DNA from: Kineococcus xinjiangensis | GTDB taxonomy: Bacteria > Actinomycetota > Actinomycetes > Actinomycetales > Kineococcaceae | Assembly (NCBI RefSeq): GCF_002934625.1 | Contig: NZ_PTJD01000001.1 | Coordinates: 571,041-635,040 of the forward strand | DNA length: 64,000 nt | Direction of reading: 5' to 3' | Notes under the pieces: model-generated | Told to the model about the DNA's origin: nothing | What the model saw: the letters and a program-made list of their open reading frames with translations, nothing else | Database searches by the model: none | Made by a program: the position numbers and the translations under genes | In this document: positions 1 to 64,000 of the stretch, one piece after another | How positions within the stretch are numbered: the first letter of the stretch is position 1 | How the letters are laid out: the number at the start of each line of letters is the position of its first letter

Positions 1-331
1 CGCGCCCGAAGAGCACGTCCCCGTCCTCCGGGTGGGTCTCGCGGCGCACGGGCAGGTTCGGCGGCTCGGTCAGCGGGACGGTGTCGAGGTGACCGGCGAG
101 CACGATCCGCTCGCTGCGCCCGAGGGCCGTGCGGGCCACGACGGCGTCGCCGTCGCGCAGGACCTCGTAGCAGCCGAGGCCGCGCAGGTGGGCCTCGACG
201 GCGTCGGCGAGCGCGGCCTCGTTCCCGCTGACGGACTCGAGGTCGCAGATCTGGCGGGTCAGCTCGACCACGTCGGCTGCGGGGTCCAGCCGGGGGCCCG
301 CCTCCGCGGGCGCGGGGCTCGTCGGCGTCAC
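1..331 (-). CDS. dapE: Succinyl-diaminopimelate desuccinylase DapE, 5' part (cut by the window start)
   Basis: Hydrolyses N-succinyl-LL-diaminopimelate to LL-DAP and succinate in lysine and peptidoglycan-precursor synthesis; a cytoplasmic M20-family metallopeptidase. The roughly 110 visible residues start at a GTG and include [15 protein letters not shown] and the metal-site motif GHLDTVP, whose His and Asp are typical M20 ligand and catalytic positions. The remainder of the peptidase and its dimerisation domain lie outside the window. It diverges from dapD across about 134 bp, the usual actinobacterial arrangement, so the two probably share a promoter region. The start was chosen because the reading frame closes just upstream. 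Identity is well supported by motif and neighbour. Confidence 0.9.
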
Positions 332-465
332 GGATGCACCCTAGCCGCGGTCCGGCCGACGGCCCCGGTGGGCGGTGGGCGGGGGACGCCGGGCGGGTGA
401 GCGGGGGACGCCGCGGCCGGACGACGAACCTCACGGGTCCCCGCCACCGCCTAGGGTGGGGCGCC

Positions 466-1455
466 GTGAGCACGCACGCAGCAGCAGAGACCCCCGGCAC
501 GCAGGCGGAGGCCCGCCGCGCCTGGGGCCACGGCCTGGCCACCGTCACCGAGGGCGGCACCGTCCTCGACGTCTGGTACCCCACGCCCGCACTCGGGCCG
601 TCCCCGCACACCGGCTCCTACGGCATCCCGGCCGAGCTGGCCGCCTGCGAGGGCCGCGACCCGCACCGGCACGTGCGCAGGGTCGTCGTGACGACGGAGA
701 TCGACCTCGACGCCCCGCCGGCGGACGCCGCCGACGCCTACCTGCGGCTGCACCTGCTCTCCCACCGCCTCGTCGCGCCCCACGGCCTCGACGTCAGCGG
801 CGTGTTCGGCGTGCTGGCCAACGTGGTGTGGACCAACCACGGCCCCTGCGCAGTGGAGGGCTTCGAGCTGGTCCGCCTGGCCCTGCGCGCCAACGTCGGC
901 CCCGTGCAGGTCTTCGGCATCGACAAGTTCCCGCGCATGACCGACTACGTGGTGCCCGCCGGCGTCCGCATCGCCGACGCCGACCGCGTCCGCCTCGGCG
1001 CCCACCTCGCTCCCGGCACCACCGTCATGCACGAGGGCTTCGTGAACTTCAACGCCGGCACGCTGGGCGCCTCCATGGTCGAGGGGCGCATCTCCGCGGG
1101 TGTGGTGGTCGGGGACGGCTCGGACGTCGGCGGCGGCGCCTCGATCATGGGCACCCTCTCGGGCGGCGGCAAGCAGGTCGTCTCCATCGGGCAGCGCACG
1201 CTGCTGGGGGCGAACTCCGGCATCGGCATCGCCCTGGGCGACGACTGCATCGTGGAGGCCGGCTGCTACGTCACGGCCGGCACGAAGGTCTCCCTCCTCG
1301 ACGAGTCGGGGCAGCAGCAGCGGGTCGTCGCGGCGCGGGAGCTGTCGGGTGCCTCGGGGCTGCTCTTCCGCCGGCACTCGCAGACCGGGGCGGTGGAGGC
1401 GCTGCCCCGCAAGGGCGTGCACTTCGAGCTCAACGCGGCCCTGCACGCGAACTGA
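466..1455 (+). CDS. dapD: 2,3,4,5-tetrahydropyridine-2,6-dicarboxylate N-succinyltransferase (actinobacterial type)
   Basis: Transfers succinyl from succinyl-CoA to tetrahydrodipicolinate in the succinylase branch of DAP/lysine synthesis. The 329-residue product has an alpha/beta N-terminal region, then a left-handed beta-helix of hexapeptide repeats from about residue 150 (for example [20 protein letters not shown] and [14 protein letters not shown]), and the active-site segment [21 protein letters not shown]. Length and the N-terminal extension fit the type-2 DapD of Mycobacterium and Corynebacterium rather than the shorter E. coli enzyme. The GTG start at 466 precedes STHAAAE; the frame is open further upstream, but that stretch is the divergent promoter region and is not protein-like. 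It faces dapE. Confidence 0.94.
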
Positions 1456-1465
1456 CCCGCTGCAC

Positions 1466-2446
1466 GTGCCCTCCCCCACCCCCCGGCGCCGCCGCACGCC
1501 TGCGTCCGCCCCCCGCCGCCCCGCCCGCCGCGACACGGCGGCCCGCCGGGCGGCCCGGCGGCGCCGGCGGGTGGTGGCCGGGGCGGCGGTGCTCGCGGTG
1601 ACCGCCACCGCGGTGTGGATGCTGCGAGAGGAGGAGGTCCCGGTCCTGCTGCGGGAGCGCTGCATCGCGACGGTGGAGGGGCAGAGCACCGACTGGTCGC
1701 CCGAGCAGATGGGCAACGCCGCCACCATCGTCGGTCTCTCGGTGCGCCGGGAGCTGCCGGCGCGGGCGGCGACGATCGCGATCGCCACCGCGATCCAGGA
1801 GTCCACGCTGCGCAACCTCGACCACGGGGACCGCGACTCCCTGGGCCTGTTCCAGCAGCGCCCGTCGATGGACTGGGGCAGCCCGGAGCAGGTGCAGGAC
1901 CCCGTGTACGCCACGAACGCCTTCTACGACGGCCTGGCGAAGGTCGACGGCTACCGGGACATGGCCGTCACCGACGCGGCGCAGGAGGTCCAGCGCAGCG
2001 CCTTCCCCCTCGCCTACGGCGACCACGAGCAGGAGGGCCGCATCCTGGCGTCGTCGCTGACGGGCCACTCCCCCGCCTCGCTGACGTGCCGGCTGCGGCC
2101 GGTCGACGACGTCGCGGTCGAGCTGCCCGGCGAGGGCGGGCTGACCCCCCGCGCGCAGCGGGTGGCCGACGAGCTCGCGGAGCAGGTCAGCGAGCGGGGC
2201 GTGCGACCGGTGGACGGCGCCCTCGGGCGCGCCTGGCAGTTCGAGGGCGGCGAGGGGGCCGAGGGCGAGCGGCTGGCGTGGGCGGTGGCTCACTGGGCGG
2301 TGGCCCGCGCCGACGCCCTCGACGTGGAGGAGGTCAGCGTCGGGAAGCTGCGCTGGCAGCGCTCCGAGCCGGACGCCGGCTGGGCACCGACGCAGTCGCC
2401 GCTGGGTCCGTCGACGGTGGACGTGCGCGTCGCCCACGGCGAGTGA
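1466..2446 (+). CDS. Secreted or membrane-anchored actinobacterial protein with a lysozyme-like segment
   Basis: About 326 residues starting at a GTG 10 bp after the dapD stop, so possibly co-transcribed. An Arg-rich cytoplasmic N-terminus (residues 1-33) is followed by one hydrophobic segment (VVAGAAVLAVTATAVWML), giving an Nin-Cout anchor or uncleaved signal. The exported part holds IAIATAIQESTLRNL followed by GDRDSLGLFQQRPS. This arrangement is shared by a widespread actinobacterial family often mislabelled 'heavy metal transporter', and it resembles lysozyme/transglycosylase folds with a Glu in AIQES. The C-terminal third (APTQSPLGPSTVDVRVAHG) resembles the tail of related hydrolase-associated proteins. 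A role in cell-wall turnover is inferred; no catalytic activity can be shown from sequence alone. Confidence 0.7.
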   Translation: MPSPTPRRRRTPASAPRRPARRDTAARRAARRRRRVVAGAAVLAVTATAVWMLREEEVPVLLRERCIATVEGQSTDWSPEQMGNAATIVGLSVRRELPARAATIAIATAIQESTLRNLDHGDRDSLGLFQQRPSMDWGSPEQVQDPVYATNAFYDGLAKVDGYRDMAVTDAAQEVQRSAFPLAYGDHEQEGRILASSLTGHSPASLTCRLRPVDDVAVELPGEGGLTPRAQRVADELAEQVSERGVRPVDGALGRAWQFEGGEGAEGERLAWAVAHWAVARADALDVEEVSVGKLRWQRSEPDAGWAPTQSPLGPSTVDVRVAHGE

Positions 2447-2491
2447 CCGCCGCGGGCGACGCGAGGAGGGGACGGGCCTGCCGGGGCAGGC

Positions 2492-3781
<1,290 letters not shown>

Positions 3782-3859
3782 GTCGCCGACCGTACCCGCC
3801 ACCGCGGACGGCCGCCCAACCGGAGTGACGGGTCTCTCAGCGGATGATCGCGGGCGTCC

Positions 3860-5014
3860 TCACCAGCGTGCTGCCGCTGCGGCCACCCGCTCGTCCGTCG
3901 CGGTGAGGGCCATCCGCACGTGGCGGGCGCCGGCCGGACCGTAGAAGGAGCCCGGCGCCACCAGCACGCCACGCTCGGCGAACCAGGCCACCGATTCGGC
4001 GCTGGCCTCGTCGCGCGTGGCCCACAGGTACAGCCCCGCCGCGGAGTCGTCGATGCGGAAGCCGGCGCGCCCGAGGGCCTCCAGCAGCACCGCGCGGCGG
4101 CTGCGGTAGCGCTCCCGCTGGGCGCTGACGTGGGCGTCGTCGGCCAGGGCGGCCGTCAGCGCGGCCTGCACCGGCGCGGGCACGATCATGCCGGCGTGCT
4201 TGCGGACCTGCAGCAGCTCCCGCACCAGGACCGGATCCCCGGCCGCGAAGGCGGCGCGGTAGCCGGCGAGGTTGGACTGCTTGGACAGGGAGTACACGGC
4301 CAGGAGGCCGTCGAGGTCCCCCCCGCTCACCCGGGGGTCCAGCACGGACGGCACAGGGGACGGCTCCGCAGCGCCGGCCCAGCTCAGCTCGGCGTAGCAC
4401 TCGTCACTGGCGACGACGGCGCCGTGCGAGCGCGCGGCGGTGACGAGCGCGGCCATCTCGGCCACGTCGAGCACCCGGCCGGTGGGGTTGGACGGGGAGT
4501 TCAGCCACAGCAGCCGCACCGGGCCCTCGGCCGCAGCCCGCTCCAGGTCGTCGACGGAGTCCACGACCACCGGTCGGGCACCGGCCAGGCGGGCGCCGAC
4601 GTCGTAGGTGGGGTAGGCGATGCGGGGGTGCGCCACCAGGTCGCCCGGGCCGAGGCCGAGCAGGGTCGGCAGCCAGGCGACGAGCTCCTTGGAGCCCACG
4701 GTCGGCAGGACGCCGTCGGGGTCCAGGCCCGGCACGCCGCGCCGGCGCGCGAACCACGCCGCGACGGCGGTGCGCAGCTCCGGGGTGCCCCAGGTCTGGG
4801 GGTAGCCGGGAGCGTCCGACGCTGCGCGCAGGGCCTCGGCCACCACCTCGGGGGTGGGGTCGACGGGGGTGCCCACGGACAGGTCGACGATGCCGCCGGG
4901 GTGCGCCCGGGCCGTGGCGGCGGCGGTCGCGAGGGAGTCCCAGGGGAAGTCGGGCAGCGACCGGCCGGGACGGGTGCGGACACCCGCCGGCCGGTCGCCC
5001 GCGGTCGTGCTCAG
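3860..5014 (-). CDS. dapC: Succinyldiaminopimelate aminotransferase DapC, probable CTG start
   Basis: PLP-dependent class I aminotransferase converting N-succinyl-2-amino-6-ketopimelate to N-succinyl-LL-DAP. Motifs include DLSVGTPVDPTP near the N-terminus, LNSPSNPTGRV, the substrate-loop region VASDECYAEL and the PLP-lysine segment SLSKQSNLAGYR. The first GTG in frame (4876) would remove the family-conserved LPDFPWDSL segment, which is encoded upstream. The frame is open only to a stop at 5023-5021, and the sole start-like codon that includes the conserved segment and overlaps the fdxA stop is CTG at 5014 (CTGA overlap), giving 384 residues. A second CTG (in SLPDFP) is less likely. It sits directly downstream of fdxA, a conserved actinobacterial pair. 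Confidence 0.88.
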   Translation of the reverse strand: MSTTAGDRPAGVRTRPGRSLPDFPWDSLATAAATARAHPGGIVDLSVGTPVDPTPEVVAEALRAASDAPGYPQTWGTPELRTAVAAWFARRRGVPGLDPDGVLPTVGSKELVAWLPTLLGLGPGDLVAHPRIAYPTYDVGARLAGARPVVVDSVDDLERAAAEGPVRLLWLNSPSNPTGRVLDVAEMAALVTAARSHGAVVASDECYAELSWAGAAEPSPVPSVLDPRVSGGDLDGLLAVYSLSKQSNLAGYRAAFAAGDPVLVRELLQVRKHAGMIVPAPVQAALTAALADDAHVSAQRERYRSRRAVLLEALGRAGFRIDDSAAGLYLWATRDEASAESVAWFAERGVLVAPGSFYGPAGARHVRMALTATDERVAAAAARW

Positions 5015-5337
5015 CTGCCCTCACCCTGCGGCGGCAGGGACTGGACGAGGGGGTGGTCGTCCTCGATGAGGCCCATCTTCGCCGCGCCGCCCGGGGAGCC
5101 GATCTTGTCGAAGAACTCGACGTTGGCGGCGGTGAAGGGCGTCCACTCCTCGGGGACGTCGTCCTCGTAGTAGATGGCCTCCACCGGGCAGACCGGCTCG
5201 CAGGCGCCGCAGTCGACGCACTCGTCGGGCTGGATGTACAGGGCGCGCTTGCCCTCGTAGATGCAGTCGACGGGGCACTCCTCGATGCAGGCCTTGTCCT
5301 TCACGTCCACGCAGGGCTGGGCGATGACGTAGGTCAC
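5011..5337 (-). CDS. fdxA: Ferredoxin FdxA (3Fe-4S/4Fe-4S, seven-iron type)
   Basis: Small electron carrier of 108 residues. The N-terminal half carries CVDVKDKACIEECPVDC and CVDCGACEPVCPVEA, the Cys arrangement of bacterial seven-iron ferredoxins. The C-terminal tail (EWTPFTAANVEFFDKIGSPGGA) is that of actinobacterial and Azotobacter-type FdxA. The ATG start follows an AG-rich ribosome site (GGAGGAGGAG just upstream). Its stop overlaps the proposed dapC start, so the two are translationally coupled. The conserved fdxA-dapC pairing is known in actinobacteria, but the metabolic reason for it is not evident here. Confidence 0.95.
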   Translation of the reverse strand: MTYVIAQPCVDVKDKACIEECPVDCIYEGKRALYIQPDECVDCGACEPVCPVEAIYYEDDVPEEWTPFTAANVEFFDKIGSPGGAAKMGLIEDDHPLVQSLPPQGEGS

Positions 5338-5610
5338 GGGTCTCCTCCTCCTCCGCGGCCGCCTCGGGACGGCCGGGCGGCGCGGCTGGGACGGTGCAGT
5401 GCGGTGGCTGCGCGTCGACGGTGCTCTCGGGTCCTGCTGCGCTCCGCACCGGGTGCGGCGCGCCTGCCTAGTATCGCGGACGCCGGGGCGTGCGACCGCT
5501 CAGGGCGGGTCGTTCAGCCTCACGGGCGAGCAGAGCCCGTGTGGACGGGGCGCGAGCGGGGCGGAACGGGCCGGGGAACCGGCGGGGAAGGGCACGGGAG
5601 GAGCACGGCG

Positions 5611-6624
5611 ATGGGCACTGCGGGCGGGGCGCGCCACGAGGTGCGCGAGGAGGAGCTGCGCCCGGGTGCCCGCGTGGTGGTGCGCCACCTCCTAAACGAC
5701 GGCTCCGCCTCCGACGCGCTCGGGGAGCTCCTCGCGGCGGACGCGCAGACGCTGGTGGTCGCCACCCGCCGCGGCACCGTGCGCGTCGCCCGCTCCGCGG
5801 TGCTCGCCGCCAAGGCCGTCCCCCCGCCGCCGCAGCGCCCGGAGCGCCCGCACCGGGCGGTGGGCGTCGCGGACCTGGAGCGGGTCATGGCGGCGCACTG
5901 GCGGGCGGCGCAGGAGGAACCCCTCGGGGACTGGCTGCTGCGCGCCGCGGGCGGCTTCACCAGCCGGGCGAACTCCTGCCTCGCACTCGGCTCCCCGGGC
6001 GTCGACCTGCCCGCGGCGCTGGCGGGGGTGCGGGCGTTCTACGCCGCGCGCGGACTGCCCGCGGTCGTGGCGGTTCCGCACGAGGTGGACTCCCCCGACG
6101 CCCCGCACGACGGCCCCGCCGGTGAGCTGGACGCCGCCCTCGCCGGGGCGGGCTGGGGGCTGCGCACGCCGACGCTGGTGCTGACCGCTGCCACCCGCCG
6201 TCTGCCCCGCCCGCATCCGGCGCCGCCGGGGCTGGCGCTGGAGCTCTCGCCCACCCCGGACGAGGGGTGGCTGGGCGCCTACCGCTACCGCGGCACCCCC
6301 CTGCCGGCGGCCGGCCGTGCGCTGCTGGAGTCCGCGCAGGCGCAGGTGTTCGTCTCCGTGCGGCGGGGGGCGGAGGTGGTCGCCCTCGCGCGGGGGTCCC
6401 TCTCCCCCGGCTGGGTGGGGCTGACGGCGGTGGAGGTGTCCGAGGAGCACCGCCGCCGCGGCCTGGGGCGGCTGCTGCTGGCCGCCGTCGCCGGGTGGGG
6501 CCTGGAGCGCGGGGCCGCCTCGACCTACCTGCAGGTGGCGCAGGACAACGCGGCGGCCCGGGCCCTGTACGCCTCTGCGGGCTTCACCGTGCACCACGGG
6601 TACCGCTACCGCGTCGCCCCCTGA
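5611..6624 (+). CDS. GNAT-family N-acetyltransferase with an N-terminal SH3-like domain (Rv0428c-like)
   Basis: 337-residue acetyl-CoA-dependent acyltransferase. Residues 1-70 (LRPGARVVVRHLLNDGS...SDALGELLAADAQTLVV) form a small beta-rich domain like that of the mycobacterial Rv0428c family. The C-terminal GNAT fold has the acetyl-CoA motif EEHRRRGLGRLLLAAV and the beta-bulge/C-terminal motif AQDNAAARALYASAGF. The ATG at 5611 follows GGGAGGAG; the longer open frame upstream is not protein-like. The substrate is unknown. It is convergent with the FtsH-like gene, sharing the strong hairpin downstream. A TAGTAT box at 5469-5474 is a possible -10 element in the 273-bp upstream gap, with low certainty. 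Confidence 0.82.
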   Translation: MGTAGGARHEVREEELRPGARVVVRHLLNDGSASDALGELLAADAQTLVVATRRGTVRVARSAVLAAKAVPPPPQRPERPHRAVGVADLERVMAAHWRAAQEEPLGDWLLRAAGGFTSRANSCLALGSPGVDLPAALAGVRAFYAARGLPAVVAVPHEVDSPDAPHDGPAGELDAALAGAGWGLRTPTLVLTAATRRLPRPHPAPPGLALELSPTPDEGWLGAYRYRGTPLPAAGRALLESAQAQVFVSVRRGAEVVALARGSLSPGWVGLTAVEVSEEHRRRGLGRLLLAAVAGWGLERGAASTYLQVAQDNAAARALYASAGFTVHHGYRYRVAP

Positions 6625-6644
6625 CCCCGCCACCCCGCCCGCAC

Positions 6645-6702
6645 GGAAAGGACCCCTTCCGTGGTCCAGAGGCGGGCTCTGACCACGGAAGGGGTCCTTT
6701 CC
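6645..6702. terminator. Bidirectional hairpin terminator between convergent genes
   Basis: Arms 6645-6666 and 6681-6702 are perfectly complementary over 22 bp. Another 4 bp pair inside (agag/ctct) after a single bulged C, leaving a 5-nt loop. It lies exactly between the stops of the GNAT gene and the FtsH-like gene, so it can end transcription from both sides. Confidence 0.85.
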
Positions 6703-6731
6703 GGCAGGTGCGGGGTGGGAGGTGGGGCGCC

Positions 6732-8729
6732 TCAGTCCGGCCGGCGCACCGGTGCGGGATCGCGCAGGTCGAGGACGCGGTGCCGCGGCCCCTCGGGCGA
6801 GCGCTCCGCTCGGCCGGCCTCGGCGGCGGCCTGCGCCGCTTCGAGCACGTCCGTGATCTCGTGCCCGATCAGCTCGTGCCGCTCCAGCAGCGCGTCCCGC
6901 AGGGCCTCCACGAGGTGGCGGTTGCGCTGCAGCAGCTCCTGCACGGCTCCCTTCTGCTCGTCCAGCAGCGCCTCGACCATCCGGCGCCCCTCGCCGTCGC
7001 CCAGCACGCGGGAGACGAGGTTGCCGTCGGAGAAGGCGGAGCCCTGCACCGCGGCGAAGGAGACGAGGGTGCCCGCCATGCCGGCGGCGCCCACCATCTG
7101 CGCGGCGGTGGACGTGGCGTGGACGAGGTCGCCGCTGGGGCCGGTGGAGACGTCGCCGAAGAAGATCTCCTCCGCGACCTGCCCGCCGAAGGCGATGCGG
7201 ATCATGGCGCGCAGCTCGCTGCGCGAGCGGGTGTAGACGTCCTCGGCGTCACCGTGGGCGAGCAGACCGAGGGCGTTGGCCCGCTTGATGATCGTGAGCA
7301 CCTCCAGCCGCCGCTGCGGCGCCTCCAGCCAGGCCACGACGGCGTGCCCCGCCTCGTGGGTGGCGATGAGGCGCTCCTCGTGGTCGGTGTAGCCGACCGG
7401 CTGGCCGAGGCCGACCTCCGTCACGAGGCGGGCGTGCTCGACGTCGGCCCACGACATGCCCGGCGCCTTCCGGCGCACGGCGTTGACCAGCGCCTCGTCG
7501 AGCAGGTTCTCGATCATGACGGGGCTGTAGCCGTTGGTGATGCCGGCGAGAGCGTCGCGGCGCTCGGTGCAGTCGAGCTGCTCCTCGTGGGACTTCCGCT
7601 CCAGGAAGTGGTCGACGAGCTCGCGGCGCGCGGCCTTGTCGGGCAGCCCGAAGGTCAGGCGCCGGTCGAAGCGGCCCGGGCGCAGCAGGGCCGGGTCCAG
7701 GGCGTCGGCCCGGTTGGTGGCGGCGATGATGAGGATCTCCCCGCCCTCGCTGCGGGGGCGCCGCAGCTGCCGGTGGGCCGGCAGGAAGGCGTTGAGGGCG
7801 TCGACCACCTTGCCCCACAGCTTCTCCGCGCCGGTGGGCTCGTCGAAGGACTGCATCTGGACGAGCAGCTCGTTGACGACGCCGCCGACGCCCTCGGAGC
7901 TGGCGAGGCGCTCCACCTGCAGCGCGGGGGCGGCGGGAGCGGTGACGGTGCCGGGCAGCCCGGTGAGCCCGCCGCAGCAGACGATCTGCCCGCTGAAGCC
8001 CTCCTGGGCCAGCGGCGCGGCGGAGGACAGGCCCCCGCGGGCCATCGCGATGGCGTCGATCTCCTCGATGAAGCCGATGGCGCCGCCCTCCTTGCGGGCG
8101 GTCCGGCGCAGGGCGCGGAAGTAGGCGCGGATCTTGCGGGAGGTCGCGCCGTACCACATGGACTGGAAGGAGGTGGCGGAGACGAACAGGAACGGAACGC
8201 CTGCCTCGTTCGCCATCGCCTTGGCCATGTGGGTCTTGCCCGTGCCGGGCGGCCCCTCGAAGAGGAGGCCGCGGCGGGGCCGGCCGCCCATGTCCCGGCG
8301 GAAGGTCCGGGCGGCGAGGAAGAGGTCGAGACTGCGCGCGACGTCCTCCTTCACCGGCCCGAGGCCCTTGACGTCGTCCATCGTGACGTCGATCTGGTCC
8401 GGGCGGTACATCACGTGCGGGGAGCGGCCGGAGAGCACCGTCTGCCCGAGCATCATCACGATCAGCAGGGCGAAGAAGACCCCGACGATGACGTACATGG
8501 GGTCCACGGCCGGCATCTGCGGCAGCAGGCCGCGCCCGCTCGCCAGGCGCCAGACGACCACGGCGGCGAGCGCGGCGAGGACGGCGGCGAGCTTGGCCAC
8601 GCGCCGGCGGCGCTGCGCCTCGCGGGCCCGGCCGACGTCCGCGCCGTCGCGGCGCGAGGGCCGCGGCAGGCGAGCGGCCTCGCCCGGAGGGGCGAAGGGG
8701 TGGGTGTCGCTGGCCGGGGTGCGGCGCAC
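6732..8729 (-). CDS. Atypical FtsH-like membrane AAA+ zinc protease
   Basis: 665 residues. Two membrane segments (about 47-61 and 79-98) flank a short loop. They are followed by an AAA+ module with Walker A GPPGTGKT (159-166), Walker B as GFIEEID instead of the usual FIDEID (219-225), SRH-like ATNRADALDPALLRPGRFDRR (338-357), and an M41 peptidase with HEAGH (458-462) and the third-ligand Asp in SGDLVHAT (534). Compared with standard FtsH, the stretch between Walker B and the SRH is about twice as long (inserts around 230-280 and 295-330). The GTG start at 8729 follows GAGAGAGGAG. It probably degrades membrane or regulatory proteins. It is a divergent FtsH-like paralogue rather than the canonical cell FtsH, whose presence elsewhere is assumed. 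Confidence 0.85.
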   Translation of the reverse strand: MRRTPASDTHPFAPPGEAARLPRPSRRDGADVGRAREAQRRRRVAKLAAVLAALAAVVVWRLASGRGLLPQMPAVDPMYVIVGVFFALLIVMMLGQTVLSGRSPHVMYRPDQIDVTMDDVKGLGPVKEDVARSLDLFLAARTFRRDMGGRPRRGLLFEGPPGTGKTHMAKAMANEAGVPFLFVSATSFQSMWYGATSRKIRAYFRALRRTARKEGGAIGFIEEIDAIAMARGGLSSAAPLAQEGFSGQIVCCGGLTGLPGTVTAPAAPALQVERLASSEGVGGVVNELLVQMQSFDEPTGAEKLWGKVVDALNAFLPAHRQLRRPRSEGGEILIIAATNRADALDPALLRPGRFDRRLTFGLPDKAARRELVDHFLERKSHEEQLDCTERRDALAGITNGYSPVMIENLLDEALVNAVRRKAPGMSWADVEHARLVTEVGLGQPVGYTDHEERLIATHEAGHAVVAWLEAPQRRLEVLTIIKRANALGLLAHGDAEDVYTRSRSELRAMIRIAFGGQVAEEIFFGDVSTGPSGDLVHATSTAAQMVGAAGMAGTLVSFAAVQGSAFSDGNLVSRVLGDGEGRRMVEALLDEQKGAVQELLQRNRHLVEALRDALLERHELIGHEITDVLEAAQAAAEAGRAERSPEGPRHRVLDLRDPAPVRRPD

Positions 8730-8963
8730 GGGGGCTCCTCTCTCGGGGGCCCGCGCGGAGGGCACCGCGGCGGCCCGCCACCACCCTGTCCGCCCACCGG
8801 GGCCGCGGCACGACGGCACGGCACCGGGACGGCAGATCGGGTGACGGACTTCACCCGGGTGGCCCAGTCGTCGCGCTCAGCGACCGCCGGGGCCCGCGGG
8901 GACCGGCGCACACCTCGTCCGGGTGCACCCGGATGCCGCAACGGTGCACCGTGCGTGAGCGGG

Positions 8964-10028
8964 TCAGGACGCGGCGACGCCTGCGAAGAGGTCGGTCTCG
9001 CGGCCGTCCCCGTCGAACGGCCCTGCGGGCACGCCCCGGGCGAGGACGTAGTGCTCCACCGCGACCAGGGGGTGCGCCACGCCGTTGCTGAGCCGGAAGA
9101 GCGCCCCGCGCTCGTCGACCTCGACGACGACCTGGGTGGCGTGCGCGCGCAGGGCGGCCACCTTGGCGTCGAGCTGCTCGCGGGCGTCGACGACGGTCGT
9201 GACCCGCTCGTCGGGCACCACCATGCTGGGCATCGGCCCGTCGGGGTCGACGACGTCCTCCACGCCCGCCTCGCGCAGGGCGCGCAGCCGGGACCGCAGC
9301 TCGTCCTCGGGCCAGACGCTCCAGTAGAGCTTCGCGACCTCCCAGGGGGCCGCCCCGGCGCTCGCGGCCAGCTCGACGGCGCGGTGGGTGACCTCGTGCA
9401 CGCGGACGTGGTCGGGGTGGCCGTACCCGCCGCCGGGCTCGTAGGTGACGACGACCTGGGGGCGGACCTCGCGCACCACCTGCGCGAGCCGCTCCGCGAC
9501 CTCCTCGGGGTCCGCGGCGACCAGGGAGCGGGGGTCGACGTCGTCGCCGGCGGCGGCCCGCCCGGGGGCGGCCCACACCATGCCGGAGTCGCGGTAAGCG
9601 GCGTCGGCACCGCCGAGCAGGCGGTGGTCGCGCACCCCGAGGGCCTCCATGGCGGTGGCGAGCTCCTGCACCCGGTGCTCGCCGAGCACGTCGTCGCGGT
9701 CGGCGGCGAGGTGGGCGAGATGGGGCGGGATGACCTCGCCGAGCTCCCCGCGGGTGCAGGTCAGGAGGGTGACGGAGGCGCCGGCCGCGGCGTAGCGGGC
9801 CATGGTGGCCCCGTTGCCGATGGACTCGTCGTCGGGGTGGGCGTGCACGAAGAGGACCCGGCGCGGGGCGTCGAGGTGCTCCATGGCGGCCTGCTCGGCG
9901 GGCGCGAGGTCGCGGGCGGCCTCGTCGACGACGTCCGCGGCCATCTCCAGCACGCCGGTCTCGTCGGCGCGGCCGGCGCCCCCCGCTGCTTCTTCCGGCG
10001 TCTGCGGCGTCACGGTCATGCGGGACAT
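8964..10028 (-). CDS. mshB: N-acetyl-1-D-myo-inositol-2-amino-2-deoxy-alpha-D-glucopyranoside deacetylase (mycothiol synthesis)
   Basis: Zinc-dependent LmbE/PIG-L deacetylase that makes GlcN-inositol for mycothiol. Metal-binding motif HAHPDDESIGNGATMARY (catalytic Asp and zinc His/Asp) lies at about residues 51-68, CTRGELGEVIPP follows, and the third zinc His is in GGGYGHPDHVRVHEVTH, all matching MshB rather than other LmbE enzymes. 354 residues is slightly longer than the mycobacterial enzyme because of an acidic, Ala-rich N-terminus. The start may be this ATG or a second Met three codons in (10019). The cell therefore uses mycothiol, consistent with the mycothiol-dependent dehydrogenase near 32 kb. 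The 234-bp gap downstream includes a 16-bp palindrome at 8918-8933. Confidence 0.9.
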   Translation of the reverse strand: MSRMTVTPQTPEEAAGGAGRADETGVLEMAADVVDEAARDLAPAEQAAMEHLDAPRRVLFVHAHPDDESIGNGATMARYAAAGASVTLLTCTRGELGEVIPPHLAHLAADRDDVLGEHRVQELATAMEALGVRDHRLLGGADAAYRDSGMVWAAPGRAAAGDDVDPRSLVAADPEEVAERLAQVVREVRPQVVVTYEPGGGYGHPDHVRVHEVTHRAVELAASAGAAPWEVAKLYWSVWPEDELRSRLRALREAGVEDVVDPDGPMPSMVVPDERVTTVVDAREQLDAKVAALRAHATQVVVEVDERGALFRLSNGVAHPLVAVEHYVLARGVPAGPFDGDGRETDLFAGVAAS

Positions 10029-10056
10029 CCTGCCCGTCCGCCGGGCGGCGACGACA

Positions 10057-10102
10057 GCGAGCCCGCGGTCCGGCGGTGGTGCGCCGGTGCCCGCGGGCTC
10101 GC
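10057..10102 (-). terminator. Hairpin terminator downstream of typA
   Basis: Twelve-bp perfect arms (10057-10068, 10091-10102) with an inner ccggcg/cgccgg stem. It sits in the 102-bp gap between the typA stop and the mshB start. No U-run follows, as is common at this GC content. Confidence 0.6.
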
Positions 10103-10130
10103 CGTGGGGGCGTCCGCCCCGGTCAGGCCG

Positions 10131-12038
10131 TCAGCTGCGCTTGGCGCGGGCCGTCGCGCGGGCCCGGGTGGTCTGGTCGAGCTCGACCTTGCGGATGCGC
10201 ACGGCCTCCGGGGTGACCTCGACGCACTCGTCCTCGCGGCAGAACTCCAGCGCCTGCTCCAGGGACAGCTTGCGCGGGGGCACGAGCCGCTCCAGCTCGT
10301 CGCCGGTGGAGGAGCGCATGTTGGTGAGCTTCTTCTCCTTGGTGATGTTGACGTCCATGTCGTCGGCGCGGGAGTTCTCCCCGACGATCATGCCCTCGTA
10401 CACCTCGGTGGTGGGCTCGACGAACATCTGCCCGCGCTCCTGCAGGTTCGTCATGGCGAAGGACGTCGCCGCGCCGGCGCGGTCGGCCACCAGGGAGCCG
10501 GAGGCGCGGGTGCGCAGCTCGCCGACCCAGGGGCCGTAGTGGTCGAAGACGTGGTGGGCGATGCCGGTGCCGCGGGTCTCCGTGAGGAACTCCGTGCGGA
10601 AGCCGATGAGGCCGCGGGAGGGCACGACGAACTCCATGCGCACCCAGCCGGTGCCGTGGTTGGACATGCTCTCCATGCGGCCCTTGCGCACGGCGAGCAG
10701 CTGGGTGATGGCGCCGAGGTACTCCTCGGGGGAGTCGATGGTGAGGCGCTCGAACGGCTCCTGCACCTTGCCGTTCTCGTCGCGCTTCGTCACGACCTGC
10801 GGCTTGCCGACGGTGAGCTCGTAGCCCTCGCGGCGCATCTGCTCGACGAGGATCGCCAGGGCCAGCTCGCCGCGGCCCTGCACCTCCCACGCGTCGGGGC
10901 GCTCGGTGGGCAGGACGCGGACGGACACGTTGCCGACGAGCTCGCGCTCGAGGCGGTCGAGCACCTGCCTGGCGGTGACCTTCGCGCCCTTGACGCGCCC
11001 GGCCATCGGGGAGGTGTTGGTGCCGATCGTCATGGAGATCGCGGGCTCGTCGACCGTGATCAGCGGGAGGGGGCGGGGGTCCTCGGCGTCGGCGAGCGTC
11101 TCGCCGATGGTGATCTCGGGGATGCCGGCGACGGCGACGATGTCACCGGGGCCGGCGGACTCCCCCGGCACCCGCTGCAGGGCCTCGGTCACGAGCAGCT
11201 CGGTGATCTTGACGCGGTCGATGGTGCCGTCCTGCTTGCACCAGGCGACCTGCTGGCCCTTGACGAGGCGGCCGTTGTGGACGCGGCACAGCGCGAGGCG
11301 CCCGAGGAACGGGGACGCGTCGAGGTTGGTGACGTGCGCCTGCAGCGGCATCTCCGGGTCGTAGTGCGGCGCGGGCACGGCCTCGAGGATGGTCTGGAAG
11401 AGGGGCACGAGGTCCTCGGAGTCCGGCAGGCCGCCGTCGGCGGGGCGGTTGCGCGAGGCCCGCCCGTTCTTCGCCGAGGCGTAGATCACCGGCACGTCGA
11501 GGAGCGACTCGGGGTCGAGGCCCGCGGCGTCGTCGGCGACGTCGAGGAGCAGGTCGTAGGTCTCGTTGACGACGGCCTCGATGCGGGCGTCGGGTCGGTC
11601 GACCTTGTTGACGACGACGACGACGGGCAGCCCGGCCTGCAGTGCCTTGCGCAGCACGAACCGGGTCTGGGGCAGGGGCCCCTCGCTGGCGTCGACGAGG
11701 AGGACGACCCCGTCCACCATCGACAGGCCGCGCTCCACCTCGCCGCCGAAGTCGGCGTGGCCGGGGGTGTCGATGATGTTGATGGTCATGCCGCCCTCGG
11801 GCGCGCCCGGGCCGGCGTAGCGGACGGCGGTGTTCTTCGCGAGGATCGTGATGCCCTTCTCGCGCTCGAGGTCACCGGAGTCCATCACCCGGTCGGCGAC
11901 GTCGGCGTTGGCGCGGAAGGCTCCGGACTGCCAGAGCATGGCGTCGACGAGGGTGGTCTTGCCGTGGTCGACGTGGGCGACGATGGCGACGTTGCGCAGG
12001 TCCTCGCGGACCGCGGTGGCGGGGGCGGCAGTGGTCAC
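10131..12038 (-). CDS. typA: Ribosome-associated translational GTPase TypA/BipA
   Basis: About 635 residues. GTPase motifs: G1 [10 protein letters not shown]3 [10 protein letters not shown]4 NKVDRPDAR, and G5-like SAKNG. EF-G-like domains follow, and the TypA-specific C-terminal part contains [16 protein letters not shown] and [27 protein letters not shown]. It acts on ribosome assembly or stress-dependent translation, especially in cold. The GTG at 12038 (VTTAAPAT) is preferred because it lies a short distance after GGGAGG; another in-frame GTG is six codons upstream. It is a monocistronic-looking gene with a hairpin after its stop. Confidence 0.94.
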
Positions 12039-12078
12039 GGTGACCCATCCTCCCACTCGCGGGCGGTTCGTCGCGCCG

Positions 12079-12597
12079 TCAGCGCGCAGCGAGCAGCGCG
12101 CGCACCACCGGAAGGTCTCCGGCGAGCCAGTCCACGGACTCCCAGGCGTCCGCCCCGAGCCAGCGCAGCTCGTCGTGGTCCTCCAGCGGACGGGGGTCGC
12201 CGTCCACGAGCCGGGCCCACCAGACGCGCATGACGAGCGTGGGCGCGAGCGGCCAGCCGGCGGGGTCGGCGGCGGGCAGCTCCGCGCCGAGCTGCACGCG
12301 GACGCCGAGCTCCTCGCGCAGCTCCCGGTGCAGGGCCTGCTCGGGCGACTCCCCCGGCTCGGCCTTGCCGCCGGGCAGCTCCCAGCGCCCGGCGAGGGCT
12401 GCCGGGCGGCTGCGACGGGCGGCCAGCAGCCTGCGGGGGGCGCCGAGGTCGTCGACGACGGCCGCGGCCACGACGAGGCGCCGCACCTGCAGCTCCGGTC
12501 CGGCCTGGGGCGCGGGGGGCGCCTGCCGCGCGACCTGCACGCCCAGCCCCTGCACGCTCAGCCCCGCCACGCCCGAGGGGCGGGCGAGGGCGCTCAC
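12079..12597 (-). CDS. Nudix hydrolase (MutT-like)
   Basis: 172-residue (deoxy)nucleoside-triphosphate pyrophosphohydrolase. The Nudix box [24 protein letters not shown] matches Gx5Ex7REUxEExGU fully. The preceding [17 protein letters not shown] and the short C-terminal segment are like MutT/CTP pyrophosphohydrolases, so cleaning oxidised or unusual nucleotides is the likely job; the exact substrate is uncertain. The GTG start overlaps the stop of the upstream DUF305 gene by four bases (GTGA), so it is translated as the last gene of a DUF3105-DUF305-Nudix operon. The N-terminal 35 residues are low complexity, so the true start could be internal. Confidence 0.85.
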
Positions 12598-13271
12598 GAG
12601 CCCTCCAGGGGCAGCGGCTCACCGCCGCGCTCGCGCAGCAGGTCCTCCAGCACCTTCGACTCCTGCCGCTGCCCGGCGGCGATCGCGCCGGCCAGGTTCC
12701 GCACCTGCTCGGTGGTGGCGCGGTCGCGGGCGGTCTCGGCCATCTCCAGCCCCCCCTCGTGGTGGCGCAGCATGAGCTGGAGGAACCGCAGCTGGAGGGC
12801 GCGGCCGTCCAGCTCCTGCAGCTCGGCCAGCTCCGCGGGCGTGGCCATCCCCGGCATGGTCGCCGAACCCGCCGCGGCCCGCCCCTCGTGGCCGTGACCG
12901 GTTCCCCCGTCCGGGTGCATCCACCGCATGGCCTGCCCGGGAGCGGCCAGCGAGCGACCCCAGGAGATGAGCATCGACTGCATGCGCCCGACCTGGTTCT
13001 GCTGGGTGAGCAGGATGTCGAGGGCCAGGGTGTCCACCTCCGCCTCGTCCTCGACGTCCCCGTCGAGGCGCTGCACGGCCGTGGTGGCCATGCCCACCGC
13101 CTGGGCGTGGTGGGTGGACATGTCGCGGGCGAAGCCCACGTCGACGGAGGACTCCTCCGGCGCGCTGGGCAGCGCCCTGCCGGCCAGCACGCCGACCAGC
13201 AGCGCCAGGACGGCGGCGGCCACCGTGAGGACCGTCGTGCGCTGCGACCGGCGGCCACCCGCCGACGGCAT
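12594..13271 (-). CDS. DUF305 protein, membrane-anchored, His/Met-rich
   Basis: 225 residues. An N-terminal hydrophobic anchor (TTVLTVAAAVLALLVGVLAG) is followed by an extracytoplasmic four-helix DUF305 domain with two equivalent halves: VGFARDMSTHHAQAVGMA and LQLMLRHHEGGLEMA. A His-, Gly- and Met-rich linker (HPDGGTGHGHEG) lies between the halves. DUF305 proteins are often near copper or other metal-stress genes, and the HH-containing helices could bind metal; that role is inferred. Its ATG shares a base with the DUF3105 stop (TGATG) and its stop overlaps the Nudix start, so all three are one operon. Confidence 0.85.
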   Translation of the reverse strand: MPSAGGRRSQRTTVLTVAAAVLALLVGVLAGRALPSAPEESSVDVGFARDMSTHHAQAVGMATTAVQRLDGDVEDEAEVDTLALDILLTQQNQVGRMQSMLISWGRSLAAPGQAMRWMHPDGGTGHGHEGRAAAGSATMPGMATPAELAELQELDGRALQLRFLQLMLRHHEGGLEMAETARDRATTEQVRNLAGAIAAGQRQESKVLEDLLRERGGEPLPLEGS

Positions 13272-13921
13272 CACGACGTGGGCGTCCCGGTGCCACCGGT
13301 GCACGGGGCCCCGGGCTCGGGGGTCTGCGGTCCCTGCTGGAACTTCTTCAGGAACTCGTCGAGGCGCTTGTCGCTCGCGCCCTCCAGCTCGAGCTGGTTG
13401 TTCCAGGCCGTGGCCACGACGGGCGCGGGGAGGTCCTCGCGGGGGGCGAGGAGGACGTACTGCTGGTTGGCCACGAGGGTCTTCAGCTCGCTGACCTGCT
13501 GCTCCGCCAGGTCGGGGCGGTAGGTGATCCAGACGGCGCCGTGCTCCATGCTGTGCACAGCGTTCTCGTCGCGGACGGGCTCGTCGTAGATGCCGCAGTT
13601 CTGCCACACGAAGTCGTGCTCGCCGCCCGCGGGCGGGTTCTCCGTGTAGGCGACGTCTTCCTCGGTGTGCGCGCCGGCCTCGTACGTGAAGGTCTTCACG
13701 GCGTCCAGGCTCGGCGGGCGGTGGCTGGCGATGACGCCCGCCACGATCGCGATCACGGCGACGGCGGCGACCGCGATGCCGCCGACGACGAGCAGGCGGC
13801 TGCGGCGCTCCTTGCCGCGCTGCTCCCGCTGCATCTTCGCGACGCGCTCGGCGCGCAGGACCCGTGCCGCCTCGCTGTCGCGGTGCGCTGCCTGCTCCGG
13901 CCCGTCCGTGGTTCCCGCCAT
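13271..13921 (-). CDS. DUF3105 membrane-anchored protein
   Basis: 216 residues. The charged N-terminus (AERVAKMQREQRGKERR) is followed by one transmembrane segment (LLVVGGIAVAAVAVIAIVAGVIA) and an exported DUF3105 domain containing YTENPPAGGEHDFVWQNCGIY and ENAVHSMEHGAVWITYRPDL, the family's characteristic conserved blocks. Function is unknown in this family. It commonly accompanies DUF305, as here where the genes overlap, suggesting a joint extracytoplasmic role. The ATG at 13921 follows GGAGGAAC; upstream codons are Arg-rich and not family-like. Confidence 0.85.
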   Translation of the reverse strand: MAGTTDGPEQAAHRDSEAARVLRAERVAKMQREQRGKERRSRLLVVGGIAVAAVAVIAIVAGVIASHRPPSLDAVKTFTYEAGAHTEEDVAYTENPPAGGEHDFVWQNCGIYDEPVRDENAVHSMEHGAVWITYRPDLAEQQVSELKTLVANQQYVLLAPREDLPAPVVATAWNNQLELEGASDKRLDEFLKKFQQGPQTPEPGAPCTGGTGTPTS

Positions 13922-14007
13922 GACCCGCCGTTCCTCCTGGATGCCGTCGTCCGTGTGCCCGGCGGTTGACCGCCGCCTCAAGCGTCGCACGTCCCTCCCG
14001 CGCGCCG

Positions 14008-14043
14008 CCCCCGCCCCCGCCCCGGACGCGTCGGGGGCGGGGG
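14008..14043 (-). terminator. GC-rich hairpin ending the oligopeptide ABC operon
   Basis: Twelve-bp perfect arms at 14008-14019 and 14032-14043 lie just after the stop of the ATPase gene and before DUF3105. All-G/C arms make it very stable. Confidence 0.6.
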
Positions 14044-14061
14044 CCGGGCACGGCAGCGCGG

Positions 14062-15831
14062 TCAGGCCCCCAGCGCGATGCTCCCGCCGGGGATCGCGTC
14101 GAGGAGCTGGCGGGTGTACGCCTGCCTCGGGTTCGCGAAGACCTCGTCCGTGGTGGCCGCCTCGACGAGCCTGCCCTTCTGCATGACGCAGACGTCGTCG
14201 GCGATCTGGCGCACCACACCCAGGTCGTGGGTGATGAACAGGTACGACAGGCCGAGCTGCGCCTGCAGGTCGTTGAGGAGGGTGAGGATCTGCGCCTGCA
14301 CCAGCACGTCGAGGGCGGAGACCGCCTCGTCGCAGACCAGCACCTCGGGCTGCAGCGCGAGGGCCCGCGCGATGGCGACGCGCTGGCGCTGCCCGCCGGA
14401 GAGCTCGTTGGGGAAGCGGCGCATCGTGGAGGTCGGGAGGGAGACCTTGTCCAGCAGGTCGCGCACCCGGGCCTCGCGGGACTTGGCGTCGCCGACCTTG
14501 TGCACCCGCAGCGGCTCCTCGATGGAGCGGTAGATGCTGTAGGTCGGGTCGAGCGAGCCGTAGGGGTTCTGGAAGATCGGCTGGACGCGGCGGCGGAAGT
14601 CGAACCGCTGCCGCTTGTCGAGCTTCGTCAGGTCGACCCCGTCGAACAGCACCCGGCCGGAGGTGATGGGCAGCAGGTTGAGCACCATCTGGGCGACGGT
14701 GGACTTGCCCGAGCCGGACTCCCCCACGATCGCCATGGTGGTGCCGCGGCGGACGCTGAAGCTGACGTCGTCGACGGCCTTGAGCTGCTCCCCGCGCACG
14801 CCGGAGCCGCGGAGGGTGAACACCTTGGTGAGGTTCTCCACGCGGATGACGTCGTGGCCGGTGTCCGCGACGGGTGCGTGGACCCCGTCGGCGGCCTCGA
14901 CCCGCGCGTGGGCCTCCTCGGCGGCCCGCTCGGCGCGCTCGAGGACCTCGCTGCGCACGGCGGAGGTGATGCGCCGCGACGACAGCGACGGCGCGGCCTG
15001 CACGAGGCGCTTGGTGTAGGGGTGCTGCGGGTCCTGCAGCACCTCCAGCGCCGGGCCGGACTCGGCGACGCGGCCCTTGTACATCACCACGATGTGCTCG
15101 GCGCGCTCCGCGGCGAGGCCGAGGTCGTGGGTGATGAGCAGGACGGCGGTGCCCAGTTCCCTCGTCAGCCCGTCGAGGTGGTCGAGGATCTGCCGCTGCA
15201 CCGTCACGTCGAGCGCAGAGGTCGGCTCGTCGGCGATCAGCAGGCGCGGGCGGGCGGCCAGGCCGATGGCGATGAGGGTGCGCTGGCGCATGCCGCCGGA
15301 GAACTCGTGCGGGTACTGCTTGGTGCGCCGCTCGGCGTCGGCGAGACCCGCCTCCTCCAGCAGCTCCGCAGCGCGGCGCTTCGCGGCCGCCCCGGAGGCG
15401 ACGCCGTTGGCGATGAGCGCCTCGCGGACCTGGTAGCCGATGGTCCAGACCGGGTTGAGGTTGGACATGGGGTCCTGCGGGACGAGCCCGATGGACTTGC
15501 CGCGCAGCGCCATCATCTCGCGCTGGCCGGCGCGGGCGATGTCCTTGCCCTCGAAGAGGATCTGCCCGCTCGTGACGCGGCCCGTCCCGGGCAGCAGGCC
15601 CATGACCGCCATGGCGGAGGTGGACTTGCCGGATCCGGACTCGCCGACGACGGCGACGGTCTGCCCCGGGTAGACGGTGAGGCTCGCGCCCTGCACGGCG
15701 GGCACGTCGCGGCCGTTGGAGCGGAAGGTCACGTGCAGGTCGCGGACGTCCAGCAGCGGCTGGGTGTCGTCGCGGTCGGTGCGCTGCACCCAGCCGGGAC
15801 GGTCGGATCCGGCGGGGACGGCGTGGCTCAT
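14062..15831 (-). CDS. Dipeptide/oligopeptide ABC transporter ATPase, two fused nucleotide-binding domains (DppD-DppF type)
   Basis: 589 residues comprising two complete ABC ATPases in one chain. The first has Walker A GESGSGKST at about residue 57, signature FSGGMRQR and Walker B LLIADEPTSALD. The second has Walker A GESGSGKST at about residue 374, signature LSGGQRQR and Walker B LVCDEAVSALD. An acidic/Glu-Arg linker around 290-330 joins them. Oligopeptide-type regulatory segments (HPYTKRLVQAAPSL) are present in the first half. It powers import through the two permeases encoded immediately upstream; its start overlaps the permease stop by four bases. In the second half Walker B has Ala instead of Pro (DEAVSALD), a common variant. 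Confidence 0.93.
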   Translation of the reverse strand: MSHAVPAGSDRPGWVQRTDRDDTQPLLDVRDLHVTFRSNGRDVPAVQGASLTVYPGQTVAVVGESGSGKSTSAMAVMGLLPGTGRVTSGQILFEGKDIARAGQREMMALRGKSIGLVPQDPMSNLNPVWTIGYQVREALIANGVASGAAAKRRAAELLEEAGLADAERRTKQYPHEFSGGMRQRTLIAIGLAARPRLLIADEPTSALDVTVQRQILDHLDGLTRELGTAVLLITHDLGLAAERAEHIVVMYKGRVAESGPALEVLQDPQHPYTKRLVQAAPSLSSRRITSAVRSEVLERAERAAEEAHARVEAADGVHAPVADTGHDVIRVENLTKVFTLRGSGVRGEQLKAVDDVSFSVRRGTTMAIVGESGSGKSTVAQMVLNLLPITSGRVLFDGVDLTKLDKRQRFDFRRRVQPIFQNPYGSLDPTYSIYRSIEEPLRVHKVGDAKSREARVRDLLDKVSLPTSTMRRFPNELSGGQRQRVAIARALALQPEVLVCDEAVSALDVLVQAQILTLLNDLQAQLGLSYLFITHDLGVVRQIADDVCVMQKGRLVEAATTDEVFANPRQAYTRQLLDAIPGGSIALGA

Positions 15832-16787
15832 CGCTTCCGGCCCTTCGGGTCGAGGGCGTCGCGCACCGCGTCGCCGAGCATGATGAAGCTGAGGACGGTC
15901 AGGGACAGCGCCGCGGCCGGGTAGAGCAGCACCTGGGGGGCGACGCGGAGCTGGTTCTGCGCGGCGCTGATGTCGCCGCCCCAGGACACGATGCTCGGGT
16001 GCAGGCCGATGCCGAGGAACGACAGGGTGGCCTCGGTGGCGATGTAGATGCCGAGCGACACCGTGGCGATGACGATGACCGGGCTGAGCGCGTTCGGGAT
16101 GGCGTGGCGCAGCATCGTGGACATCGACGAGGACCCCAGCGCGCGGGAGGCGGTGATGAACTCCGCCTGCCTCACCTCGAGGACGGCGCCGCGCATGATG
16201 CGGGCCACCTGGGGCCAGCCGAACACGGTGAGCACCATGGCGACGGTCAGGGAGGTGCGGCCCTCCGAGACCTGCATCAGGACGATCGCGCCGAGGATCA
16301 GCGGGATGGCGAAGAAGATGTCGGCCACGCGCGAGAGCAGGGAGTCGAGGCGCCCCCCGAAGAAGCCGGCCAGCGCGCCGACGGTGCCGCCGATGAGGAC
16401 CGTGCCCAGCGTGGCCAGGACCCCCACGAGCACCGAGGGCCGGGCACCGTAGATGACGCGCGCGTAGATGTCGCAGCCCAGCTGGGTGAAGCCCAGGGGG
16501 TGCCCCGCCCGGGGGCCCTGCATGGTGTTCGCCAGGTCGCAGTCGCGGGGACCCTGGTCGGTGAAGAGCCCCGGCGCGACCGCCACGGTGATGACGAGCA
16601 GGATGAGCGCAGAGGAGATCAGGAACAGCGGCCGGGTGCGCAGCTGGCGCCAGGCGTCGCCCCAGAGGCTCGCCGGCGGGGCCGTCTCGTCGAGGGAGTC
16701 GGTCGCCTGCAGCGGCGTCTCGTCCGGCGGTGCGACGTAGCGCTCCTGACCCCGGCGCGGGGTCTTCGACTGCAGCGGCTCAGGCAT
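15828..16787 (-). CDS. Peptide ABC transporter permease (DppC/OppC type)
   Basis: 319-residue inner-membrane subunit. The cytoplasmic N-terminus contains the oppC_N-like block WRQLRTRPLFLISSALILL, about six transmembrane helices follow, and the binding-protein-dependent transport motif (EAA loop) appears as ASRALGSSSMSTMLRHAIPNALSP. The segment DQGPRDCDLANTMQGPRAGHPLGFTQLGCDIYARVIYGAR is typical of DppC extracellular loops. It overlaps the upstream permease by 8 bp and the downstream ATPase by 4 bp, indicating tight translational coupling. Confidence 0.92.
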   Translation of the reverse strand: MPEPLQSKTPRRGQERYVAPPDETPLQATDSLDETAPPASLWGDAWRQLRTRPLFLISSALILLVITVAVAPGLFTDQGPRDCDLANTMQGPRAGHPLGFTQLGCDIYARVIYGARPSVLVGVLATLGTVLIGGTVGALAGFFGGRLDSLLSRVADIFFAIPLILGAIVLMQVSEGRTSLTVAMVLTVFGWPQVARIMRGAVLEVRQAEFITASRALGSSSMSTMLRHAIPNALSPVIVIATVSLGIYIATEATLSFLGIGLHPSIVSWGGDISAAQNQLRVAPQVLLYPAAALSLTVLSFIMLGDAVRDALDPKGRKR

Positions 16788-17706
16788 AGCGGATCCTCGG
16801 GTCCAGGACGGCGTAGAGCAGGTCGACGAGCAGGCTCGCGAGCAGGTAGACCATCACCAGCACCGTCACGAACGAGACGACCGTCGTGCCCTGACCGCGG
16901 ATGACCGCCTGGTAGAGCGTGCCGCCGACGCCGTTCACGTTGAAGATGCCCTCCGTGACGATGGCCCCGGCCATCAGGGCGCCCAGGTCGGTGCCCAGGA
17001 ACGTCACGACGGGGATGAGCGAGTTGCGCAGCACGTGCACGCTGACGACACGGGGACGCGAGAGCCCCTTCGCGGTGGCCGTGCGGACGTGGTCGGCGCT
17101 GAGGTTGTCGGCGACGGAGTTGCGCGTCAGCCGCAGGACGTACGCGAAGGACGTGGCTCCCAGCACGATGCCCGGCAGCAGCAACTGCCGCCAGCTCTCC
17201 TCCTGGCCCACCGTCGCGGGCAGCAGTTCCAGCTTCAGGCCGATGACGAACTGCGCGACGAACCCGATCACGAAGATCGGGATGGCGATGACGATGAGGC
17301 TGACGATGAGGACCGTGGCGTCGAAGAACCCGCCGCGGCGCAGGCCGGCGATGAGGCCGAAGCCGATGCCGAAGACGGCCTCGACCGCGAGGGCGATCAG
17401 CGCGAGGCGGATCGTCACGGGGAAGGCGTTGGCCATCAGCTCGACGACCGGCCGGCCGGTGAAGGCCGTGCCGAAGTCCAGGGTGAGGATGCCCTTGACG
17501 TAGAGCAGGTACTGGACGATGAAGGGCTTGTCGAGGTTGTACTCGGCCCGGATCTGCTCCAGCACACCGGGGGGCGGCGGGCGCTCCCCGAACAGCGCCC
17601 TGATCGGGTCACCGGGCAGCAGGAACACCATCGCGTAGATCAAGAGCGTGGCACCGAAGAACACGGGCACCATCTGCAGCAGACGGCGTCCGACGTACCA
17701 AACCAT
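16780..17706 (-). CDS. Peptide ABC transporter permease (DppB/OppB type)
   Basis: 308 residues, six predicted membrane helices. Starts MVWYVGRRLLQMVPVFFGATLLIYAMVFLLPGDPIRALFG, the hallmark N-terminus of OppB/DppB proteins, and has the EAA-type loop TATAKGLSRPRVVSVHVLRNSLIPVVTFLG. The ATG at 17706 (or adjacent GTG) follows CGAGGAGGCGAG; a further in-frame ATG nine codons upstream would include the ribosome site itself and is less likely. It pairs with the downstream DppC-like subunit. A strong hairpin separates it from the substrate-binding-protein gene. Confidence 0.92.
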   Translation of the reverse strand: MVWYVGRRLLQMVPVFFGATLLIYAMVFLLPGDPIRALFGERPPPPGVLEQIRAEYNLDKPFIVQYLLYVKGILTLDFGTAFTGRPVVELMANAFPVTIRLALIALAVEAVFGIGFGLIAGLRRGGFFDATVLIVSLIVIAIPIFVIGFVAQFVIGLKLELLPATVGQEESWRQLLLPGIVLGATSFAYVLRLTRNSVADNLSADHVRTATAKGLSRPRVVSVHVLRNSLIPVVTFLGTDLGALMAGAIVTEGIFNVNGVGGTLYQAVIRGQGTTVVSFVTVLVMVYLLASLLVDLLYAVLDPRIRYA

Positions 17707-17785
17707 CACTCGCCTCCTCGGGGACGATCGCATCGTCGCGAGCGCCCGCGCGGAGACTACCTTCCCGCCGGGCGCACCTCATGCA

Positions 17786-17825
17786 GGTACGGGGTGGCGG
17801 CACCTGTGTGCCGCCACCCCGTACC
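17786..17825 (-). promoter_or_regulatory. Intercistronic hairpin between the peptide SBP and its permease genes (attenuator/3' stabiliser)
   Basis: Perfect 17-bp arms (17786-17802 and 17809-17825) with a 6-nt loop, only 14 bp after the SBP stop. Hairpins here are known in binding-protein operons to terminate or protect the upstream message so that the SBP is made in excess over the membrane subunits. Confidence 0.75.
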
Positions 17826-17839
17826 GGGCCTTCAGCGGG

Positions 17840-19555
17840 TCACTTCTTCTCGATCTGGTCGTAGATCGGGACGCTGTCCCAGCCGAAGTCCACGTTCGCC
17901 ACGTTCTCGCTGTAACCACCGGAGACGTTCTGGTACCACAGCGGGACGTGCGGCAGGTCCTTGAAGAGGATCTCCTGCGCTTCCTTGAGGATCGCCTGCT
18001 GCTCGTCCTGGTCCTCGGTGGCGGCGGCCTTGGCGATGAGGGCGTCGAACTCCGGGTTGGAGTAGTCGCCGTCGTTGCCGCTGGCCCCGGTGACGTGGAT
18101 GTCGGCGAGGAAGTTCATCGCGCTCGGGTAGTCCGCCTGCCAGCCGGAGCGGAACGCGCCGCCGACGTTGCGGGCGGTGCGGTCGTCGAGGAACTGGCTG
18201 AACGTCGGGTACGGCTTCGCCTCGGCCTGGATGCCCAGGGTCTGGCGCAGGCTGTTGGTCACCGCGTCCACCCACGCCTGGTGCGGGCCGTCGGAGTTGT
18301 AGGCGAGCAGGAAGCTGCCGTCCCAGGGCGAGATGGCATCGGCCTGCGCCCACAGCTCCTTGGCCTTCTCCGGGTCGTAGTCGAGGACGTCGTTGCCGGG
18401 GATGTCGGGGCTGTAGCCGGGCACCACCGGGGACGTGAAGTCCTTGGCCGGGGTGCGGGTGCCCTGGAAGATCGCCTCGGTGATCTTCTCCCGGTCGATC
18501 GTGTGGGAGATGGCCGCGCGACGCAGGCGGCCCTCCTCGCCCGAGAAGTGCGGCAGGTTCTCGGGGATCGTGAAGTCCTGGAAGATCGCGGCCGGCTTGT
18601 TGACCGCCCGCTCACCGAGGTCCGCCTCGAAGGTGGTCAGGGCGCCGTCCGGGATCTGGTCCAGGACGTCGAGCTGGCCCTGCTGCAGCTCCGTGTACGC
18701 CGCGTCGAGGGAGGCGTAGAAGATGAAGCTCAGGCCGTCGTTCTTCGCCTCGCGGGGGCCCTCGTAGGTCTCGTTGGCGACGAGGTCGATGCGCTGGTCG
18801 TGCTTCCAGGCGCCCTCCCCGGCCAGCTTGTACGGGCCGTTGCCGATCGGGTTCTCCCCGAACGCCTCCATGTCCTCGAAGGCGGCCTCGGGCAGCGGGT
18901 AGAAGGCCGAGTAGCCGAGCCGCAGCGGGAAGTCGGCGGCCTGCTGGGACAGCGTGATCGTGAAGGTCTGGTCGTCGATGACCTTCAGGCCCGACAGCTC
19001 CTTGACGGTCGAGTCCTCCGCGGAGACCTCGTCGTAGCCCTCGATCAGCGCGAAGTAGTAGCTCGACTTGTGGGCGTTGGGCCCGTAGGCGCCGTAGTTC
19101 CACGCGTCCACGAAGGAGCTCGCGGTGACGGGGCTGCCGTCGGAGAACTTCGCGCCCTCCTTGAGCTTGACCGTGAAGGTCTTCGAGTCCTCGGTCTCGA
19201 TCGACTCCGCCAGGTCGTTGACAGGGGTGCCGTCGGCCTTGTAGTAGACCAGCCCCGAGAAGATGGAGTTGATGATCCGGGCGCCGCCGACCTCGTTGGT
19301 GTTGGTCGGGATCAGCGGGTTCTCGGGCTCGGAGCCGTTCGCGGTGACGATCGCGGTACCGCCGCTCTCGTCCCCGCTGCCCGCGTCGTCTCCCCCGCCC
19401 CCGTCACCGCCGCTGCAGGCGGTGAGCGCCAGGGTGGTGGCGGCGGCGAGCGCGAGGCCCCGGACGCCGCGCATCGAGGCGCGACGGGTCGGGGTCGCGC
19501 CCTCGTCGGACGTGGCGGACATGGCCTCGGCCACGGCCTTCCTGAAGATGCTCAC
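17840..19555 (-). CDS. Peptide ABC transporter substrate-binding lipoprotein (SBP_bac_5 family)
   Basis: 571 residues. The N-terminal signal ends in a lipobox (LALAAATTLALTAC|SGG, Cys anchored), then a Gly/Asp/Ser-rich linker and a family 5 domain: NPLIPTNTNEVGGARIINSIFSGLVYY, LKEGAKFSDGSPVTASSFVDAWNYGA, GNGPYKLAGEGAW and the C-terminal GWQADYPSAMNFLADIHVTG. It captures oligopeptides outside the membrane for the downstream permeases. The GTG at 19555 was chosen for the AGGAG eight bases before it, but two internal Met (at codons 12 and 28) are possible and would shorten the unusually long n-region. First gene of the operon, with a long upstream regulatory region. Confidence 0.9.
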   Translation of the reverse strand: MSIFRKAVAEAMSATSDEGATPTRRASMRGVRGLALAAATTLALTACSGGDGGGGDDAGSGDESGGTAIVTANGSEPENPLIPTNTNEVGGARIINSIFSGLVYYKADGTPVNDLAESIETEDSKTFTVKLKEGAKFSDGSPVTASSFVDAWNYGAYGPNAHKSSYYFALIEGYDEVSAEDSTVKELSGLKVIDDQTFTITLSQQAADFPLRLGYSAFYPLPEAAFEDMEAFGENPIGNGPYKLAGEGAWKHDQRIDLVANETYEGPREAKNDGLSFIFYASLDAAYTELQQGQLDVLDQIPDGALTTFEADLGERAVNKPAAIFQDFTIPENLPHFSGEEGRLRRAAISHTIDREKITEAIFQGTRTPAKDFTSPVVPGYSPDIPGNDVLDYDPEKAKELWAQADAISPWDGSFLLAYNSDGPHQAWVDAVTNSLRQTLGIQAEAKPYPTFSQFLDDRTARNVGGAFRSGWQADYPSAMNFLADIHVTGASGNDGDYSNPEFDALIAKAAATEDQDEQQAILKEAQEILFKDLPHVPLWYQNVSGGYSENVANVDFGWDSVPIYDQIEKK

Positions 19556-19614
19556 GACACAACTCCTCTTCGCTGAGGACGGCCCACGGGTACCCACCCG
19601 CGTCCGGACCGCCT

Positions 19615-19700
19615 GTTGCAGGATGTTTTCCTTCGGCGATCGCGGAGGACGCTAACACCTCCGTCGCCGATGACGAACGCAACGGGGTCCATCCTGCAAC
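19615..19700. promoter_or_regulatory. Spaced inverted repeat upstream of the peptide transporter operon
   Basis: Two 11-bp arms (GTTGCAGGATG at 19615-19625 and CATCCTGCAAC at 19690-19700) are exactly complementary and separated by 64 bp, 60 bp upstream of the first gene. They may be two binding sites for one dimeric regulator with DNA looping; the regulator is unknown. Confidence 0.5.
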
Positions 19701-20134
19701 GACGGCGCGTCGGAGGGGACCACCGGGGCCCGGTTGACGTGAACGGTAACCGGACCGTGATCGAGTCGTTGCGCGGGGCACGGCCGGCGGAGCGCGCCGG
19801 GCCCCGGCCCGGGCGGCCGGGCGATCCGCGCGGCGACGAGCTCGCCGGAGGTGCGCACGCCGGCGTCCACGAGCAGGGAGCCGGCGAGGAAGATCATCAC
19901 CGGTGTGGCGGGCAGGATCCGGCTCGGCCAGGCGGCCGCGGCGGCGCGCCGCAGGACGACGCACCCGGGCGCCGCGGTGGGCGGGGGTCCGGGTGCGGGT
20001 CGCTGCCAGGCGTGGCGCCCGGGCACCGGCGAGCGGGGCCCGCCCGGAGAGGCCCGGGGCGCTGTGGGGCCGGTCGGATCGCTTCGTGACCGACCTCGCG
20101 GCCCCCGGGCCGGCGGGCGCCGGCGTTTACATAG

Positions 20135-20162
20135 TTGAACGCTGCATCCCCCGTCCTAGTCA
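20135..20162 (+). promoter_or_regulatory. Candidate promoter for the PxKF/Ig-like secreted protein
   Basis: TTGAAC (20135-20140), 16-bp spacer, TAGTCA (20157-20162) in a locally AT-richer stretch, about 70 bp upstream of the gene. Assigned by eye only. Confidence 0.35.
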
Positions 20163-20233
20163 TGTGCCCACGCGGCTCCGCTCCGTAACTTCGGGGCGTG
20201 CCAGGCGACGGACGCACGGCGATGGAGGATCTG

Positions 20234-22801
20234 ATGTTCGAGAAGCCCGCCAGCAGCGAGCAGACGCTGACCGCGACGACCCGCACCCCGCGCCGCCGCC
20301 GGGTGCTGAGCGCGGCGACCGCCCTCAGCCTCTCCGTGCCCACCGCGCTGCTCCTGGCCGGACCGGCGGAGGCGGCGGTGATCAGCAGCGCCACCTACAC
20401 GGGCGGCGGGGCCCTGGTCGGCGGCACCTACTACGCGCAGAGCGGTAAGACGCTGACCCTCTCGGCCACCACCACCGGCGACACGAGGTGCATCACCGCC
20501 GGCAACGGGTTCTCGACGTCTCGGGGCGTCCAGCACGCGTGGACCGTGACGTCGCTCTCGGCCGCGAAGGGCACCCCGGACGGCCCGCAGTCGCAGACCG
20601 TCCTGGCCGGCGACGACTTCAACACCGACAACAAGTCGGGCGCAGTGACGGGCTGCAAGACCAAGACGACCAACAAGACCGTCACCTACGTCCTGGACGA
20701 CACCGCCCCTGCCCTGACGGGGGCCCCGAAGGGCGGATCGAAGGCCTGGTACAACGACGACGTCGTCATCGAGTGGACGGCCACGGACGCCGGCTCGGGC
20801 CTGTTCGCCAGCCCCGAGGACAGCGTCATCGACGGCGAGGGCAGGGGCCTGAGCGCCCGCAGGACCGTCCAGGACGAGGTGGGCAACTCGACGACCGCCC
20901 CCTACGAGGGGGTGAACATCGACCGGCACGCCCCGGTGACGACGGCCACCGCTCCCACCTCGACGGACTGGAACAACGTCGACCAGACGATCCTGCTCAC
21001 TGGCAGGGACCCCCTCTCGGGTGTCGCGTCCACCGAGTACCGCATCAACGGCGGCGCCTGGACCAGGGGGAACGAGGTGGCGTTCCGCGAAGACGGCGTC
21101 CACACGCTCACCTTCCGCAGCACCGACCACGCCGGCAACGTCGAGGCGGACCAGAAGGCCACCGTGAAGATCGACAAGACGAGGCCGACGATCAACCACA
21201 GCCAGTCGCCCTCGGCGAACGGCAACGGCTGGAACAAGGGCCCGGTGACCGTCACGTTCGACTGCGCGGACCTCGGCGGCTCCGGCATCGCCAGTTGCGG
21301 CGTCGGATCGACGGCCGTCAACCCCGTCACGGTGGAACGGGACGGAAAGCAGCAGATCGTCCGCGGCGTCGCGGTGGACAGGGCCGGCAACGACGTCGAG
21401 GACGCCGCGAGCGTCAGCATCGACACCGTCGAGCCCACGATCACCACCACCGGGGTCCCGCAGGGCTGGGTCAACGAGGACGTGACGATCAGCTTCACGT
21501 ACACGGACGACCTGTCCGGCATCGCCTCCAACGACGCGGCGACGACGACGTTCGGCGAAGGCGCGAACCAGGGCATCACCGTCTCCGCCACCGACGCCGC
21601 GGGCAACAGCCGGTCCGAGACCGTGACGGGCGTCAATGTGGACAAGACCGCCCCGTCCACCACGTCCGACGCGCCGGAGGGCTGGCAGAACGGGCCCGTG
21701 ACGGTGAACCTCACCGCGAAGGACCAGGCCGGCCTGTCCGGGGTCGCCTCCACCGAGTACAGCACCGACGGCGGTGCCACCTGGACGACCGGCGCTCAGG
21801 TGGAGTTCACCGCCGACGGACGCTACGCACTGTCCTTCCGCAGCACCGACCGGGCCGGCAACGTGGAGCAGGCCGAGAGCGTGACGGTGCTGATCGACAC
21901 CACCGCCCCGGCCGTCACCGCAGACGAGCCGACCGCTCAGCCGACCGGCACCAACGGCTGGTACACCTCCCCCGTCGCCAGCACCTTCACCGCCACGGAC
22001 GACGGCTCGGGCCTGGTGGACGCCGGCCAGGCCTCCTTCACGGCCTCCACCGGCACCGCCGAGGGCGAGGGTGTGACGGCGGCCTCGGGCGCTGTCTCCG
22101 ACGTCGCAGGCAACACCAACCCCGGCGTGCAGAGCAAGGCCTTCAAGATCGACCTCACGGCTCCCTCAGCGCCCACGTTCTCGGGCATCGCCGCCAAGGA
22201 GTACACCGCCGCGTCCCTGCCCGCACAGAGCTCCGTCGGCTGCACCGCGACGGACGCGGTCTCGGGTCTCGCCGGCTGCACCGTGACCGGCTACGGGACG
22301 AGCGTCGGGACCCACACCCTGACCGCCACCGCGACCGACAGGGCCGGTCGCGAGAGCACCAGCACCCTGACCTACACCGTGGCGCAGGACACCTGGAAGC
22401 TGACCGGTTTCCTCGCCCCGATCGGTGAGGCCAACTCGTTCGTCCGCGCCCCTGCCGAGTCCGCTCCCGTCGCCGGCAGCTCCACCGTGTGGAACACCGC
22501 GAAGGGCGGCTCGACCATCCCGCTGAAGTTCAAGGCGAACCACAACGGCACCGACAGCACCTCGACCGGCGACGTGAAGTCCTTCGGTTCGGTGAAGCTC
22601 CCCTCCTGCACGGGCACCACCACCGACGCCGTCGAGGAGCTGGCGACGGCCGGCAGCTCGAGCCTGCGCTACGACGCGGCGGCCGGTCACTTCATCCAGA
22701 ACTGGAAGACCCCCACCGTCACCGGCGACACCTGCTACCGGGTGACGGTCACCACGCAGGACGGCTCCTCGATCCACACCTTCGTCCGGCTGCGCAAGTA
22801 G
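20234..22801 (+). CDS. Large secreted Ig-like (OmpL47-type) repeat protein ending in a PxKF domain
   Basis: 855 residues. A twin-Arg-rich but not classic Tat n-region (TPRRRRVL) leads a hydrophobic core ending AGPAEAA (Sec cleavage expected). The mature part has about six beta-sandwich repeats of 70-90 residues with phrases such as DDTAPALTGAPKG, GVASTEYRINGGAWTRG, LTFRSTDHAGNVE and VDKTAPSTTSDAPEGWQNGPV, typical of OmpL47/Ig-like domains. The C-terminal about 140 residues (GFLAPIGEANSFVRAPAESA... STIPLKFKA) match PxKF domains. No catalytic motif or sortase signal is visible, so it is probably a surface or extracellular adhesin/scaffold. The ATG at 20234 follows GGAGG by five bases. A strong terminator follows. 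Confidence 0.85.
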   Translation: MFEKPASSEQTLTATTRTPRRRRVLSAATALSLSVPTALLLAGPAEAAVISSATYTGGGALVGGTYYAQSGKTLTLSATTTGDTRCITAGNGFSTSRGVQHAWTVTSLSAAKGTPDGPQSQTVLAGDDFNTDNKSGAVTGCKTKTTNKTVTYVLDDTAPALTGAPKGGSKAWYNDDVVIEWTATDAGSGLFASPEDSVIDGEGRGLSARRTVQDEVGNSTTAPYEGVNIDRHAPVTTATAPTSTDWNNVDQTILLTGRDPLSGVASTEYRINGGAWTRGNEVAFREDGVHTLTFRSTDHAGNVEADQKATVKIDKTRPTINHSQSPSANGNGWNKGPVTVTFDCADLGGSGIASCGVGSTAVNPVTVERDGKQQIVRGVAVDRAGNDVEDAASVSIDTVEPTITTTGVPQGWVNEDVTISFTYTDDLSGIASNDAATTTFGEGANQGITVSATDAAGNSRSETVTGVNVDKTAPSTTSDAPEGWQNGPVTVNLTAKDQAGLSGVASTEYSTDGGATWTTGAQVEFTADGRYALSFRSTDRAGNVEQAESVTVLIDTTAPAVTADEPTAQPTGTNGWYTSPVASTFTATDDGSGLVDAGQASFTASTGTAEGEGVTAASGAVSDVAGNTNPGVQSKAFKIDLTAPSAPTFSGIAAKEYTAASLPAQSSVGCTATDAVSGLAGCTVTGYGTSVGTHTLTATATDRAGRESTSTLTYTVAQDTWKLTGFLAPIGEANSFVRAPAESAPVAGSSTVWNTAKGGSTIPLKFKANHNGTDSTSTGDVKSFGSVKLPSCTGTTTDAVEELATAGSSSLRYDAAAGHFIQNWKTPTVTGDTCYRVTVTTQDGSSIHTFVRLRK

Positions 22802-22819
22802 CACCGCACCGCAGGCAGG

Positions 22820-22850
22820 AGGGGCCCCCGCTCATCGAGCGGGGGCCCCT
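22820..22850 (+). terminator. Rho-independent-like terminator after the secreted repeat protein
   Basis: Perfect 14-bp arms (22820-22833/22837-22850) with a 3-nt loop, 18 bp after the stop. It also faces the convergent BNR lipoprotein gene. Confidence 0.8.
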
Positions 22851-22905
22851 CGCGTTGCCCGCGGTGGCGGCCCGCCGTGTCGGGCGACGCCTCCGGCGGC
22901 CGGGG

Positions 22906-23829
22906 TCAGTACGTCCGTCCCCCGTCCGCGGAGGTCAGCACCATCGCGTCGCCCACCGCGACGACGCTCAGGTCGTCGCCCTCGCCGGAGGCGCTGAGCG
23001 CCTGGGGCCGGCCGCCGACCTCGCCGCGCAGCTCCCACGTCAGCCCGGCGTCCGCGCTGACGGCGGTGCGCCCGTCGGGGGTGAGCCCGACGACGGTGGC
23101 CCCGTCGGCCCAGTCCACGAGCATCAGCAGCGGCGCCGCCGCGACGCGCTCCCACGTCCGCCCCGCGTCCTGCGAGCGCAGCGGTCCGTCCTCGGTCGTG
23201 CCCAGGACGGTGGAGCCGTCGGGCGAGACAGCCAGCGAGAACGGCGCGGCGGGCATCGGCAGTTCCGTCCACGTCTCGCCGTCCGGGCTCGCGCGCAGGG
23301 TGCCGTCGAAGCCGAGCACCCCGGCGTCGGAGGCGGTGAGGGTGTGGAAGTCCGACTCGCGCTGCCGCGACAGCGGCTGCCAGGTGGCCCCGGCGTCGGT
23401 GGACTCCACCAGCCCCAGCGGGTTCGGCAGGTCGCTGCCCGGCCCGGGGTGGCCGGAGGCGTAGAAGTGGTCCGGCCCGGCGACCGTGAACCCCATCAGG
23501 TCGTTCACCCCGCCGACCCGCACCGGCCCGGTCGCGTCGAAGCGGAACAGCCCGTCGTGGGTGGCCACGTAGACGAGGCCGTCCGCCGGGTTCACGCCCA
23601 CGCCGTGCACGTGGGAGCTGGGCACCTGGCCGGACGCTGCCCCTGCCGGCCCGCCGGACGGGGCGTGGGAGGCGTGGGGCCCGGTCTCCGCGGCAGCCCC
23701 GCCACCCGGGCCCGGTGCGGCCGCCTCCTCCGCGGTGGGCGCGCCGCAGGAGGTGAGCGCGAGGGCCAGGGCCCCGCCGGCGAGCAGGACCCGGAGCGTC
23801 CGGCGCGGGGGGGTTCCGGTGCGGGTCAC
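22906..23829 (-). CDS. Lipoprotein with BNR/sialidase-like repeats (F510_1955-type)
   Basis: 307 residues. Signal peptide with lipobox (ALALTSC|GAP), then an Ala/Gly/His linker (ASHAPSGGP) and a beta-propeller with Asp-box-like repeats: SSHVHGVGVNPADGLVYVATHDGLFRFD, STDAGATWQPL, SQDAGRTWERV, SADAGLTWELR and a final SADGGRTY. This matches the family named F510_1955 glycosylhydrolase, for which no activity has been established; classical sialidase catalytic residues are not evident. It is encoded immediately after and overlapping a DUF305 lipoprotein, a pairing repeated in many actinobacteria and suggestive of a shared surface role. Confidence 0.8.
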   Translation of the reverse strand: MTRTGTPPRRTLRVLLAGGALALALTSCGAPTAEEAAAPGPGGGAAAETGPHASHAPSGGPAGAASGQVPSSHVHGVGVNPADGLVYVATHDGLFRFDATGPVRVGGVNDLMGFTVAGPDHFYASGHPGPGSDLPNPLGLVESTDAGATWQPLSRQRESDFHTLTASDAGVLGFDGTLRASPDGETWTELPMPAAPFSLAVSPDGSTVLGTTEDGPLRSQDAGRTWERVAAAPLLMLVDWADGATVVGLTPDGRTAVSADAGLTWELRGEVGGRPQALSASGEGDDLSVVAVGDAMVLTSADGGRTY

Positions 23830-24473
23830 AGGTTCCCCAGCAGCTTCTGCATCTCAGCGATCTCCCGGGTCTGGTCCGCCTCGATGCGCTGGGCGAGTTC
23901 CTTCGCCTCGGGGGCGGCGCCCTCCGCGAGCTCGGTGCGGGCCATCTCCAGCGCCCCCTCGTGGTGGACGACCATGCCCTCGAGGAAGAGGCGGTCGAAC
24001 TCCGGTCCGCGCGCGGCCTCGAGCGCGGCCATCTCCTGCCCGCTCATCATCCCCGGCATGTCGCCGTGGCCGGCGTGCCCACCGGACGCCGTCGGCTGCC
24101 CCCAGGCCGTCAGCCAGGACGTCATGAGCTCGATCTCGGGCCCCTGGGCCGCGATGATCTTCTCGGCGAGCTCCTTCACCTGCGGGGTGGCGGCGCGGTC
24201 GGCGGCCAGCGAAGCCATCTCCACGGCGCCCTCGTGGTGGACGATCATGTCGCGGGCGAAGGTGACGTCGGCGTCGGCGAACTGCGCGTCGCCGGCCTCG
24301 GCCGTGGCCGGCGGCGCGCTCGAGGACGCGCTCGACGTGGGGGACGACTGGGCCCCGTGGCCGTCGTGCTCACCACCGGCGGTGTCCTCCCCGCCCCCGC
24401 AGGCGGTGAGGACGAGGGACAGGAGGGCGGCGGCCCCCAGGGCCCGGGCGGGCGTGCGGAACGTGCTGGTCAT
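23826..24473 (-). CDS. DUF305 lipoprotein
   Basis: 215 residues. Lipobox signal (LLSLVLTAC|GGG) and a His/Ser-rich linker precede a DUF305 domain with two halves: VTFARDMIVHHEGAVEMASLAADRA and FLEGMVVHHEGALEMARTEL, separated by a Gly/His/Met-rich loop (GHAGHGDMPGMMSGQEM). Both halves keep the HHEGA motif, more regular than the homologue at 12.6 kb. Possibly a copper or other metal-binding surface protein, by family context only. Its stop overlaps the start of the BNR lipoprotein gene by four bases. An ATG start with GGAGCACG upstream. Confidence 0.87.
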   Translation of the reverse strand: MTSTFRTPARALGAAALLSLVLTACGGGEDTAGGEHDGHGAQSSPTSSASSSAPPATAEAGDAQFADADVTFARDMIVHHEGAVEMASLAADRAATPQVKELAEKIIAAQGPEIELMTSWLTAWGQPTASGGHAGHGDMPGMMSGQEMAALEAARGPEFDRLFLEGMVVHHEGALEMARTELAEGAAPEAKELAQRIEADQTREIAEMQKLLGNL

Positions 24474-24551
24474 GGACGTGCTCCTCGGATGCGGAAGGGA
24501 CGGGGACGTGCCGAAGGGGGCGCCCGCGCGGGACGCCGGTTCCGGCTGCTC

Positions 24552-25028
24552 CTAGGTCCGCAGCACGCAGAGGGCGAACCGGGGCCACGCCCACGGCGGG
24601 GGACCCCGGTGCCGCAGGCTGGGCCGCCACACCGAGCCGGGCACGACGAGCACGAAGGCCGCCGGCCGCAGCGCCACCCGCCGCAGCGCGGCGAGCAGGG
24701 CGAGCCCGGCGGCGGCGAGGAAGAGGAAGCACTCCACCGTCCCCGGAGGGGCGTCGTCGGCGTCCTGCCCACCGGCGACGACGTGCTCCAGCGGGACGGG
24801 GGCGCCGCTCGGTGCGGCGAGGGGCGAGGTGGTGCCGTGCTGCGCGGCGGCGTGCGGGTGCGACGCCGAGGCGGTCGCCGTGACGCGCAACCCCGAGCCG
24901 TGCTCCGCGGAGCCGTGGCCGCCGGCGAGGACGTGCATCCCCAGCAGGCCGGCGACGACGACCACCAGCAGGAGCGGGCGCAGCAGGACGGGCAGGGGGG
25001 ACGCGCCACGACCAGGTCGCCGCACCAC
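24552..25028 (-). CDS. Small membrane protein, DUF6153-like
   Basis: About 158 residues. First hydrophobic segment VLLRPLLLVVVVAGLLGMHVLAGGHG, then a His/Ala/Ser-rich extracytoplasmic loop, second segment ECFLFLAAAGLALLAAL and a cytosolic Arg/Pro-rich tail. The LLGMHVL-x-GHG start and the CFLFLAAAGL block resemble DUF6153 proteins, which are commonly encoded beside DUF305. It lies 78 bp upstream of the DUF305 lipoprotein on the same strand and is probably the first gene of that operon. The start is one of two adjacent GTG codons (25028 or 25025) after GGAGG. Function unknown. Confidence 0.65.
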   Translation of the reverse strand: MVRRPGRGASPLPVLLRPLLLVVVVAGLLGMHVLAGGHGSAEHGSGLRVTATASASHPHAAAQHGTTSPLAAPSGAPVPLEHVVAGGQDADDAPPGTVECFLFLAAAGLALLAALRRVALRPAAFVLVVPGSVWRPSLRHRGPPPWAWPRFALCVLRT

Positions 25029-25135
25029 CGTCACCTCCGCTCGCCCGCACTCCTCCCCTCCAATGTTCCACGGCGGGACGGTGTTCCCGACGCGGGGCCC
25101 GGTGGCCGCCGGCCGCGGCGGGAGGGGCGGTCGGC

Positions 25136-25879
25136 TCAGGCGGTGAAGGTCCAGTGCCACGGCTCGCGCGGCACGTTCTCCGTGAAGCCGTACTCCTTGG
25201 CGTGGGTGCGCATCCAGGCCTGGGCCCGGCCGTCGAGGTCGAGGTCGAGGCTCAGCCCCCAGCCGTGCTCGCTGGTCCCGGGCTTGGCCGCGAGGCCGCC
25301 CTGGGAGTACAGGCCCTTGCGGCGGGCGAGGTCGACCTGCTGCTCGTAGGAGCGGTAGGAGTCGGTCACCTTCAGGGTGACCCCCTCGCGGGCGGCGGCC
25401 TCGCGCATGCGCTGGTAGTTCGCCGCGGCGGGTGCCCACATGCGGTGCGAGCCGTGGCCGATGGTGCTGAGGGCCTCGGCGGGGACCTTGCCGTTGCCGT
25501 AGGCGGCGAGGTCCACCGGGACGCCGTCGGCGCGGCGCGCGCCGCCGCCCACCACGCCCGGGGCGCCACCCACCGCGGCCCCGCCGGCGCCGGGAGCGGT
25601 TCCGCTGACGAGGCCGGGGGGCGTCGCCGAACGCGACGCCACGGCCTGCGAGAGGGAGGAGGCGAAGGAGGCCGCCCCCGAGGCAGGACCCGCGCCGGCG
25701 GCGACGGGGCCGGACGCGGCGGAGCCGATGCCGACGGGGCTGTACGGAGTCGAGCCGCCCGCACCCGAACCGGTCGCCGCCACGCCGGCGAAGGTGGCGG
25801 GCTGCGCCGGCGGCTGCAGGGCGCCGATGCGGGCCTGGATGTCCGCGATGCGGGACATCACCCCGTTGATGGCCTCCAC
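25136..25879 (-). CDS. D-alanyl-D-alanine carboxypeptidase/endopeptidase, VanY (M15B) type
   Basis: 247 residues. The N-terminus (VEAINGVMSRIADIQARIGALQPP) has no obvious signal peptide. It is followed by about 100 residues of Ala/Gly/Ser/Pro-rich linker and a C-terminal M15B peptidase with VTDSYRSYEQQVDLARRKGL, the zinc motif SEHGWGLSLDLD (His and Asp) and EPWHWTF (third zinc His). It cleaves peptidoglycan stem peptides. The N-terminal helix plus long linker is reminiscent of cell-wall hydrolases encoded with flagellar genes, where export does not use a Sec signal; this is inferred and no flagellar gene is in the window. The GTG start follows GAAGGGGAG. Confidence 0.82.
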   Translation of the reverse strand: MEAINGVMSRIADIQARIGALQPPAQPATFAGVAATGSGAGGSTPYSPVGIGSAASGPVAAGAGPASGAASFASSLSQAVASRSATPPGLVSGTAPGAGGAAVGGAPGVVGGGARRADGVPVDLAAYGNGKVPAEALSTIGHGSHRMWAPAAANYQRMREAAAREGVTLKVTDSYRSYEQQVDLARRKGLYSQGGLAAKPGTSEHGWGLSLDLDLDGRAQAWMRTHAKEYGFTENVPREPWHWTFTA

Positions 25880-26022
25880 GATCTCCCCTTCCGCCCACGG
25901 TCGCGTCGACCGGCTTCTCGACCGTTGAGGGGCGGACCTTGAGCCGAGCGGGTGAGGGGAAGGCCGCAGGACCGGACCGTTCATCCCCTGCACGGTTCAG
26001 GAAACGGCCGTTGCGCCCGATG

Positions 26023-26036
26023 GTTCACTCGTGAAC
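26023..26036. promoter_or_regulatory. Candidate MarR operator overlapping the marR start codon
   Basis: GTTCAC-TC-GTGAAC is a perfect 6+6 inverted repeat whose right arm begins with the GTG start codon of the MarR-type gene. Such placement fits autorepression. Confidence 0.45.
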
Positions 26037-26642
26037 GGACTGCCCGAACCCCGCGTCACCCCGGACGGGGCCGCACCCGACGCCATCCCGGCCGCCTCCG
26101 AGGAGCTGGACGCCGACGCCCTCCACGCCATCGGCCGGGCGCTGGTGGACGCCGGGCGGGCGGTGACGGCCCGGCTGGAGTCCGTGCTGTGCGCGTGGGA
26201 GCTCAGCCCGGCCCGGTGGCAGGTGCTGCGGAGGCTGTGGAGCACCGGCGACTGCAGCTGCTCGGACCTCGCGGCGTCCCTGCACGTGTCCCGCTCCCGC
26301 ATCACCGCCGTCACCGACGACCTCGTGCACGCAGGGCTCGTCGAGCGCGAGCACCCGTTCGGCGACCGGCGGATCGTGCTCGTGCGACTCAGCGCGGCCG
26401 GGAGGGAGCGGGTGGAGGCGGTCCTGCAGCAGACGACGACCGAGTTCGGCCCCGTCTACGGCCACCTCGACAGCGGCCGGCGCGCGGAACTGGTGAGCAC
26501 CCTCGAACTGCTCACCCGGCACCTGTCGGCCGCCCCGCAGCCCGCCGCCCGGCGGCCCGGCTCCCCCGCCCGCCCGCGGCACGCCGAGCCCGCGCGGGTG
26601 CCGACCGCCCTGCGGACCACCGCAAGCGGCTCCCGCACCTGA
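26031..26642 (+). CDS. MarR-family transcriptional regulator
   Basis: 203 residues. Winged helix-turn-helix: LSPARWQVLRRLWSTGDCSCSDLAASLHVSRSRITAVTDDLVHAGLVEREH (recognition helix around SRSRITAVTDDL), with the wing DRRIVLVRLSAAGRERVEAVL. N- and C-terminal helices form the dimer domain. The last about 40 residues are Arg/Pro/Ala-rich and probably unstructured. The GTG start lies in a palindrome (see operator). The ligand and targets are unknown; candidates are itself and the downstream GGDEF gene, 40 bp away on the same strand. Confidence 0.87.
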   Translation: MNGLPEPRVTPDGAAPDAIPAASEELDADALHAIGRALVDAGRAVTARLESVLCAWELSPARWQVLRRLWSTGDCSCSDLAASLHVSRSRITAVTDDLVHAGLVEREHPFGDRRIVLVRLSAAGRERVEAVLQQTTTEFGPVYGHLDSGRRAELVSTLELLTRHLSAAPQPAARRPGSPARPRHAEPARVPTALRTTASGSRT

Positions 26643-26681
26643 CCGGCCGCCGAACGACGGCCGGGACGGGGGCCCGTTGGG

Positions 26682-28550
26682 GTGAGGTGCGCTCCTGCCG
26701 GGCCCACGGCGTGCCGATGCGACGTCGTGCGCCTCTCCGCGAGCGGCGGTCAGCCCGCGGGGTCCGGGGCCACCGCGCCCCCCACCCGGCTGCTGCACCT
26801 GCTGCAGCGCAGCACCGCCGTCTCCGTCCTCGCCCTCGGCGCGGTCGTGCTGAGCCTGCTCGTGGCCACCACCTACCTGCTGGAGTTCACGCAACCCACC
26901 GTGGAGCGCAGCACGGCCGTCACCCAGGAGCTGCGCCTCAACCACGAGGCGATGCTCGACCAGGAGACCGGGCTGCGGGCGTGGGTCGTCACCGGGGACG
27001 AGCACCTCCTGCAGCCGTACGAGACGGGCCGGCGCGCCGGCACCACCCACACGCGGAACCTGCGCGGGATGGTCGCGGACGACCGGCTGCTGGCGGTGGA
27101 GGTGGAGGCGCTGCTGGCCGCGCAGGAGGCCTGGCACCAGGACTGGGCATCGCGGGCCCTGGTCCGGGGCGCCTCGACCCCCACTGCGAGGGGAACCGAC
27201 GCCGACCGGCGCACCGCCGCCTTCTTCGAGGAGGGCGCGTCGGGCTTCCGGAGCTACCGCGCCGCGTACGCACGCGCCGTCGGCCACGCCGCCGCCCAGC
27301 GCGACGCGGCGGTGGCCAGCCAGCGCACCGCCCTGCGGCTGGAACTGGCGCTGAACGTCCTGATCGGCGTGCTCGCGGTCGTGTTCCTCGTCGCACGGAT
27401 GCGCCGCCTCGAGCACCTCCTGAGCCGGCCGCTGGCCCTGCTGCACGAGGCGATCGCCCGGGTCCGCAGGGGCGAGACCCTGGAGGGGCTGCCCCGCCTG
27501 GCGGTGGAGGAGTTCGACGAGGCCACCGCGGCGCTGGCGCAGCTGTCCCAGGAACTGCACCTGGAGCGCGCCAGCACCCACGCCCGGGCCGAGCAGACCC
27601 GCCGCGTCAGCGAGCAGCGCCGGGAGATGCTCCTGGCGACGCAGGCCCTGGCGGCGTGCACGAGCGTCGAGGAACTCACGGAGACCCTGCTGACGCGGGC
27701 CACCGAGCTCAGCGGCCGGACGGCGTCGCTGTGGCTGCCGGACGGCTCCGGCGGCTTCGCCTGCACCTCCTGGGCCTCCCTGCACCACGCCTCCAGCTTG
27801 AAGACCGCTGCTCTGGTCAGCCGCGCCGGGGAGGACGGCCTGCTGCGCCGGGACCGCACCGGAGCCACCGGCCTGCCGCTGCGGGTGGCCGGCGCGACCC
27901 TGGGGGTGCTCCACCTCGAACCCGACGCCCGGATGGGGGTGCGGGCGGGTGTCGACGACGCCCTCCAGGGACTGGCGCTCAGCGCCGCGGCGCACCTGCA
28001 GGTGCTGCACCTGCTGGCGGAGACCCGGTCGATGGCCAGCACCGACCAGCTCACCGGCCTCGGCAACCGCCGCCGCATGGACGAGGACCTCGCCGCGGAG
28101 TGGTCGCGGAGCAGGCGCCACCGGCGCCCGCTGAGCTTCGCGCTGCTCGACCTGGACCACTTCAAGCGGGTCAACGACACCGCGGGGCACCTCGTGGGTG
28201 ACGAGTGGCTGCGCCTGGTCGCGACCATCGCGCAGGCCGCGGTGCGGGCCAGCGACCGGGTCTACCGCTACGGCGGGGAGGAGATCGCCGTCCTGCTGAC
28301 CGAGACGGACGAGGAGGCTGCAGCGGGGGTCGTGGAGCGCATCCGCGAGGCGGTGGAACGCGCGAGCGGCCCGGAGCAGGTCCCGCACCTGACGACGAGC
28401 GCCGGGCTGGCGCAGCTGCATCCGGACATGGCGGACGTCGGCGACCTCCTGGGCGCCGCGGACGCCGCCCTCTACGCCGCCAAGCGCGGCGGGCGCAACC
28501 GCGTGGTCCGCGCCAGCGCGACCGCCACGGAGACCCTCTCCACCGCCTGA
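26682..28550 (+). CDS. Membrane diguanylate cyclase: CHASE3-GAF-GGDEF
   Basis: 622 residues. TM1 (VSVLALGAVVLSLLVATTYLL), periplasmic CHASE3 sensor (NHEAMLDQETGLRAWVVTGDEHLLQPYE), TM2 (LELALNVLIGVLAVVFLVARM), a short HAMP-like helix, and a GAF domain (about 330-445). The C-terminal GGDEF has DQLTGLGNRRRMDEDL, FALLDLDHFKRVNDTAGH and active-site RYGGEEI (GGEE). An inhibitory I-site RxxD (RASD) lies five residues before GGEE. It should synthesise cyclic di-GMP with product inhibition, coupling an extracellular signal to motility or biofilm. The GTG start at 26682 is uncertain; a later GTG at 26727 is possible. Confidence 0.9.
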   Translation: MRCAPAGPTACRCDVVRLSASGGQPAGSGATAPPTRLLHLLQRSTAVSVLALGAVVLSLLVATTYLLEFTQPTVERSTAVTQELRLNHEAMLDQETGLRAWVVTGDEHLLQPYETGRRAGTTHTRNLRGMVADDRLLAVEVEALLAAQEAWHQDWASRALVRGASTPTARGTDADRRTAAFFEEGASGFRSYRAAYARAVGHAAAQRDAAVASQRTALRLELALNVLIGVLAVVFLVARMRRLEHLLSRPLALLHEAIARVRRGETLEGLPRLAVEEFDEATAALAQLSQELHLERASTHARAEQTRRVSEQRREMLLATQALAACTSVEELTETLLTRATELSGRTASLWLPDGSGGFACTSWASLHHASSLKTAALVSRAGEDGLLRRDRTGATGLPLRVAGATLGVLHLEPDARMGVRAGVDDALQGLALSAAAHLQVLHLLAETRSMASTDQLTGLGNRRRMDEDLAAEWSRSRRHRRPLSFALLDLDHFKRVNDTAGHLVGDEWLRLVATIAQAAVRASDRVYRYGGEEIAVLLTETDEEAAAGVVERIREAVERASGPEQVPHLTTSAGLAQLHPDMADVGDLLGAADAALYAAKRGGRNRVVRASATATETLSTA

Positions 28551-28689
28551 GCCCAGCGCGCCCGTCCAGGTCGCGTTCCGGCGCCGGAGGGACGCCGACC
28601 CTCAAGGCGCACCCGCTGCGGGCCGACACCTTCCGGAGGTGAACGGCGCATCCGGGCACCCACGCCCGGAGGAAGGTGACCGTCGAGAC

Positions 28690-30486
28690 ATGGCCGAGAC
28701 CGATGCCATGCAGCGGAGCAGCAGGAAGCTCGCGGAGGCCGCGCGCCTCGCCGCGCTGCACGAGTACCGACTGCTCGACACCCCGGCCGACGACGAGCTG
28801 ACCGCCATCGTGCGCGTCGCAGCCCTCGTGGCCGGTGTGCCCTACGCGACCCTCAACCTGATCGACGAGCAGCGCCAGTGCCAGCTCACGACCGCCGGCT
28901 TCGACGGCGCGGACTCCTCCCGCGAGGACTCCATGTGCGCGCTGCACTTCGCCGACGGGGAGTTCGTCCACATCGTCGACGCCAGCCGGGACCCCCGCTA
29001 CGAGGCCAACCCCTGGGTGGACGGTCGGCTCGCCGAGGTCCGCTTCTACGCCTCCGCACCCCTCATCACCCCCGCCGGTCACGCGCTCGGCTCGCTGTGC
29101 GTCTTCGACACCGAGCCGCGCGCGATCAGCGAGGCGCAGATCGGGCGCCTGCAGGACCTGGCGCAGGTCGTCCTCGCCCTCTTCGAGCGCCGGCGCGTGG
29201 CCCGCCTCAACGAGCAACTGGCCCTGGAGGCCACGGAGCTGCAACTGGCCGCCGAGGACGCCCGCGCCGAGGCGGAGGACGCCCGCGACGTCGCCCAGTC
29301 CGCCTGGTCGGAGGCGGAGGCCCGCTGGGAGCTCAGCGAGGCGATCCTGGAGACGATCGACGTCGGCGTGGTGGTCGCCGACCCCCTCGGCGAGCTGATC
29401 GGCCTCAACCGCGCGGCCCGGGAGTGGCACGGCGCCGGCGCCGGCCCTGACCTGAGCCCCGCCGAGATCATCGGCGGCTACGACCTCTACGAGGCCGACG
29501 GGAGCACCCCGCTGCCGCTGCAGCGCACCCCGATGTACCGGGCGTTGCACGGCGAGGTGGTCACCGCGTCGGAGATCGTCGTCACCTCAGCCGACCGGGC
29601 CGCCATGCGGGTCGTGTGCTCGGGACGGGCGCTGACCCGCGGCAACGGCGATCCCCTCGGCGCGGTGGTGGCGATGAGCGACGTCACCGCGGCCCGTTCC
29701 CGCGAGGCCGCGCTGAGCGCCGCGCACGAGCGGCTCCGCGAGCGCGAGCACCAGCTCAACCGGGCGGTGCAGGAGCTCGAGCGCTCCAACGCCGACCTGG
29801 AGCAGTTCGCCGCCATCGCCAGCCACGACCTGAACTCCCCCCTGCAGGTGGTCGCCGGCTACGTGGAGCTGATCGGCGAGGTCTACGGCGAGCAGCTCGA
29901 CGAGCAGGCGCGCGGCTGGGTCACCACCGCCCTCAACGGCGTCGGGCGCATGCAGGCGCTCATCACCGCCCTGCTCTCCTACGCCCGCGCCGGGGCGAGC
30001 CAGACCACGCGCGAGCACACCGATGTCCGCGAGGTCCTCGACCAGGCGGTCCTCGACCTGCGCACCTCCATCGACGCGTGCGGCGCGCGCGTCGTGGGCG
30101 ACGAGCTGCCGCAGCTGTACTGCGACCCGGTGCTGCTGCGCCAGCTGCTGCAGAACCTGATCGGCAACGCGGTGAAGTACCGGCATCCCGACCGCCCCAG
30201 CCGGGTCACGGTGACCGCGGAGCCCGATCCGGATGCGACCGAGCAGGCGTGGGTCCTCACCGTCACGGACAACGGCCGCGGCATCCCCGCCGGCAAGCGC
30301 GACGAGGTGTTCGAGATGTTCGCGATGGTCGACCCGGCCGCCCGCACCGGGCACGGCATCGGCCTGGCCACCTGCCGGCGCATCGTCGAGCGCCACGGCG
30401 GCCGCATCTGGGCGGAGGAGGGCGAAGCGGGTGGAACCGCCGTGCGCTTCACCCTCCCCCAGCGCCAGGGGCAGCGGACGTCCTGA
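28690..30486 (+). CDS. Cytoplasmic GAF-PAS sensor histidine kinase
   Basis: 598 residues, no membrane segment. GAF domain (about 17-165: YRLLDTPADDELTAIVRVAALVAGVPYATLNLID... GSLCVFDTEPRAI), an Ala/Glu-rich coiled coil (ELQLAAEDARAEAEDARDVAQSAW), and a PAS domain (ILETIDVGVVVADPLGELIGLNRAAREW). HisKA follows with phospho-acceptor H in FAAIASHDLNSPLQVV, then HATPase with N-box LLQNLIGNAVKY, G1 VTDNGRGIP, F-box FEMFAMVD and G2 GHGIGLATCRRIVERHGG. GAF-type kinases of this build resemble phytochrome-like kinases but lack a bilin Cys in a recognisable place. No response regulator is adjacent. The start could be the GTG at 28639; the ATG at 28690 follows GGAGGAAGG. Confidence 0.9.
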   Translation: MAETDAMQRSSRKLAEAARLAALHEYRLLDTPADDELTAIVRVAALVAGVPYATLNLIDEQRQCQLTTAGFDGADSSREDSMCALHFADGEFVHIVDASRDPRYEANPWVDGRLAEVRFYASAPLITPAGHALGSLCVFDTEPRAISEAQIGRLQDLAQVVLALFERRRVARLNEQLALEATELQLAAEDARAEAEDARDVAQSAWSEAEARWELSEAILETIDVGVVVADPLGELIGLNRAAREWHGAGAGPDLSPAEIIGGYDLYEADGSTPLPLQRTPMYRALHGEVVTASEIVVTSADRAAMRVVCSGRALTRGNGDPLGAVVAMSDVTAARSREAALSAAHERLREREHQLNRAVQELERSNADLEQFAAIASHDLNSPLQVVAGYVELIGEVYGEQLDEQARGWVTTALNGVGRMQALITALLSYARAGASQTTREHTDVREVLDQAVLDLRTSIDACGARVVGDELPQLYCDPVLLRQLLQNLIGNAVKYRHPDRPSRVTVTAEPDPDATEQAWVLTVTDNGRGIPAGKRDEVFEMFAMVDPAARTGHGIGLATCRRIVERHGGRIWAEEGEAGGTAVRFTLPQRQGQRTS

Positions 30487-30492
30487 CCCGGT

Positions 30493-30520
30493 GGGTCCGC
30501 TCCCCACCGGGAGCGGACCC
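30493..30520. terminator. Hairpin terminator between the histidine kinase and the MBL hydrolase genes
   Basis: Perfect 12-bp arms (30493-30504, 30509-30520) with a 4-nt loop between convergent genes, so it can serve both strands. Confidence 0.7.
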
Positions 30521-30586
30521 GGCCCCACCGCCCGCGGCGGCATCTCGTGCCCCGGTCGGTGCGGGTGGGTGGGTGGTGCGGGTGGG

Positions 30587-31216
30587 TCAGGAGCCGCGGC
30601 GGATCCACTCGTGCAGGTGGGGTGCCTCGTCGCCGATGGTGGTGGAGTCGCCGTGGCCGGTGAGGACGCGGGTGTCGGGGGGCAGGGCGAGCAGCTTGTC
30701 CCGGATGGAGTCGATGATGGTGGGGAAGTCGCTGTAGGAGCGGCCGGTGGCGCCGGGGCCGCCGTTGAAGAGGGTGTCGCCGGTGAAGACGGTGGCGAGG
30801 TCGGGGGCGTAGAGGCAGACGGAGCCGGGGGTGTGCCCGGGGGTGTGCAGGACGTGCAGTTCCGTGCCGGCCACCTCGAGGCGCTGCCCGTCGGACAGGT
30901 CGGACGTCGCGGCGCCGTCCTGGTGCGTCATGCGCCACAGCTCGGCATCGGCCGGGTGCAGGAGCACCGGCGCCTGCACGCGCGCCGCCAGCGCGGGGGC
31001 GTGGCGGATGTGGTCGTCGTGGGCGTGGGTGGCGACGATGGCTCGCACGTCCCGGCCGGCGACCGCCTCGGTGATGGCGTCGGGGTCGTGGGGGGCGTCG
31101 ATGACGATGCACTCGCGGTCGTCGCCGACGATCCAGACGTTGTTGTCCACCTCGAAGGTCTGCCCGTCCAGGCTGAACGTGCCCGAGGTGGTCAGGTGCT
31201 CGACCCGCGCGCTCAC
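30587..31216 (-). CDS. Metallo-beta-lactamase-fold hydrolase, MscR partner (glyoxalase II-like)
   Basis: 209 residues. Zinc motif THAHDDH (HxHxDH) at about residues 63-69, later ligands in HTPGHTPGS and GDTLF, and final His in TGHGDSTT. Family known to be encoded with the mycothiol-dependent formaldehyde dehydrogenase in actinobacteria, as here with a 4-bp overlap (31213-31216). It probably hydrolyses the S-formyl-mycothiol thioester made by that enzyme, releasing formate and mycothiol; the reaction is inferred from context. It is the last gene of the reductase-P450-MscR operon. Confidence 0.88.
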
Positions 31217-32409
31217 GCCGCACCCCCGTCCTTGGAGTTCCCGTCCTTGGAGTTCCCGTCCTTGGAGTCCCCGTCGGTGGGGTCCATGACGACGACGGAG
31301 CGCAGGACCTCACCGCGGGCCATGGTCGCGAAGGCCTCCTCCACCTGCGACAACGCGATCCGCTCGGTGACGAAGGCGTCCAACGGCAACCGCCCGGCGC
31401 GGTGCAGCTCCAGCAGGGCGGGGAAGTCCCGCTCGGGCAGGCAGTCCCCGTACCACGACGACTTGCATGCACCCCCGCGACCGAACACGTCCAGCAGCGG
31501 GATCGACAGCTGCATGTCGGGGGTGGGCACCCCCACCAGCACCACCGTCCCGGCCAGGTCCCGGGCGTAGAACGCCTGCCGCCACGTCTGCGGCCGCCCC
31601 ACCGCATCGATCACCACATCCGCACCGAAACCATCGGTCAGCTCCCGCACCGCCGCCACGACACCGTCCTCGTCCAGACCGGAGGAATCGATGGTGTGGG
31701 TGGCGCCCAGCCGAGACGCCCACACCAGCTTCTTCGCGTCGATGTCCACCGCGATCACCCGCCGCGCCCCGGCCAGCACCGCACCCGCCACCGCCGCGCA
31801 CCCCACCCCACCGCAGCCGATCACGGCCACCGTCTGCCCCCGCCGCACCGGAGCGGTGTTGACCGCCGCCCCGATGCCCGCCATCACCCCGCACCCCAGC
31901 AGCCCGGCCACCGCCGGGTCCCACCAGCCACCCTGTCCATCGCTTCCACGCAGCGCCGCGGTGTCGATCCTCGTCGCCTGCCCCGCCGCCACCAGCGTCT
32001 TCTGCGCGAACGCCCCGATCCCCAACGCCGCAGACAGCGCAGTGCCATCGGTCAGGGTCATCTTCTGCGCCGCGTTGTGGGTGGCGAAGCAGTACTGCGG
32101 CTCACCGCGCCTGCACGCCCGGCACCCCCCGCACACCGCCCGCCAGTTCAACACCACCCGGTCGCCCACCGCCACGTCACTGACCCCCGCACCGACCTCG
32201 GCCACCGTGCCGGCAGCCTCGTGCCCCAGCAGGAACGGGAACTCATCCGAGATCCCGCCCTGGCGGTAGTGCAGATCCGTGTGGCACACCCCGCACGCCG
32301 CGACGTCGACCACCACCTCACCCGGCCCCGGATCCGGCACCACGATCTCCACCAGCTCCACAGGCACACCCTTGGCGCGCGAGACGACTCCGGTCACGGT
32401 CGACGGCAC
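31213..32409 (-). CDS. mscR: S-(hydroxymethyl)mycothiol dehydrogenase / S-nitrosomycothiol reductase
   Basis: 398-residue zinc-dependent medium-chain alcohol dehydrogenase. Catalytic zinc: Cys in [15 protein letters not shown], then [12 protein letters not shown]. Structural zinc Cys cluster [18 protein letters not shown] Rossmann motif [20 protein letters not shown] with VDIDAKK. The pattern and length fit mycothiol-dependent formaldehyde dehydrogenase (MscR), oxidising the formaldehyde-mycothiol adduct to S-formylmycothiol. The C-terminus carries an extra [16 protein letters not shown] tail encoded by a 15-bp tandem repeat. GTG start follows GAGGAG. Placed after a CYP199-like demethylase, so it probably removes formaldehyde from O-demethylation. 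Confidence 0.92.
31226..31270 (-). repeat. Three tandem 15-bp repeats in the mscR 3' end
   Basis: The unit CCGTCCTTGGAGTTC occurs at 31226-31240, 31241-31255 and 31256-31270 (one mismatch in the last). In frame it encodes repeating [10 protein letters not shown] at the protein C-terminus. Slippage-prone and likely variable in length between strains. Confidence 0.9.
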
Positions 32410-32459
32410 AGCTGCTCCTCGCTTCGACAACGGTTCACGACGACGGGACGTCGCCGGTT

Positions 32460-33677
32460 TCAGCTCACCCGGACGCGGACGGGGATCGACTCCCACGCCC
32501 GCAGGGTGTTGTTGTGGTGCCGGACGGGCGCCCCGGCGAGCTCGATCGTCTCCACCCGCTCCAGCAGGGCGGTCAGGACCGACTCGGCCTCCAGCCGGGC
32601 CACGTGCTGCCCGACGCACTGGTGGATGCCCATGCCGAAACCGACGTGCCCGGAGGGGTCCCGGGTCAGGTCGAACTCGTCGGGCCGCTCCCACCGGCGG
32701 GGGTCGCGGTTGGCCGCCCCGAGGAACATGAGGATCTTCTCCCCGTCCGGGACGACCGTGCCCGGGAGGGGAACGTCCCCCTGGGCGGTGCGGAAGAACG
32801 TCTGGACCGGCGACTCCCAGCGCACCGCCTCGTCGAACGCGACGCGCAGCAGGCGGGGTTCGGCCCGGACCCGGCGCCACTGCTCCGGGTTGGCGGCGAA
32901 GGCGTGGAGGATCGCGGCGAGGCCGTGCACGGTCGTGTCGACTCCGGCGGACAGCAGCGAGCGCACCACGAGCGGCGCCTGCTGGGGCGTGATGTCACCG
33001 CGGTCGGAGGCCGCCCAGATCTGCGCACCGAAACCCCCGGGGGCGAGGACCTCACGGGCGCACTGCGCGTCCACCCACGCGGCCAGCCGGCCGATGTGCG
33101 GGTTGCCACGTGCGACGAGCTCGTTCGGCGGGCCGAAGGCGTTGAACAGGTGGTCACCGTAGGGCAGCAGGTTCTCCCGGCCCTCCTGGGGGAGGCCGAC
33201 GGCGTCGGGGAACACCCGCAGCGGGAACGCCTGCGCGAGCGACGGCACGGCGTCGAACTCCCCCGTCCCCGCGACCCGCCGCAGCAGCTCGTCGACGAGG
33301 AGGTGGGCGTCGGCCGCCCACTGCTCGCGCAGGCGCCGCAGCGCCCGGGGGCTCAGCACCCGCTCCAGGACCACCCGCGGGGCGTCGTGGCGCGGCGGGT
33401 CCGTCTCCAGCAGCAGGCTGGGCTTGCGCCACGGCGTCTCGTGGCGGAAGTTGCTCAGCCCCACTCCCGCGCCGGAGGGGAAGGACTGCCAGTCCACCAG
33501 CGCCGCGTGGACGTGCGCGTAGCGGGCCAGGGCGTAGGCGCCGTACCGCGACAGGAACACCACCGGCCCGGCCTCGCGCAGCTCCTCGTGCAGCGGGGCG
33601 GGGTCCTCCAGGACGTCCGGCGCGAAGGGGTCGGCGTCGCTGACGGGCACGTGCGCCGGGAGGGACGTCGTCGTCAT
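32460..33677 (-). CDS. Cytochrome P450, CYP199-like (para-methoxybenzoate-type O-demethylase)
   Basis: 405 residues. I-helix oxygen-activating segment [13 protein letters not shown] (acid/Thr pair), K-helix ExxR in [14 protein letters not shown], and heme loop [19 protein letters not shown] with proximal Cys. The C-terminal end [14 protein letters not shown] and the loop [15 protein letters not shown] closely resemble the CYP199A family, known for O-demethylating 4-methoxybenzoate and 4-methoxycinnamate. Substrate is inferred. The reductase gene lies 33 bp upstream and the formaldehyde dehydrogenase 50 bp downstream, which fits an O-demethylation role since formaldehyde is the leaving product. 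Confidence 0.88.
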
Positions 33678-33710
33678 GGCTCTCGCTCCGGAGGTCTCAG
33701 CGGCAGGGGT

Positions 33711-34679
33711 TCACAGGTCGAGGACGAGCCGGTCGCTGCACGCCCGCGAGACGCACACGAGCATGCAGTCGCCCGCGGCGCGGTCGGCGGCGTCGAGGAC
33801 GGAGTCGCGGTGGTCGGGTCGCCCCTCCAGGACCGTCGTCTCGCAGGTCCCGCACAGGCCCTGACCGCAGGAGGTGAGCACGCGCACCCCCGCTCCCTCC
33901 AGTGCCTGCAGGACGGTGGCCGACGGGTCGACGGTGAGACTGGTCCCGCTGCGGGCCAGGACGACCTCGAAGGGCGCGTCACGCACGGGGGCGGGCTGCT
34001 GCGCGGCGCTGAACCTCTCCGCGCGGACCGATCCAGCCGGTCGCGGCGCACCGGCGCGTTCGACGGCCTCGACCATGGCGACGGGGCCGCAGCAGTAGAT
34101 CCTGGCCTCCGCCGGCGCGGCGGCCACGAGCGCCGCCACGTCCAGACGCGGGCCCTCGTCGCGGGGGTGCAGCCGGACCCGGTCGCCGTGGCGGCCGAGC
34201 TCGTCGAGGAAGGGCATCGAGGCCCGGGAGCGCCCGCAGTAGTGCAGGGTCCAGCGCGCGCCGAGCACCTCCGCCTGGGCGAGCATCGGCAGCAGCGGCG
34301 TGATGCCGATGCCGCCGGCGATGAAGACGTACTCCTCCGACGGCACCAGCGGGAAGGTGTTGCGGGGACCGCCGGTCGGCAGCAGCCGGCCGGTCCGCAC
34401 GGAGTCGTGCAGCCACGCCGATCCGCCTCGGCCGCCCTCCTCGCGGCGCACGGCGATGCGGTAGGCGAAGGGGTCGAAGCGGTCTCCGCAGAGGGAGTAC
34501 TGGCGCATCTCGCCCGTGGGCAGGACGACGTCGATGTGCGCGCCGGGGGCCCAGTCGCGCAGCCGCCCCCCGCCCGGCTCCACGAGCGTGAGTGCGACGA
34601 CGTCGTCGGCGACGCGGTCCTTCTCCGCGACGAGGAGCGTGGCCGTCGCGGCCGGCTGCGCCGTGCGTCCTGTACCCAT
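33711..34679 (-). CDS. PDR/VanB-type flavin- and [2Fe-2S]-containing reductase for the P450
   Basis: 322 residues. Flavin-binding RQYSLCGD, NAD-binding IAGGIGITPLLPML and CCGPVAMVEAVE, then a C-terminal plant-type ferredoxin domain: SCGQGLCGTCETTVLEG and a fourth Cys in MLVCVSR. This flavin-NAD-ferredoxin order is that of phthalate dioxygenase reductase and of the reductase module of CYP116/RhF self-sufficient P450s. It can pass electrons from NADH directly to the P450 encoded next, so no separate ferredoxin is needed. The ATG follows GAGGAGGAG. Only 44 bp separate its start from a strong hairpin at the end of the upstream GH3 gene. Confidence 0.9.
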   Translation of the reverse strand: MGTGRTAQPAATATLLVAEKDRVADDVVALTLVEPGGGRLRDWAPGAHIDVVLPTGEMRQYSLCGDRFDPFAYRIAVRREEGGRGGSAWLHDSVRTGRLLPTGGPRNTFPLVPSEEYVFIAGGIGITPLLPMLAQAEVLGARWTLHYCGRSRASMPFLDELGRHGDRVRLHPRDEGPRLDVAALVAAAPAEARIYCCGPVAMVEAVERAGAPRPAGSVRAERFSAAQQPAPVRDAPFEVVLARSGTSLTVDPSATVLQALEGAGVRVLTSCGQGLCGTCETTVLEGRPDHRDSVLDAADRAAGDCMLVCVSRACSDRLVLDL

Positions 34680-34723
34680 GTCTCCTCCTCGAGCAGGGAC
34701 CGCAAGTCTGGAAGGGGCGGAAG

Positions 34724-34770
34724 CGGGCGGCCACCTCCCTCTCGGTGTGCGAGAGGGAGGTGGCCGCCCG
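34724..34770. terminator. Very strong hairpin after the GH3-PA14 gene, in front of the demethylase operon
   Basis: Perfect 21-bp arms (34724-34744, 34750-34770) with a 5-nt loop. Since the next gene on the same strand starts only 44 bp later, it either ends the GH3 transcript with a promoter squeezed behind it, or acts as an attenuator allowing partial read-through. Confidence 0.8.
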
Positions 34771-34803
34771 GGTGGCGGGGCGGGGCGCGCCGCCACCGCG
34801 CGA

Positions 34804-37401
34804 TCAGCTGATCGTGATGGGCGTGGTCAGCGGGGTGTCCGTGGCCGAGGTGCCGATGGAGGCGAGGACCCGGCCCTTGGGCGTGACCCACTTCTTGGTG
34901 GCGGTGTCCCAGAACTGCAGGGACCGGCGCGGGACCTGGACGGTCACGGTCCGGCTCTCACCGGCGGCGAGGTCGAGGCTGACGAAACCGGCGAGCGCCT
35001 TCGTCGGGGTCTCGACGATGGTGGGCAGGGCGCCGACGTAGACCTGCGCGACGGTGGTGCCGGCCCGGTTGGAGGTGTTCCGCACGGTGAACGTCACGGG
35101 CACGCTCTGGGCCGTGCCGGTGCTGCTGATCGTGCCGCCCTGGGCCCCCGAGTACGCGAAGCTCGCGTAGGACAGGCCGTGGCCGAAGGGGAACAACGGA
35201 GTCTGGCCGTTCTTGTGGAAGAGACGGTAGCCGGTGTGGATGCCCTCCGCGTAGGTGGTCGTGCCCCCGGTGCCCGGGTAGGAGGCGGCACCCTGCGCGA
35301 CGACGCCCTGGCCGGGGCCGGTGGGGAAGGTGACGGGGAGCCGGCCGCCCGCGTCGGCGTCGCCGAAGAGGACGTTGGCCGGGCCGGTGCCCACGGCGGC
35401 ACCCGGGTACCAGACCTGCAGGACGCCCTCGACCTGCGACAGCCACGGCATGGTGACGCCGCCGGGGGTGTTCAGGACGACGACGGTGTTCGGGTTGGCC
35501 GCCGCGACGGCGGAGATGAGCTCGTTCTGGTCGCCGGGCAGGGCGAAGGACGTGTCGCGGTCCATCCCCTCGCCGCTGGCCTGGTTGGCGTAGACGACCG
35601 CCGCGTCGGCCCCCCGCGCGGCCGCGACCGCGTCGGCGATGAGGGACTTCGGCTGCCAGCCGAGGTGCAGCTCCGGGGGCAGGAAGCCGTTGCCCTGGGT
35701 GGTGTAGCTGACCTCGATGTCGGCGGGCTGGCCGGCGGTGAGCTGCACCTTCCCCTGGAGGGGGTAGTTCACCGGGCTCATGCCGAGGAAGTTGGTGAAC
35801 TCCCGCTGCCCGGCGATGACGGTCTGGCCGTTGACCTTCACCGTCACCCCGCCACCCACGAGGGCCGAGAGGCGGACGAGACCCGAGTGCGTCGGGATGA
35901 TCTTGCCGGTGAAGCGCGCCGACCAGGTGGCGGGCAGCCCCTGGGTGAGGGGCTCGCCGCCGTGGAACTGGTGGTCGAGGGTCGCCACGTTCGCCGTCTT
36001 GACCGGGGTTCCGGAGAAGGTGCCGTTGCCGTAGAAGGTTGCGCGGAGACCGGCGCTGCCGTCGGGGGCCCGCAGGGCGCTGCTGGGGACCACGGGGAGC
36101 GCCACGTCGCCGAGGGAACCCTGGGCGGCGGTCACGGTCGCTCCGCTGCCGGCCTCGGCCCGGATCGCGGCCAGCGGGCTGGTCACGGTGCCGGGGATGA
36201 CGTAGGAGGAGCCGCCCACGCCGGTCATCGCGTCGGCACCGGCGGGGCCGATCACCGCGATGCGCTGGGAGACGTTCTTCCGCAGCGGCAGGACGCCGGA
36301 GTTCTTCAGCAGGACGGAGCTCTTCTCCGCGACCCGGTTGGCGACGGCCCTGTTCGTGGCCGTGCTGACGTGGTCGTCGTTCTCCGCCGGTGCGGGGTTG
36401 TCGAAGACACCGCTGTTGAAGATGGCGAAGGCGACGCGCTTGGCCGCCTCCTCGAGCCGGGTGGCGGAGATGGCGCCGTTGGTGAAGGCGTCGCGCGGGA
36501 AGTAGGGCCACAGGATGGTGGAGTCGACACCGGCGTTGAAGCCCTTGACGTTGTCGGTGCCGGCCATGAAGTCGGGGATGATCGCTCCCCTGAAACCGGT
36601 GGCTGCGCGCAGCTCGTCCATCAGCGCCTTGTTCTCGCAGGCGAAGACGCCGTTGACCTGCGGGTAGGAGCACATCGCCGCATCCGCACGGCCCTTGGTC
36701 ACCAGCTCCTCGAACGGGGCGTTGTACACCTCCTTCAGGGCGCGCTCGGAGACGTTGATGTTGCCGTAGTTGCGGTTGGTCTCCTGGGTGTAGGCCCCGA
36801 AGTGCTTGGCGGCGACGAGGACGTCGTTGCTGCGCATGCCCCGGGACACCCCGGCGCCGATCCGGCCGCTGAGCAGCGGGTCCTCGCTCAGCGACTCCGT
36901 CTGGCGGCCGGACAGCCCGCTGCGGATGACGTCGACCGTGGGGGCCAGCATGAGGGTCTTGCCCTGCGCACGGGCCTCCTCGGCGGCCACGTCGCCGTAG
37001 CGCTGCGCCAGCTCCACGTCGAACGTGGCCGCCAGCGCCTCCGGAACGGGGAGGGCGGTGGCGCCCCCCGACTCGTTGCGGACGCCGCTGGAGGTGTCCG
37101 CGGCGATGATGTTCGGCACCCCGAACGCCGAGAGGGAGGCGTAGTCCCCCGTCACCAGTGCCACGCGCTGCGCCTGGGTGAGAGCAGCCACCAGGTCGTT
37201 CGCGCGCTGCACCGAGGAACGGGTGCGGTCCCGCCACGGCTGCGTTGTGGTGGTCGTGGTGCTCCGCCAGTCCGCCCGCTGGCCGGAGGAGTAGGAGCCG
37301 TCGCCCGACGGCTGCGGGGCAGCCGCGGCGGTGGGCAGGACGACGGGGGACATGACCAGAGCCGAGGCGGCGGTGGCCACGGCCAGGCGTCTGCGGATCA
37401 T
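34804..37401 (-). CDS. Secreted beta-glucosidase-type GH3 glycoside hydrolase with PA14 domain
   Basis: 865 residues. Sec signal (RRRLAVATAASALVMSPVVLPTAAAA). GH3 N-domain with LMLAPTVDVIRSGLSGRQTESLSEDP, KHFGAYTQETNR and nucleophile region AIIPDFMAGTD (PDF in place of the common SDW; the Asp is kept). A PA14 insertion (about 440-590: GLRATFYGNGTFSGTPV) precedes the C-domain (AVVYANQASGEGMDRDTSFALPGDQ), and a C-terminal fibronectin-like domain follows. PA14 in GH3 usually shapes specificity toward oligosaccharides or aryl glycosides. Secreted, so it acts on extracellular glycosides. ATG follows GAGAGGAAGC. An IclR regulator gene is upstream, convergent in direction only by spacing. Confidence 0.9.
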   Translation of the reverse strand: MIRRRLAVATAASALVMSPVVLPTAAAAPQPSGDGSYSSGQRADWRSTTTTTTQPWRDRTRSSVQRANDLVAALTQAQRVALVTGDYASLSAFGVPNIIAADTSSGVRNESGGATALPVPEALAATFDVELAQRYGDVAAEEARAQGKTLMLAPTVDVIRSGLSGRQTESLSEDPLLSGRIGAGVSRGMRSNDVLVAAKHFGAYTQETNRNYGNINVSERALKEVYNAPFEELVTKGRADAAMCSYPQVNGVFACENKALMDELRAATGFRGAIIPDFMAGTDNVKGFNAGVDSTILWPYFPRDAFTNGAISATRLEEAAKRVAFAIFNSGVFDNPAPAENDDHVSTATNRAVANRVAEKSSVLLKNSGVLPLRKNVSQRIAVIGPAGADAMTGVGGSSYVIPGTVTSPLAAIRAEAGSGATVTAAQGSLGDVALPVVPSSALRAPDGSAGLRATFYGNGTFSGTPVKTANVATLDHQFHGGEPLTQGLPATWSARFTGKIIPTHSGLVRLSALVGGGVTVKVNGQTVIAGQREFTNFLGMSPVNYPLQGKVQLTAGQPADIEVSYTTQGNGFLPPELHLGWQPKSLIADAVAAARGADAAVVYANQASGEGMDRDTSFALPGDQNELISAVAAANPNTVVVLNTPGGVTMPWLSQVEGVLQVWYPGAAVGTGPANVLFGDADAGGRLPVTFPTGPGQGVVAQGAASYPGTGGTTTYAEGIHTGYRLFHKNGQTPLFPFGHGLSYASFAYSGAQGGTISSTGTAQSVPVTFTVRNTSNRAGTTVAQVYVGALPTIVETPTKALAGFVSLDLAAGESRTVTVQVPRRSLQFWDTATKKWVTPKGRVLASIGTSATDTPLTTPITIS

Positions 37402-37732
37402 GCGCTTCCTCTCGGTGGCAGGAGGCATCGCCGGGCATCGACTGGAGAGGGCGCTGCGGCCGGTGCCGGGGTCTGTCCGGCTGGTCCGCAACGCGTTCCG
37501 GGTCACGAGCGCCTCGAGGGACGGCCCTGCCGGGCCGTGCGGATCCGCCCACCACGACTGCGTGGTGGGCCCGGTGCGGCAACGCATCCGGGGTTCGGTC
37601 CGTGGTCCGGTGGCAGGACTCCCGGCGCTCGTCGCTCGGTGAGGCACCGCTCGGGGTGCCGCTCCTGGGAGTGCTCGAAGCGTGCCACCGGCGCGGTCGG
37701 CACCGGAAGCACCGATCACCTGATGCGAGGCA
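37402..37732. other. Intergenic region (331 bp) upstream of the GH3-PA14 gene
   Basis: No gene supported. Contains a hairpin (37547-37570) suited to end the IclR transcript and the promoter region of the minus-strand GH3 gene. Near its right edge the 8-mer ATCACCTG is repeated (37715, 37732) around GATGC-GAG-GCATC, a possible regulator site. Confidence 0.5.
37547..37570 (-). terminator. Hairpin downstream of the IclR gene
   Basis: Perfect 10-bp arms (37547-37556, 37561-37570) with loop ACTG, located 160 bp after the IclR stop and before GH3. Confidence 0.5.
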
Positions 37733-38575
37733 TCACCTGTGCTGATGGGCCGGTCGCACCGGGCTGCGGCCGCCGGCCTCACCGGCGCCGAGGCGCCGGG
37801 TGACGCCCCGGGAGGCCGCGTGCAGGGCCGGCACGACGGACTTCGCGCCCGCGTCGTTGGGGACGATGGCGGAGAGAGCGGCGATCACGCGCCCCGTGGC
37901 GTCGCGGATGGGAACCGCCACCCCGGTGGCCTCCGGGTGCACGAGGCCGGCGCACAGCGCGAACCCCTGACCGCGCACGCGGGCCAGTTCCGCCCGCAGG
38001 CGCACGGGGTCGGTCACGGAGGCGGCGGTCGTCGCGGTCAGGGGCCGGGACAGGACCCGCTCGAGCAGGTCCGTCGGGCCGTGCGCGAGCAGCACCCATC
38101 CCGACGAGGCCAGGTGCAGCGGCAGCCGGCCCGCGATGCGGGTGAGGCTGACGACCGCCGCGGGCGCGCTGAGTCGTTCGAGGAAGAGCGCCTCGTCGCC
38201 GTCCAGGACGCTGAGCTGCACGTGGTGGCCGACCGCGTCGTGGAGGTCCTCCAGCGACGGCATGGCGGCCTCGCGCAGGCTGAGCGCCGGCGAGGCGCGC
38301 ATCGCCAGCTCCCACAGCCGCACGCCGGTCCGCACGCGCCGGTCGGTGCCGCGGGTGAGGAGCCCGTGGGCGACCAGCTCGGCGACCAGGCGTGAGGTGG
38401 TGGCGACGTGCAGCCCGGAGCGGCGGGCGATCTCGGTGACGGTGAGGGACGTGTCACCCGCCTCGAAGGCCTCGAGGATGCGCACGACGCGCGAGACGAG
38501 GGACTCCCCCGTCCGCTCCTGCCCGGCGCCCGGGGACGGGGGCTGCGGCCCGCCCGGCAGGGGCTGCGCGCTCAT
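37733..38575 (-). CDS. IclR-family transcriptional regulator
   Basis: 280 residues. N-terminal winged HTH (SLVSRVVRILEAFEAGDTSLTVTEIARRSGLHVATTSRLVAELVAHGLL) and C-terminal IclR effector domain (ALSLREAAMPSLEDLHDAVGHHVQLSVLDGDEALFLERLSAPAA; GVAVPIRDATGRVIAALSAIVPN). Effectors for this family are usually aromatic acids or small organic acids. It overlaps the preceding decayed SDR gene by four bases (ATGA), so both belong to one transcript. Likely controls the GH3/demethylase genes or the neighbouring aromatic operon; not shown. Confidence 0.88.
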   Translation of the reverse strand: MSAQPLPGGPQPPSPGAGQERTGESLVSRVVRILEAFEAGDTSLTVTEIARRSGLHVATTSRLVAELVAHGLLTRGTDRRVRTGVRLWELAMRASPALSLREAAMPSLEDLHDAVGHHVQLSVLDGDEALFLERLSAPAAVVSLTRIAGRLPLHLASSGWVLLAHGPTDLLERVLSRPLTATTAASVTDPVRLRAELARVRGQGFALCAGLVHPEATGVAVPIRDATGRVIAALSAIVPNDAGAKSVVPALHAASRGVTRRLGAGEAGGRSPVRPAHQHR

Positions 38576-39093
38576 GTCGCACCCGCCGCGGCCTCGGAGA
38601 TCGACTTCACGCCGCCGTGGGCCGTCATGCCCCCGTCGACGGGGATGTCGGCGCCGCTGATGAAGGAGGAGGCGTCGCCGACGAGGAACACCACCAGCGC
38701 CGCGACCTCCTCCACCGTGCCGGTGCGGCCCAGCGGCGTCTCCGCGATGCCGGCGGCGCGGAAGCCCTCGGGCGCGGACTCCGTCATGGGGGTCTCGATG
38801 AACCCGGGGTGGATGGCGTTGACCCGGTGGACCCGCTCGAGGTCGTCGACGGCGAGGTCGGCCAGCCGCGCGCGCCAGGTGGTCCCGGCGTCGTTGACGA
38901 GGGCGTCGACGCGGCCCGCCCGTTCGGCGGTGCCGGCGGCGACGACCCGGGCGCCCTGCGCCGCGAGCATCCTCGCCTCAGCGGCCCCCTGCCCGCGCGC
39001 TGCTCCGGTCACGACCACCAGTTTGCCCGCGACGTCGCGCCCGGTCCCCTCGTACCGGCGCACCGGGTCCGACGCCTCCACGCGCACTCCCAC
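38572..39093 (-). pseudogene. Decayed short-chain dehydrogenase (SDR) lacking its catalytic centre
   Basis: 173 residues in an open frame, versus about 250 for the family. The N-terminal cofactor motif (VVVTGAARGQGAAEA), LVNDAG (NNAG region) and the C-terminal block NAIHPGFIETPMTES... LGRTGTVEEVAALVVFLVGDASSFISGADIPVDGGMTAHGG are intact. Two in-frame gaps exist: one after GARVVAAGT (loss of about 25 residues), and one where VHRVN runs directly into AIHPGFI. The latter removes the whole catalytic Ser-Tyr-x3-Lys segment, probably by recombination between two RVN-coding sites. It cannot be an active SDR. It starts at a GTG and is translationally linked to the IclR gene; divergent from LysR. Confidence 0.85.
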
Positions 39094-39142
39094 GCCCCTA
39101 CCGTGGGGTGGCGCCGCGCCCCGCGCAAGGCACCATGTCGGT

Positions 39143-40117
39143 ATGGAGCACATCAGCCGCGTCGATGCGGCCCGCCCTGCGGATTCGCGGCGGCGGGAGC
39201 GGACGGTGCACCTCGCGAACCTCGACCTCAACCTGCTCGTCGCGCTGGACGCCCTGCTGCAGCGGCGCAGCGTCACGAAAGCCGCCGCCCAGATGGGCCT
39301 CAGCCAGCCGGCGCTGTCCGCGTCGCTGGCCCGGCTGCGGCGCCACTTCGACGACCCGCTGCTGACCAGGGTGGGCAACGAGTACCACCTGACGCCGCTG
39401 GCGCAGCAACTGAGAGAGCGGACCCGGGTGGTGCTGGCGGGCGTGGAGCGCGTGTTCGCCGCCGAGCCCGACTTCGACCCCGCCTCCTCCACCCGGGAGG
39501 CGACGCTCGTCACCAGCGACTACAGCGAGAGCGTCCTCGGTCCGGCCCTGAGTTCGCTGCTGGCGCAGGAGGCACCGGGGATGCGCCTGCGCCTGCTCGC
39601 GAACACCCCTCAGCTCGTGGACAACGCCGAGCGCGTCCTGACCGGGGTCGACCTGCTCCTGCTGCCCCACGGGTTCCTCACGGACCTCCCGCACGAGGAC
39701 CTGCACCGCGACCGCTGGATGTGCATCGTCTCCGCCGACAACCCCGCAGTGGGTGGGGAACTGACGCCGGAGCACCTGCGCACGATGCCGTGGGTGGTGA
39801 CGTACCACGGGCCGACCGCCTCGACCCCGGCCGCACGGCAGATGCGGATGCTCGGCATCGAACCGCGCGTGCAGGTCGTCACCGAGCACTTCCTCGCCGT
39901 GCCGGGACTCGTGGCGGGCAGCGGGCGCATCGCCCTGCTGCAGGAACTGCTCGTGCGCCGTCTGCCGGCCGACTCCGGGGTCCGGGCGCTCCCCTGCCCC
40001 GTCGAGCTCGGGCCGCTCATCGAGGCGATGTGGTGGCACCCGGCCTATTCCGCGGACCCGGAGCACGAGTACCTGCGCGGACTGGTGCTGCGCGCGGCCC
40101 GGTCGCTGCGCGCCTGA
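39143..40117 (+). CDS. LysR-family transcriptional regulator (NodD/aromatic-type)
   Basis: 324 residues. N-terminal HTH LNLLVALDALLQRRSVTKAAAQMGLSQPALSASLARLRRHFDDPLLTR, and a periplasmic-binding-like effector domain. The LDLNLLVALDALL start and DDPLLTRVGNEYHLTPLA are typical of the NodD/LinR/NahR group that senses aromatic or flavonoid molecules. It diverges from the decayed SDR (49 bp apart) and lies upstream of, and co-oriented with, the MFS and ring-cleavage genes, so it is a strong candidate activator. ATG at 39143 chosen by alignment with the family start. Confidence 0.88.
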   Translation: MEHISRVDAARPADSRRRERTVHLANLDLNLLVALDALLQRRSVTKAAAQMGLSQPALSASLARLRRHFDDPLLTRVGNEYHLTPLAQQLRERTRVVLAGVERVFAAEPDFDPASSTREATLVTSDYSESVLGPALSSLLAQEAPGMRLRLLANTPQLVDNAERVLTGVDLLLLPHGFLTDLPHEDLHRDRWMCIVSADNPAVGGELTPEHLRTMPWVVTYHGPTASTPAARQMRMLGIEPRVQVVTEHFLAVPGLVAGSGRIALLQELLVRRLPADSGVRALPCPVELGPLIEAMWWHPAYSADPEHEYLRGLVLRAARSLRA

Positions 40118-40233
40118 GGGGTCGCATCGGCGGCGTGGATGCCGTCCATCACGAGGAGTTGTTGGCCGTTCGGGGGCGGGGTCGGGAAACTCCGGAAACC
40201 GGCCCGCGACGGTGCGGGCCCGAAGGAGGTCCC

Positions 40234-41442
40234 GTGTCCGGAACCCTGTCCCCCGATTCCACCAGCGCCTCGTCGGCCTCGCCGGCGTCCCGGCGAGAAC
40301 CGGGAACCCCGCAGGGGCTGCTCCTCGTCGGCCTCAGCTGCCTGGCCGTGCTCGGGGCGGTGCTGATCGCGCCCATCCAGCCCAGCATCGCCCGGCACTT
40401 CGCGGACACCCCCGGCGTCGGCGCCCTGGTTCCGATCTCGCTCACCGTGCCTGCCCTGGCCATCGCGCTCCTGGCGCCGGTCGCGGGCCGCATCATCGAC
40501 CGCACCGGGCGCATCCGGCTCCTGGTGGCGTCCCTGGTGGCCTACGCCGTCTTCGGGACGGCGCCCCTGTGGCTGGACTCCCTGGAGTCGATCGTCGCCA
40601 GCCGCGCCCTCGTGGGCGTCGCCGAGGCGGGGATCATGACCTGCGCCACGGCCCTGGTCGGTGACTACTTCACCGGCCGCCGCCGCAACCGGTACTTCGG
40701 CCTGCAGACCGTGGCTGCGTCCGTCTCCGCCGTGATCTTCATCGGGGCCGGCGGTGCGCTCGGGGCCCAGGACTGGCGAACCCCGTTCTGGCTGTACGCG
40801 GTCGGCCTGCTCGGGGCGGTCCTCGTGCCGTTCGTGCTCCGCGAGCCCGCGGCCGCACCGGCCGGCAAGCTGCCGCCCCTGGACCTGGAGCGGCTGCGCC
40901 TGCCGCTGGCCGTGACGTTCGTCGGCGGCATCGTCTTCTACACGCCGATCGTCGAGCTCTCCTTCGCGCTGGACGCCCTCGGCGTGGAGTCCGTCGCGGT
41001 CATCGGCGGCGTCAGCGCCCTGGCAGCGGTCGCGACGGCCGTGGGTGCCGCCTCGTTCGCCCCGATGGCCCGGCGCGGTCCGGCGGTGCTGCTGCCGGTG
41101 GCGTTCGGCCTCGCCGGCGTCGGCCTCGTCGTCGTCGCGCTCGCCCCGAGCGTGCCGGTGCTGCTGGCCGGCGGGATCATCGCCTCGGCGGGCACGGGCC
41201 TGATGCTGCCCACGCTGCTGTCGTGGACGCTGTCCGACGTGTCCCACGACCAGCGCGGCCGGGCCACCGGCATCTGGACGGGCTGCCTCTTCATCGGGGA
41301 GTTCATCTGCCCGCTGGCCGTCCTCGCCATGTCCGCGGTCCTCGGCGGGCTCTCCGCGGCCCTGGTCGCCATCGCCGTCCTCTCCCTGGCCCTGGCCGTC
41401 TTCGTGCGGCTGCGCCACCCGCGCCCCGTCCTGACGCACTGA
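40234..41442 (+). CDS. MFS transporter (drug:H+ antiporter/aromatic-type)
   Basis: 402 residues, about 12 membrane helices. Conserved loop between TM2 and TM3 as GRIIDRTGRIRLLVASL, and GDYFTGRRRNRYFGLQ after TM4. Starts at a GTG preceded by AAGGAGGT. It could import the aromatic substrate of the next operon or export a toxic intermediate; direction is not evident from sequence. Lies 116 bp after the LysR gene and 174 bp before the dioxygenase. Confidence 0.82.
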   Translation: MSGTLSPDSTSASSASPASRREPGTPQGLLLVGLSCLAVLGAVLIAPIQPSIARHFADTPGVGALVPISLTVPALAIALLAPVAGRIIDRTGRIRLLVASLVAYAVFGTAPLWLDSLESIVASRALVGVAEAGIMTCATALVGDYFTGRRRNRYFGLQTVAASVSAVIFIGAGGALGAQDWRTPFWLYAVGLLGAVLVPFVLREPAAAPAGKLPPLDLERLRLPLAVTFVGGIVFYTPIVELSFALDALGVESVAVIGGVSALAAVATAVGAASFAPMARRGPAVLLPVAFGLAGVGLVVVALAPSVPVLLAGGIIASAGTGLMLPTLLSWTLSDVSHDQRGRATGIWTGCLFIGEFICPLAVLAMSAVLGGLSAALVAIAVLSLALAVFVRLRHPRPVLTH

Positions 41443-41480
41443 GGGGAGGCCCTGCGGCATCAGCAACATCGATGCGTCTC

Positions 41481-41504
41481 ATCGGGAAGTCGCTGTTCCC
41501 TGAT
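41481..41504. promoter_or_regulatory. Candidate operator upstream of the ring-cleavage operon
   Basis: An interrupted inverted repeat ATC-GGGAA-(7 nt)-TTCCC-t-GAT, flanked more widely by ATCAGC and GCTGAT. It lies 112-136 bp before the dioxygenase start. The regulator could be the LysR or IclR protein. Confidence 0.4.
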
Positions 41505-41537
41505 ACCCGCTGATGTCGCACAGTCGTCAGAGGACAC

Positions 41538-41580
41538 GCACCGCAGCGCCGGCCGCACCCCGGGCCCGGCGCTGCGGTGC
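41538..41580 (+). terminator. Hairpin between the MFS gene and the dioxygenase operon
   Basis: Perfect 15-bp arms (41538-41552, 41566-41580) with a 13-nt loop. It is either the LysR-MFS terminator or a leader hairpin of the downstream operon; position favours a terminator. Confidence 0.6.
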
Positions 41581-41616
41581 GGGTCCGGCAGGACCCACAT
41601 CCCGAGAGGATCAACG

Positions 41617-42657
41617 ATGATCAAGCTGCTGGCCCACCTCGCCCACCTGGAGATCTCCTCCCCGGACGTCGCGGCCACCGCCGCCTTCCTCGAGCGCGGC
41701 TTCGGCCTGCGCCAGGTCGAGCGCGACGACGACGGCTCGGTCTACCTGCGCTGCTGGGGCGACTACCACCCCTACAGCGTCATCGTCTCCCCCGGCGAGC
41801 AGCCCGCCCTGGTGAACATGGCGTGGCGGACCTCCAGCGAGGAGGCCCTCGACGAGGCCGCCCGTCGCGTGCAGGCCAAGGGCGTGAGCGGCACCTGGTT
41901 CGACAAGCGCCAGGGCCACGGCCGCTCCTTCCAGTTCACCGGCCCCTACGGGCACACCATGGAGCTGTACTGGGACGTCCCGCAGCACCAGGCGCCGGCC
42001 GAGCTGCGGTCGGTCTTCCCCGACCGCCCGGAGAAGCGCTCCTCGCACGCCGCGGCTCCCCGCTTCCTCGACCACGTCACCGTCGCCAGTGCCGACGTCA
42101 GGGGCTTCGCGGCCTGGTACAGCGAGGTCCTGGGCTTCCGCACCATGGCGTTCACCGAGCTGGACCACGCGGACATCACCGTCTTCAGCGTGCTGACCAC
42201 CAACGAGAAGTCCCACGACCTCGGCGTCGTCCTCGACTCCTCCACCCTGGGCGGGCGCGTCAACCACATCGCGTTCTGGACCGACTCCCACCAGGAGCTG
42301 CTGGTCGCGGCCGACGTCCTCATGGAGAACGGCGCGCACATCGAGTACGGCCCCTCCATCCACGGCATCGGCGAGCAGACCTTCCTGTACTTCCGCGAGC
42401 CGGGCGGGCTGCGCATCGAGCTCAACACCGGTGGGTACCGCAACTACGTGCCCGACTGGCAGCCCCACACCTGGAAGCCCTCGCTCGGCTCGAACAGCAT
42501 CTACCGCAACTCCGCGATGCCCATGTCGATGACGGAGTGCTTCCCGCCGGACCCCGGCAAGCCGTCCGCCACCGAGGAGGGCGTGCTCCCCGGCACCGAG
42601 GAGGCCCTGCTGCAGGCCGCCATCGCCAACCCCTACGCGCAGCACGGCCAGGGCTGA
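41617..42657 (+). CDS. Catechol 2,3-dioxygenase-like extradiol dioxygenase (VOC)
   Basis: 346 residues, two VOC domains. The C-terminal domain keeps the metal triad: His153 (FLDHVTVAS), His217 (VNHIAFWTD), Glu268 (LRIELNTGG), with the type I dioxygenase signature region LRIELNTGGYRNYVPDWQP. Expected to cleave a catecholic ring next to a hydroxyl using Fe(II) and O2. Substrate unknown. First gene of five closely spaced plus-strand genes; the next starts nine bases after its stop. ATG follows GAGAGG. Confidence 0.9.
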   Translation: MIKLLAHLAHLEISSPDVAATAAFLERGFGLRQVERDDDGSVYLRCWGDYHPYSVIVSPGEQPALVNMAWRTSSEEALDEAARRVQAKGVSGTWFDKRQGHGRSFQFTGPYGHTMELYWDVPQHQAPAELRSVFPDRPEKRSSHAAAPRFLDHVTVASADVRGFAAWYSEVLGFRTMAFTELDHADITVFSVLTTNEKSHDLGVVLDSSTLGGRVNHIAFWTDSHQELLVAADVLMENGAHIEYGPSIHGIGEQTFLYFREPGGLRIELNTGGYRNYVPDWQPHTWKPSLGSNSIYRNSAMPMSMTECFPPDPGKPSATEEGVLPGTEEALLQAAIANPYAQHGQG

Positions 42658-42665
42658 GGAGCGTC

Positions 42666-43838
42666 GTGTTCCAGTACTTCCCGGGCAACTACGTCTGGAA
42701 CCTCTCCGTCAACCTCGCGATGGAGATGGGCGCCAGGGTCGGCGAGGTCGACGCCATCTGCCGGCCCCTGCTGGAGGCGGCGCAGCGCGGCGAGGACGCC
42801 GGCACGGAGGACTTCATGGCCTCCTGGGAGCGCCACGGCGACCGGCTGGTGGAGCTCGCGGCGGACGACGAGGCGGTGGGCCGGTGCCTGAGCGCCGGCG
42901 AGAAGCTGGGCCGGGCGGCGACGTACTTCCTCACCGGTGAGCGGATGCAGGCCGCCGACCACGCCCCCCGGCGCGCCCTCTACGCCAAGTTCCTGCACAC
43001 GTTCCGCCGCGGCGTGGAGCTGGCCGGCGAGGACTGCGAGCGGGTGGAGGTGCCCTACGGGGGCGCGCACCTCGCGGGGCTGCTCACCCACGCCCGCAAC
43101 CCCGACGGGAGCCGGGCCGAGGGCCCTGCGCCGCTGCTGGTGATGGTCAACGGCCTGGACTCCACCAAGGAGATGCTCTACCGCACGGGCCCCGGGGCCA
43201 AGCTCGCCGCACGCGGGGTGGCGAGCCTCTGCCTGGACCAGCCGGGCACCGGCGAGGCGCTGCGCCTGCACGACCTGCACGCGGTCGTGGAGGCCGAGCA
43301 GTGGGCGAGCGCCGTCTACGAGGCGCTGGCCGCCCGCGACGACGTCGACGCCGGCCGCATCGGCATGCTCGGGGTCTCGCTCGGCGGCTACTACGCCCCG
43401 CGCGCGGTGGCGTTCGAGCCGCGCTTCGCCCTCGGGGTGGCGTGGGGCGCCAACCACGACTGGGGCGCGGTGCAGCGGGCCCGCCGCGCCGCCCAGGGCG
43501 AGCGTCCGGTCCCCCACTACTGGGACCACGTCCAGTGGGTGTGGGGGACGAAGGACCTCGACGACTTCTTCGCGCTGGCGGACCGGGTCACCCTCGACGG
43601 GGTCCTGGACCGCATCACCGTGCCGTTCCTCGTCACCCACGGGGCGCAGGACCGGCAGATCCCCCTGCAGTACGCCCACCGCACCTACGAGCAGCTCGTC
43701 AACAGCCCGGAGCGTGAGCTGAAGGTCTTCACGGAGCGGGAGGGCGGCGTGCAGCACTCCAGCGTCGACAACGGCTCGGTGGCCACGGACTTCATCGCCG
43801 ACTGGGTGGCCGAGCGCCTCGGGGGGCGGACGTCGTGA
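42666..43838 (+). CDS. Alpha/beta-hydrolase, C-C bond-type (2,6-dihydropseudooxynicotine hydrolase-like)
   Basis: 390 residues. Helical N-terminal cap (about 1-125), then hydrolase core: oxyanion region VMVNGLDSTKEM, nucleophile elbow GVSLGG (Ser238), Asp in THGAQDRQIP and His in GGVQHSSVDN. Build and motifs recall 2,6-dihydropseudooxynicotine hydrolase and FrsA-type enzymes, which cut C-C bonds next to a carbonyl. In this operon it may act on the ring-cleavage product or on a beta-diketone side chain; inferred. GTG start after GAGGAG; stop overlaps the cyclase start by four bases. Confidence 0.85.
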   Translation: MFQYFPGNYVWNLSVNLAMEMGARVGEVDAICRPLLEAAQRGEDAGTEDFMASWERHGDRLVELAADDEAVGRCLSAGEKLGRAATYFLTGERMQAADHAPRRALYAKFLHTFRRGVELAGEDCERVEVPYGGAHLAGLLTHARNPDGSRAEGPAPLLVMVNGLDSTKEMLYRTGPGAKLAARGVASLCLDQPGTGEALRLHDLHAVVEAEQWASAVYEALAARDDVDAGRIGMLGVSLGGYYAPRAVAFEPRFALGVAWGANHDWGAVQRARRAAQGERPVPHYWDHVQWVWGTKDLDDFFALADRVTLDGVLDRITVPFLVTHGAQDRQIPLQYAHRTYEQLVNSPERELKVFTEREGGVQHSSVDNGSVATDFIADWVAERLGGRTS

Positions 43839-44845
43839 CCACCCGGGACGCCGCGGGGGGCGTCCCCGCGCCCGACCGCACCGACCCCGAGGGGGCCATC
43901 GCCGCCGCCGCCGCGCGCTGCTCGAACTGGGGCCGCTGGGGCCCCGACGACGTGCACGGCACCCTGAACTTCCTCACCGACGACCTCCGCCGCGACGCGG
44001 CCCGGCTGGTGCGGCGCGGCGCGGCGTTCTCCCTGTCGCAGCCGTTCGACATGGCCGGCCCGCAGCGGGGCTGGCGGCGGCGGACCAACCCGGTGCACAC
44101 CATGCTCGACACGGGCACCGACGCCGAGCGTGGCCAGGGCTTCCCCCACGGCCTGGGCGGCGCCGACGACGTGATCGCGATGCCGCTGCAGTGCTCCACG
44201 CAGTGGGACGGCCTCGGGCACATCTTCGACCACGGCCGCGCCTGGAACGGGCGGCGGGCGGGCGACGTGGTGACGTCCCAGGGGGACGCGGTCACCGGCA
44301 TCGAGACGGCGGCCGAGCGCATCGTCGGCCGGGGAGTGCTCCTCGACGTGGGCCGCCGCTTCGGGCGGGACGTGGCAAGCTCGGGTGGTGAGCTGCCCGA
44401 CGGGTTCGCCGTCACGCAGGAGCACCTGGAGGCGACGATCGCCGCCCAGGGGCCCACGTCCGCCGTGGGCCGCGGTGACCTCGTGCTCGTCCGCACGGGG
44501 CAGTACGCCCGGGCCCGCCGCGACGGCTGGGGCGACTACGCCGGCGGCCCGGCTCCCGGGCTGTCGTTCACGACCGCCGACTGGCTGCACGGCACGGAGA
44601 TCGCGGCGATCGCCACGGACACGTGGGGGTTCGAGGTCCGCCCCAACGAGTTCGACGACGCCTTCCAGCCGCTGCACCAGGTCGTCATCCCGCACATCGG
44701 CCTGTTCGTCGGGGAGATGTGGGACCTCGACGCCCTCGCCGCGGACTGCGCCGCCGACGGTGTCCACGAGTTCCTGCTCGTGGCGGCCCCGCTGCGCGTG
44801 ACCGGGGCCGTCGGCGCCCCCCTCAACCCCATCGCCCTCAAGTGA
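43835..44845 (+). CDS. Cyclase-family metal-dependent hydrolase (kynurenine formamidase fold)
   Basis: 336 residues. Starts CSNWGRWGPDDVHGTLNFLTDD, with the metal site CSTQWDGLGHIFDHG in place of the common HxGTHxDxPxH, a variant found in one subgroup of this family. Later conserved parts are DTWGFEVRPNEF and VVIPHIGLFVGEMWDLDALA. It probably hydrolyses a lactone or enol/amide intermediate; the substrate is unknown. It overlaps the preceding hydrolase by 4 bp and is followed by the FAD monooxygenase 26 bp later. Confidence 0.85.
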   Translation: MTTRDAAGGVPAPDRTDPEGAIAAAAARCSNWGRWGPDDVHGTLNFLTDDLRRDAARLVRRGAAFSLSQPFDMAGPQRGWRRRTNPVHTMLDTGTDAERGQGFPHGLGGADDVIAMPLQCSTQWDGLGHIFDHGRAWNGRRAGDVVTSQGDAVTGIETAAERIVGRGVLLDVGRRFGRDVASSGGELPDGFAVTQEHLEATIAAQGPTSAVGRGDLVLVRTGQYARARRDGWGDYAGGPAPGLSFTTADWLHGTEIAAIATDTWGFEVRPNEFDDAFQPLHQVVIPHIGLFVGEMWDLDALAADCAADGVHEFLLVAAPLRVTGAVGAPLNPIALK

Positions 44846-44871
44846 CCCGTCCTCCCGGAGGTGTGGCGACG

Positions 44872-46023
44872 ATGCCCGCAGTCCGCAACGTTCTCGTCCT
44901 CGGCGGTGGCGCCGCCGGTGCCGCCACCGCGATCCTGCTCGCCAGGGCGGGGGTGTCCGTCGAGCTGGCCGAGGCGCGCCCCGCCCCTCCGGAGGTCGGC
45001 TCCGGCATCACCCTCCAGGGGAACGCGCTGCGCATCCTGCGCGACCTCGGCGTGTGGCCGCAGGTGGAGGCCGCCGGATACTCCTTCGACTCCCTCGGCA
45101 TCCGCCTGCCCGACCCCGTCGGGACCCTCGTCGCCGAGCTGCCCGACGTGCGCTCCGGCGGCCCCGACCTGCCCGCCACGGTCGGGATGCACCGCCCCGT
45201 GCTGACCCGCATCCTCCTCGACCGGGCGGCGGAGGTGGGGGTGCGCCTGCGGTTCGGCACCACCGCCGTGGCGCTGCGGCAGGGCGGGGAGGTCGACGGC
45301 GAGGGCGTGGAGGTGGACTTCGCCGACGGTCCCACCGGCCGCTACGACCTCGTCGTGGGCGCGGACGGCATCCGCTCCTGGACCCGCCGCGCGATCGGCA
45401 TCGACGTCGAGCCGCGCGCGACCGGCATGGGCATCTGGCGGGTCTACGCACCCCGCCCGGCCGAGATCACCCGCACCGACCTGGTCTACGGCGGTCCCTG
45501 CTACATCGCCGGCTACTGCCCCACGAGCGAGGACAGCCTCTACGCCTACCTCGTCGAGGACGCCCAGGACCGGTTCGTCATGTCGCAGGCCGAGAAGATC
45601 GCCACCTTCCGGCAGCTGGCGGCCGCCTACCACGGCCCCTGGGACGCCCTCAGGGAGGGGATCAGCGACGACACCCACATCAACTACACGTGGTTCGAGA
45701 CCCACGTCGTCGAAGGCCCCTGGCACCGCGGCCGCGTCGTGCTCGTCGGCGACGCCGTCCACTCCTGCCCGCCCACCATCGCGCAGGGCGCCGCGCAGGC
45801 GCTGGAGGACGCCGCGGTGCTCGCCGAGCTGCTCCTCACCGCGGACCGCCTCGACGAGGACCTGCTCGAGCGCTACAACGCCCGCCGGCAGGACCGGGCG
45901 CGGCAGGTGGTGGACGCCTCGGTGCAGATCGGGCGGTGGATGCTCGAGCACACCCCGCGCGAGGAGGCCGACGTGGCGGGGCTCATCGGCAGGATCTGCA
46001 AGCTCGTGACGGACCCCGCGTGA
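44872..46023 (+). CDS. FAD-dependent aromatic hydroxylase (PHBH family)
   Basis: 383 residues. FAD Rossmann motif VLVLGGGAAGAATAILLARAG with SVELAEA, the DG motif VGADGIRSWTRR (dual NAD(P)H/FAD), and GD motif GDAVHSCPPTIAQGAAQALEDAAVLAELL. A single-component group A flavin monooxygenase that hydroxylates a phenolic ring, making the catechol for the VOC dioxygenase at the start of the operon. The ATG at 44872 follows GGAGG by about 10 bases. It is 10 bp from the next gene. Confidence 0.9.
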   Translation: MPAVRNVLVLGGGAAGAATAILLARAGVSVELAEARPAPPEVGSGITLQGNALRILRDLGVWPQVEAAGYSFDSLGIRLPDPVGTLVAELPDVRSGGPDLPATVGMHRPVLTRILLDRAAEVGVRLRFGTTAVALRQGGEVDGEGVEVDFADGPTGRYDLVVGADGIRSWTRRAIGIDVEPRATGMGIWRVYAPRPAEITRTDLVYGGPCYIAGYCPTSEDSLYAYLVEDAQDRFVMSQAEKIATFRQLAAAYHGPWDALREGISDDTHINYTWFETHVVEGPWHRGRVVLVGDAVHSCPPTIAQGAAQALEDAAVLAELLLTADRLDEDLLERYNARRQDRARQVVDASVQIGRWMLEHTPREEADVAGLIGRICKLVTDPA

Positions 46024-46033
46024 GGGCTGCACC

Positions 46034-47032
46034 GTGAGGCTCGCCCGCGTCGAGGCGCCGGGCGGGCGGTTCAGCGGCGTCGTCGTCGGGGGTCCGGGCG
46101 AGGAGGTCGTCCACGCGCTGCCCGGCGGCACGACGGTCCTCGACCTGGCCGCCGCCGGCCTGGACGCGGCGCGGGAGGCCGCCGCCGCGGCGCGCCGCTC
46201 CTCCCCCGCGGTGCCGCTGTCCGCGGTGCGGCTGCTGCCGCCGCTGGAGCCGCCCTCGGTGCGCGACTTCGTCGCCTTCGAGGAGCACGTGGAGGGAGTG
46301 GTGCGCAGCGTCGGCGGCGGCTCGGGCGGAACCGTCCCCGACGCCTGGTACGAGGCGCCGACGTTCTACTTCGCCAACCCGCACAGCCTCATCGGGGCCC
46401 ACGACGACGTCGCGGTTCCCCCGGGGTGCACGGTGCTGGACTTCGAGCTCGAGGTCGCGGCGATCGTCGGGGCGGCGGGCACGAACCTCAGTCCCGCGCA
46501 GGCGCGCCAGCACGTCTTCGGCTACACGGTGTTCAACGACTGGTCCGCCCGCGACCTGCAGGGCAGGGAGATGCGGGTGGGGCTCGGGCCCGCCAAGGGC
46601 AAGGACTTCGCCACGACCCTGGGCCCGTGGGTGGTGACCGCCGACGAGCTGGAGGACTTCCGCGACTCCGACGGCCACCTGGCCCTGGAGCTGACCGCGG
46701 AGGTCGACGGGCGGCGGGTCGGCCACGACCTGCTCTCCAACGCGGGGTGGACGTTCGAGGAGATGGTCGCCTACGCCTCGCGCGGCACGTGGGTGCGCCC
46801 GGGTGACGTGCTCGGGTCGGGCACCTGCGGCAACGGCGGCTGCCTGGCGGAGCTGTGGGGGCGGGCCGGGGCGCAGGAGCCGCCGCCCCTGGCGCCGGGG
46901 AACCGGGTCCGTCTGCACGTGGAGGGCATCGGCGCGGTGGAGAACCTCGTCGTCGCGGGTGAACCGCTCGGGGCGGTCCCCGTCGTCCCGACGGCCCGGC
47001 GCAGGTCGCGGGCGCGGCACCGCCCCGACTGA
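46034..47032 (+). CDS. Fumarylacetoacetate hydrolase-family protein
   Basis: 332 residues. Metal-binding acids in LDFELEVAAIVG (ExE) and a later Asp in YTVFNDWSARDLQ, and family segments GPAKGKDFATTLGPWVV and GTWVRPGDVLGSGTCGNGGC. FAH-family enzymes hydrate or hydrolyse 4-oxo acids at the end of meta-cleavage or homogentisate-type pathways. Last gene of the ring-cleavage operon; two copies of a palindromic repeat follow it. GTG start at 46034. The C-terminal 14 residues are Arg-rich and disordered. Confidence 0.9.
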   Translation: MRLARVEAPGGRFSGVVVGGPGEEVVHALPGGTTVLDLAAAGLDAAREAAAAARRSSPAVPLSAVRLLPPLEPPSVRDFVAFEEHVEGVVRSVGGGSGGTVPDAWYEAPTFYFANPHSLIGAHDDVAVPPGCTVLDFELEVAAIVGAAGTNLSPAQARQHVFGYTVFNDWSARDLQGREMRVGLGPAKGKDFATTLGPWVVTADELEDFRDSDGHLALELTAEVDGRRVGHDLLSNAGWTFEEMVAYASRGTWVRPGDVLGSGTCGNGGCLAELWGRAGAQEPPPLAPGNRVRLHVEGIGAVENLVVAGEPLGAVPVVPTARRRSRARHRPD

Positions 47033-47048
47033 CGCGGGGACGCCTTCC

Positions 47049-47105
47049 GGGGCGGGGACGTTCGGTCGGCGACTCGCGGCGTGTCGCGTGCGCAACGTCC
47101 CCGCC
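47049..47105. repeat. Palindromic intergenic repeat, copy A
   Basis: 57-bp unit with outer arms GCGGGGACGTT and AACGTCCCCGC around conserved CGACTCGC and GTGTCGCG. Identical to copy B 73 bp away and similar to copy C at 53.97 kb. Lies in the convergent gap after the FAH gene. Confidence 0.85.
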
Positions 47106-47121
47106 GAAACCCGGCACGCCC

Positions 47122-47180
47122 GGGGCGGGGACGTTCGGTCGGCGACTCGCGGCGTGTCGCGTGCGCAACGTCCCCGCCCC
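47122..47180. repeat. Palindromic intergenic repeat, copy B
   Basis: Same 57 bp as copy A plus two further C, in direct orientation. Between the ring-cleavage operon and the TetR gene. Likely also works as a bidirectional terminator. Confidence 0.85.
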
Positions 47181-47280
47181 GGGCGCGGGTGGTGCAGGTG
47201 CCAGATGCGCAAGCGCGTGACCTCGGCGCGCAGGGCGCCGGCCAGCTGGGCGAGCTGAGCCGCGGCTGCGTCGACAGCTC

Positions 47281-47934
47281 TCAGCGCGGCGGCGCGGGCG
47301 GGCGCAGCAGCTCTGCGAACGCTTCGACCTCCGCGACCATGTCGATCTCCGGGTCGAGCAGCCACTGCACCTGCAGGCCGTCGAGGAGGGCGGCGAACTG
47401 CCGCGCGAGCAGTCGAGGGTCGACGTCCCCGCGGATGCGCCCGAGCCGCTGGTCCTCGGCGATGCCCGCGCTGATGACCTCGACGTAGCCCTGGTAGTGG
47501 GAGCGGAAGAACTCGTGGGCCGGGTGTCCGGGGTCGGTGGACTCGGCGGCGACGGTGGTGTGCAGGGCGACGATCCCGCGCGTGGTGGTGTTCTCCCGGA
47601 CGTTGGCCACGACCGCGGGGACGACGCCCTGCTCCCTCGCGATCCGCTCGATGCCGGGGGTCTGGACCTGTCGCCGGCGCAGGAGGACGGCGACGAGCAG
47701 TTCGTCCTTGGAGCCGAAGTGGTGCAGCAGGGAGGTGTGGCTGACGCCGACCCGTTCCGCGATCTCGCGCAGCGAGCTGCCCCGCAGGCCCTGGGAGGCG
47801 AACACCTCGAACGCGGCGTCGAGGATCTCCTCGCGGCGCTGCGCGGTCTTGGCGTAGGGGCCGCGCCGCCCGCCCGACCTGGCCGGTGCGGGGGCCTGCG
47901 CCCCGGCGGGCGTGGCCTCGCTGCGTGCCGTCAT
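47281..47934 (-). CDS. TetR-family transcriptional regulator
   Basis: 217 residues. HTH: RREEILDAAFEVFASQGLRGSSLREIAERVGVSHTSLLHHFGSKDELLVAVL, typical TetR N-terminal domain preceded by a GRRGPYAKTAQR arm. The C-terminal ligand domain is variable (REQGVVPAVVANVRENTTTRGIVALHTTV). It diverges from the GH3-MFS-GH78 genes and probably controls them through the inverted repeat between the two. The ATG at 47934 was chosen over a GTG twelve codons upstream because it follows GGGGAGGGGG. Confidence 0.88.
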   Translation of the reverse strand: MTARSEATPAGAQAPAPARSGGRRGPYAKTAQRREEILDAAFEVFASQGLRGSSLREIAERVGVSHTSLLHHFGSKDELLVAVLLRRRQVQTPGIERIAREQGVVPAVVANVRENTTTRGIVALHTTVAAESTDPGHPAHEFFRSHYQGYVEVISAGIAEDQRLGRIRGDVDPRLLARQFAALLDGLQVQWLLDPEIDMVAEVEAFAELLRPPAPPR

Positions 47935-47984
47935 CGCCGGCGTCCCCCTCCCCGCGGGCGGCGTCCGCACGCGCCCCTGCGACG

Positions 47985-48005
47985 GTACCCCGCCGACCGG
48001 GGTAC
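47985..48005. promoter_or_regulatory. Candidate TetR operator
   Basis: GTACCCCG-ccgac-CGGGGTAC, a perfect 8+8 inverted repeat immediately before the -35-like box of the GH3 gene and upstream of the divergent TetR gene. Confidence 0.6.
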
Positions 48006-48010
48006 GAATA

Positions 48011-48040
48011 TTGACCGTCTGGACATTTTGCGCCTACCGT
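48011..48040 (+). promoter_or_regulatory. Candidate promoter of the GH3-MFS-GH78 operon
   Basis: TTGACC (48011-48016), 18-bp spacer in an AT-rich stretch, TACCGT (48035-48040), about 48 bp before the start codon. Confidence 0.45.
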
Positions 48041-48087
48041 CGATCAGGACGCGGCCACCGTGGACCGCCCGAGCAGTGAGGTCCCCG

Positions 48088-49938
48088 ATGAGCGTGGACA
48101 GCCACCCCCGCACCCCTCCCTCCCCGGTGTCCCCCTCCCCGGGGAGGGAGGAGCCCCCAGCCGGCGCGCCCTACCGCGACGCCGCCCTGCCCGTCGACGT
48201 GCGCGTCGAGGACCTGCTCTCCCGCATGACCCTGGAGGAGAAGGCGGGTCAGCTCTTCCACACGATGGTCACCATCGGCGAGGGCGGGCGGCTCGCCGGG
48301 CCGGTGCCCGCCTTCGGCATGGCCGGCACCGAGCAGATGGTGCGGGAGCAGCACCTGAGCCACTTCAACCTCGTCGGGGACGTCACCTCTGCCCGCGAGG
48401 CCGCCGAGTGGCACAACCGGCTGCAGGCGCTCGCGCTCGGCACGCGGCTGGGCATCCCCGTCACGGTCTCCTCCGACCCCCGCAACGCCTTCGCCTCCAA
48501 CCCGGGCACCGCCGCGCGGGCGGGCGCCCTGTCACAGTGGCCGGAGCCGCTCGGGCTGGCCGCCGTGCGCGACCCCGACCTCGTCCGCCGGGCCGCCGAC
48601 GCCGCCCGCCAGGAGTACCTGGCCCTCGGCATCCGCTGCGCGCTGCACCCCCAGGTCGACCTGGCCACCGAGTACCGCTGGTCCCGCATCGGGCAGACCT
48701 TCGGGGAGGACGCGAAGCTCACCGGTGAGCTCGTCGCCGCCTACATCGAGGGCTTCCAGGGCCCGCGGCTCGGCCCGGCGTCCGTGGCCACGATGACCAA
48801 GCACTTCCCCGGCGGCGGCCCGCAGAAGGACGGCGAGGACCCCCACTTCGCCTACGGGAAGGAGCAGGTCTACCCGGGCGGCAACTTCGAGCACCACCTG
48901 GAGCCGTTCATCGCGGCCATCGCGGCCGGAACCCCGCAGATCATGCCGTACTACGGGATGCCCGTCGGGACGGACCTGGAGGAGGTCGCCTTCGGCTTCA
49001 ACCGCCAGGTCCTCACCGGCCTGCTCCGCGAGCGGCTCGGCTTCGACGGCGTCGTCTGCACCGACTGGGGCCTCATCACCGACGCCGAGGTCTTCGGACA
49101 GCCGCTGCCCGCGCGCGCCTGGGGCGTGGAGCACCTCACCCCCCTGGAGCGCGTCGCCAGGGCCCTGCACGCCGGCGCCGACCAGTTCGGCGGCGAGACC
49201 CGCACCGACCTCGTGCTCGAACTCGTGCGCTCCGGCAGCGTGCCCGAACGGCGCATCGACGAGTCCGTCCGCCGGGTGCTGCGCCTCAAGTTCACCCTCG
49301 GCCTGTTCGACGATCCCTTCGTGGACGTCGAGGCCGCCGAGTCGGCCGTCGGCCGCGCCGACCTGTGCCTCGCCGGGTTCGAGGCGCAGGCGGCGTCCGT
49401 CACCGTCCTGACGAACCGCCCTGCGCACGCCGAGGACGAGCCGACGCGGCCGGTCCTCCCCCTGAACCCGGGCGTGCGCGTCTACCTGGAGGGCCTGGAC
49501 GCCGCCGTGGTGGCGCACGACGCGGTCCCCGTCGCCTCCCCCGAGGAGGCCGACGTCGCGCTGCTGCGCCTCGAGGCCCCCTACGAGCCCCGCCCGGGCG
49601 GCTTCGAGGCCCACTTCCACGCCGGCTCCCTCGAGTACTCCCCCGAGGAGCTGGAGCGGATCCTGCGCATCGCACGCACCGTGCCCACCGTCGTGGACGT
49701 CCACCTCGACCGCCCGGCCGTCCTGCCCGAGATCGCCGAGGTCGTCGCCGCCCTCGTCGCCACCTTCGGCGTCGGCGACGCCGCCCTCTGGGAGGTCCTC
49801 ACGGGCCGCGCCGCAGCCCGCGGCCGCCTCCCGTTCGACCTGCCCCGGTCCACCGCCGCCGTGGCCGCCAGCCGCAGCGACGTCCCGTTCGACACCGCAG
49901 ACCCCCTGTTCCGCTTCGGCGACGGCCTCGTCGGCTGA
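48088..49938 (+). CDS. Beta-glycosidase, GH3 family (cytoplasmic type)
   Basis: 616 residues, no signal peptide. Begins after a Pro/Ser-rich leader with VDVRVEDLLSRMTLEEKAGQLFHTM, the GH3 N-terminal signature. Nucleophile Asp in FDGVVCTDWGLITDAE. Substrate-site segments RWSRIGQTFGEDAKLTGELVAAYIEGFQG and MTKHFPGGGPQKDGEDPH. A shortened C-domain (about 440-616) is present but without PA14. Probably hydrolyses a beta-glycoside brought in by the MFS transporter encoded next. It diverges from TetR and leads an operon with MFS and GH78, suggesting rhamnose-containing glycosides as substrates. Confidence 0.9.
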   Translation: MSVDSHPRTPPSPVSPSPGREEPPAGAPYRDAALPVDVRVEDLLSRMTLEEKAGQLFHTMVTIGEGGRLAGPVPAFGMAGTEQMVREQHLSHFNLVGDVTSAREAAEWHNRLQALALGTRLGIPVTVSSDPRNAFASNPGTAARAGALSQWPEPLGLAAVRDPDLVRRAADAARQEYLALGIRCALHPQVDLATEYRWSRIGQTFGEDAKLTGELVAAYIEGFQGPRLGPASVATMTKHFPGGGPQKDGEDPHFAYGKEQVYPGGNFEHHLEPFIAAIAAGTPQIMPYYGMPVGTDLEEVAFGFNRQVLTGLLRERLGFDGVVCTDWGLITDAEVFGQPLPARAWGVEHLTPLERVARALHAGADQFGGETRTDLVLELVRSGSVPERRIDESVRRVLRLKFTLGLFDDPFVDVEAAESAVGRADLCLAGFEAQAASVTVLTNRPAHAEDEPTRPVLPLNPGVRVYLEGLDAAVVAHDAVPVASPEEADVALLRLEAPYEPRPGGFEAHFHAGSLEYSPEELERILRIARTVPTVVDVHLDRPAVLPEIAEVVAALVATFGVGDAALWEVLTGRAAARGRLPFDLPRSTAAVAASRSDVPFDTADPLFRFGDGLVG

Positions 49939-49969
49939 ACGCCCCCAGCACCTGGTTCGAAGGAGAATC

Positions 49970-51295
49970 GTGAACAGCAGCGCCGCACCCTCCGCACCGG
50001 CCTCCGGGCCGGCCCCCGTGTCCCCGCGCCGGGCCTGGTACATCGCCGTCGTCGCCGGCATGGCCTCCTACCTCGACGCCGGAGCCATCGCAGGCTCCGC
50101 CACCGCCCTCGCCCTCTACAAGGAGGAGTTCGGCTTCAGCGGGGCGCAGTACTCCCAGCTCGCGGCCCTGCTCACCGCGATGATCGCGGTCGGCGCCCTC
50201 ATCGGCGGCCGCCTCGGGGACCGCTACGGACGCAAGCGCGTCTTCGGGCTGACGATGGTCCTCTTCGCCCTCGGCGCCGCACTGCTGACCTTCGCGCCCG
50301 GCGTGGCGTTCCTCTACGCGGGCGTCGCCGTGCTCGGCTTCGCCGCCGGCGCGGACCTGCCGCCGTCGTTGGCGATGGTCGCCGAGAGCGCCCCGGTCGG
50401 CAAGAAGGGGAAGATGATCGCGTTCTCGCACGTCCTCTGGATGGTGGGCGTCGTCGTCGTCATCTTCCTGCAGATCGGCGTCGGCGCGATGGGCGTGACC
50501 GGGGCCCGCATCATCTTCGGGCACCTGCTCGTCGTCTCCCTCATCGTGCTCGTGCTCCGCTTCGGGCTGCCCGAGTCCCTCGAGTGGTCGGCGGCGCGCA
50601 GCGGCGCGACGGCCGAGGTGCAGCACGACGCGATCGACTTCACCTCCCTCAAGGGCCTCTTCCGCTCCCGCTACGCCGCTCCCCTGGTCGCCACCGGCCT
50701 CTTCTACGCCCTGGCGAACATCGCGGCCAACACCAACGGCCAGTTCCAGACCGTCCTCTACACCCAGTTCGCGGGCCTCGACTTCCCGACCGCGGGCATG
50801 TACAGCCTCATCGGGCTCGTCTTCGTGTTCGTCGGGATGTTCACGCTGATGCGCCTGGTCGACACCCGCTACCGGCGGCCGGCCTTCATCGTCGGCGCGG
50901 TGCTCGCCGTGACGGCGTGGATCGTCCCCGCCGTCGGCGGCATCTCGGTGGCCACCCTGCTCACGATGAGCGTCCTCTTCGCCCTCGGCGGCGCGATCGC
51001 CGGTGAGCCGATGTACAAGGTGTGGTCGCAGGAGCTGCTGCCCACCCTGTACCGCAGCACAGCGCAGGGCATCACGATCGCCTTCGCCCGCATCGTGGCC
51101 GCCGTCGTCGCCCTGGTGACCTACCCCATCCTGGAGGTCGGCCCCAACGCCCTGTTCGGCTTCCTGGCCGTCACCACCCTCGCAGCCTGCCTCATCGGCC
51201 TGCTGTGGATCTCGCGGATGCCCAAGGCCGAGTCCGCGACCGGCCCTGCCCTCACCCCGGCTCCCAAGGCAGCACAGCCCTCGCGCGCGCTCTGA
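49970..51295 (+). CDS. MFS transporter, sugar/aromatic-acid type
   Basis: 441 residues, 12 predicted membrane helices. Signature loops GGRLGDRYGRKRVFG between TM2 and TM3, and GLPESLEWSAARSG in the central loop region; second-half motif LVDTRYRRP. Probably takes up a glycoside for the neighbouring GH3 and GH78 enzymes, both lacking signal peptides. GTG start follows CGAAGGAGAATC. It is 31 bp after GH3 and 30 bp before the rhamnosidase. Confidence 0.87.
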   Translation: MNSSAAPSAPASGPAPVSPRRAWYIAVVAGMASYLDAGAIAGSATALALYKEEFGFSGAQYSQLAALLTAMIAVGALIGGRLGDRYGRKRVFGLTMVLFALGAALLTFAPGVAFLYAGVAVLGFAAGADLPPSLAMVAESAPVGKKGKMIAFSHVLWMVGVVVVIFLQIGVGAMGVTGARIIFGHLLVVSLIVLVLRFGLPESLEWSAARSGATAEVQHDAIDFTSLKGLFRSRYAAPLVATGLFYALANIAANTNGQFQTVLYTQFAGLDFPTAGMYSLIGLVFVFVGMFTLMRLVDTRYRRPAFIVGAVLAVTAWIVPAVGGISVATLLTMSVLFALGGAIAGEPMYKVWSQELLPTLYRSTAQGITIAFARIVAAVVALVTYPILEVGPNALFGFLAVTTLAACLIGLLWISRMPKAESATGPALTPAPKAAQPSRAL

Positions 51296-51325
51296 CCCCT
51301 CCCGGCACTCCCGAAAGGCCCCAGC

Positions 51326-53944
51326 ATGTCGACGCCCCGCCCCGCCTCCGTCCGCTTCGAGCACCACCAGCTCGGGCGCCCGGGGGTGGGGCGGCTCGGC
51401 GTCGGCGACACCCGGCCACGGCTGTCGTGGCAGGTTCCCGAGGCACCCGCCGGCTACCTCCAGCTCGGCTACCGCGTCGAGGTCGCGTTCGAGCCGCCCG
51501 TCGGGCGACCGCAGACCTCGGTGCACGAGGTCCGCGGGAACGAGCAGCTCCTCGTCCCCTGGCCCGCCCGCGACCTCGCCTCCCGCGAGCGCGTGCGGGT
51601 CCGCGTGCAGGTGGAGGGGCCGGACGGGTGGGGCCCGTGGAGCGAGCCCGCCGTCCTGGAGACCGGCCTGCTGGCGGCCGGGGACTGGAGCGCGCGGTTC
51701 GTCACCGCCCCCTGGCCGGAGCGGGCGGGCACCGACCGGCGTCCGTTCCTGGTGCGCCGGGAGTTCACCCTGCCGGCCGACGCCCGCATCGCCCGCGCCC
51801 GCCTGTACCTGTCGGCGCACGGCCTGGCCGAGGCGGAGGTCAACGGCCGGCGCGCCGGCGACGAGGAGCTCACCCCCGGCTGGACCAGCTACGCGCACCG
51901 CCTGCGCTACGCCACCTTCGACGTCACCGACCTCGTGCGCCCGGGCGCCAACGCGATCGGCGTCTGGCTGGGCGACGGCTGGTGGCGCGGGCGCATCGGC
52001 TTCGAGGGCGGCGTGCACGACGTCTACGGCACCGACCTCGCCGCCCTGGTGCAGCTGGAGGTCGTGACCGCGGACGGGACCCGCCACACCATCGCCGGCG
52101 ACGGCGGGTGGCAGGCCGGCCCCGGCCCCCTCCTCTTCTCCGGGCTCTACGACGGTGAGCGCTTCGACGCCCGCCTCTACGACCCGGCCTGGTCGCTGCC
52201 GGGATTCGCCGCCGCGGGCTGGGAGCCGGCGCGAACCGCGCCCCTCGACGCGGGCGTCCTGGGCGCACCGACCGGTCCCCCCGTGCGCTGCACCGAGGAA
52301 CTGCGCCCCGTCGCGGTGCAGGACAAGGGGAACGGGCGCCACCTGCTCGACTTCGGGCAGAACCACTCCGGGCGGCTGCGCCTGCGCGTCGACGGCCCCG
52401 CCGGCACGGAGATCACGCTGCGGCACGCGGAGGTCCTGCAGGACGGGGAGCTGTGCGCCCGCCCGCTGCGGGAGGCCGCCGCCACCGACGTGCTCGTGCT
52501 GCCCGGCGGACCGGTGGAGTGGGAGCCCCGCTTCACGATCCACGGCTACCGCTACGCGGAGGTCTCCGGCTGGCCGGGCGACCTGGAGGACGGGGCGGTC
52601 GTCTCCCGCGTCCTGCACAGCGACATGGCGCGCACCGGCTGGTTCTCCTGCTCCGACCCCCTCGTGGACCGCCTGCACGAGAACACCGTGTGGAGCCTGC
52701 GCTCCAACTTCGTCGACCTGCCCACCGACTGCCCGCAGCGCGACGAGCGCCTCGGCTGGACCGGGGACCTGCAGGTGTTCGCGCCCACCGCCGCCTTCCT
52801 CTACGACGTCAGCGGTTTCCTGCACTCCTGGCTGGCGGATGTGGCCGCGGAGCAGGCGGAGCACGGCACCGTCCCGTTGTACGTGCCGTGGATCCCCCTC
52901 GGGCTGTGGGGGCGGTTCCCGATGGTTCCCGCTGCCGTCTGGGGGGACGTCGCCGTCCTCACCCCGGACGTGCTGCACTCCCGCACCGGCGACACGGAGG
53001 TGCTGCGGCGGCAGTACGCCAGCGCCCGCGCCTGGGTCGAGCAGGTCGCGACCACCGCGGGGCCGGACCGCATCGCCGACAAGACGTTCCAGCTCGGCGA
53101 CTGGCTGGACCCCGCCGCGCCGCCGGACTCCCCCGCGCAGGCCACCACCGAACCCGGCCTGGTGGCCACCGCCTACTTCGCGCACTCCGCGCGCAGGCTC
53201 TCCGCGGTCGCGGCCCTGCTCGGGGAGGCCTCCGACGCTCGGCGCTACGCGGACCTGGCCCAGGAGGTCGCCGCGGCCTTCGCGGGACGGTTCGTCCGCG
53301 CCGACGGGCGCCTGAGCAGCGACACGCAGACCGCCCACTCCCTGGCGCTGCTCTTCGACCTGCTGCCCGGGGACGACGCCCGCCGGGCCGCCGCGGACCG
53401 GCTCGCCGACCTGGTGCGGCAGGCGGGTGGTCGCATCGCCACCGGTTTCGCCGGCACCCCCGTCGTCACGGACGCCCTCAGCTCGACGGGCCACGTCGCG
53501 GAGGCCTACCGGCTGCTGCAGAGCACCGCCTGCCCCTCCTGGCTCTACCCCGTCACGATGGGGGCGACGACCGTCTGGGAGCGCTGGGACTCGATGCTGC
53601 CCGATGGCAGCGTCAACCCCGGCGACATGACGTCCTTCAACCACTACGCCCTCGGTGCGGTCGCCGACTGGCTGCACCGCGTCGTCGCGGGAATCGCGCC
53701 GGACGCCCCCGGCTACCGCCGGATCCGCTTCGCCCCGCGCCCCGGCGGCACCCTCACCTCGGCCGCCGCCGCGCACCTCACGCCGTACGGGCGGGCGTCC
53801 ATCAGCTGGTCGCTGGACGGCGGGCTGTTGCGGGTCGCCGTGGAGGTCCCACCGGGCGCCACGGGCGTGCTGGACCTGCCGGGCACCGAGCCGCGCGAGG
53901 TCGGGCACGGGCGCCACACCGCAGAGGTCGCCCTCCCCGCCTGA
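51326..53944 (+). CDS. Alpha-L-rhamnosidase, GH78 (first copy)
   Basis: 872 residues, no signal peptide. Beta-sandwich N-terminal domains (ARLYLSAHGLAEAEVNGRRAG), Bac_rhamnosid_N (LDFGQNHSGRLRLRV) and an alpha/alpha barrel with the GH78 active-site block PTDCPQRDERLGWTGDLQVF (catalytic acid region). The late barrel motif TTVWERWDSMLPDGSVNPGDMTSFNHYALGAVADWLHR is present. Removes terminal alpha-L-rhamnose from rhamnosides such as flavonoid rutinosides. Third gene of the GH3-MFS-GH78 operon and convergent with a paralogous copy on the other strand. Confidence 0.94.
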   Translation: MSTPRPASVRFEHHQLGRPGVGRLGVGDTRPRLSWQVPEAPAGYLQLGYRVEVAFEPPVGRPQTSVHEVRGNEQLLVPWPARDLASRERVRVRVQVEGPDGWGPWSEPAVLETGLLAAGDWSARFVTAPWPERAGTDRRPFLVRREFTLPADARIARARLYLSAHGLAEAEVNGRRAGDEELTPGWTSYAHRLRYATFDVTDLVRPGANAIGVWLGDGWWRGRIGFEGGVHDVYGTDLAALVQLEVVTADGTRHTIAGDGGWQAGPGPLLFSGLYDGERFDARLYDPAWSLPGFAAAGWEPARTAPLDAGVLGAPTGPPVRCTEELRPVAVQDKGNGRHLLDFGQNHSGRLRLRVDGPAGTEITLRHAEVLQDGELCARPLREAAATDVLVLPGGPVEWEPRFTIHGYRYAEVSGWPGDLEDGAVVSRVLHSDMARTGWFSCSDPLVDRLHENTVWSLRSNFVDLPTDCPQRDERLGWTGDLQVFAPTAAFLYDVSGFLHSWLADVAAEQAEHGTVPLYVPWIPLGLWGRFPMVPAAVWGDVAVLTPDVLHSRTGDTEVLRRQYASARAWVEQVATTAGPDRIADKTFQLGDWLDPAAPPDSPAQATTEPGLVATAYFAHSARRLSAVAALLGEASDARRYADLAQEVAAAFAGRFVRADGRLSSDTQTAHSLALLFDLLPGDDARRAAADRLADLVRQAGGRIATGFAGTPVVTDALSSTGHVAEAYRLLQSTACPSWLYPVTMGATTVWERWDSMLPDGSVNPGDMTSFNHYALGAVADWLHRVVAGIAPDAPGYRRIRFAPRPGGTLTSAAAAHLTPYGRASISWSLDGGLLRVAVEVPPGATGVLDLPGTEPREVGHGRHTAEVALPA

Positions 53945-53964
53945 GGTCCGGGGCGCCCCCCCCA

Positions 53965-54021
53965 GGCGGGGACGTTGCGCGGACGACTCGCCGGTGTCGC
54001 GCCGCCGAACGTCCCCGCCCC
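53965..54021. repeat. Palindromic intergenic repeat, copy C
   Basis: GCGGGGACGTT...CGACTCGC...GTGTCGCG...AACGTCCCCGC, the same order of blocks as copies A and B with a few changed bases between them. It fills the convergent gap between the two rhamnosidase genes. Confidence 0.85.
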
Positions 54022-54047
54022 GAGCGCGCGGGCAGCGGGTGCGGGGT

Positions 54048-56669
54048 TCAGCCCCGGCCCGGGACCTCCACGTGGCGACGGCCGGCGCCGCTCGCGCAGG
54101 CCGCGGTGAAGCGGTGCGCGCCGGACCCGACGAACTCGGTGCGCCCGTCCGGCAGCACAACCCGGCCCGTGGCGCCGGTGGGGACCTGCACGGTGACGGT
54201 GAAGTGGCCCGCCGCCAGCGTCCAGCTCACCGAGGCCGTGCCGTAGGGGGTCTCGTGCCGGGCGGTGGCGGAGGTGATCCCGTCCCCGGGACGCGGGTGG
54301 AACAGGATGGAGCGGTACCCGGGCGCGTCGGGCGCCAGACCGGCGACGACGCGGTGCAGCCAGTCGGCGACCGCACCGAGGGCGTAGTGGTTGAAGGAGG
54401 TCATGCCCCCCGGGTTCACCGTGCCGTCGGGCAGCAGGCTGTCCCAGCGCTCCCAGATCGTCGTGGCCCCGCTGAGGACGGTGTACAGCCACGACGGGCA
54501 GCCGCGCTCCAGCAGCAGCGCGTACGCCTCCTCGACGTGCCCGGTCTGGGTCAGCGCGTCGCAGATGACCGGCGTGCCCGCGAAGCCGGTCGCGATGCGG
54601 TTGCCGGCGTCGCGGACCAGCTCGGCCAGCCGCGCACCGGCGGCCTGCTGCTCCTCGCCGGAGACGAGGCCGAAGCGGATCGCCAGGGCGTAGGCGGTCT
54701 GCGCGTCGGAGGTCAGCCGCCCGTCCGGGCGCACGTGCTCGGCGAGGAACGCCTCGCGGACCTCCTCAGCCAGCTCCGCGTAGTGCTCCGCGTCGCCGTC
54801 CTCGCCGAGGATGCGCGCCGTCTCCGCCAGGTGCCGCGCCGACCAGGCGAAGTAGGCGGTGGCCACGAGGTGGCGGTCGGTGCGCGCGTCGGCGGGGTCC
54901 TCCGGCGGGGCGGCGGGGTCGAGCCAGTCGCCGAGCTGGAAGCCGGAGTTCCACAACCGCGACGGCCCGGCGAGCCGCTCGACGAGGTCCACCCATCGCC
55001 GGGCGCTGCCGTACTGGGCGGCGAGCAGGCCCAGGTCGCCGGTGCGCTCGAACAGCGTCCACGGCGTGAGGACCACGACGTCGCCCCAGACGGCGCCGGG
55101 GCGGATCGGCGTCCACTCCTCGCCGCCGGGGATGACGGGCACGTACCAGGGCACGGTGCCGTCCTCGAGCTGCTCGGCCTCCACATCGCGCAGCCAGGAC
55201 GACAGCATCCCCGTGACGTCGAAGAGGAACGCCGCGGTGGGCGCGAAGACCTGGATGTCCCCGGTCCAGCCGAGGCGCTCGTCGCGCTGGGGGCAGTCGG
55301 TGGGGATGTCGACGAAGTTGGACCGGGTGCTCCAGACGACGTTCTCGTGCAGGCGCTCCACGAGGGGGTCGGAGCAGCTGAACCAGCCGGTGCGCTCGAG
55401 GTCGGTGTGCAGCACGCGGAAGACGACGTCGCCCGGCTGCAGGGTCTCGCCGGGCCAGCCCTCCACCTGCGCGTAGCGGAAGCCGTGGATGGTGAAGGCG
55501 GGTTCCCACTCCTCGGTCCCGCCGCCGCGCAGGACGTAGGTGTCGCGCGACTCGGCCTCCCGCAACGGCCGGGTGCACAGCTCGCCGTCCTCGAGGACCT
55601 CCGCGTGGGTGAGGGTCACGACCCGGCCGGCCTCGCCGCTGACCCGGATGCGCAGCCGGCCCGCGGCGTTCTGCCCGAAGTCGAGGAGGAAACGGCCCTC
55701 ACCGCGCGGCTCCACCCGCACCGGCTCGAGCTCCTGCGTGCACCGCACCGGCGGGCCGGTGGGCGCGACCAGGCGGGAGGCGTCGACGGGCGCGCTGCGC
55801 ACGGGCGTCCAGGCGGAGTCGTCGAAGCCCGGCTCGGACCAGCCGTGCGGCAGCTCCCGTGCGTCGTAGCGCTCGCCCTCGTAGAGGCCGCTGAACAGGA
55901 TCGGGCCGTGGGCGGCGCGCCAGTGCCCGTCGGTGGCGAGCACCGCCTCGGTGCCGTCGTCGAAGGTGACGTGGAGCTGGGCGATGAGGGCGAGGTCGGT
56001 GCCGTAGAGGTTGCGGTACCCGCCGTCGAAGCCGATCCGCCCGCGGAACCAGCCGTCGGCGAGCCAGGAGCCGATGGCGTTGCCGCCCTCCCGCAGCAGG
56101 TCGGTGACGTCGTGGGTGGAGTAGCGCAGCCGCTGCGGGTAGACCGTCCAGCCGGGGGCCAGCTCGTCGGTGCCGACCCGACGGCCGTTGACCTCGAGGC
56201 GGAAGAGGCCGTGCGCGCTGGCGTAGAGGCGCGCGGAGCGGACGGGGCGGTCGAGGACGAAGCTCCTGCGCAGCAGCGGCGGCCGGCGGTCGGAGTCGGG
56301 GTCCTCGGGCCACGCCGGGCCCACCGCGGCGGCGCGCCAGTCCTCGGGCAGCAGCAGACCCGCCTCCACCGCCGCGGGCTCCGACCACCCGGACGGGTCC
56401 TCCTCCCCCGCGCCCCAGACCCGCACCCGCACCGACGCCCTCTCGCGGGAGCGCAGCGGTGCCCACGGCCACGGCAGGAGCACCGAGTCCGGGGTGGCGG
56501 TGCGCCCGGTCGACTCGGTGGCACCGCCGCGGGTGATCTCGAACTCGTGGGCGGCGGGCAGCCAGCCGGCGGGCGCCGTGGTCCTGAAGGAGATGCGCGG
56601 GCACGGTTCGCCGGTCCCCAGGGGCTCGCGGTGGTGCTCGAACGTCGGGCGTGCGGGAACGGCGCTCAT
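54048..56669 (-). CDS. Alpha-L-rhamnosidase, GH78 (second copy)
   Basis: 873 residues, cytoplasmic. Same domain order as the first copy with LDFGQNAAGRLRIRV, active-site PTDCPQRDERLGWTGDIQVF and TTIWERWDSLLPDGTVNPGGMTSFNHYALGAVADW. The two are clearly paralogues, but their N-terminal ligand-contact stretches differ, so they may differ in substrate. It is the last gene of an ABC sugar-importer operon (SBP-permease-permease-GH78), 75 bp after the permease, so its substrate should be the transported sugar. ATG at 56669 after a GAGGA site. Confidence 0.94.
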   Translation of the reverse strand: MSAVPARPTFEHHREPLGTGEPCPRISFRTTAPAGWLPAAHEFEITRGGATESTGRTATPDSVLLPWPWAPLRSRERASVRVRVWGAGEEDPSGWSEPAAVEAGLLLPEDWRAAAVGPAWPEDPDSDRRPPLLRRSFVLDRPVRSARLYASAHGLFRLEVNGRRVGTDELAPGWTVYPQRLRYSTHDVTDLLREGGNAIGSWLADGWFRGRIGFDGGYRNLYGTDLALIAQLHVTFDDGTEAVLATDGHWRAAHGPILFSGLYEGERYDARELPHGWSEPGFDDSAWTPVRSAPVDASRLVAPTGPPVRCTQELEPVRVEPRGEGRFLLDFGQNAAGRLRIRVSGEAGRVVTLTHAEVLEDGELCTRPLREAESRDTYVLRGGGTEEWEPAFTIHGFRYAQVEGWPGETLQPGDVVFRVLHTDLERTGWFSCSDPLVERLHENVVWSTRSNFVDIPTDCPQRDERLGWTGDIQVFAPTAAFLFDVTGMLSSWLRDVEAEQLEDGTVPWYVPVIPGGEEWTPIRPGAVWGDVVVLTPWTLFERTGDLGLLAAQYGSARRWVDLVERLAGPSRLWNSGFQLGDWLDPAAPPEDPADARTDRHLVATAYFAWSARHLAETARILGEDGDAEHYAELAEEVREAFLAEHVRPDGRLTSDAQTAYALAIRFGLVSGEEQQAAGARLAELVRDAGNRIATGFAGTPVICDALTQTGHVEEAYALLLERGCPSWLYTVLSGATTIWERWDSLLPDGTVNPGGMTSFNHYALGAVADWLHRVVAGLAPDAPGYRSILFHPRPGDGITSATARHETPYGTASVSWTLAAGHFTVTVQVPTGATGRVVLPDGRTEFVGSGAHRFTAACASGAGRRHVEVPGRG

Positions 56670-56744
56670 GCCGGAGGGGTCCTCACGTGTCGGAAGAGGA
56701 CACCGGCGGCGGCCGACCACGGCCGCCGCCGGTGCAGGAGGGGA

Positions 56745-57641
56745 TCAGCCCTTGACCGCGCCGCCGGCGAGGCCGGCCATGATGCGCTTGTTCAGGACGA
56801 GGTAGATGGCCAGCAGCCCGAAGACGTTCATGCAGATCGCGGCGAACAGCGGCCCGTAGTCGGTCGCCCCGAACTGGCCGTTGAAGTTCAGCAGCCCGAC
56901 CTGAACGGTGCGTAGCTCGGTGGAGTTGGTGAAGGTCAGCGCGATCAGCAGGTCGTTCCAGATGAAGAAGAACTGCACCAGTGCGACGGTGAACACGGCG
57001 TTGCGCACCATCGGGAAGCCGATGGACACGAAGGCGCGCAGCACCGTCGCCCCGTCGATCGCGGCGGCCTCGAAGACCTCGCGCGGGATGGCCCGGAAGT
57101 ACGTCGCCATCATGAACACCGTCAGGGGCAGGCCCGTGGCGGTGTACGTGATGATCAGCGGCCACAGCGAGCCGGTGAGCCCGAGCTGGAAGTAGGCGCT
57201 GAACAGCGGCAGCAGGATCATCTGGCCCGGCACCATGATGCCGGCGAGGAAGATCAGCAGGACGGTGCCGCGGCCCTTCCAGACGAGGACCTCCAGCGCG
57301 AAGCCGGCCGCCACCCCCAGGACGATGATCAGTGCCAGGGACGGCGCGACGGCGAGGACGCTGTTGCGCAGGTAGAGCCCGATGTTGCCGGTCGTCCACG
57401 CCTCGGCGTAGTTCCCCCAGGCCAGCGACGAGGGCAGCGACCAGAAGGGCTCCTCGACGAACTCCCGCCGGGTCTTGAACGAGCTGAGCAGCAGCCACAC
57501 CAGCGGGTAGACCTCGATGACGAGGATGACCGCGATGAGGGCCCGGACGGGCAGGCGCCGCAGGAACCCGCGGCTGCGGCGGACGGGTGCGGGCGGCGGG
57601 ACGGGGCGCACGCTGCGCTCCGGCGCGAGGACTGCGGACAT
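56745..57641 (-). CDS. Carbohydrate ABC transporter permease (MalG type)
   Basis: 298 residues, six membrane helices. EAA motif FEAAAIDGATVLRAFVSIGFPMVRN (cytoplasmic ATPase contact loop), typical of CUT1 sugar permeases, and the N-terminal EVYPLVWLLLSSFKTRREF block. Works with the MalF-like subunit two bases upstream. No ATPase gene is in this operon; such importers commonly share a multi-sugar ATPase (MsiK type) encoded elsewhere. Confidence 0.92.
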   Translation of the reverse strand: MSAVLAPERSVRPVPPPAPVRRSRGFLRRLPVRALIAVILVIEVYPLVWLLLSSFKTRREFVEEPFWSLPSSLAWGNYAEAWTTGNIGLYLRNSVLAVAPSLALIIVLGVAAGFALEVLVWKGRGTVLLIFLAGIMVPGQMILLPLFSAYFQLGLTGSLWPLIITYTATGLPLTVFMMATYFRAIPREVFEAAAIDGATVLRAFVSIGFPMVRNAVFTVALVQFFFIWNDLLIALTFTNSTELRTVQVGLLNFNGQFGATDYGPLFAAICMNVFGLLAIYLVLNKRIMAGLAGGAVKG

Positions 57642-57643
57642 GC

Positions 57644-58528
57644 TCAGGCCTCCGTGAGGTCGCGGCGCGAGGAGCGGAAGACGAAGACGGTGACCAGCAG
57701 GCACAGGACGGTCAGCAGCAGCGCGATGGTGCTGCCGTAGCCGTACTCGCCGTAGTTGAACGACGTCTGGTACATGTACAGCGTCAGGGGGGTGGTGGCG
57801 TTGCCCGGGCCGCCGCCGGTGAGCGCGACGATCGTGTCGAACACCTTCAGCGTGCCGTTGATGCTGAAGATGAGCGAGGAGAGCAGCACCGGGAGGGACA
57901 GCGGCAGCACGATGCGCCAGATGAGCGTGAGGCCCGTGGCCCCGTCCAGCCGGCCGGCCTCCAGCAGCTCCTCGGGGATGTCGAGGAGGCCGGTGTAGAG
58001 CAGCACGGCGTAGAAGCCCATCGAGCGCCACAGGTCCATGAGCACGATGACGGCGAAGGACGTGCCGGCGGTGCCGAACCAGTCCACGGCGCCGATGCCG
58101 ACCGCTCCGAGGAGGGAGTTGACCAGCCCCTCCTGGGGCGCGATCTGGAACATCTTCTGGAACAGCAGCGCCACCGCCACCGTGGGCAGGACGACCGGGA
58201 AGAAGACGAGGGTGCGGATGACGCTGGAGCCGTTCTTCAGGACGAAGACGTAGAGCAGCGCGAGCAGGTAGCCCAGCAGGATCTGGCCCACCGTCACCAC
58301 CGCGGCGTACTTCACGGTGAACCAGAGCGCCTGCCGGACGGCCGGGTCGTTCGCCAGCTTCACGAAGTTGTCCGCACCGACGTAGGTGAAGCCGATGATG
58401 GCGTTGCCGCTGAAGAGCGTGTACCCCAGCGACCACAGCACCGGCAGCAGCATGGCGACGGAGTACACGAGGAGGGCGGGGCCGAGCAGGACGGCGATCG
58501 CCTTCCTGTCGCCGAGGATGTCGTTCAT
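57644..58528 (-). CDS. Carbohydrate ABC transporter permease (MalF type)
   Basis: 294 residues, six membrane helices. N-terminal AIAVLLGPALLVYSVAMLLPVLWSLGYTLF and EAA-type loop LLEAGRLDGATGLTLIWRIVLPLSLPVLLS. CUT1 family, so expected to move oligosaccharides or sugar glycosides. Follows the SBP gene after a hairpin-containing 78-bp gap and is two bases ahead of the MalG-like gene. Confidence 0.92.
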   Translation of the reverse strand: MNDILGDRKAIAVLLGPALLVYSVAMLLPVLWSLGYTLFSGNAIIGFTYVGADNFVKLANDPAVRQALWFTVKYAAVVTVGQILLGYLLALLYVFVLKNGSSVIRTLVFFPVVLPTVAVALLFQKMFQIAPQEGLVNSLLGAVGIGAVDWFGTAGTSFAVIVLMDLWRSMGFYAVLLYTGLLDIPEELLEAGRLDGATGLTLIWRIVLPLSLPVLLSSLIFSINGTLKVFDTIVALTGGGPGNATTPLTLYMYQTSFNYGEYGYGSTIALLLTVLCLLVTVFVFRSSRRDLTEA

Positions 58529-58559
58529 GTGCGGTGCGGAACCTTTCGCTCCATGGTGC

Positions 58560-58590
58560 GGGGGCGCCCGCCGTCGCGGCAGGCACCCCC
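58560..58590 (-). promoter_or_regulatory. Hairpin between the sugar SBP and its permeases (attenuator-like)
   Basis: In the minus-strand transcript, 13-bp arms (58560-58572, 58578-58590) pair fully if two G-U pairs are allowed, with a 5-nt loop. On the plus strand the two positions would be mismatches, so it fits the operon's orientation. Confidence 0.6.
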
Positions 58591-58606
58591 TCTCTGTCTC
58601 AGTGCC

Positions 58607-59926
58607 TCACCGGGCGTCGAGGTCGGTCTGCACCAGCTCCATGAACTCCTGCGCGGACAGGGTGCCGCTGACGAGCGGGGCGGCGTTGGTCTGGCTGGTG
58701 TCGGTGGCCTTGGTGGGGAAGTGGGCCTCGAACCACAGGACCGTCTCGTCGGTGGAGGCGATCTTGTCCTGGACCATCTTGGTCAGGTCGTCGACCGGGG
58801 CGTCGCTGTCCGCGACGAAGCCGGAGATCGACTGCTTCTCCTCCAGCAGGGCGGAGCCGTAGTTGTCGGCGATGCAGCCGAGCCAGGCGCCCGCGTTCTC
58901 GTCGTAGGCCTTCTCGGACATGGTCATCGGGAGGCCGACGTTGGAGGGGAGCTGGTCGATGCTGCCCTTGCCGCCCGCGACCGCGGGGAAGGGCATGAAG
59001 CCGACGTTCTCGACACCGATCTGGTTCTGCTCGGGGTCGGTGAAGTTGCCCAGCGCCCAGCTGCCCATGTACATCATGCCGGTCTCGCCGCCGAGGAACT
59101 GCGCCATCGCGGTGTCGTAGTCGATGCTGCCGACACCCTGACCGAACCAGCCCTTCGCGCCCAGGTCCGCGACGGCCTGGGCCGCGGCGACGTACTCGGG
59201 GTCGGTGAGCTTCGCCTCGCCGGCGGCGACCTCGTCCATCGCGTCCGGGCCGAGGGAGCGGAAGAGGTAGCCGCTGATCATGCGGGTGATCGGCCAGCCC
59301 TGCTCGCCGGAGGCCGCGAACGGCTGCACACCGGCGGCCTGGAGCTTCTCGGAGGCGGCGACGAGCTCGTCCCACGTGGTGGGGACCGCGATCCCGTTGT
59401 CCGCGAAGATCTTCTTGTTGTACCAGATGCCCTCGACGTTGTACTCGTACGGCAGGGCGTTGAAGCCGCCGTAGAGGGACTCGATCGTGGCGATCGCGGC
59501 AGGCTGGACCTTGTCGAGCTTGCCGAGGTCGGTCAGCGCCTTCTCGAAGTCGACGACGTGACCGTTCTCGGCGAGCTGCTTCGTCAGGGCCGGGGAGCTG
59601 CCGGCGGCGAACTGCTCCGGCAGGGCGTTCTGGCCGGCGAGGAGCTGGAGCTTCTGGTCGAGCTGCTTCTGGGGAACGGTCTCGATCTTCAGCGGGGCGG
59701 CGTCGTCGGCCGTCTTGCACTCGGCCTGGCTCAGCGTCTCCAGCATCGCGGGCACCGTGGCGTTCTCGGTGTTGACCAGGAAGTCGAAGCTCCCCGCGCC
59801 ACCGGCGGCGCCGCCGCTCGTCTCGCTGTCGCCGCCACCGCACGCGGTCAGCGCGAGTGCGCTGACGCCCAGGGCCGCGACCAGGGGGGCCGTGCGGGAA
59901 CGCCCGCGGCGCACCTGTCCTGCCAT
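58607..59926 (-). CDS. Sugar ABC transporter substrate-binding lipoprotein (SBP_bac_1)
   Basis: About 439 residues. Lipobox signal (AALGVSALALTAC|GGG), then a family 1 SBP fold with AAGSSPALTKQLAENGHVVDFEKAL, GFNALPYEYNVEGIWYNKKIF, GEQGWPITRMISG and MYMGSWALGNF. Binds the sugar or glycoside for the MalF/G-like permeases. ATG preceded by GTG; both follow GAGGAGGAAC. First gene of the operon, with two LacI-type operators upstream. Confidence 0.93.
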   Translation of the reverse strand: MAGQVRRGRSRTAPLVAALGVSALALTACGGGDSETSGGAAGGAGSFDFLVNTENATVPAMLETLSQAECKTADDAAPLKIETVPQKQLDQKLQLLAGQNALPEQFAAGSSPALTKQLAENGHVVDFEKALTDLGKLDKVQPAAIATIESLYGGFNALPYEYNVEGIWYNKKIFADNGIAVPTTWDELVAASEKLQAAGVQPFAASGEQGWPITRMISGYLFRSLGPDAMDEVAAGEAKLTDPEYVAAAQAVADLGAKGWFGQGVGSIDYDTAMAQFLGGETGMMYMGSWALGNFTDPEQNQIGVENVGFMPFPAVAGGKGSIDQLPSNVGLPMTMSEKAYDENAGAWLGCIADNYGSALLEEKQSISGFVADSDAPVDDLTKMVQDKIASTDETVLWFEAHFPTKATDTSQTNAAPLVSGTLSAQEFMELVQTDLDAR

Positions 59927-59955
59927 CACAGTTCCTCCTCGAAGTGTGGAGCGCC

Positions 59956-59969
59956 TTGAAACGCTTCAA
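59956..59969. promoter_or_regulatory. LacI-family operator 1
   Basis: TTGAAACGCTTCAA, a perfect LacI/CcpA-type palindrome with central CG, 30 bp upstream of the SBP start. Matches operator 2 in 13 of 14 bases. Confidence 0.85.
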
Positions 59970-60021
59970 CCGAAGGTAGGCAGGCGTTGCCCGCACTGTC
60001 AACGCGCTTCGCTCCGATCGA

Positions 60022-60035
60022 TTGAAACGCTTCAT
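60022..60035. promoter_or_regulatory. LacI-family operator 2
   Basis: TTGAAACGCTTCAT, 66 bp from operator 1 centre to centre. With operator 1 it lies between the sugar operon and the divergent LacI gene, so looping or autoregulation is possible. Confidence 0.85.
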
Positions 60036-60174
60036 AACGATCCGGTGACGTGCCTCGCGCTCCCTCGGACGCGGGCACCGCCGACATGGACGCGGGCAGG
60101 ACGTGGGAACCGGCGTGGCAGGATGAGCGGCAGCGGCGTCGAGATCGCGACGCCACGACCGTCTGCGGGGAGCT

Positions 60175-61194
60175 GTGCGCAAGGGCATCAAGGACGTGGC
60201 CCGGCTCGCGGGCGTCTCGGTCGGCACCGTCAGCCACGTACTCAACCATCCCGAGCTGGTCACCCCCGAGACCGCCCAGCGGGTGCGGGACGCGATGGAC
60301 GAGCTCGGCTACGTCCGCAACGAACCCGCCCGCCAGCTCGCCCTGCGCGGGCGCAGCGAGCTGATCGCCATGATCATCCCGGCGATCACGGACGTGTTCT
60401 TCCTCGACGTCGTCGACGGCGCCCAGCAGGCCGCCCTCCTCGCCGGCGCGGAGCTGATGGTCGCCAGCAGCGAGCACGACCTGGAGCGCGAGCAGCGCCA
60501 GCTCCAGACGCTGGAGCAGCGCCGGGTGCGCGGCGTCCTCCTCAGTCCCGCGGTCGACGCCTCCCTCGACGGCGTGCGCGCCCTGCAGCGGCGCGGCACG
60601 CCCCTCACCCTCATCGGCCCCGCCTTCGGGCGCCGCGGCTTCTGCTCGGTGTCCATCGACGAGCGCTCCGGGGGCCGCCAGGTCGGCGAGCACCTCGCCG
60701 CCGCCGGGCACCGCCGTGTCGCCTACGCCGGAACCCCGCTTGCCGTCCACCACGTGCGCGAGCGTTTCGAGGGCCTGGTGGAAGCCGTGCCGGAGGCGCA
60801 GGTCACGGCCGTGGACGTCGCCGGCTGGCAGCCCGGGGGCGGGCTGCCGGCGCTCGCCGAGCTGCTGGCGGCACCGGCGGCGCGGCGCCCCACGGCCGTC
60901 TTCTGCGCCAACGACCTCATCGCGCTGGAGGCGCTCGCCGAGTGCGCGGCGCGGGGCCTGTCCGTCCCCGGTGACGTCGCCGTCGTCGGCTACGACGACA
61001 TGCCCTTCACCCGCTCCGCCGCGGTGTCGCTGACGACCGTGGCCCAGCCGCAGGAGGAGATGGGCCGGCGCTCGGTCGAGCTGCTGCTGCGCGAGGACGC
61101 CGACGGCGCCACCCACCGGCACCGCTCGGTGCTGCTGCAGCCGCAGCTCGTGGTGCGCGGCAGCAGCGCGGCGCAGCGGCGGCGCGCAGGCTGA
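60175..61194 (+). CDS. LacI-family transcriptional regulator of the sugar operon
   Basis: 339 residues. HTH GIKDVARLAGVSVGTVSHVLNHPELVTPETAQRVRDAMDELGYVRN with the hinge NEPARQLALRGRS, and a periplasmic-binding-like effector domain (ELIAMIIPAITDVFFLDVVDG...). The hinge Leu (ARQLA) typical for minor-groove insertion at the central CG of the operators is present. Diverges from the SBP-permease-GH78 operon, which it should repress until a sugar (perhaps L-rhamnose or the glycoside) binds. GTG start. Confidence 0.92.
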   Translation: MRKGIKDVARLAGVSVGTVSHVLNHPELVTPETAQRVRDAMDELGYVRNEPARQLALRGRSELIAMIIPAITDVFFLDVVDGAQQAALLAGAELMVASSEHDLEREQRQLQTLEQRRVRGVLLSPAVDASLDGVRALQRRGTPLTLIGPAFGRRGFCSVSIDERSGGRQVGEHLAAAGHRRVAYAGTPLAVHHVRERFEGLVEAVPEAQVTAVDVAGWQPGGGLPALAELLAAPAARRPTAVFCANDLIALEALAECAARGLSVPGDVAVVGYDDMPFTRSAAVSLTTVAQPQEEMGRRSVELLLREDADGATHRHRSVLLQPQLVVRGSSAAQRRRAG

Positions 61195-61230
61195 GGCGCG
61201 CGGGGAGGCGCACCGGGAGGCGCCGCCCCG

Positions 61231-62940
61231 TCAGGGCGCGGACGCCGGCAGCCGCCCGAGGTCGAACGGGGCGCGCAGGCCGAGGACGACGTTGCGGTCC
61301 AGCGCGGTCCCGGAGGTGGGCGAGTCGAAGCCCAGCCACGGCACGTTGCCCGCCAGCTCGCGGTGCAGTCCGGCCAGGTCGGCGGTGGAGTGCAGCTCCC
61401 CCTCGGCGGGGACGACGCGCCCCTCGTGGTCGACCATCGTGCACGCCAGGGCGAGCAGCCCCTCCCCGGCGTCCAGCAGCTCCACCACCCGGGCCTGGCA
61501 CGGCCAGTCCATGACCGCGCAGGTCGTGACCTCCCAGAAGCCGGAACCGGGCCCGGCCGGGCCCGGGTGGGCGCGCACCGCGTTGACATGGGTGTGGCCG
61601 TCGAGCCACAGCACCACGTTGGGGAAGCGGTGCAGCAGGGCCACCAGCTCCGCGGCGGTCACGGCCGCCTCGCCGGTGCCGTCCACCAGGGAGCCCCGGG
61701 TGTTCGTCAGCGTGCTCGGCCCGTGGTGCGAGAGGAGCACCACCAGCCGGTCCTCGTTCGCCGTCTCCACGACGGTGCCGTCCGCGGCCGTGTGGCGGCT
61801 GTGGACGGCTGCCAGCTCGGCCGCCAGCCAGCGCGCCTGCGTCGCGTCCAGGCATCCGTCGGCACCCCCCGCCGACGACGTGGTGTCCAGGGTGATGATC
61901 CGCACCGCACCGGCGTCGTGGGAGTAGTAGGCGGTTCCGTCGCGTCGGTTGCGCGCGGTGAAGCCGTGCCCGTCGGGCCGCTCCCCCGCGCCGAAGTGGG
62001 CCTCGACGAACTCGCGCCGCCCGACGGGGCGCCGGTCGGTGTCCGCGGACACCGCGACGGGCGCGCTCCCCTCGCCGAAGAACTCGTGCCCGGTGGCGGT
62101 GAACACCTCCAGCGCGCTGCGGCGGTCCAGTCCCGGCACCAGCCGGGACGGCTTCACCCCGCCCGTCATGGCGGCGGCCAGCTCGGCGGTGACGACGCCG
62201 ACGCCCTGGATGAGCGCCTCGTGGTTGCCGAAGCACGCCAGCCACGGCACCTCCAGCCCCGGGCAGTCGAAGTCCGCCAGAGCCGCGGTCAGCAGGCCCG
62301 GGCGGACCCCGAACCCGTACTGCGTCTGCCACAGGTCACCGCCGGGGCGGTCGGGACACCAGAAGATGTCGTCGGGCCACGACGGGCCCTGCACGCCCTG
62401 GTAGCCGGCCCCGCCGGAGCCGGGACGGACCCGGCCGCCGCTCATCAGCGCCATCCAGTTGCGCAGCTCGTTCCACTGCGCGTTGTCGATGGCGTCGCCC
62501 GTGGTCACGACGAGGTCGAGGCCGCGGCCGCTCACGGGTGCGCCCTCCTCCGCGTTCAGCCGGTTCAGGGTGGACACCATCGCGTGCATCGCGCGCGCGG
62601 TGAGGGCCTCCTGCGGGCGTTGCACCGGCACCAGCTTCGCGAACAGGGGATCGCCGAACTCCCGGTTGAAGAACTCGAACCGCGCGGTGGAACCCACGTC
62701 CGGCAGTTGCAGGTCCGTCACGTGGGCCACGGTGAGCAGCGGCCTCGCCGTCGCGCCGTCGGCGGGCAGCCAGCGCCCGGCGCCCGCGCCGAGCAGGTCC
62801 TCCCGCCAGCGGTGCGGTTCCCCGTCGAGGACCCCGATGCGGCGGTAGGGCCGCAGCGCTCCCCGGCGGAGCACGTCGCCGGGTCCGAGGCGCCTCGACA
62901 GGGTGGAGATCGACCCGCCGTGGGGGTGGGTGCCGCTCAC
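61231..62940 (-). CDS. Metallophosphoesterase, TIGR03767-like
   Basis: 569 residues. Calcineurin-type motifs: VAHVTDLQLPD, TTGDAIDNAQWNELRN, CFGNHEALIQG, LSHHGPSTL and LDGHTHVNAVR give the usual Asp, Asp, Asn, His and His-x-His ligands. The first His of the common DxH motif is replaced (TDLQ), as in that subfamily. No signal peptide. Substrate unknown. Its start overlaps the stop of the ABC ATPase by four bases, suggesting it works with a transporter, perhaps on an organophosphate. Confidence 0.83.
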   Translation of the reverse strand: MSGTHPHGGSISTLSRRLGPGDVLRRGALRPYRRIGVLDGEPHRWREDLLGAGAGRWLPADGATARPLLTVAHVTDLQLPDVGSTARFEFFNREFGDPLFAKLVPVQRPQEALTARAMHAMVSTLNRLNAEEGAPVSGRGLDLVVTTGDAIDNAQWNELRNWMALMSGGRVRPGSGGAGYQGVQGPSWPDDIFWCPDRPGGDLWQTQYGFGVRPGLLTAALADFDCPGLEVPWLACFGNHEALIQGVGVVTAELAAAMTGGVKPSRLVPGLDRRSALEVFTATGHEFFGEGSAPVAVSADTDRRPVGRREFVEAHFGAGERPDGHGFTARNRRDGTAYYSHDAGAVRIITLDTTSSAGGADGCLDATQARWLAAELAAVHSRHTAADGTVVETANEDRLVVLLSHHGPSTLTNTRGSLVDGTGEAAVTAAELVALLHRFPNVVLWLDGHTHVNAVRAHPGPAGPGSGFWEVTTCAVMDWPCQARVVELLDAGEGLLALACTMVDHEGRVVPAEGELHSTADLAGLHRELAGNVPWLGFDSPTSGTALDRNVVLGLRAPFDLGRLPASAP

Positions 62941-63974
62941 TCGTGCGGCCGCACCACGACGACCGGTTCCGGCCGCAGCCCGATCCGGGCACGGGCGCCG
63001 GGGGCGAAGCGGCCCGCCTCGGCCGTCGGCAGCTGGGCCAGGACCGTCCCGACCGGGCCCAGGTCGACCCTGACGCGGCTGACCGCGCCGAGGAAGGAGG
63101 TTGCGACCACGGTGCCCACGAGCGGGCCGTCCCCCTCGGCCGGGGTCAGCCCGACGGACTCCGGCCGCACCACCGCGAGCGCCGCGCCCGGTTCGGCCCG
63201 CGGGTCCACGAGCGGCAGCCGGACCCCGAGCACCTCGGCGCTCCCGTCGGCCACCGTCGCCGGCAGCTTGTTGCTGAGGCCGACGAACTCGGCGACGAAG
63301 GGCGTGGCGGGGCGGTGGTAGACGTCCGTGGGGCTGCCCACCTGCTCCAGGCGCCCGGAGTTCATGACACCGACCCGGTCGGCCACGGCGAGGGCCTCCT
63401 CCTGGTCGTGGGTCACGAAGAGCGTCGTGATCCCGACCTCCAGCTGCACCCGGCGGATCTCGTCGCGCAGCTGGGCGCGGACCTTCGCGTCCAGCGCCGA
63501 CAGCGGCTCGTCGAGGAGCAGGACGGTGGGCTGGATCGCCAGCGCCCGGGCCAGCGCCACCCGCTGCTGCTGACCGCCCGACATCTGGTGGGGGTAGCGG
63601 TCCGCCTGCGCCGACAGCCCCACCAGCTCCAGCACCTCACCCGCCCGGCGGTGCCGCTCCCGGGCCGCCTGCCCGCGCAGCCGCAGGCCGAAGGCGACGT
63701 TCTCCAGGGACGTCATGTGCGGGAACAGGGAGTACGCCTGGAAGACCATGCCCATGTCGCGGCGGCTGGCCGGCAGCCGGGTCACGTCCCGGCCCCCGAC
63801 CACCACCCTGCCGGAGTCGGCGTCCTCCAGCCCCGCGACCAGCCGCAGCGCCGTGGTCTTGCCACAGCCGGACGGGCCCAGCAGGGCCACCAGCTCCCCC
63901 GGGTGCAGGACGAGGTCCAGTCCGTCCAGTGCGGGGACGGCGCCGTAGCTGCGCCGCAGCGACTCCAGGCGCAC
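62937..63974 (-). CDS. ABC transporter ATPase with TOBE domain (PotA/FbpC-like); 5' end possibly beyond the window
   Basis: At least 345 residues. Walker A GPSGCGKTT, Q-loop FQAYSLFPHMTS, signature MSGGQQQRVALARALA, Walker B VLLLDEPLSALD, H-loop FVTHDQEEALAVAD, and a TOBE domain (about 270-345: AVVRPESVGLTPAEGDGPLVGTVVATSFLG). Belongs to the polyamine/iron/phosphonate-type group of importers. The first in-frame GTG in the window is used, but the frame stays open to the edge and homologues start a few residues earlier, so the true start may be outside. Its permeases and binding protein should lie beyond the right edge. Confidence 0.88.
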   Translation of the reverse strand: MRLESLRRSYGAVPALDGLDLVLHPGELVALLGPSGCGKTTALRLVAGLEDADSGRVVVGGRDVTRLPASRRDMGMVFQAYSLFPHMTSLENVAFGLRLRGQAARERHRRAGEVLELVGLSAQADRYPHQMSGGQQQRVALARALAIQPTVLLLDEPLSALDAKVRAQLRDEIRRVQLEVGITTLFVTHDQEEALAVADRVGVMNSGRLEQVGSPTDVYHRPATPFVAEFVGLSNKLPATVADGSAEVLGVRLPLVDPRAEPGAALAVVRPESVGLTPAEGDGPLVGTVVATSFLGAVSRVRVDLGPVGTVLAQLPTAEAGRFAPGARARIGLRPEPVVVVRPHE

Positions 63975-64000
63975 CTCGGCACCGGCACGGGTGCCGGCGG

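Follow-up and report, generated by a model that had tools for sequence, protein, structure and literature searches.

Which aromatic compound is degraded by the compact five-gene operon at positions 41617-47032 of the 64-kb stretch of Kineococcus xinjiangensis DNA analyzed here (hereafter the window), and do the genes on either side of it belong to the same pathway? The host is a soil-type actinobacterium, and flavonoids, the substrate class that we favor, are plant pigments of, for example, citrus and tea. To our knowledge the genetics of aerobic bacterial flavonoid breakdown has been worked out for only a few proteobacterial clusters (fde, ifc). The operon consists of the following genes.

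41617..42657, + strand, VOC extradiol dioxygenase, 346 aa, putative ring cleavage enzyme (PF00903)
42666..43838, + strand, alpha/beta C-C hydrolase, 390 aa, DHPON-hydrolase type (GVSLGG nucleophile motif)
43835..44845, + strand, cyclase-family metal hydrolase with an STQWDGLGH motif (PF04199)
44872..46023, + strand, group A FAD monooxygenase, FdeE-like (PRK06847, 418 bits, cut-off 372)
46034..47032, + strand, FAH-superfamily hydrolase (PF01557)

All five open reading frames were intact, in the order VOC dioxygenase, C-C hydrolase, variant cyclase, FAD hydroxylase and FAH, and the Pfam families agreed with the label of each gene. The distances between successive pairs were +8, -4, +26, and +10 bp, which agrees with the spacing of 26 bp or less given in the original prediction and assigns the overlap reported there to a single pair. 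A neighborhood search for the five-gene order, which had been proposed as a check, recovered the identical set in identical order in 7 further genomes (L022-L028), and the arrangement is therefore not due to chance. The operon dioxygenase was present in 20 of the 297 genomes, and the operon is widespread within the order of the host. No published actinobacterial counterpart was retrieved by full-text searches of papers available free of subscription. A second VOC homolog (29% identity) was located on contig C7 of the same genome in a neighborhood that is unrelated as far as gene clustering shows.

For comparison with the fde (naringenin) pathway the congener or homologous operons of Herbaspirillum sp. 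ASV7 (L123) and Burkholderia anthina (L043) were used as reference loci, H. seropedicae SmR1 lying outside the 80 loci retrieved, and positions of FdeA-J were assigned using gene order and published statements on FdeA, C, D, and E. The C-C hydrolase had been predicted to be of the 2,6-dihydroxypseudooxynicotine (DHPON) hydrolase type, and this enzyme was indeed its best solved relative (PDB 2JBW, E 1.6e-19). The C-C hydrolase was 61-65% identical over its full length to the hydrolases of fde-type operons and, judged by sequence, is the orthologous counterpart of the fde hydrolase. The FAD monooxygenase belongs to the same NCBI subfamily as the fde-type enzymes, which also pass the PRK06847 model (534 and 535 bits), and it was the best match in this genome to a Herbaspirillum FdeE-type query (E 2e-59, next match 4e-22); its identity to the fde-type enzymes was 34-39%, a level that fixes neither substrate nor position of hydroxylation. 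We propose that it acts as a flavonoid A-ring 8-hydroxylase, the activity proven for FdeE and IfcA (PMC11303751, PMC11069340). The FAH protein (about 31% identical to that of fde-type operons) is proposed to be an acylpyruvate hydrolase. The VOC dioxygenase carries the metal-ligand-type motifs DHVTV, VNHIA, and RIELNTGG. In the cyclase, LQCSTQWDGLGH occupies the site of HxGTHxDxxxH in canonical PF04199 proteins; this variant, noted earlier as TQWDGLGH at the metal site, was kept with small variations in all 18 operon homologs, and STQWDxLxH is common to the cyclase and PDB 5IBZ (E 5.5e-55). The enzyme is probably a lactone or pyranone hydrolase.

The original prediction had considered the combination of these enzymes unusual. 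A lack of precedent was not supported, since the same five enzyme kinds occur together in Herbaspirillum and Burkholderia, where they form the fde flavonoid operon, and the related ifc cluster also contains a DHPON-hydrolase-like gene (PMC11069340). Its interpretation as a catabolic operon of the given enzyme types, distinct from the catechol and homogentisate routes, was supported, and flavonoids were a sensible choice for the substrate screen that it suggested.

Upstream of the operon a regulator, a transporter and three candidate operators were identified.

39143..40117, + strand, NodD/FdeR-like LysR regulator (PF00126/PF03466)
40234..41442, + strand, MFS transporter (PF07690), probably carrying the aglycone or an aromatic acid
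41459..41483, + strand, nod-box-like candidate operator before the operon (ATC-N9-GAT-N7-ATC)
40126..40150, + strand, nod-box-like candidate operator before the MFS gene (ATC-N9-GAT-N7-ATC)
37722..37746, - strand, nod-box-like candidate operator facing a GH3-reductase-CYP199 run (ATC-N9-GAT-N7-ATC)

The LysR protein was the sole strong match in this genome to a Herbaspirillum FdeR-type query (E 1e-49, about 40% identity, next match 3e-6), and its gene adjoins the operon in most relatives, as the MFS gene does in 12 other loci. FdeR is described as NodD-like in a reference given in PMC10799723. The palindrome ATC-N9-GAT of the nod box, the NodD-regulated promoter element (PMC5596368), is found before the operon within the element ATC-N9-GAT-N7-ATC, which is conserved in 8 of 8 promoters of the family and occurs 3 times in the window (0.05 copies expected) and 5 times genome-wide (4.6 Mb; control, 0). 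The site at 37722..37746 lies about 320 bp ahead of the GH3 start and overlaps the 3' end of an IclR gene. One copy on contig C5, inside pca genes (pcaH/G region), was discarded as a probable chance occurrence. ATC-N9-GAT half-sites were also present between the LysR and MFS genes in L022, L024, L025, L027, and L028. None of the Herbaspirillum fde promoters examined contained the exact full arrangement, and among proteobacterial fde promoters half-sites alone were seen, in some of them (Burkholderia L043, Trinickia L048).

A functional neighborhood extends on both sides of the operon (about 30.6-60 kb of the window) that was absent from the original prediction.

30587..31216, - strand, MBL-fold thioester hydrolase adjoining the formaldehyde dehydrogenase (PF00753; GloB-like)
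31213..32409, - strand, S-(hydroxymethyl)mycothiol dehydrogenase, putative formaldehyde oxidation (TIGR03451, 627 bits, cut-off 513)
32460..33677, - strand, CYP199-type P450, p-methoxybenzoate O-demethylase by similarity (629 bits to PbdA, 9G9Q)
33711..34679, - strand, phthalate-dioxygenase-reductase-type putative electron donor of the P450 (PDB 2PIA, E 1.3e-58; P450-fused reductases)
34804..37401, - strand, GH3 glycosidase with PA14 domain, probably a secreted beta-glucosidase (PF00933, PF01915, PF07691)
48088..49938, + strand, second GH3 beta-glycosidase (PF00933, PF01915)
50018..51295, + strand, MFS/sugar transporter (PF07690, PF00083)
51326..53944, + strand, GH78 alpha-L-rhamnosidase 1 (PF17389 etc.)
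54048..56669, - strand, GH78 alpha-L-rhamnosidase 2 (PF17389 etc.)
56745..59914, - strand, sugar ABC transporter, two permeases and binding protein (PF00528 twice, PF01547)

The nearby GH78 rhamnosidases, GH3 glucosidases, sugar ABC transporter and CYP199 demethylase module support flavonoid glycosides as the putative substrate. The two GH78 genes are the only ones in the genome and both lie within 14 kb, and the ABC transporter trio together with GH78 adjoins the operon in L033, L038, and L039. The P450 also scored 466-484 bits to CYP199A4/A2, and the carboxylate-binding Arg/Ser/Ser (Arg84, Ser87, and Ser237 of PbdA) was conserved in the alignment, which places it in CYP199A; activity and binding residues of PbdA were taken from PMC11530827. 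The P450 and reductase genes lie beside the operon in this genome as well as in L026, L038, and L039.

It is rather unlikely that the operon degrades flavonoid aglycones while the neighboring rhamnosidases, glucosidases and CYP199 module serve unrelated pathways of pectin or lignin breakdown. This would agree with the presence of GH78 within 30 kb in only 7 of the 20 operon-bearing genomes, with the LacI-type regulator (60175-61191) that the GH78 and ABC genes have close by, and with the activity of CYP199 enzymes on lignin-derived benzoates too (PMC11530827). However, GH78 genes clustered strongly with the operon in these 20 genomes (12 of 48 at 30 kb or less from the dioxygenase gene, 0.71 expected, P 2e-11), the CYP199-reductase pair directly follows the MFS gene of the operon in L038 and L039, and one of the nod-box-like sites is oriented toward the GH3-CYP199 run.

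The operon is likely to encode the aglycone part of an actinobacterial flavonoid degradation pathway working like the Herbaspirillum fde pathway. Arguing for this are the occurrence of all five enzyme kinds in one fde-type operon and the identities of the hydrolase and monooxygenase to their fde counterparts, the FdeR-type and FdeE-type queries that both lead to this locus, the nod-box-like sites, the clustering of GH78, a Deinococcus set of homologs located directly after a C-glycoside deglycosidase and a GMC oxidase, and the CYP199 and reductase genes alongside the operon in a genome that holds a complete pca operon. Counted against it were the DHPON-like hydrolase of ifc, the knockout of which left daidzein degradation unaffected (PMC11069340), the presence of hydrolase homologs in gene clusters that differ in composition (e.g., Sphingobium L045), the Herbaspirillum fde promoters without the full motif, the non-orthologous dioxygenase and cyclase, the missing FdeD, cupin and epimerase genes, and the low identity of the monooxygenase given above.

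From the genes we infer substrate, step order, bond positions and inducer as follows. Outside the action of the operon, rhamnosidases and beta-glucosidases would strip the rhamnosyl-glucosyl sugar. The FAD monooxygenase would hydroxylate the A-ring at C8 to a 7,8-catechol, which the VOC enzyme would open by extradiol cleavage, probably at the C8-C8a bond. If the flavonoid bears a 5-OH group, the cleavage product would carry an acylpyruvate side chain, and the FAH enzyme would release pyruvate from it; the pyranone (lactone) ring that is left would be opened by the cyclase-family enzyme. Cleavage of the resulting aryl diketo acid by the DHPON-hydrolase-type enzyme would then yield the carboxylic acid of the B-ring together with a 3-oxo acid; a CoA-transferase and a thiolase encoded 3' of the operon in several relatives would accept the latter, which was counted in favor of this scheme. 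B-ring acids with a 4'-methoxy group would lose the methyl group through the neighboring CYP199 system and go on into the pca pathway. The NodD/FdeR-like LysR protein probably switches the genes on through the nod-box-like sites in response to flavonoids. More tentatively, and with somewhat less than even confidence, we propose a complete flavonoid-glycoside regulon comprising sugar removal, meta-cleavage of the A-ring in which dioxygenase and lactonase are non-orthologous, O-demethylation of the B-ring, formaldehyde removal and NodD-like co-regulation via these sites, with 4'-methoxy rutinosides (hesperidin, diosmin, linarin) as natural targets.

It is unlikely that the same chemistry serves to degrade a different kind of plant polyphenol whose ring is of the phloroglucinol or catechol type (xanthone, dihydrochalcone, stilbene, anthraquinone). 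The enzyme families by themselves do not define a substrate, LysR and monooxygenase share only about 40% identity with the fde proteins, and the Deinococcus cluster implies C-glycosides, of which xanthones and carminic acid are natural examples; the FdeR-like regulator with its nod-box-like sites, the FdeE-subfamily hydroxylase and the linked rhamnosidases nevertheless favor flavonoids. It is highly improbable that the operon is a disguised form of the standard catechol meta-cleavage or homogentisate pathway, and this reading was largely refuted. Catechol 2,3-dioxygenase is the best NCBIfam model of the VOC enzyme, the closest PDB relatives of which are catechol dioxygenases, and the homogentisate route employs FAH proteins, but the scores fell far short of the cut-offs for TIGR03211 (238 of 320 bits) and for the true fumarylacetoacetase model TIGR01266 (80 of 375 bits). 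The dioxygenase is of the VOC type, and the operon contains neither an HMS/HOPDA-type hydrolase, a hydratase or a homogentisate dioxygenase nor, as originally predicted, any ferredoxin, decarboxylase or aldolase. Equally remote is an N-heteroaromatic (nicotine, hydroxypyridine) pathway, for which speak the pyridine-active best PDB relatives of hydrolase and monooxygenase (DHPON hydrolase; 6-hydroxynicotinate monooxygenase) and an Arthrobacter 4-hydroxypyridine pathway reportedly involving a flavin monooxygenase, an extradiol dioxygenase and an FAH-type hydrolase, but which fits neither the far closer relation of the hydrolase to fde-type hydrolases nor the glycosidic and methoxy-aromatic neighborhood.

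If flavonoids are the substrate, the operon would provide new flavonoid 8-hydroxylases and C-C hydrolases, and its compact, easily cloned five-gene version would allow an enzyme to be assigned to each step, including X2 to X3 of the ifc pathway. With it one could further examine whether the sensing of flavonoids by NodD-type proteins at nod-box-like DNA sites is of ancient origin and general in plant-polyphenol catabolism or is instead a rhizobial speciality; the complete regulon, if true, would place such sensing far outside rhizobia and in a catabolic role.

Among known systems the fde operon (H. seropedicae SmR1, ASV7, B. anthina) is similar in combining LysR, FdeE-type monooxygenase, DHPON-type hydrolase, VOC enzyme, PF04199 cyclase, FAH and MFS genes in one cluster. 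It differs in gene order and in its dioxygenase and cyclase, which are from other subfamilies (23% identity each; FdeC-type VOC, canonical cyclase motif), whereas the present operon lacks the Rieske protein FdeD, the cupin, the epimerase and the FdeA-type gene, has GH78/GH3 and CYP199 genes linked to it and belongs to Actinomycetota. Strict fde membership is ruled out by these non-orthologous and missing genes, and by sequence the operon is a recast fde-like pathway. The isoflavone catabolism (ifc) cluster of Variovorax sp. V35 shares the A-ring 8-hydroxylating monooxygenase (IfcA), a VOC dioxygenase and the DHPON-like hydrolase gene, but there the cupins IfcD1/D2 act on the pyranone intermediate, the hydrolase is dispensable for daidzein, and IfcB is FdeC-like (65.8%), unlike the VOC enzyme here. 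The Deinococcus aetherius pDAETH-1 cluster (L041) encodes a VOC enzyme and a hydrolase 66 and 68% identical to those of the operon as well as cyclase, FAH and PRK06847 monooxygenase; it differs in the deglycosidase and oxidase genes directly before the set, a canonical-type cyclase, two monooxygenases and the absence of rhamnosidases there. PbdAB of Rhodococcus jostii RHA1 likewise pairs a CYP199-family P450 with an adjoining reductase gene, but the P450 here is part of a run with GH3 and formaldehyde dehydrogenase genes beside a flavonoid-type operon, so that the source of the methoxybenzoate is likely the flavonoid B-ring rather than lignin.

The five closely spaced genes of a predicted aromatic-compound operon at positions 41617-47032 were recovered in place and their families borne out by Pfam, and the operon is real, conserved and catabolic. 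The genes and the two that precede them are as follows:

39143-40117, + strand (same strand as the operon), LysR gene, upstream of the operon
40234-41442, + strand (same strand as the operon), MFS gene, upstream of the operon
41617-42657, + strand, VOC extradiol dioxygenase (Pfam)
42666-43838, + strand, alpha/beta hydrolase (Pfam; 2JBW)
43835-44845, + strand, cyclase-family metal hydrolase (Pfam; STQWDGLGH motif)
44872-46023, + strand, FAD monooxygenase, FMO (Pfam; PRK06847)
46034-47032, + strand, FAH-superfamily hydrolase (Pfam)

The successive intergenic gaps are +8, -4, +26 and +10 bp. The original prediction of an unusual C-C hydrolase and a variant cyclase held, the closest solved relative of the former being 2,6-dihydroxypseudooxynicotine (DHPON) hydrolase 2JBW and two motif histidines of canonical cyclases being replaced by glutamines in the latter. 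The cyclase motif shares the pattern STQWDxLxH with the solved protein 5IBZ, and this pattern was present in all 18 operon homologues examined.

Of 297 genomes in the order, 20 carry the dioxygenase (E below 1e-60). A neighbourhood comparison of the five-gene order, the check proposed with the prediction, gave an identical VOC-hydrolase-cyclase-FMO-FAH arrangement in seven relatives (loci L022-L028), with LysR in 7/7, MFS in 6/7 and often CoA-transferase subunits and a thiolase after the operon; in other families the gene order is rearranged. Eight loci (L029-L032, L034-L037) are without the hydrolase and carry a PF04909 amidohydrolase and a second FAH protein instead. The hydrolase (11 loci) and the amidohydrolase (8 loci) never co-occurred in the 19 loci (Fisher P 1.3e-5, relatedness ignored), a mutual exclusion suggesting that one takes the place of the other. 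C-C hydrolases are known within the amidohydrolase superfamily (LigY).

The operon is followed by genes for sugar removal and transport:

48088-49938, GH3, downstream of the operon
50018-51295, MFS, downstream of the operon
51326-53944, first GH78 alpha-L-rhamnosidase
54048-56669, second GH78 alpha-L-rhamnosidase
56745-59914, sugar ABC transporter

These two are the only GH78 genes in the whole 4.6 Mb genome. The 20 genomes with the operon hold 48 GH78 genes; 12 of these are no more than 30 kb from the dioxygenase gene, versus 0.71 expected (P 2e-11, assuming uniform placement and taking no account of contig ends or common descent). The TetR-GH3-MFS-GH78 block (window 47281-53944) also occurs in L023, there on the opposite side of the operon, which suggests a movable deglycosylation module. 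An independent tie of the enzyme set to glycosylated polyphenols is provided by Deinococcus aetherius plasmid pDAETH-1 (L041, 8948-18416), where a C-glycoside deglycosidase (PF19906) and a GMC oxidase precede a homologous ring-cleavage set in an apparent C-glycosyl-polyphenol degradation cluster; enzymes of this type have flavonoid C-glycosides and carminic acid as substrates (PMC8563793). Directly 3' of the FAH gene (47051-47178) lie two copies of a long GC-rich hairpin, arranged in tandem 73 bp apart, which may be terminators or else a small mobile palindrome; a single diverged arm lies 3' of the first rhamnosidase (53965-53991), and the exact 26-mer unit is absent from the rest of the genome.

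Upstream, a minus-strand run starts with a GH3 gene (34804-37401), followed by genes for a PDR-type reductase and a CYP199 P450. It also encodes an S-(hydroxymethyl)mycothiol dehydrogenase, whose TIGR03451 score of 627 bits exceeds the cut-off of 513, and an MBL-fold hydrolase. The P450 scored 629 bits against PbdA (9G9Q), an O-demethylase of p-methoxybenzoate, veratrate and isovanillate (PMC11530827), and retains the three carboxylate-binding residues in the alignment. Similar P450-reductase pairs are linked to the operon in three further loci (L026, L038, L039). The genome has a protocatechuate operon that looks complete (pcaF, H, G, B, DC, I, J, judged from gene order and partial family checks). 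A p-hydroxybenzoate hydroxylase-like gene (contig C2:71414-72586) reaches 478 bits where the cut-off is 539, and its search match contains a single in-frame TGA; a broken gene or an artefact of frame or assembly could explain this.

Promoter alignment of eight family loci revealed an ATC-N9-GAT-N7-ATC block kept amid diverged DNA and followed by a TTCC element; its N7-ATC spacing agrees with the nod-box consensus too. The block occurs three times in the window versus 0.05 expected and five times genome-wide (reversed control pattern, 0), and its ATC-N9-GAT part is the rhizobial nod-box palindrome (PMC5596368). The window copies, which are putative regulator-binding sites, are:

37722, about 320 bp upstream of the minus-strand run starting with GH3, overlapping the IclR gene 3' end
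40126, upstream of the MFS gene
41459, upstream of the operon

The FdeR regulator of Herbaspirillum seropedicae is termed NodD-like in the title of Wassem et al. 2017 (via PMC10799723). The IclR-type regulator gene (37733-38575, - strand) has the GH3-CYP199 run on one side and the LysR gene on the other, and related genes occur near the L022 and L026 operons. At 38572-39042 (- strand) is a short-chain dehydrogenase remnant whose in-frame deletions took out the catalytic Ser-Tyr-Lys region; an intact version adjoins the operon in L022.

For the mechanism after sugar removal we infer the following route, with a tentative order for the steps after the dioxygenase. The freed aglycone would be hydroxylated by the FMO at C8, as FdeE and IfcA do in vitro (PMC11303751, PMC11069340), and the 7,8-diol would undergo extradiol cleavage by the VOC enzyme. 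Intermediate X3 of the isoflavone (ifc) pathway of Variovorax sp. V35 is a 2-hydroxy-5-aryl-4H-pyran-4-one (PMC11069340), which retains C8a in the pyranone with C5-C8 gone, so that by analogy C8-C8a is likely the bond cut by the dioxygenase. With a 5-hydroxyflavonoid, the C4a side chain would then be an acylpyruvate, from which the FAH enzyme may release pyruvate. Acylpyruvates are a classic substrate type of FAH-superfamily hydrolases. The remaining 2-hydroxy-4-pyranone, chemically a lactone, might be opened by the cyclase-family hydrolase to an aryl 3,5-dioxo acid in the flavone case, which the DHPON-type hydrolase could split into a benzoate and acetoacetate; for a flavanone the matching product would be a cinnamate. 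A benzoate and acetoacetate would fit the CoA-transferase and thiolase of the relatives and the CYP199 benzoate demethylase of the window.

Operons of about ten genes with a divergent LysR on a Burkholderia anthina plasmid (L043) and a Herbaspirillum sp. ASV7 contig (L123), encoding FdeA-like, hydrolase, VOC, Rieske, FMO, MFS, cyclase, cupin, FAH and epimerase proteins, fit published descriptions of the H. seropedicae fde (naringenin degradation) operon, in which the dioxygenase is FdeC, the FAD monooxygenase FdeE and the Rieske carrier FdeD, and FdeA resembles a phenol-degradation-type protein of 300 aa (PMC8552027, PMC11069340, PMC11303751). Compared with these fde-type operons, the window hydrolase shares 61-65% identity, the LysR 36-40%, the FMO 34-39% (one NCBI subfamily, PRK06847, above cut-off) and the FAH about 31%, whereas VOC and cyclase share just 23% each. 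In a hydrolase tree with modest supports, the window clade groups with Deinococcus and then Proteobacteria, apart from the other actinobacterial clade (L033, L038, L039). The window locus was the sole strong match in the genome to Herbaspirillum FdeR-type (E 1e-49, next 3e-6) and FdeE-type (E 2e-59, next 4e-22) queries. A short fde-type hydrolase-VOC-FMO run also occurs on human-associated Roseomonas plasmids (Roseomonas mucosa, L047, 10001-13393).

The operon probably serves flavonoid A-ring catabolism, while 4'-methoxy rutinosides as the natural substrate and a single NodD-like regulon are tentative proposals that we consider somewhat doubtful. Our preferred interpretation is an actinobacterial version of the fde pathway for flavonoids, joined with deglycosylation and B-ring demethylation. 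The enzyme kinds are alike, but two window parts belong to other subfamilies and three fde-type parts are absent; the operon would act in the manner of fde yet stands outside its strict membership, because several defining fde parts differed or were missing when tested.
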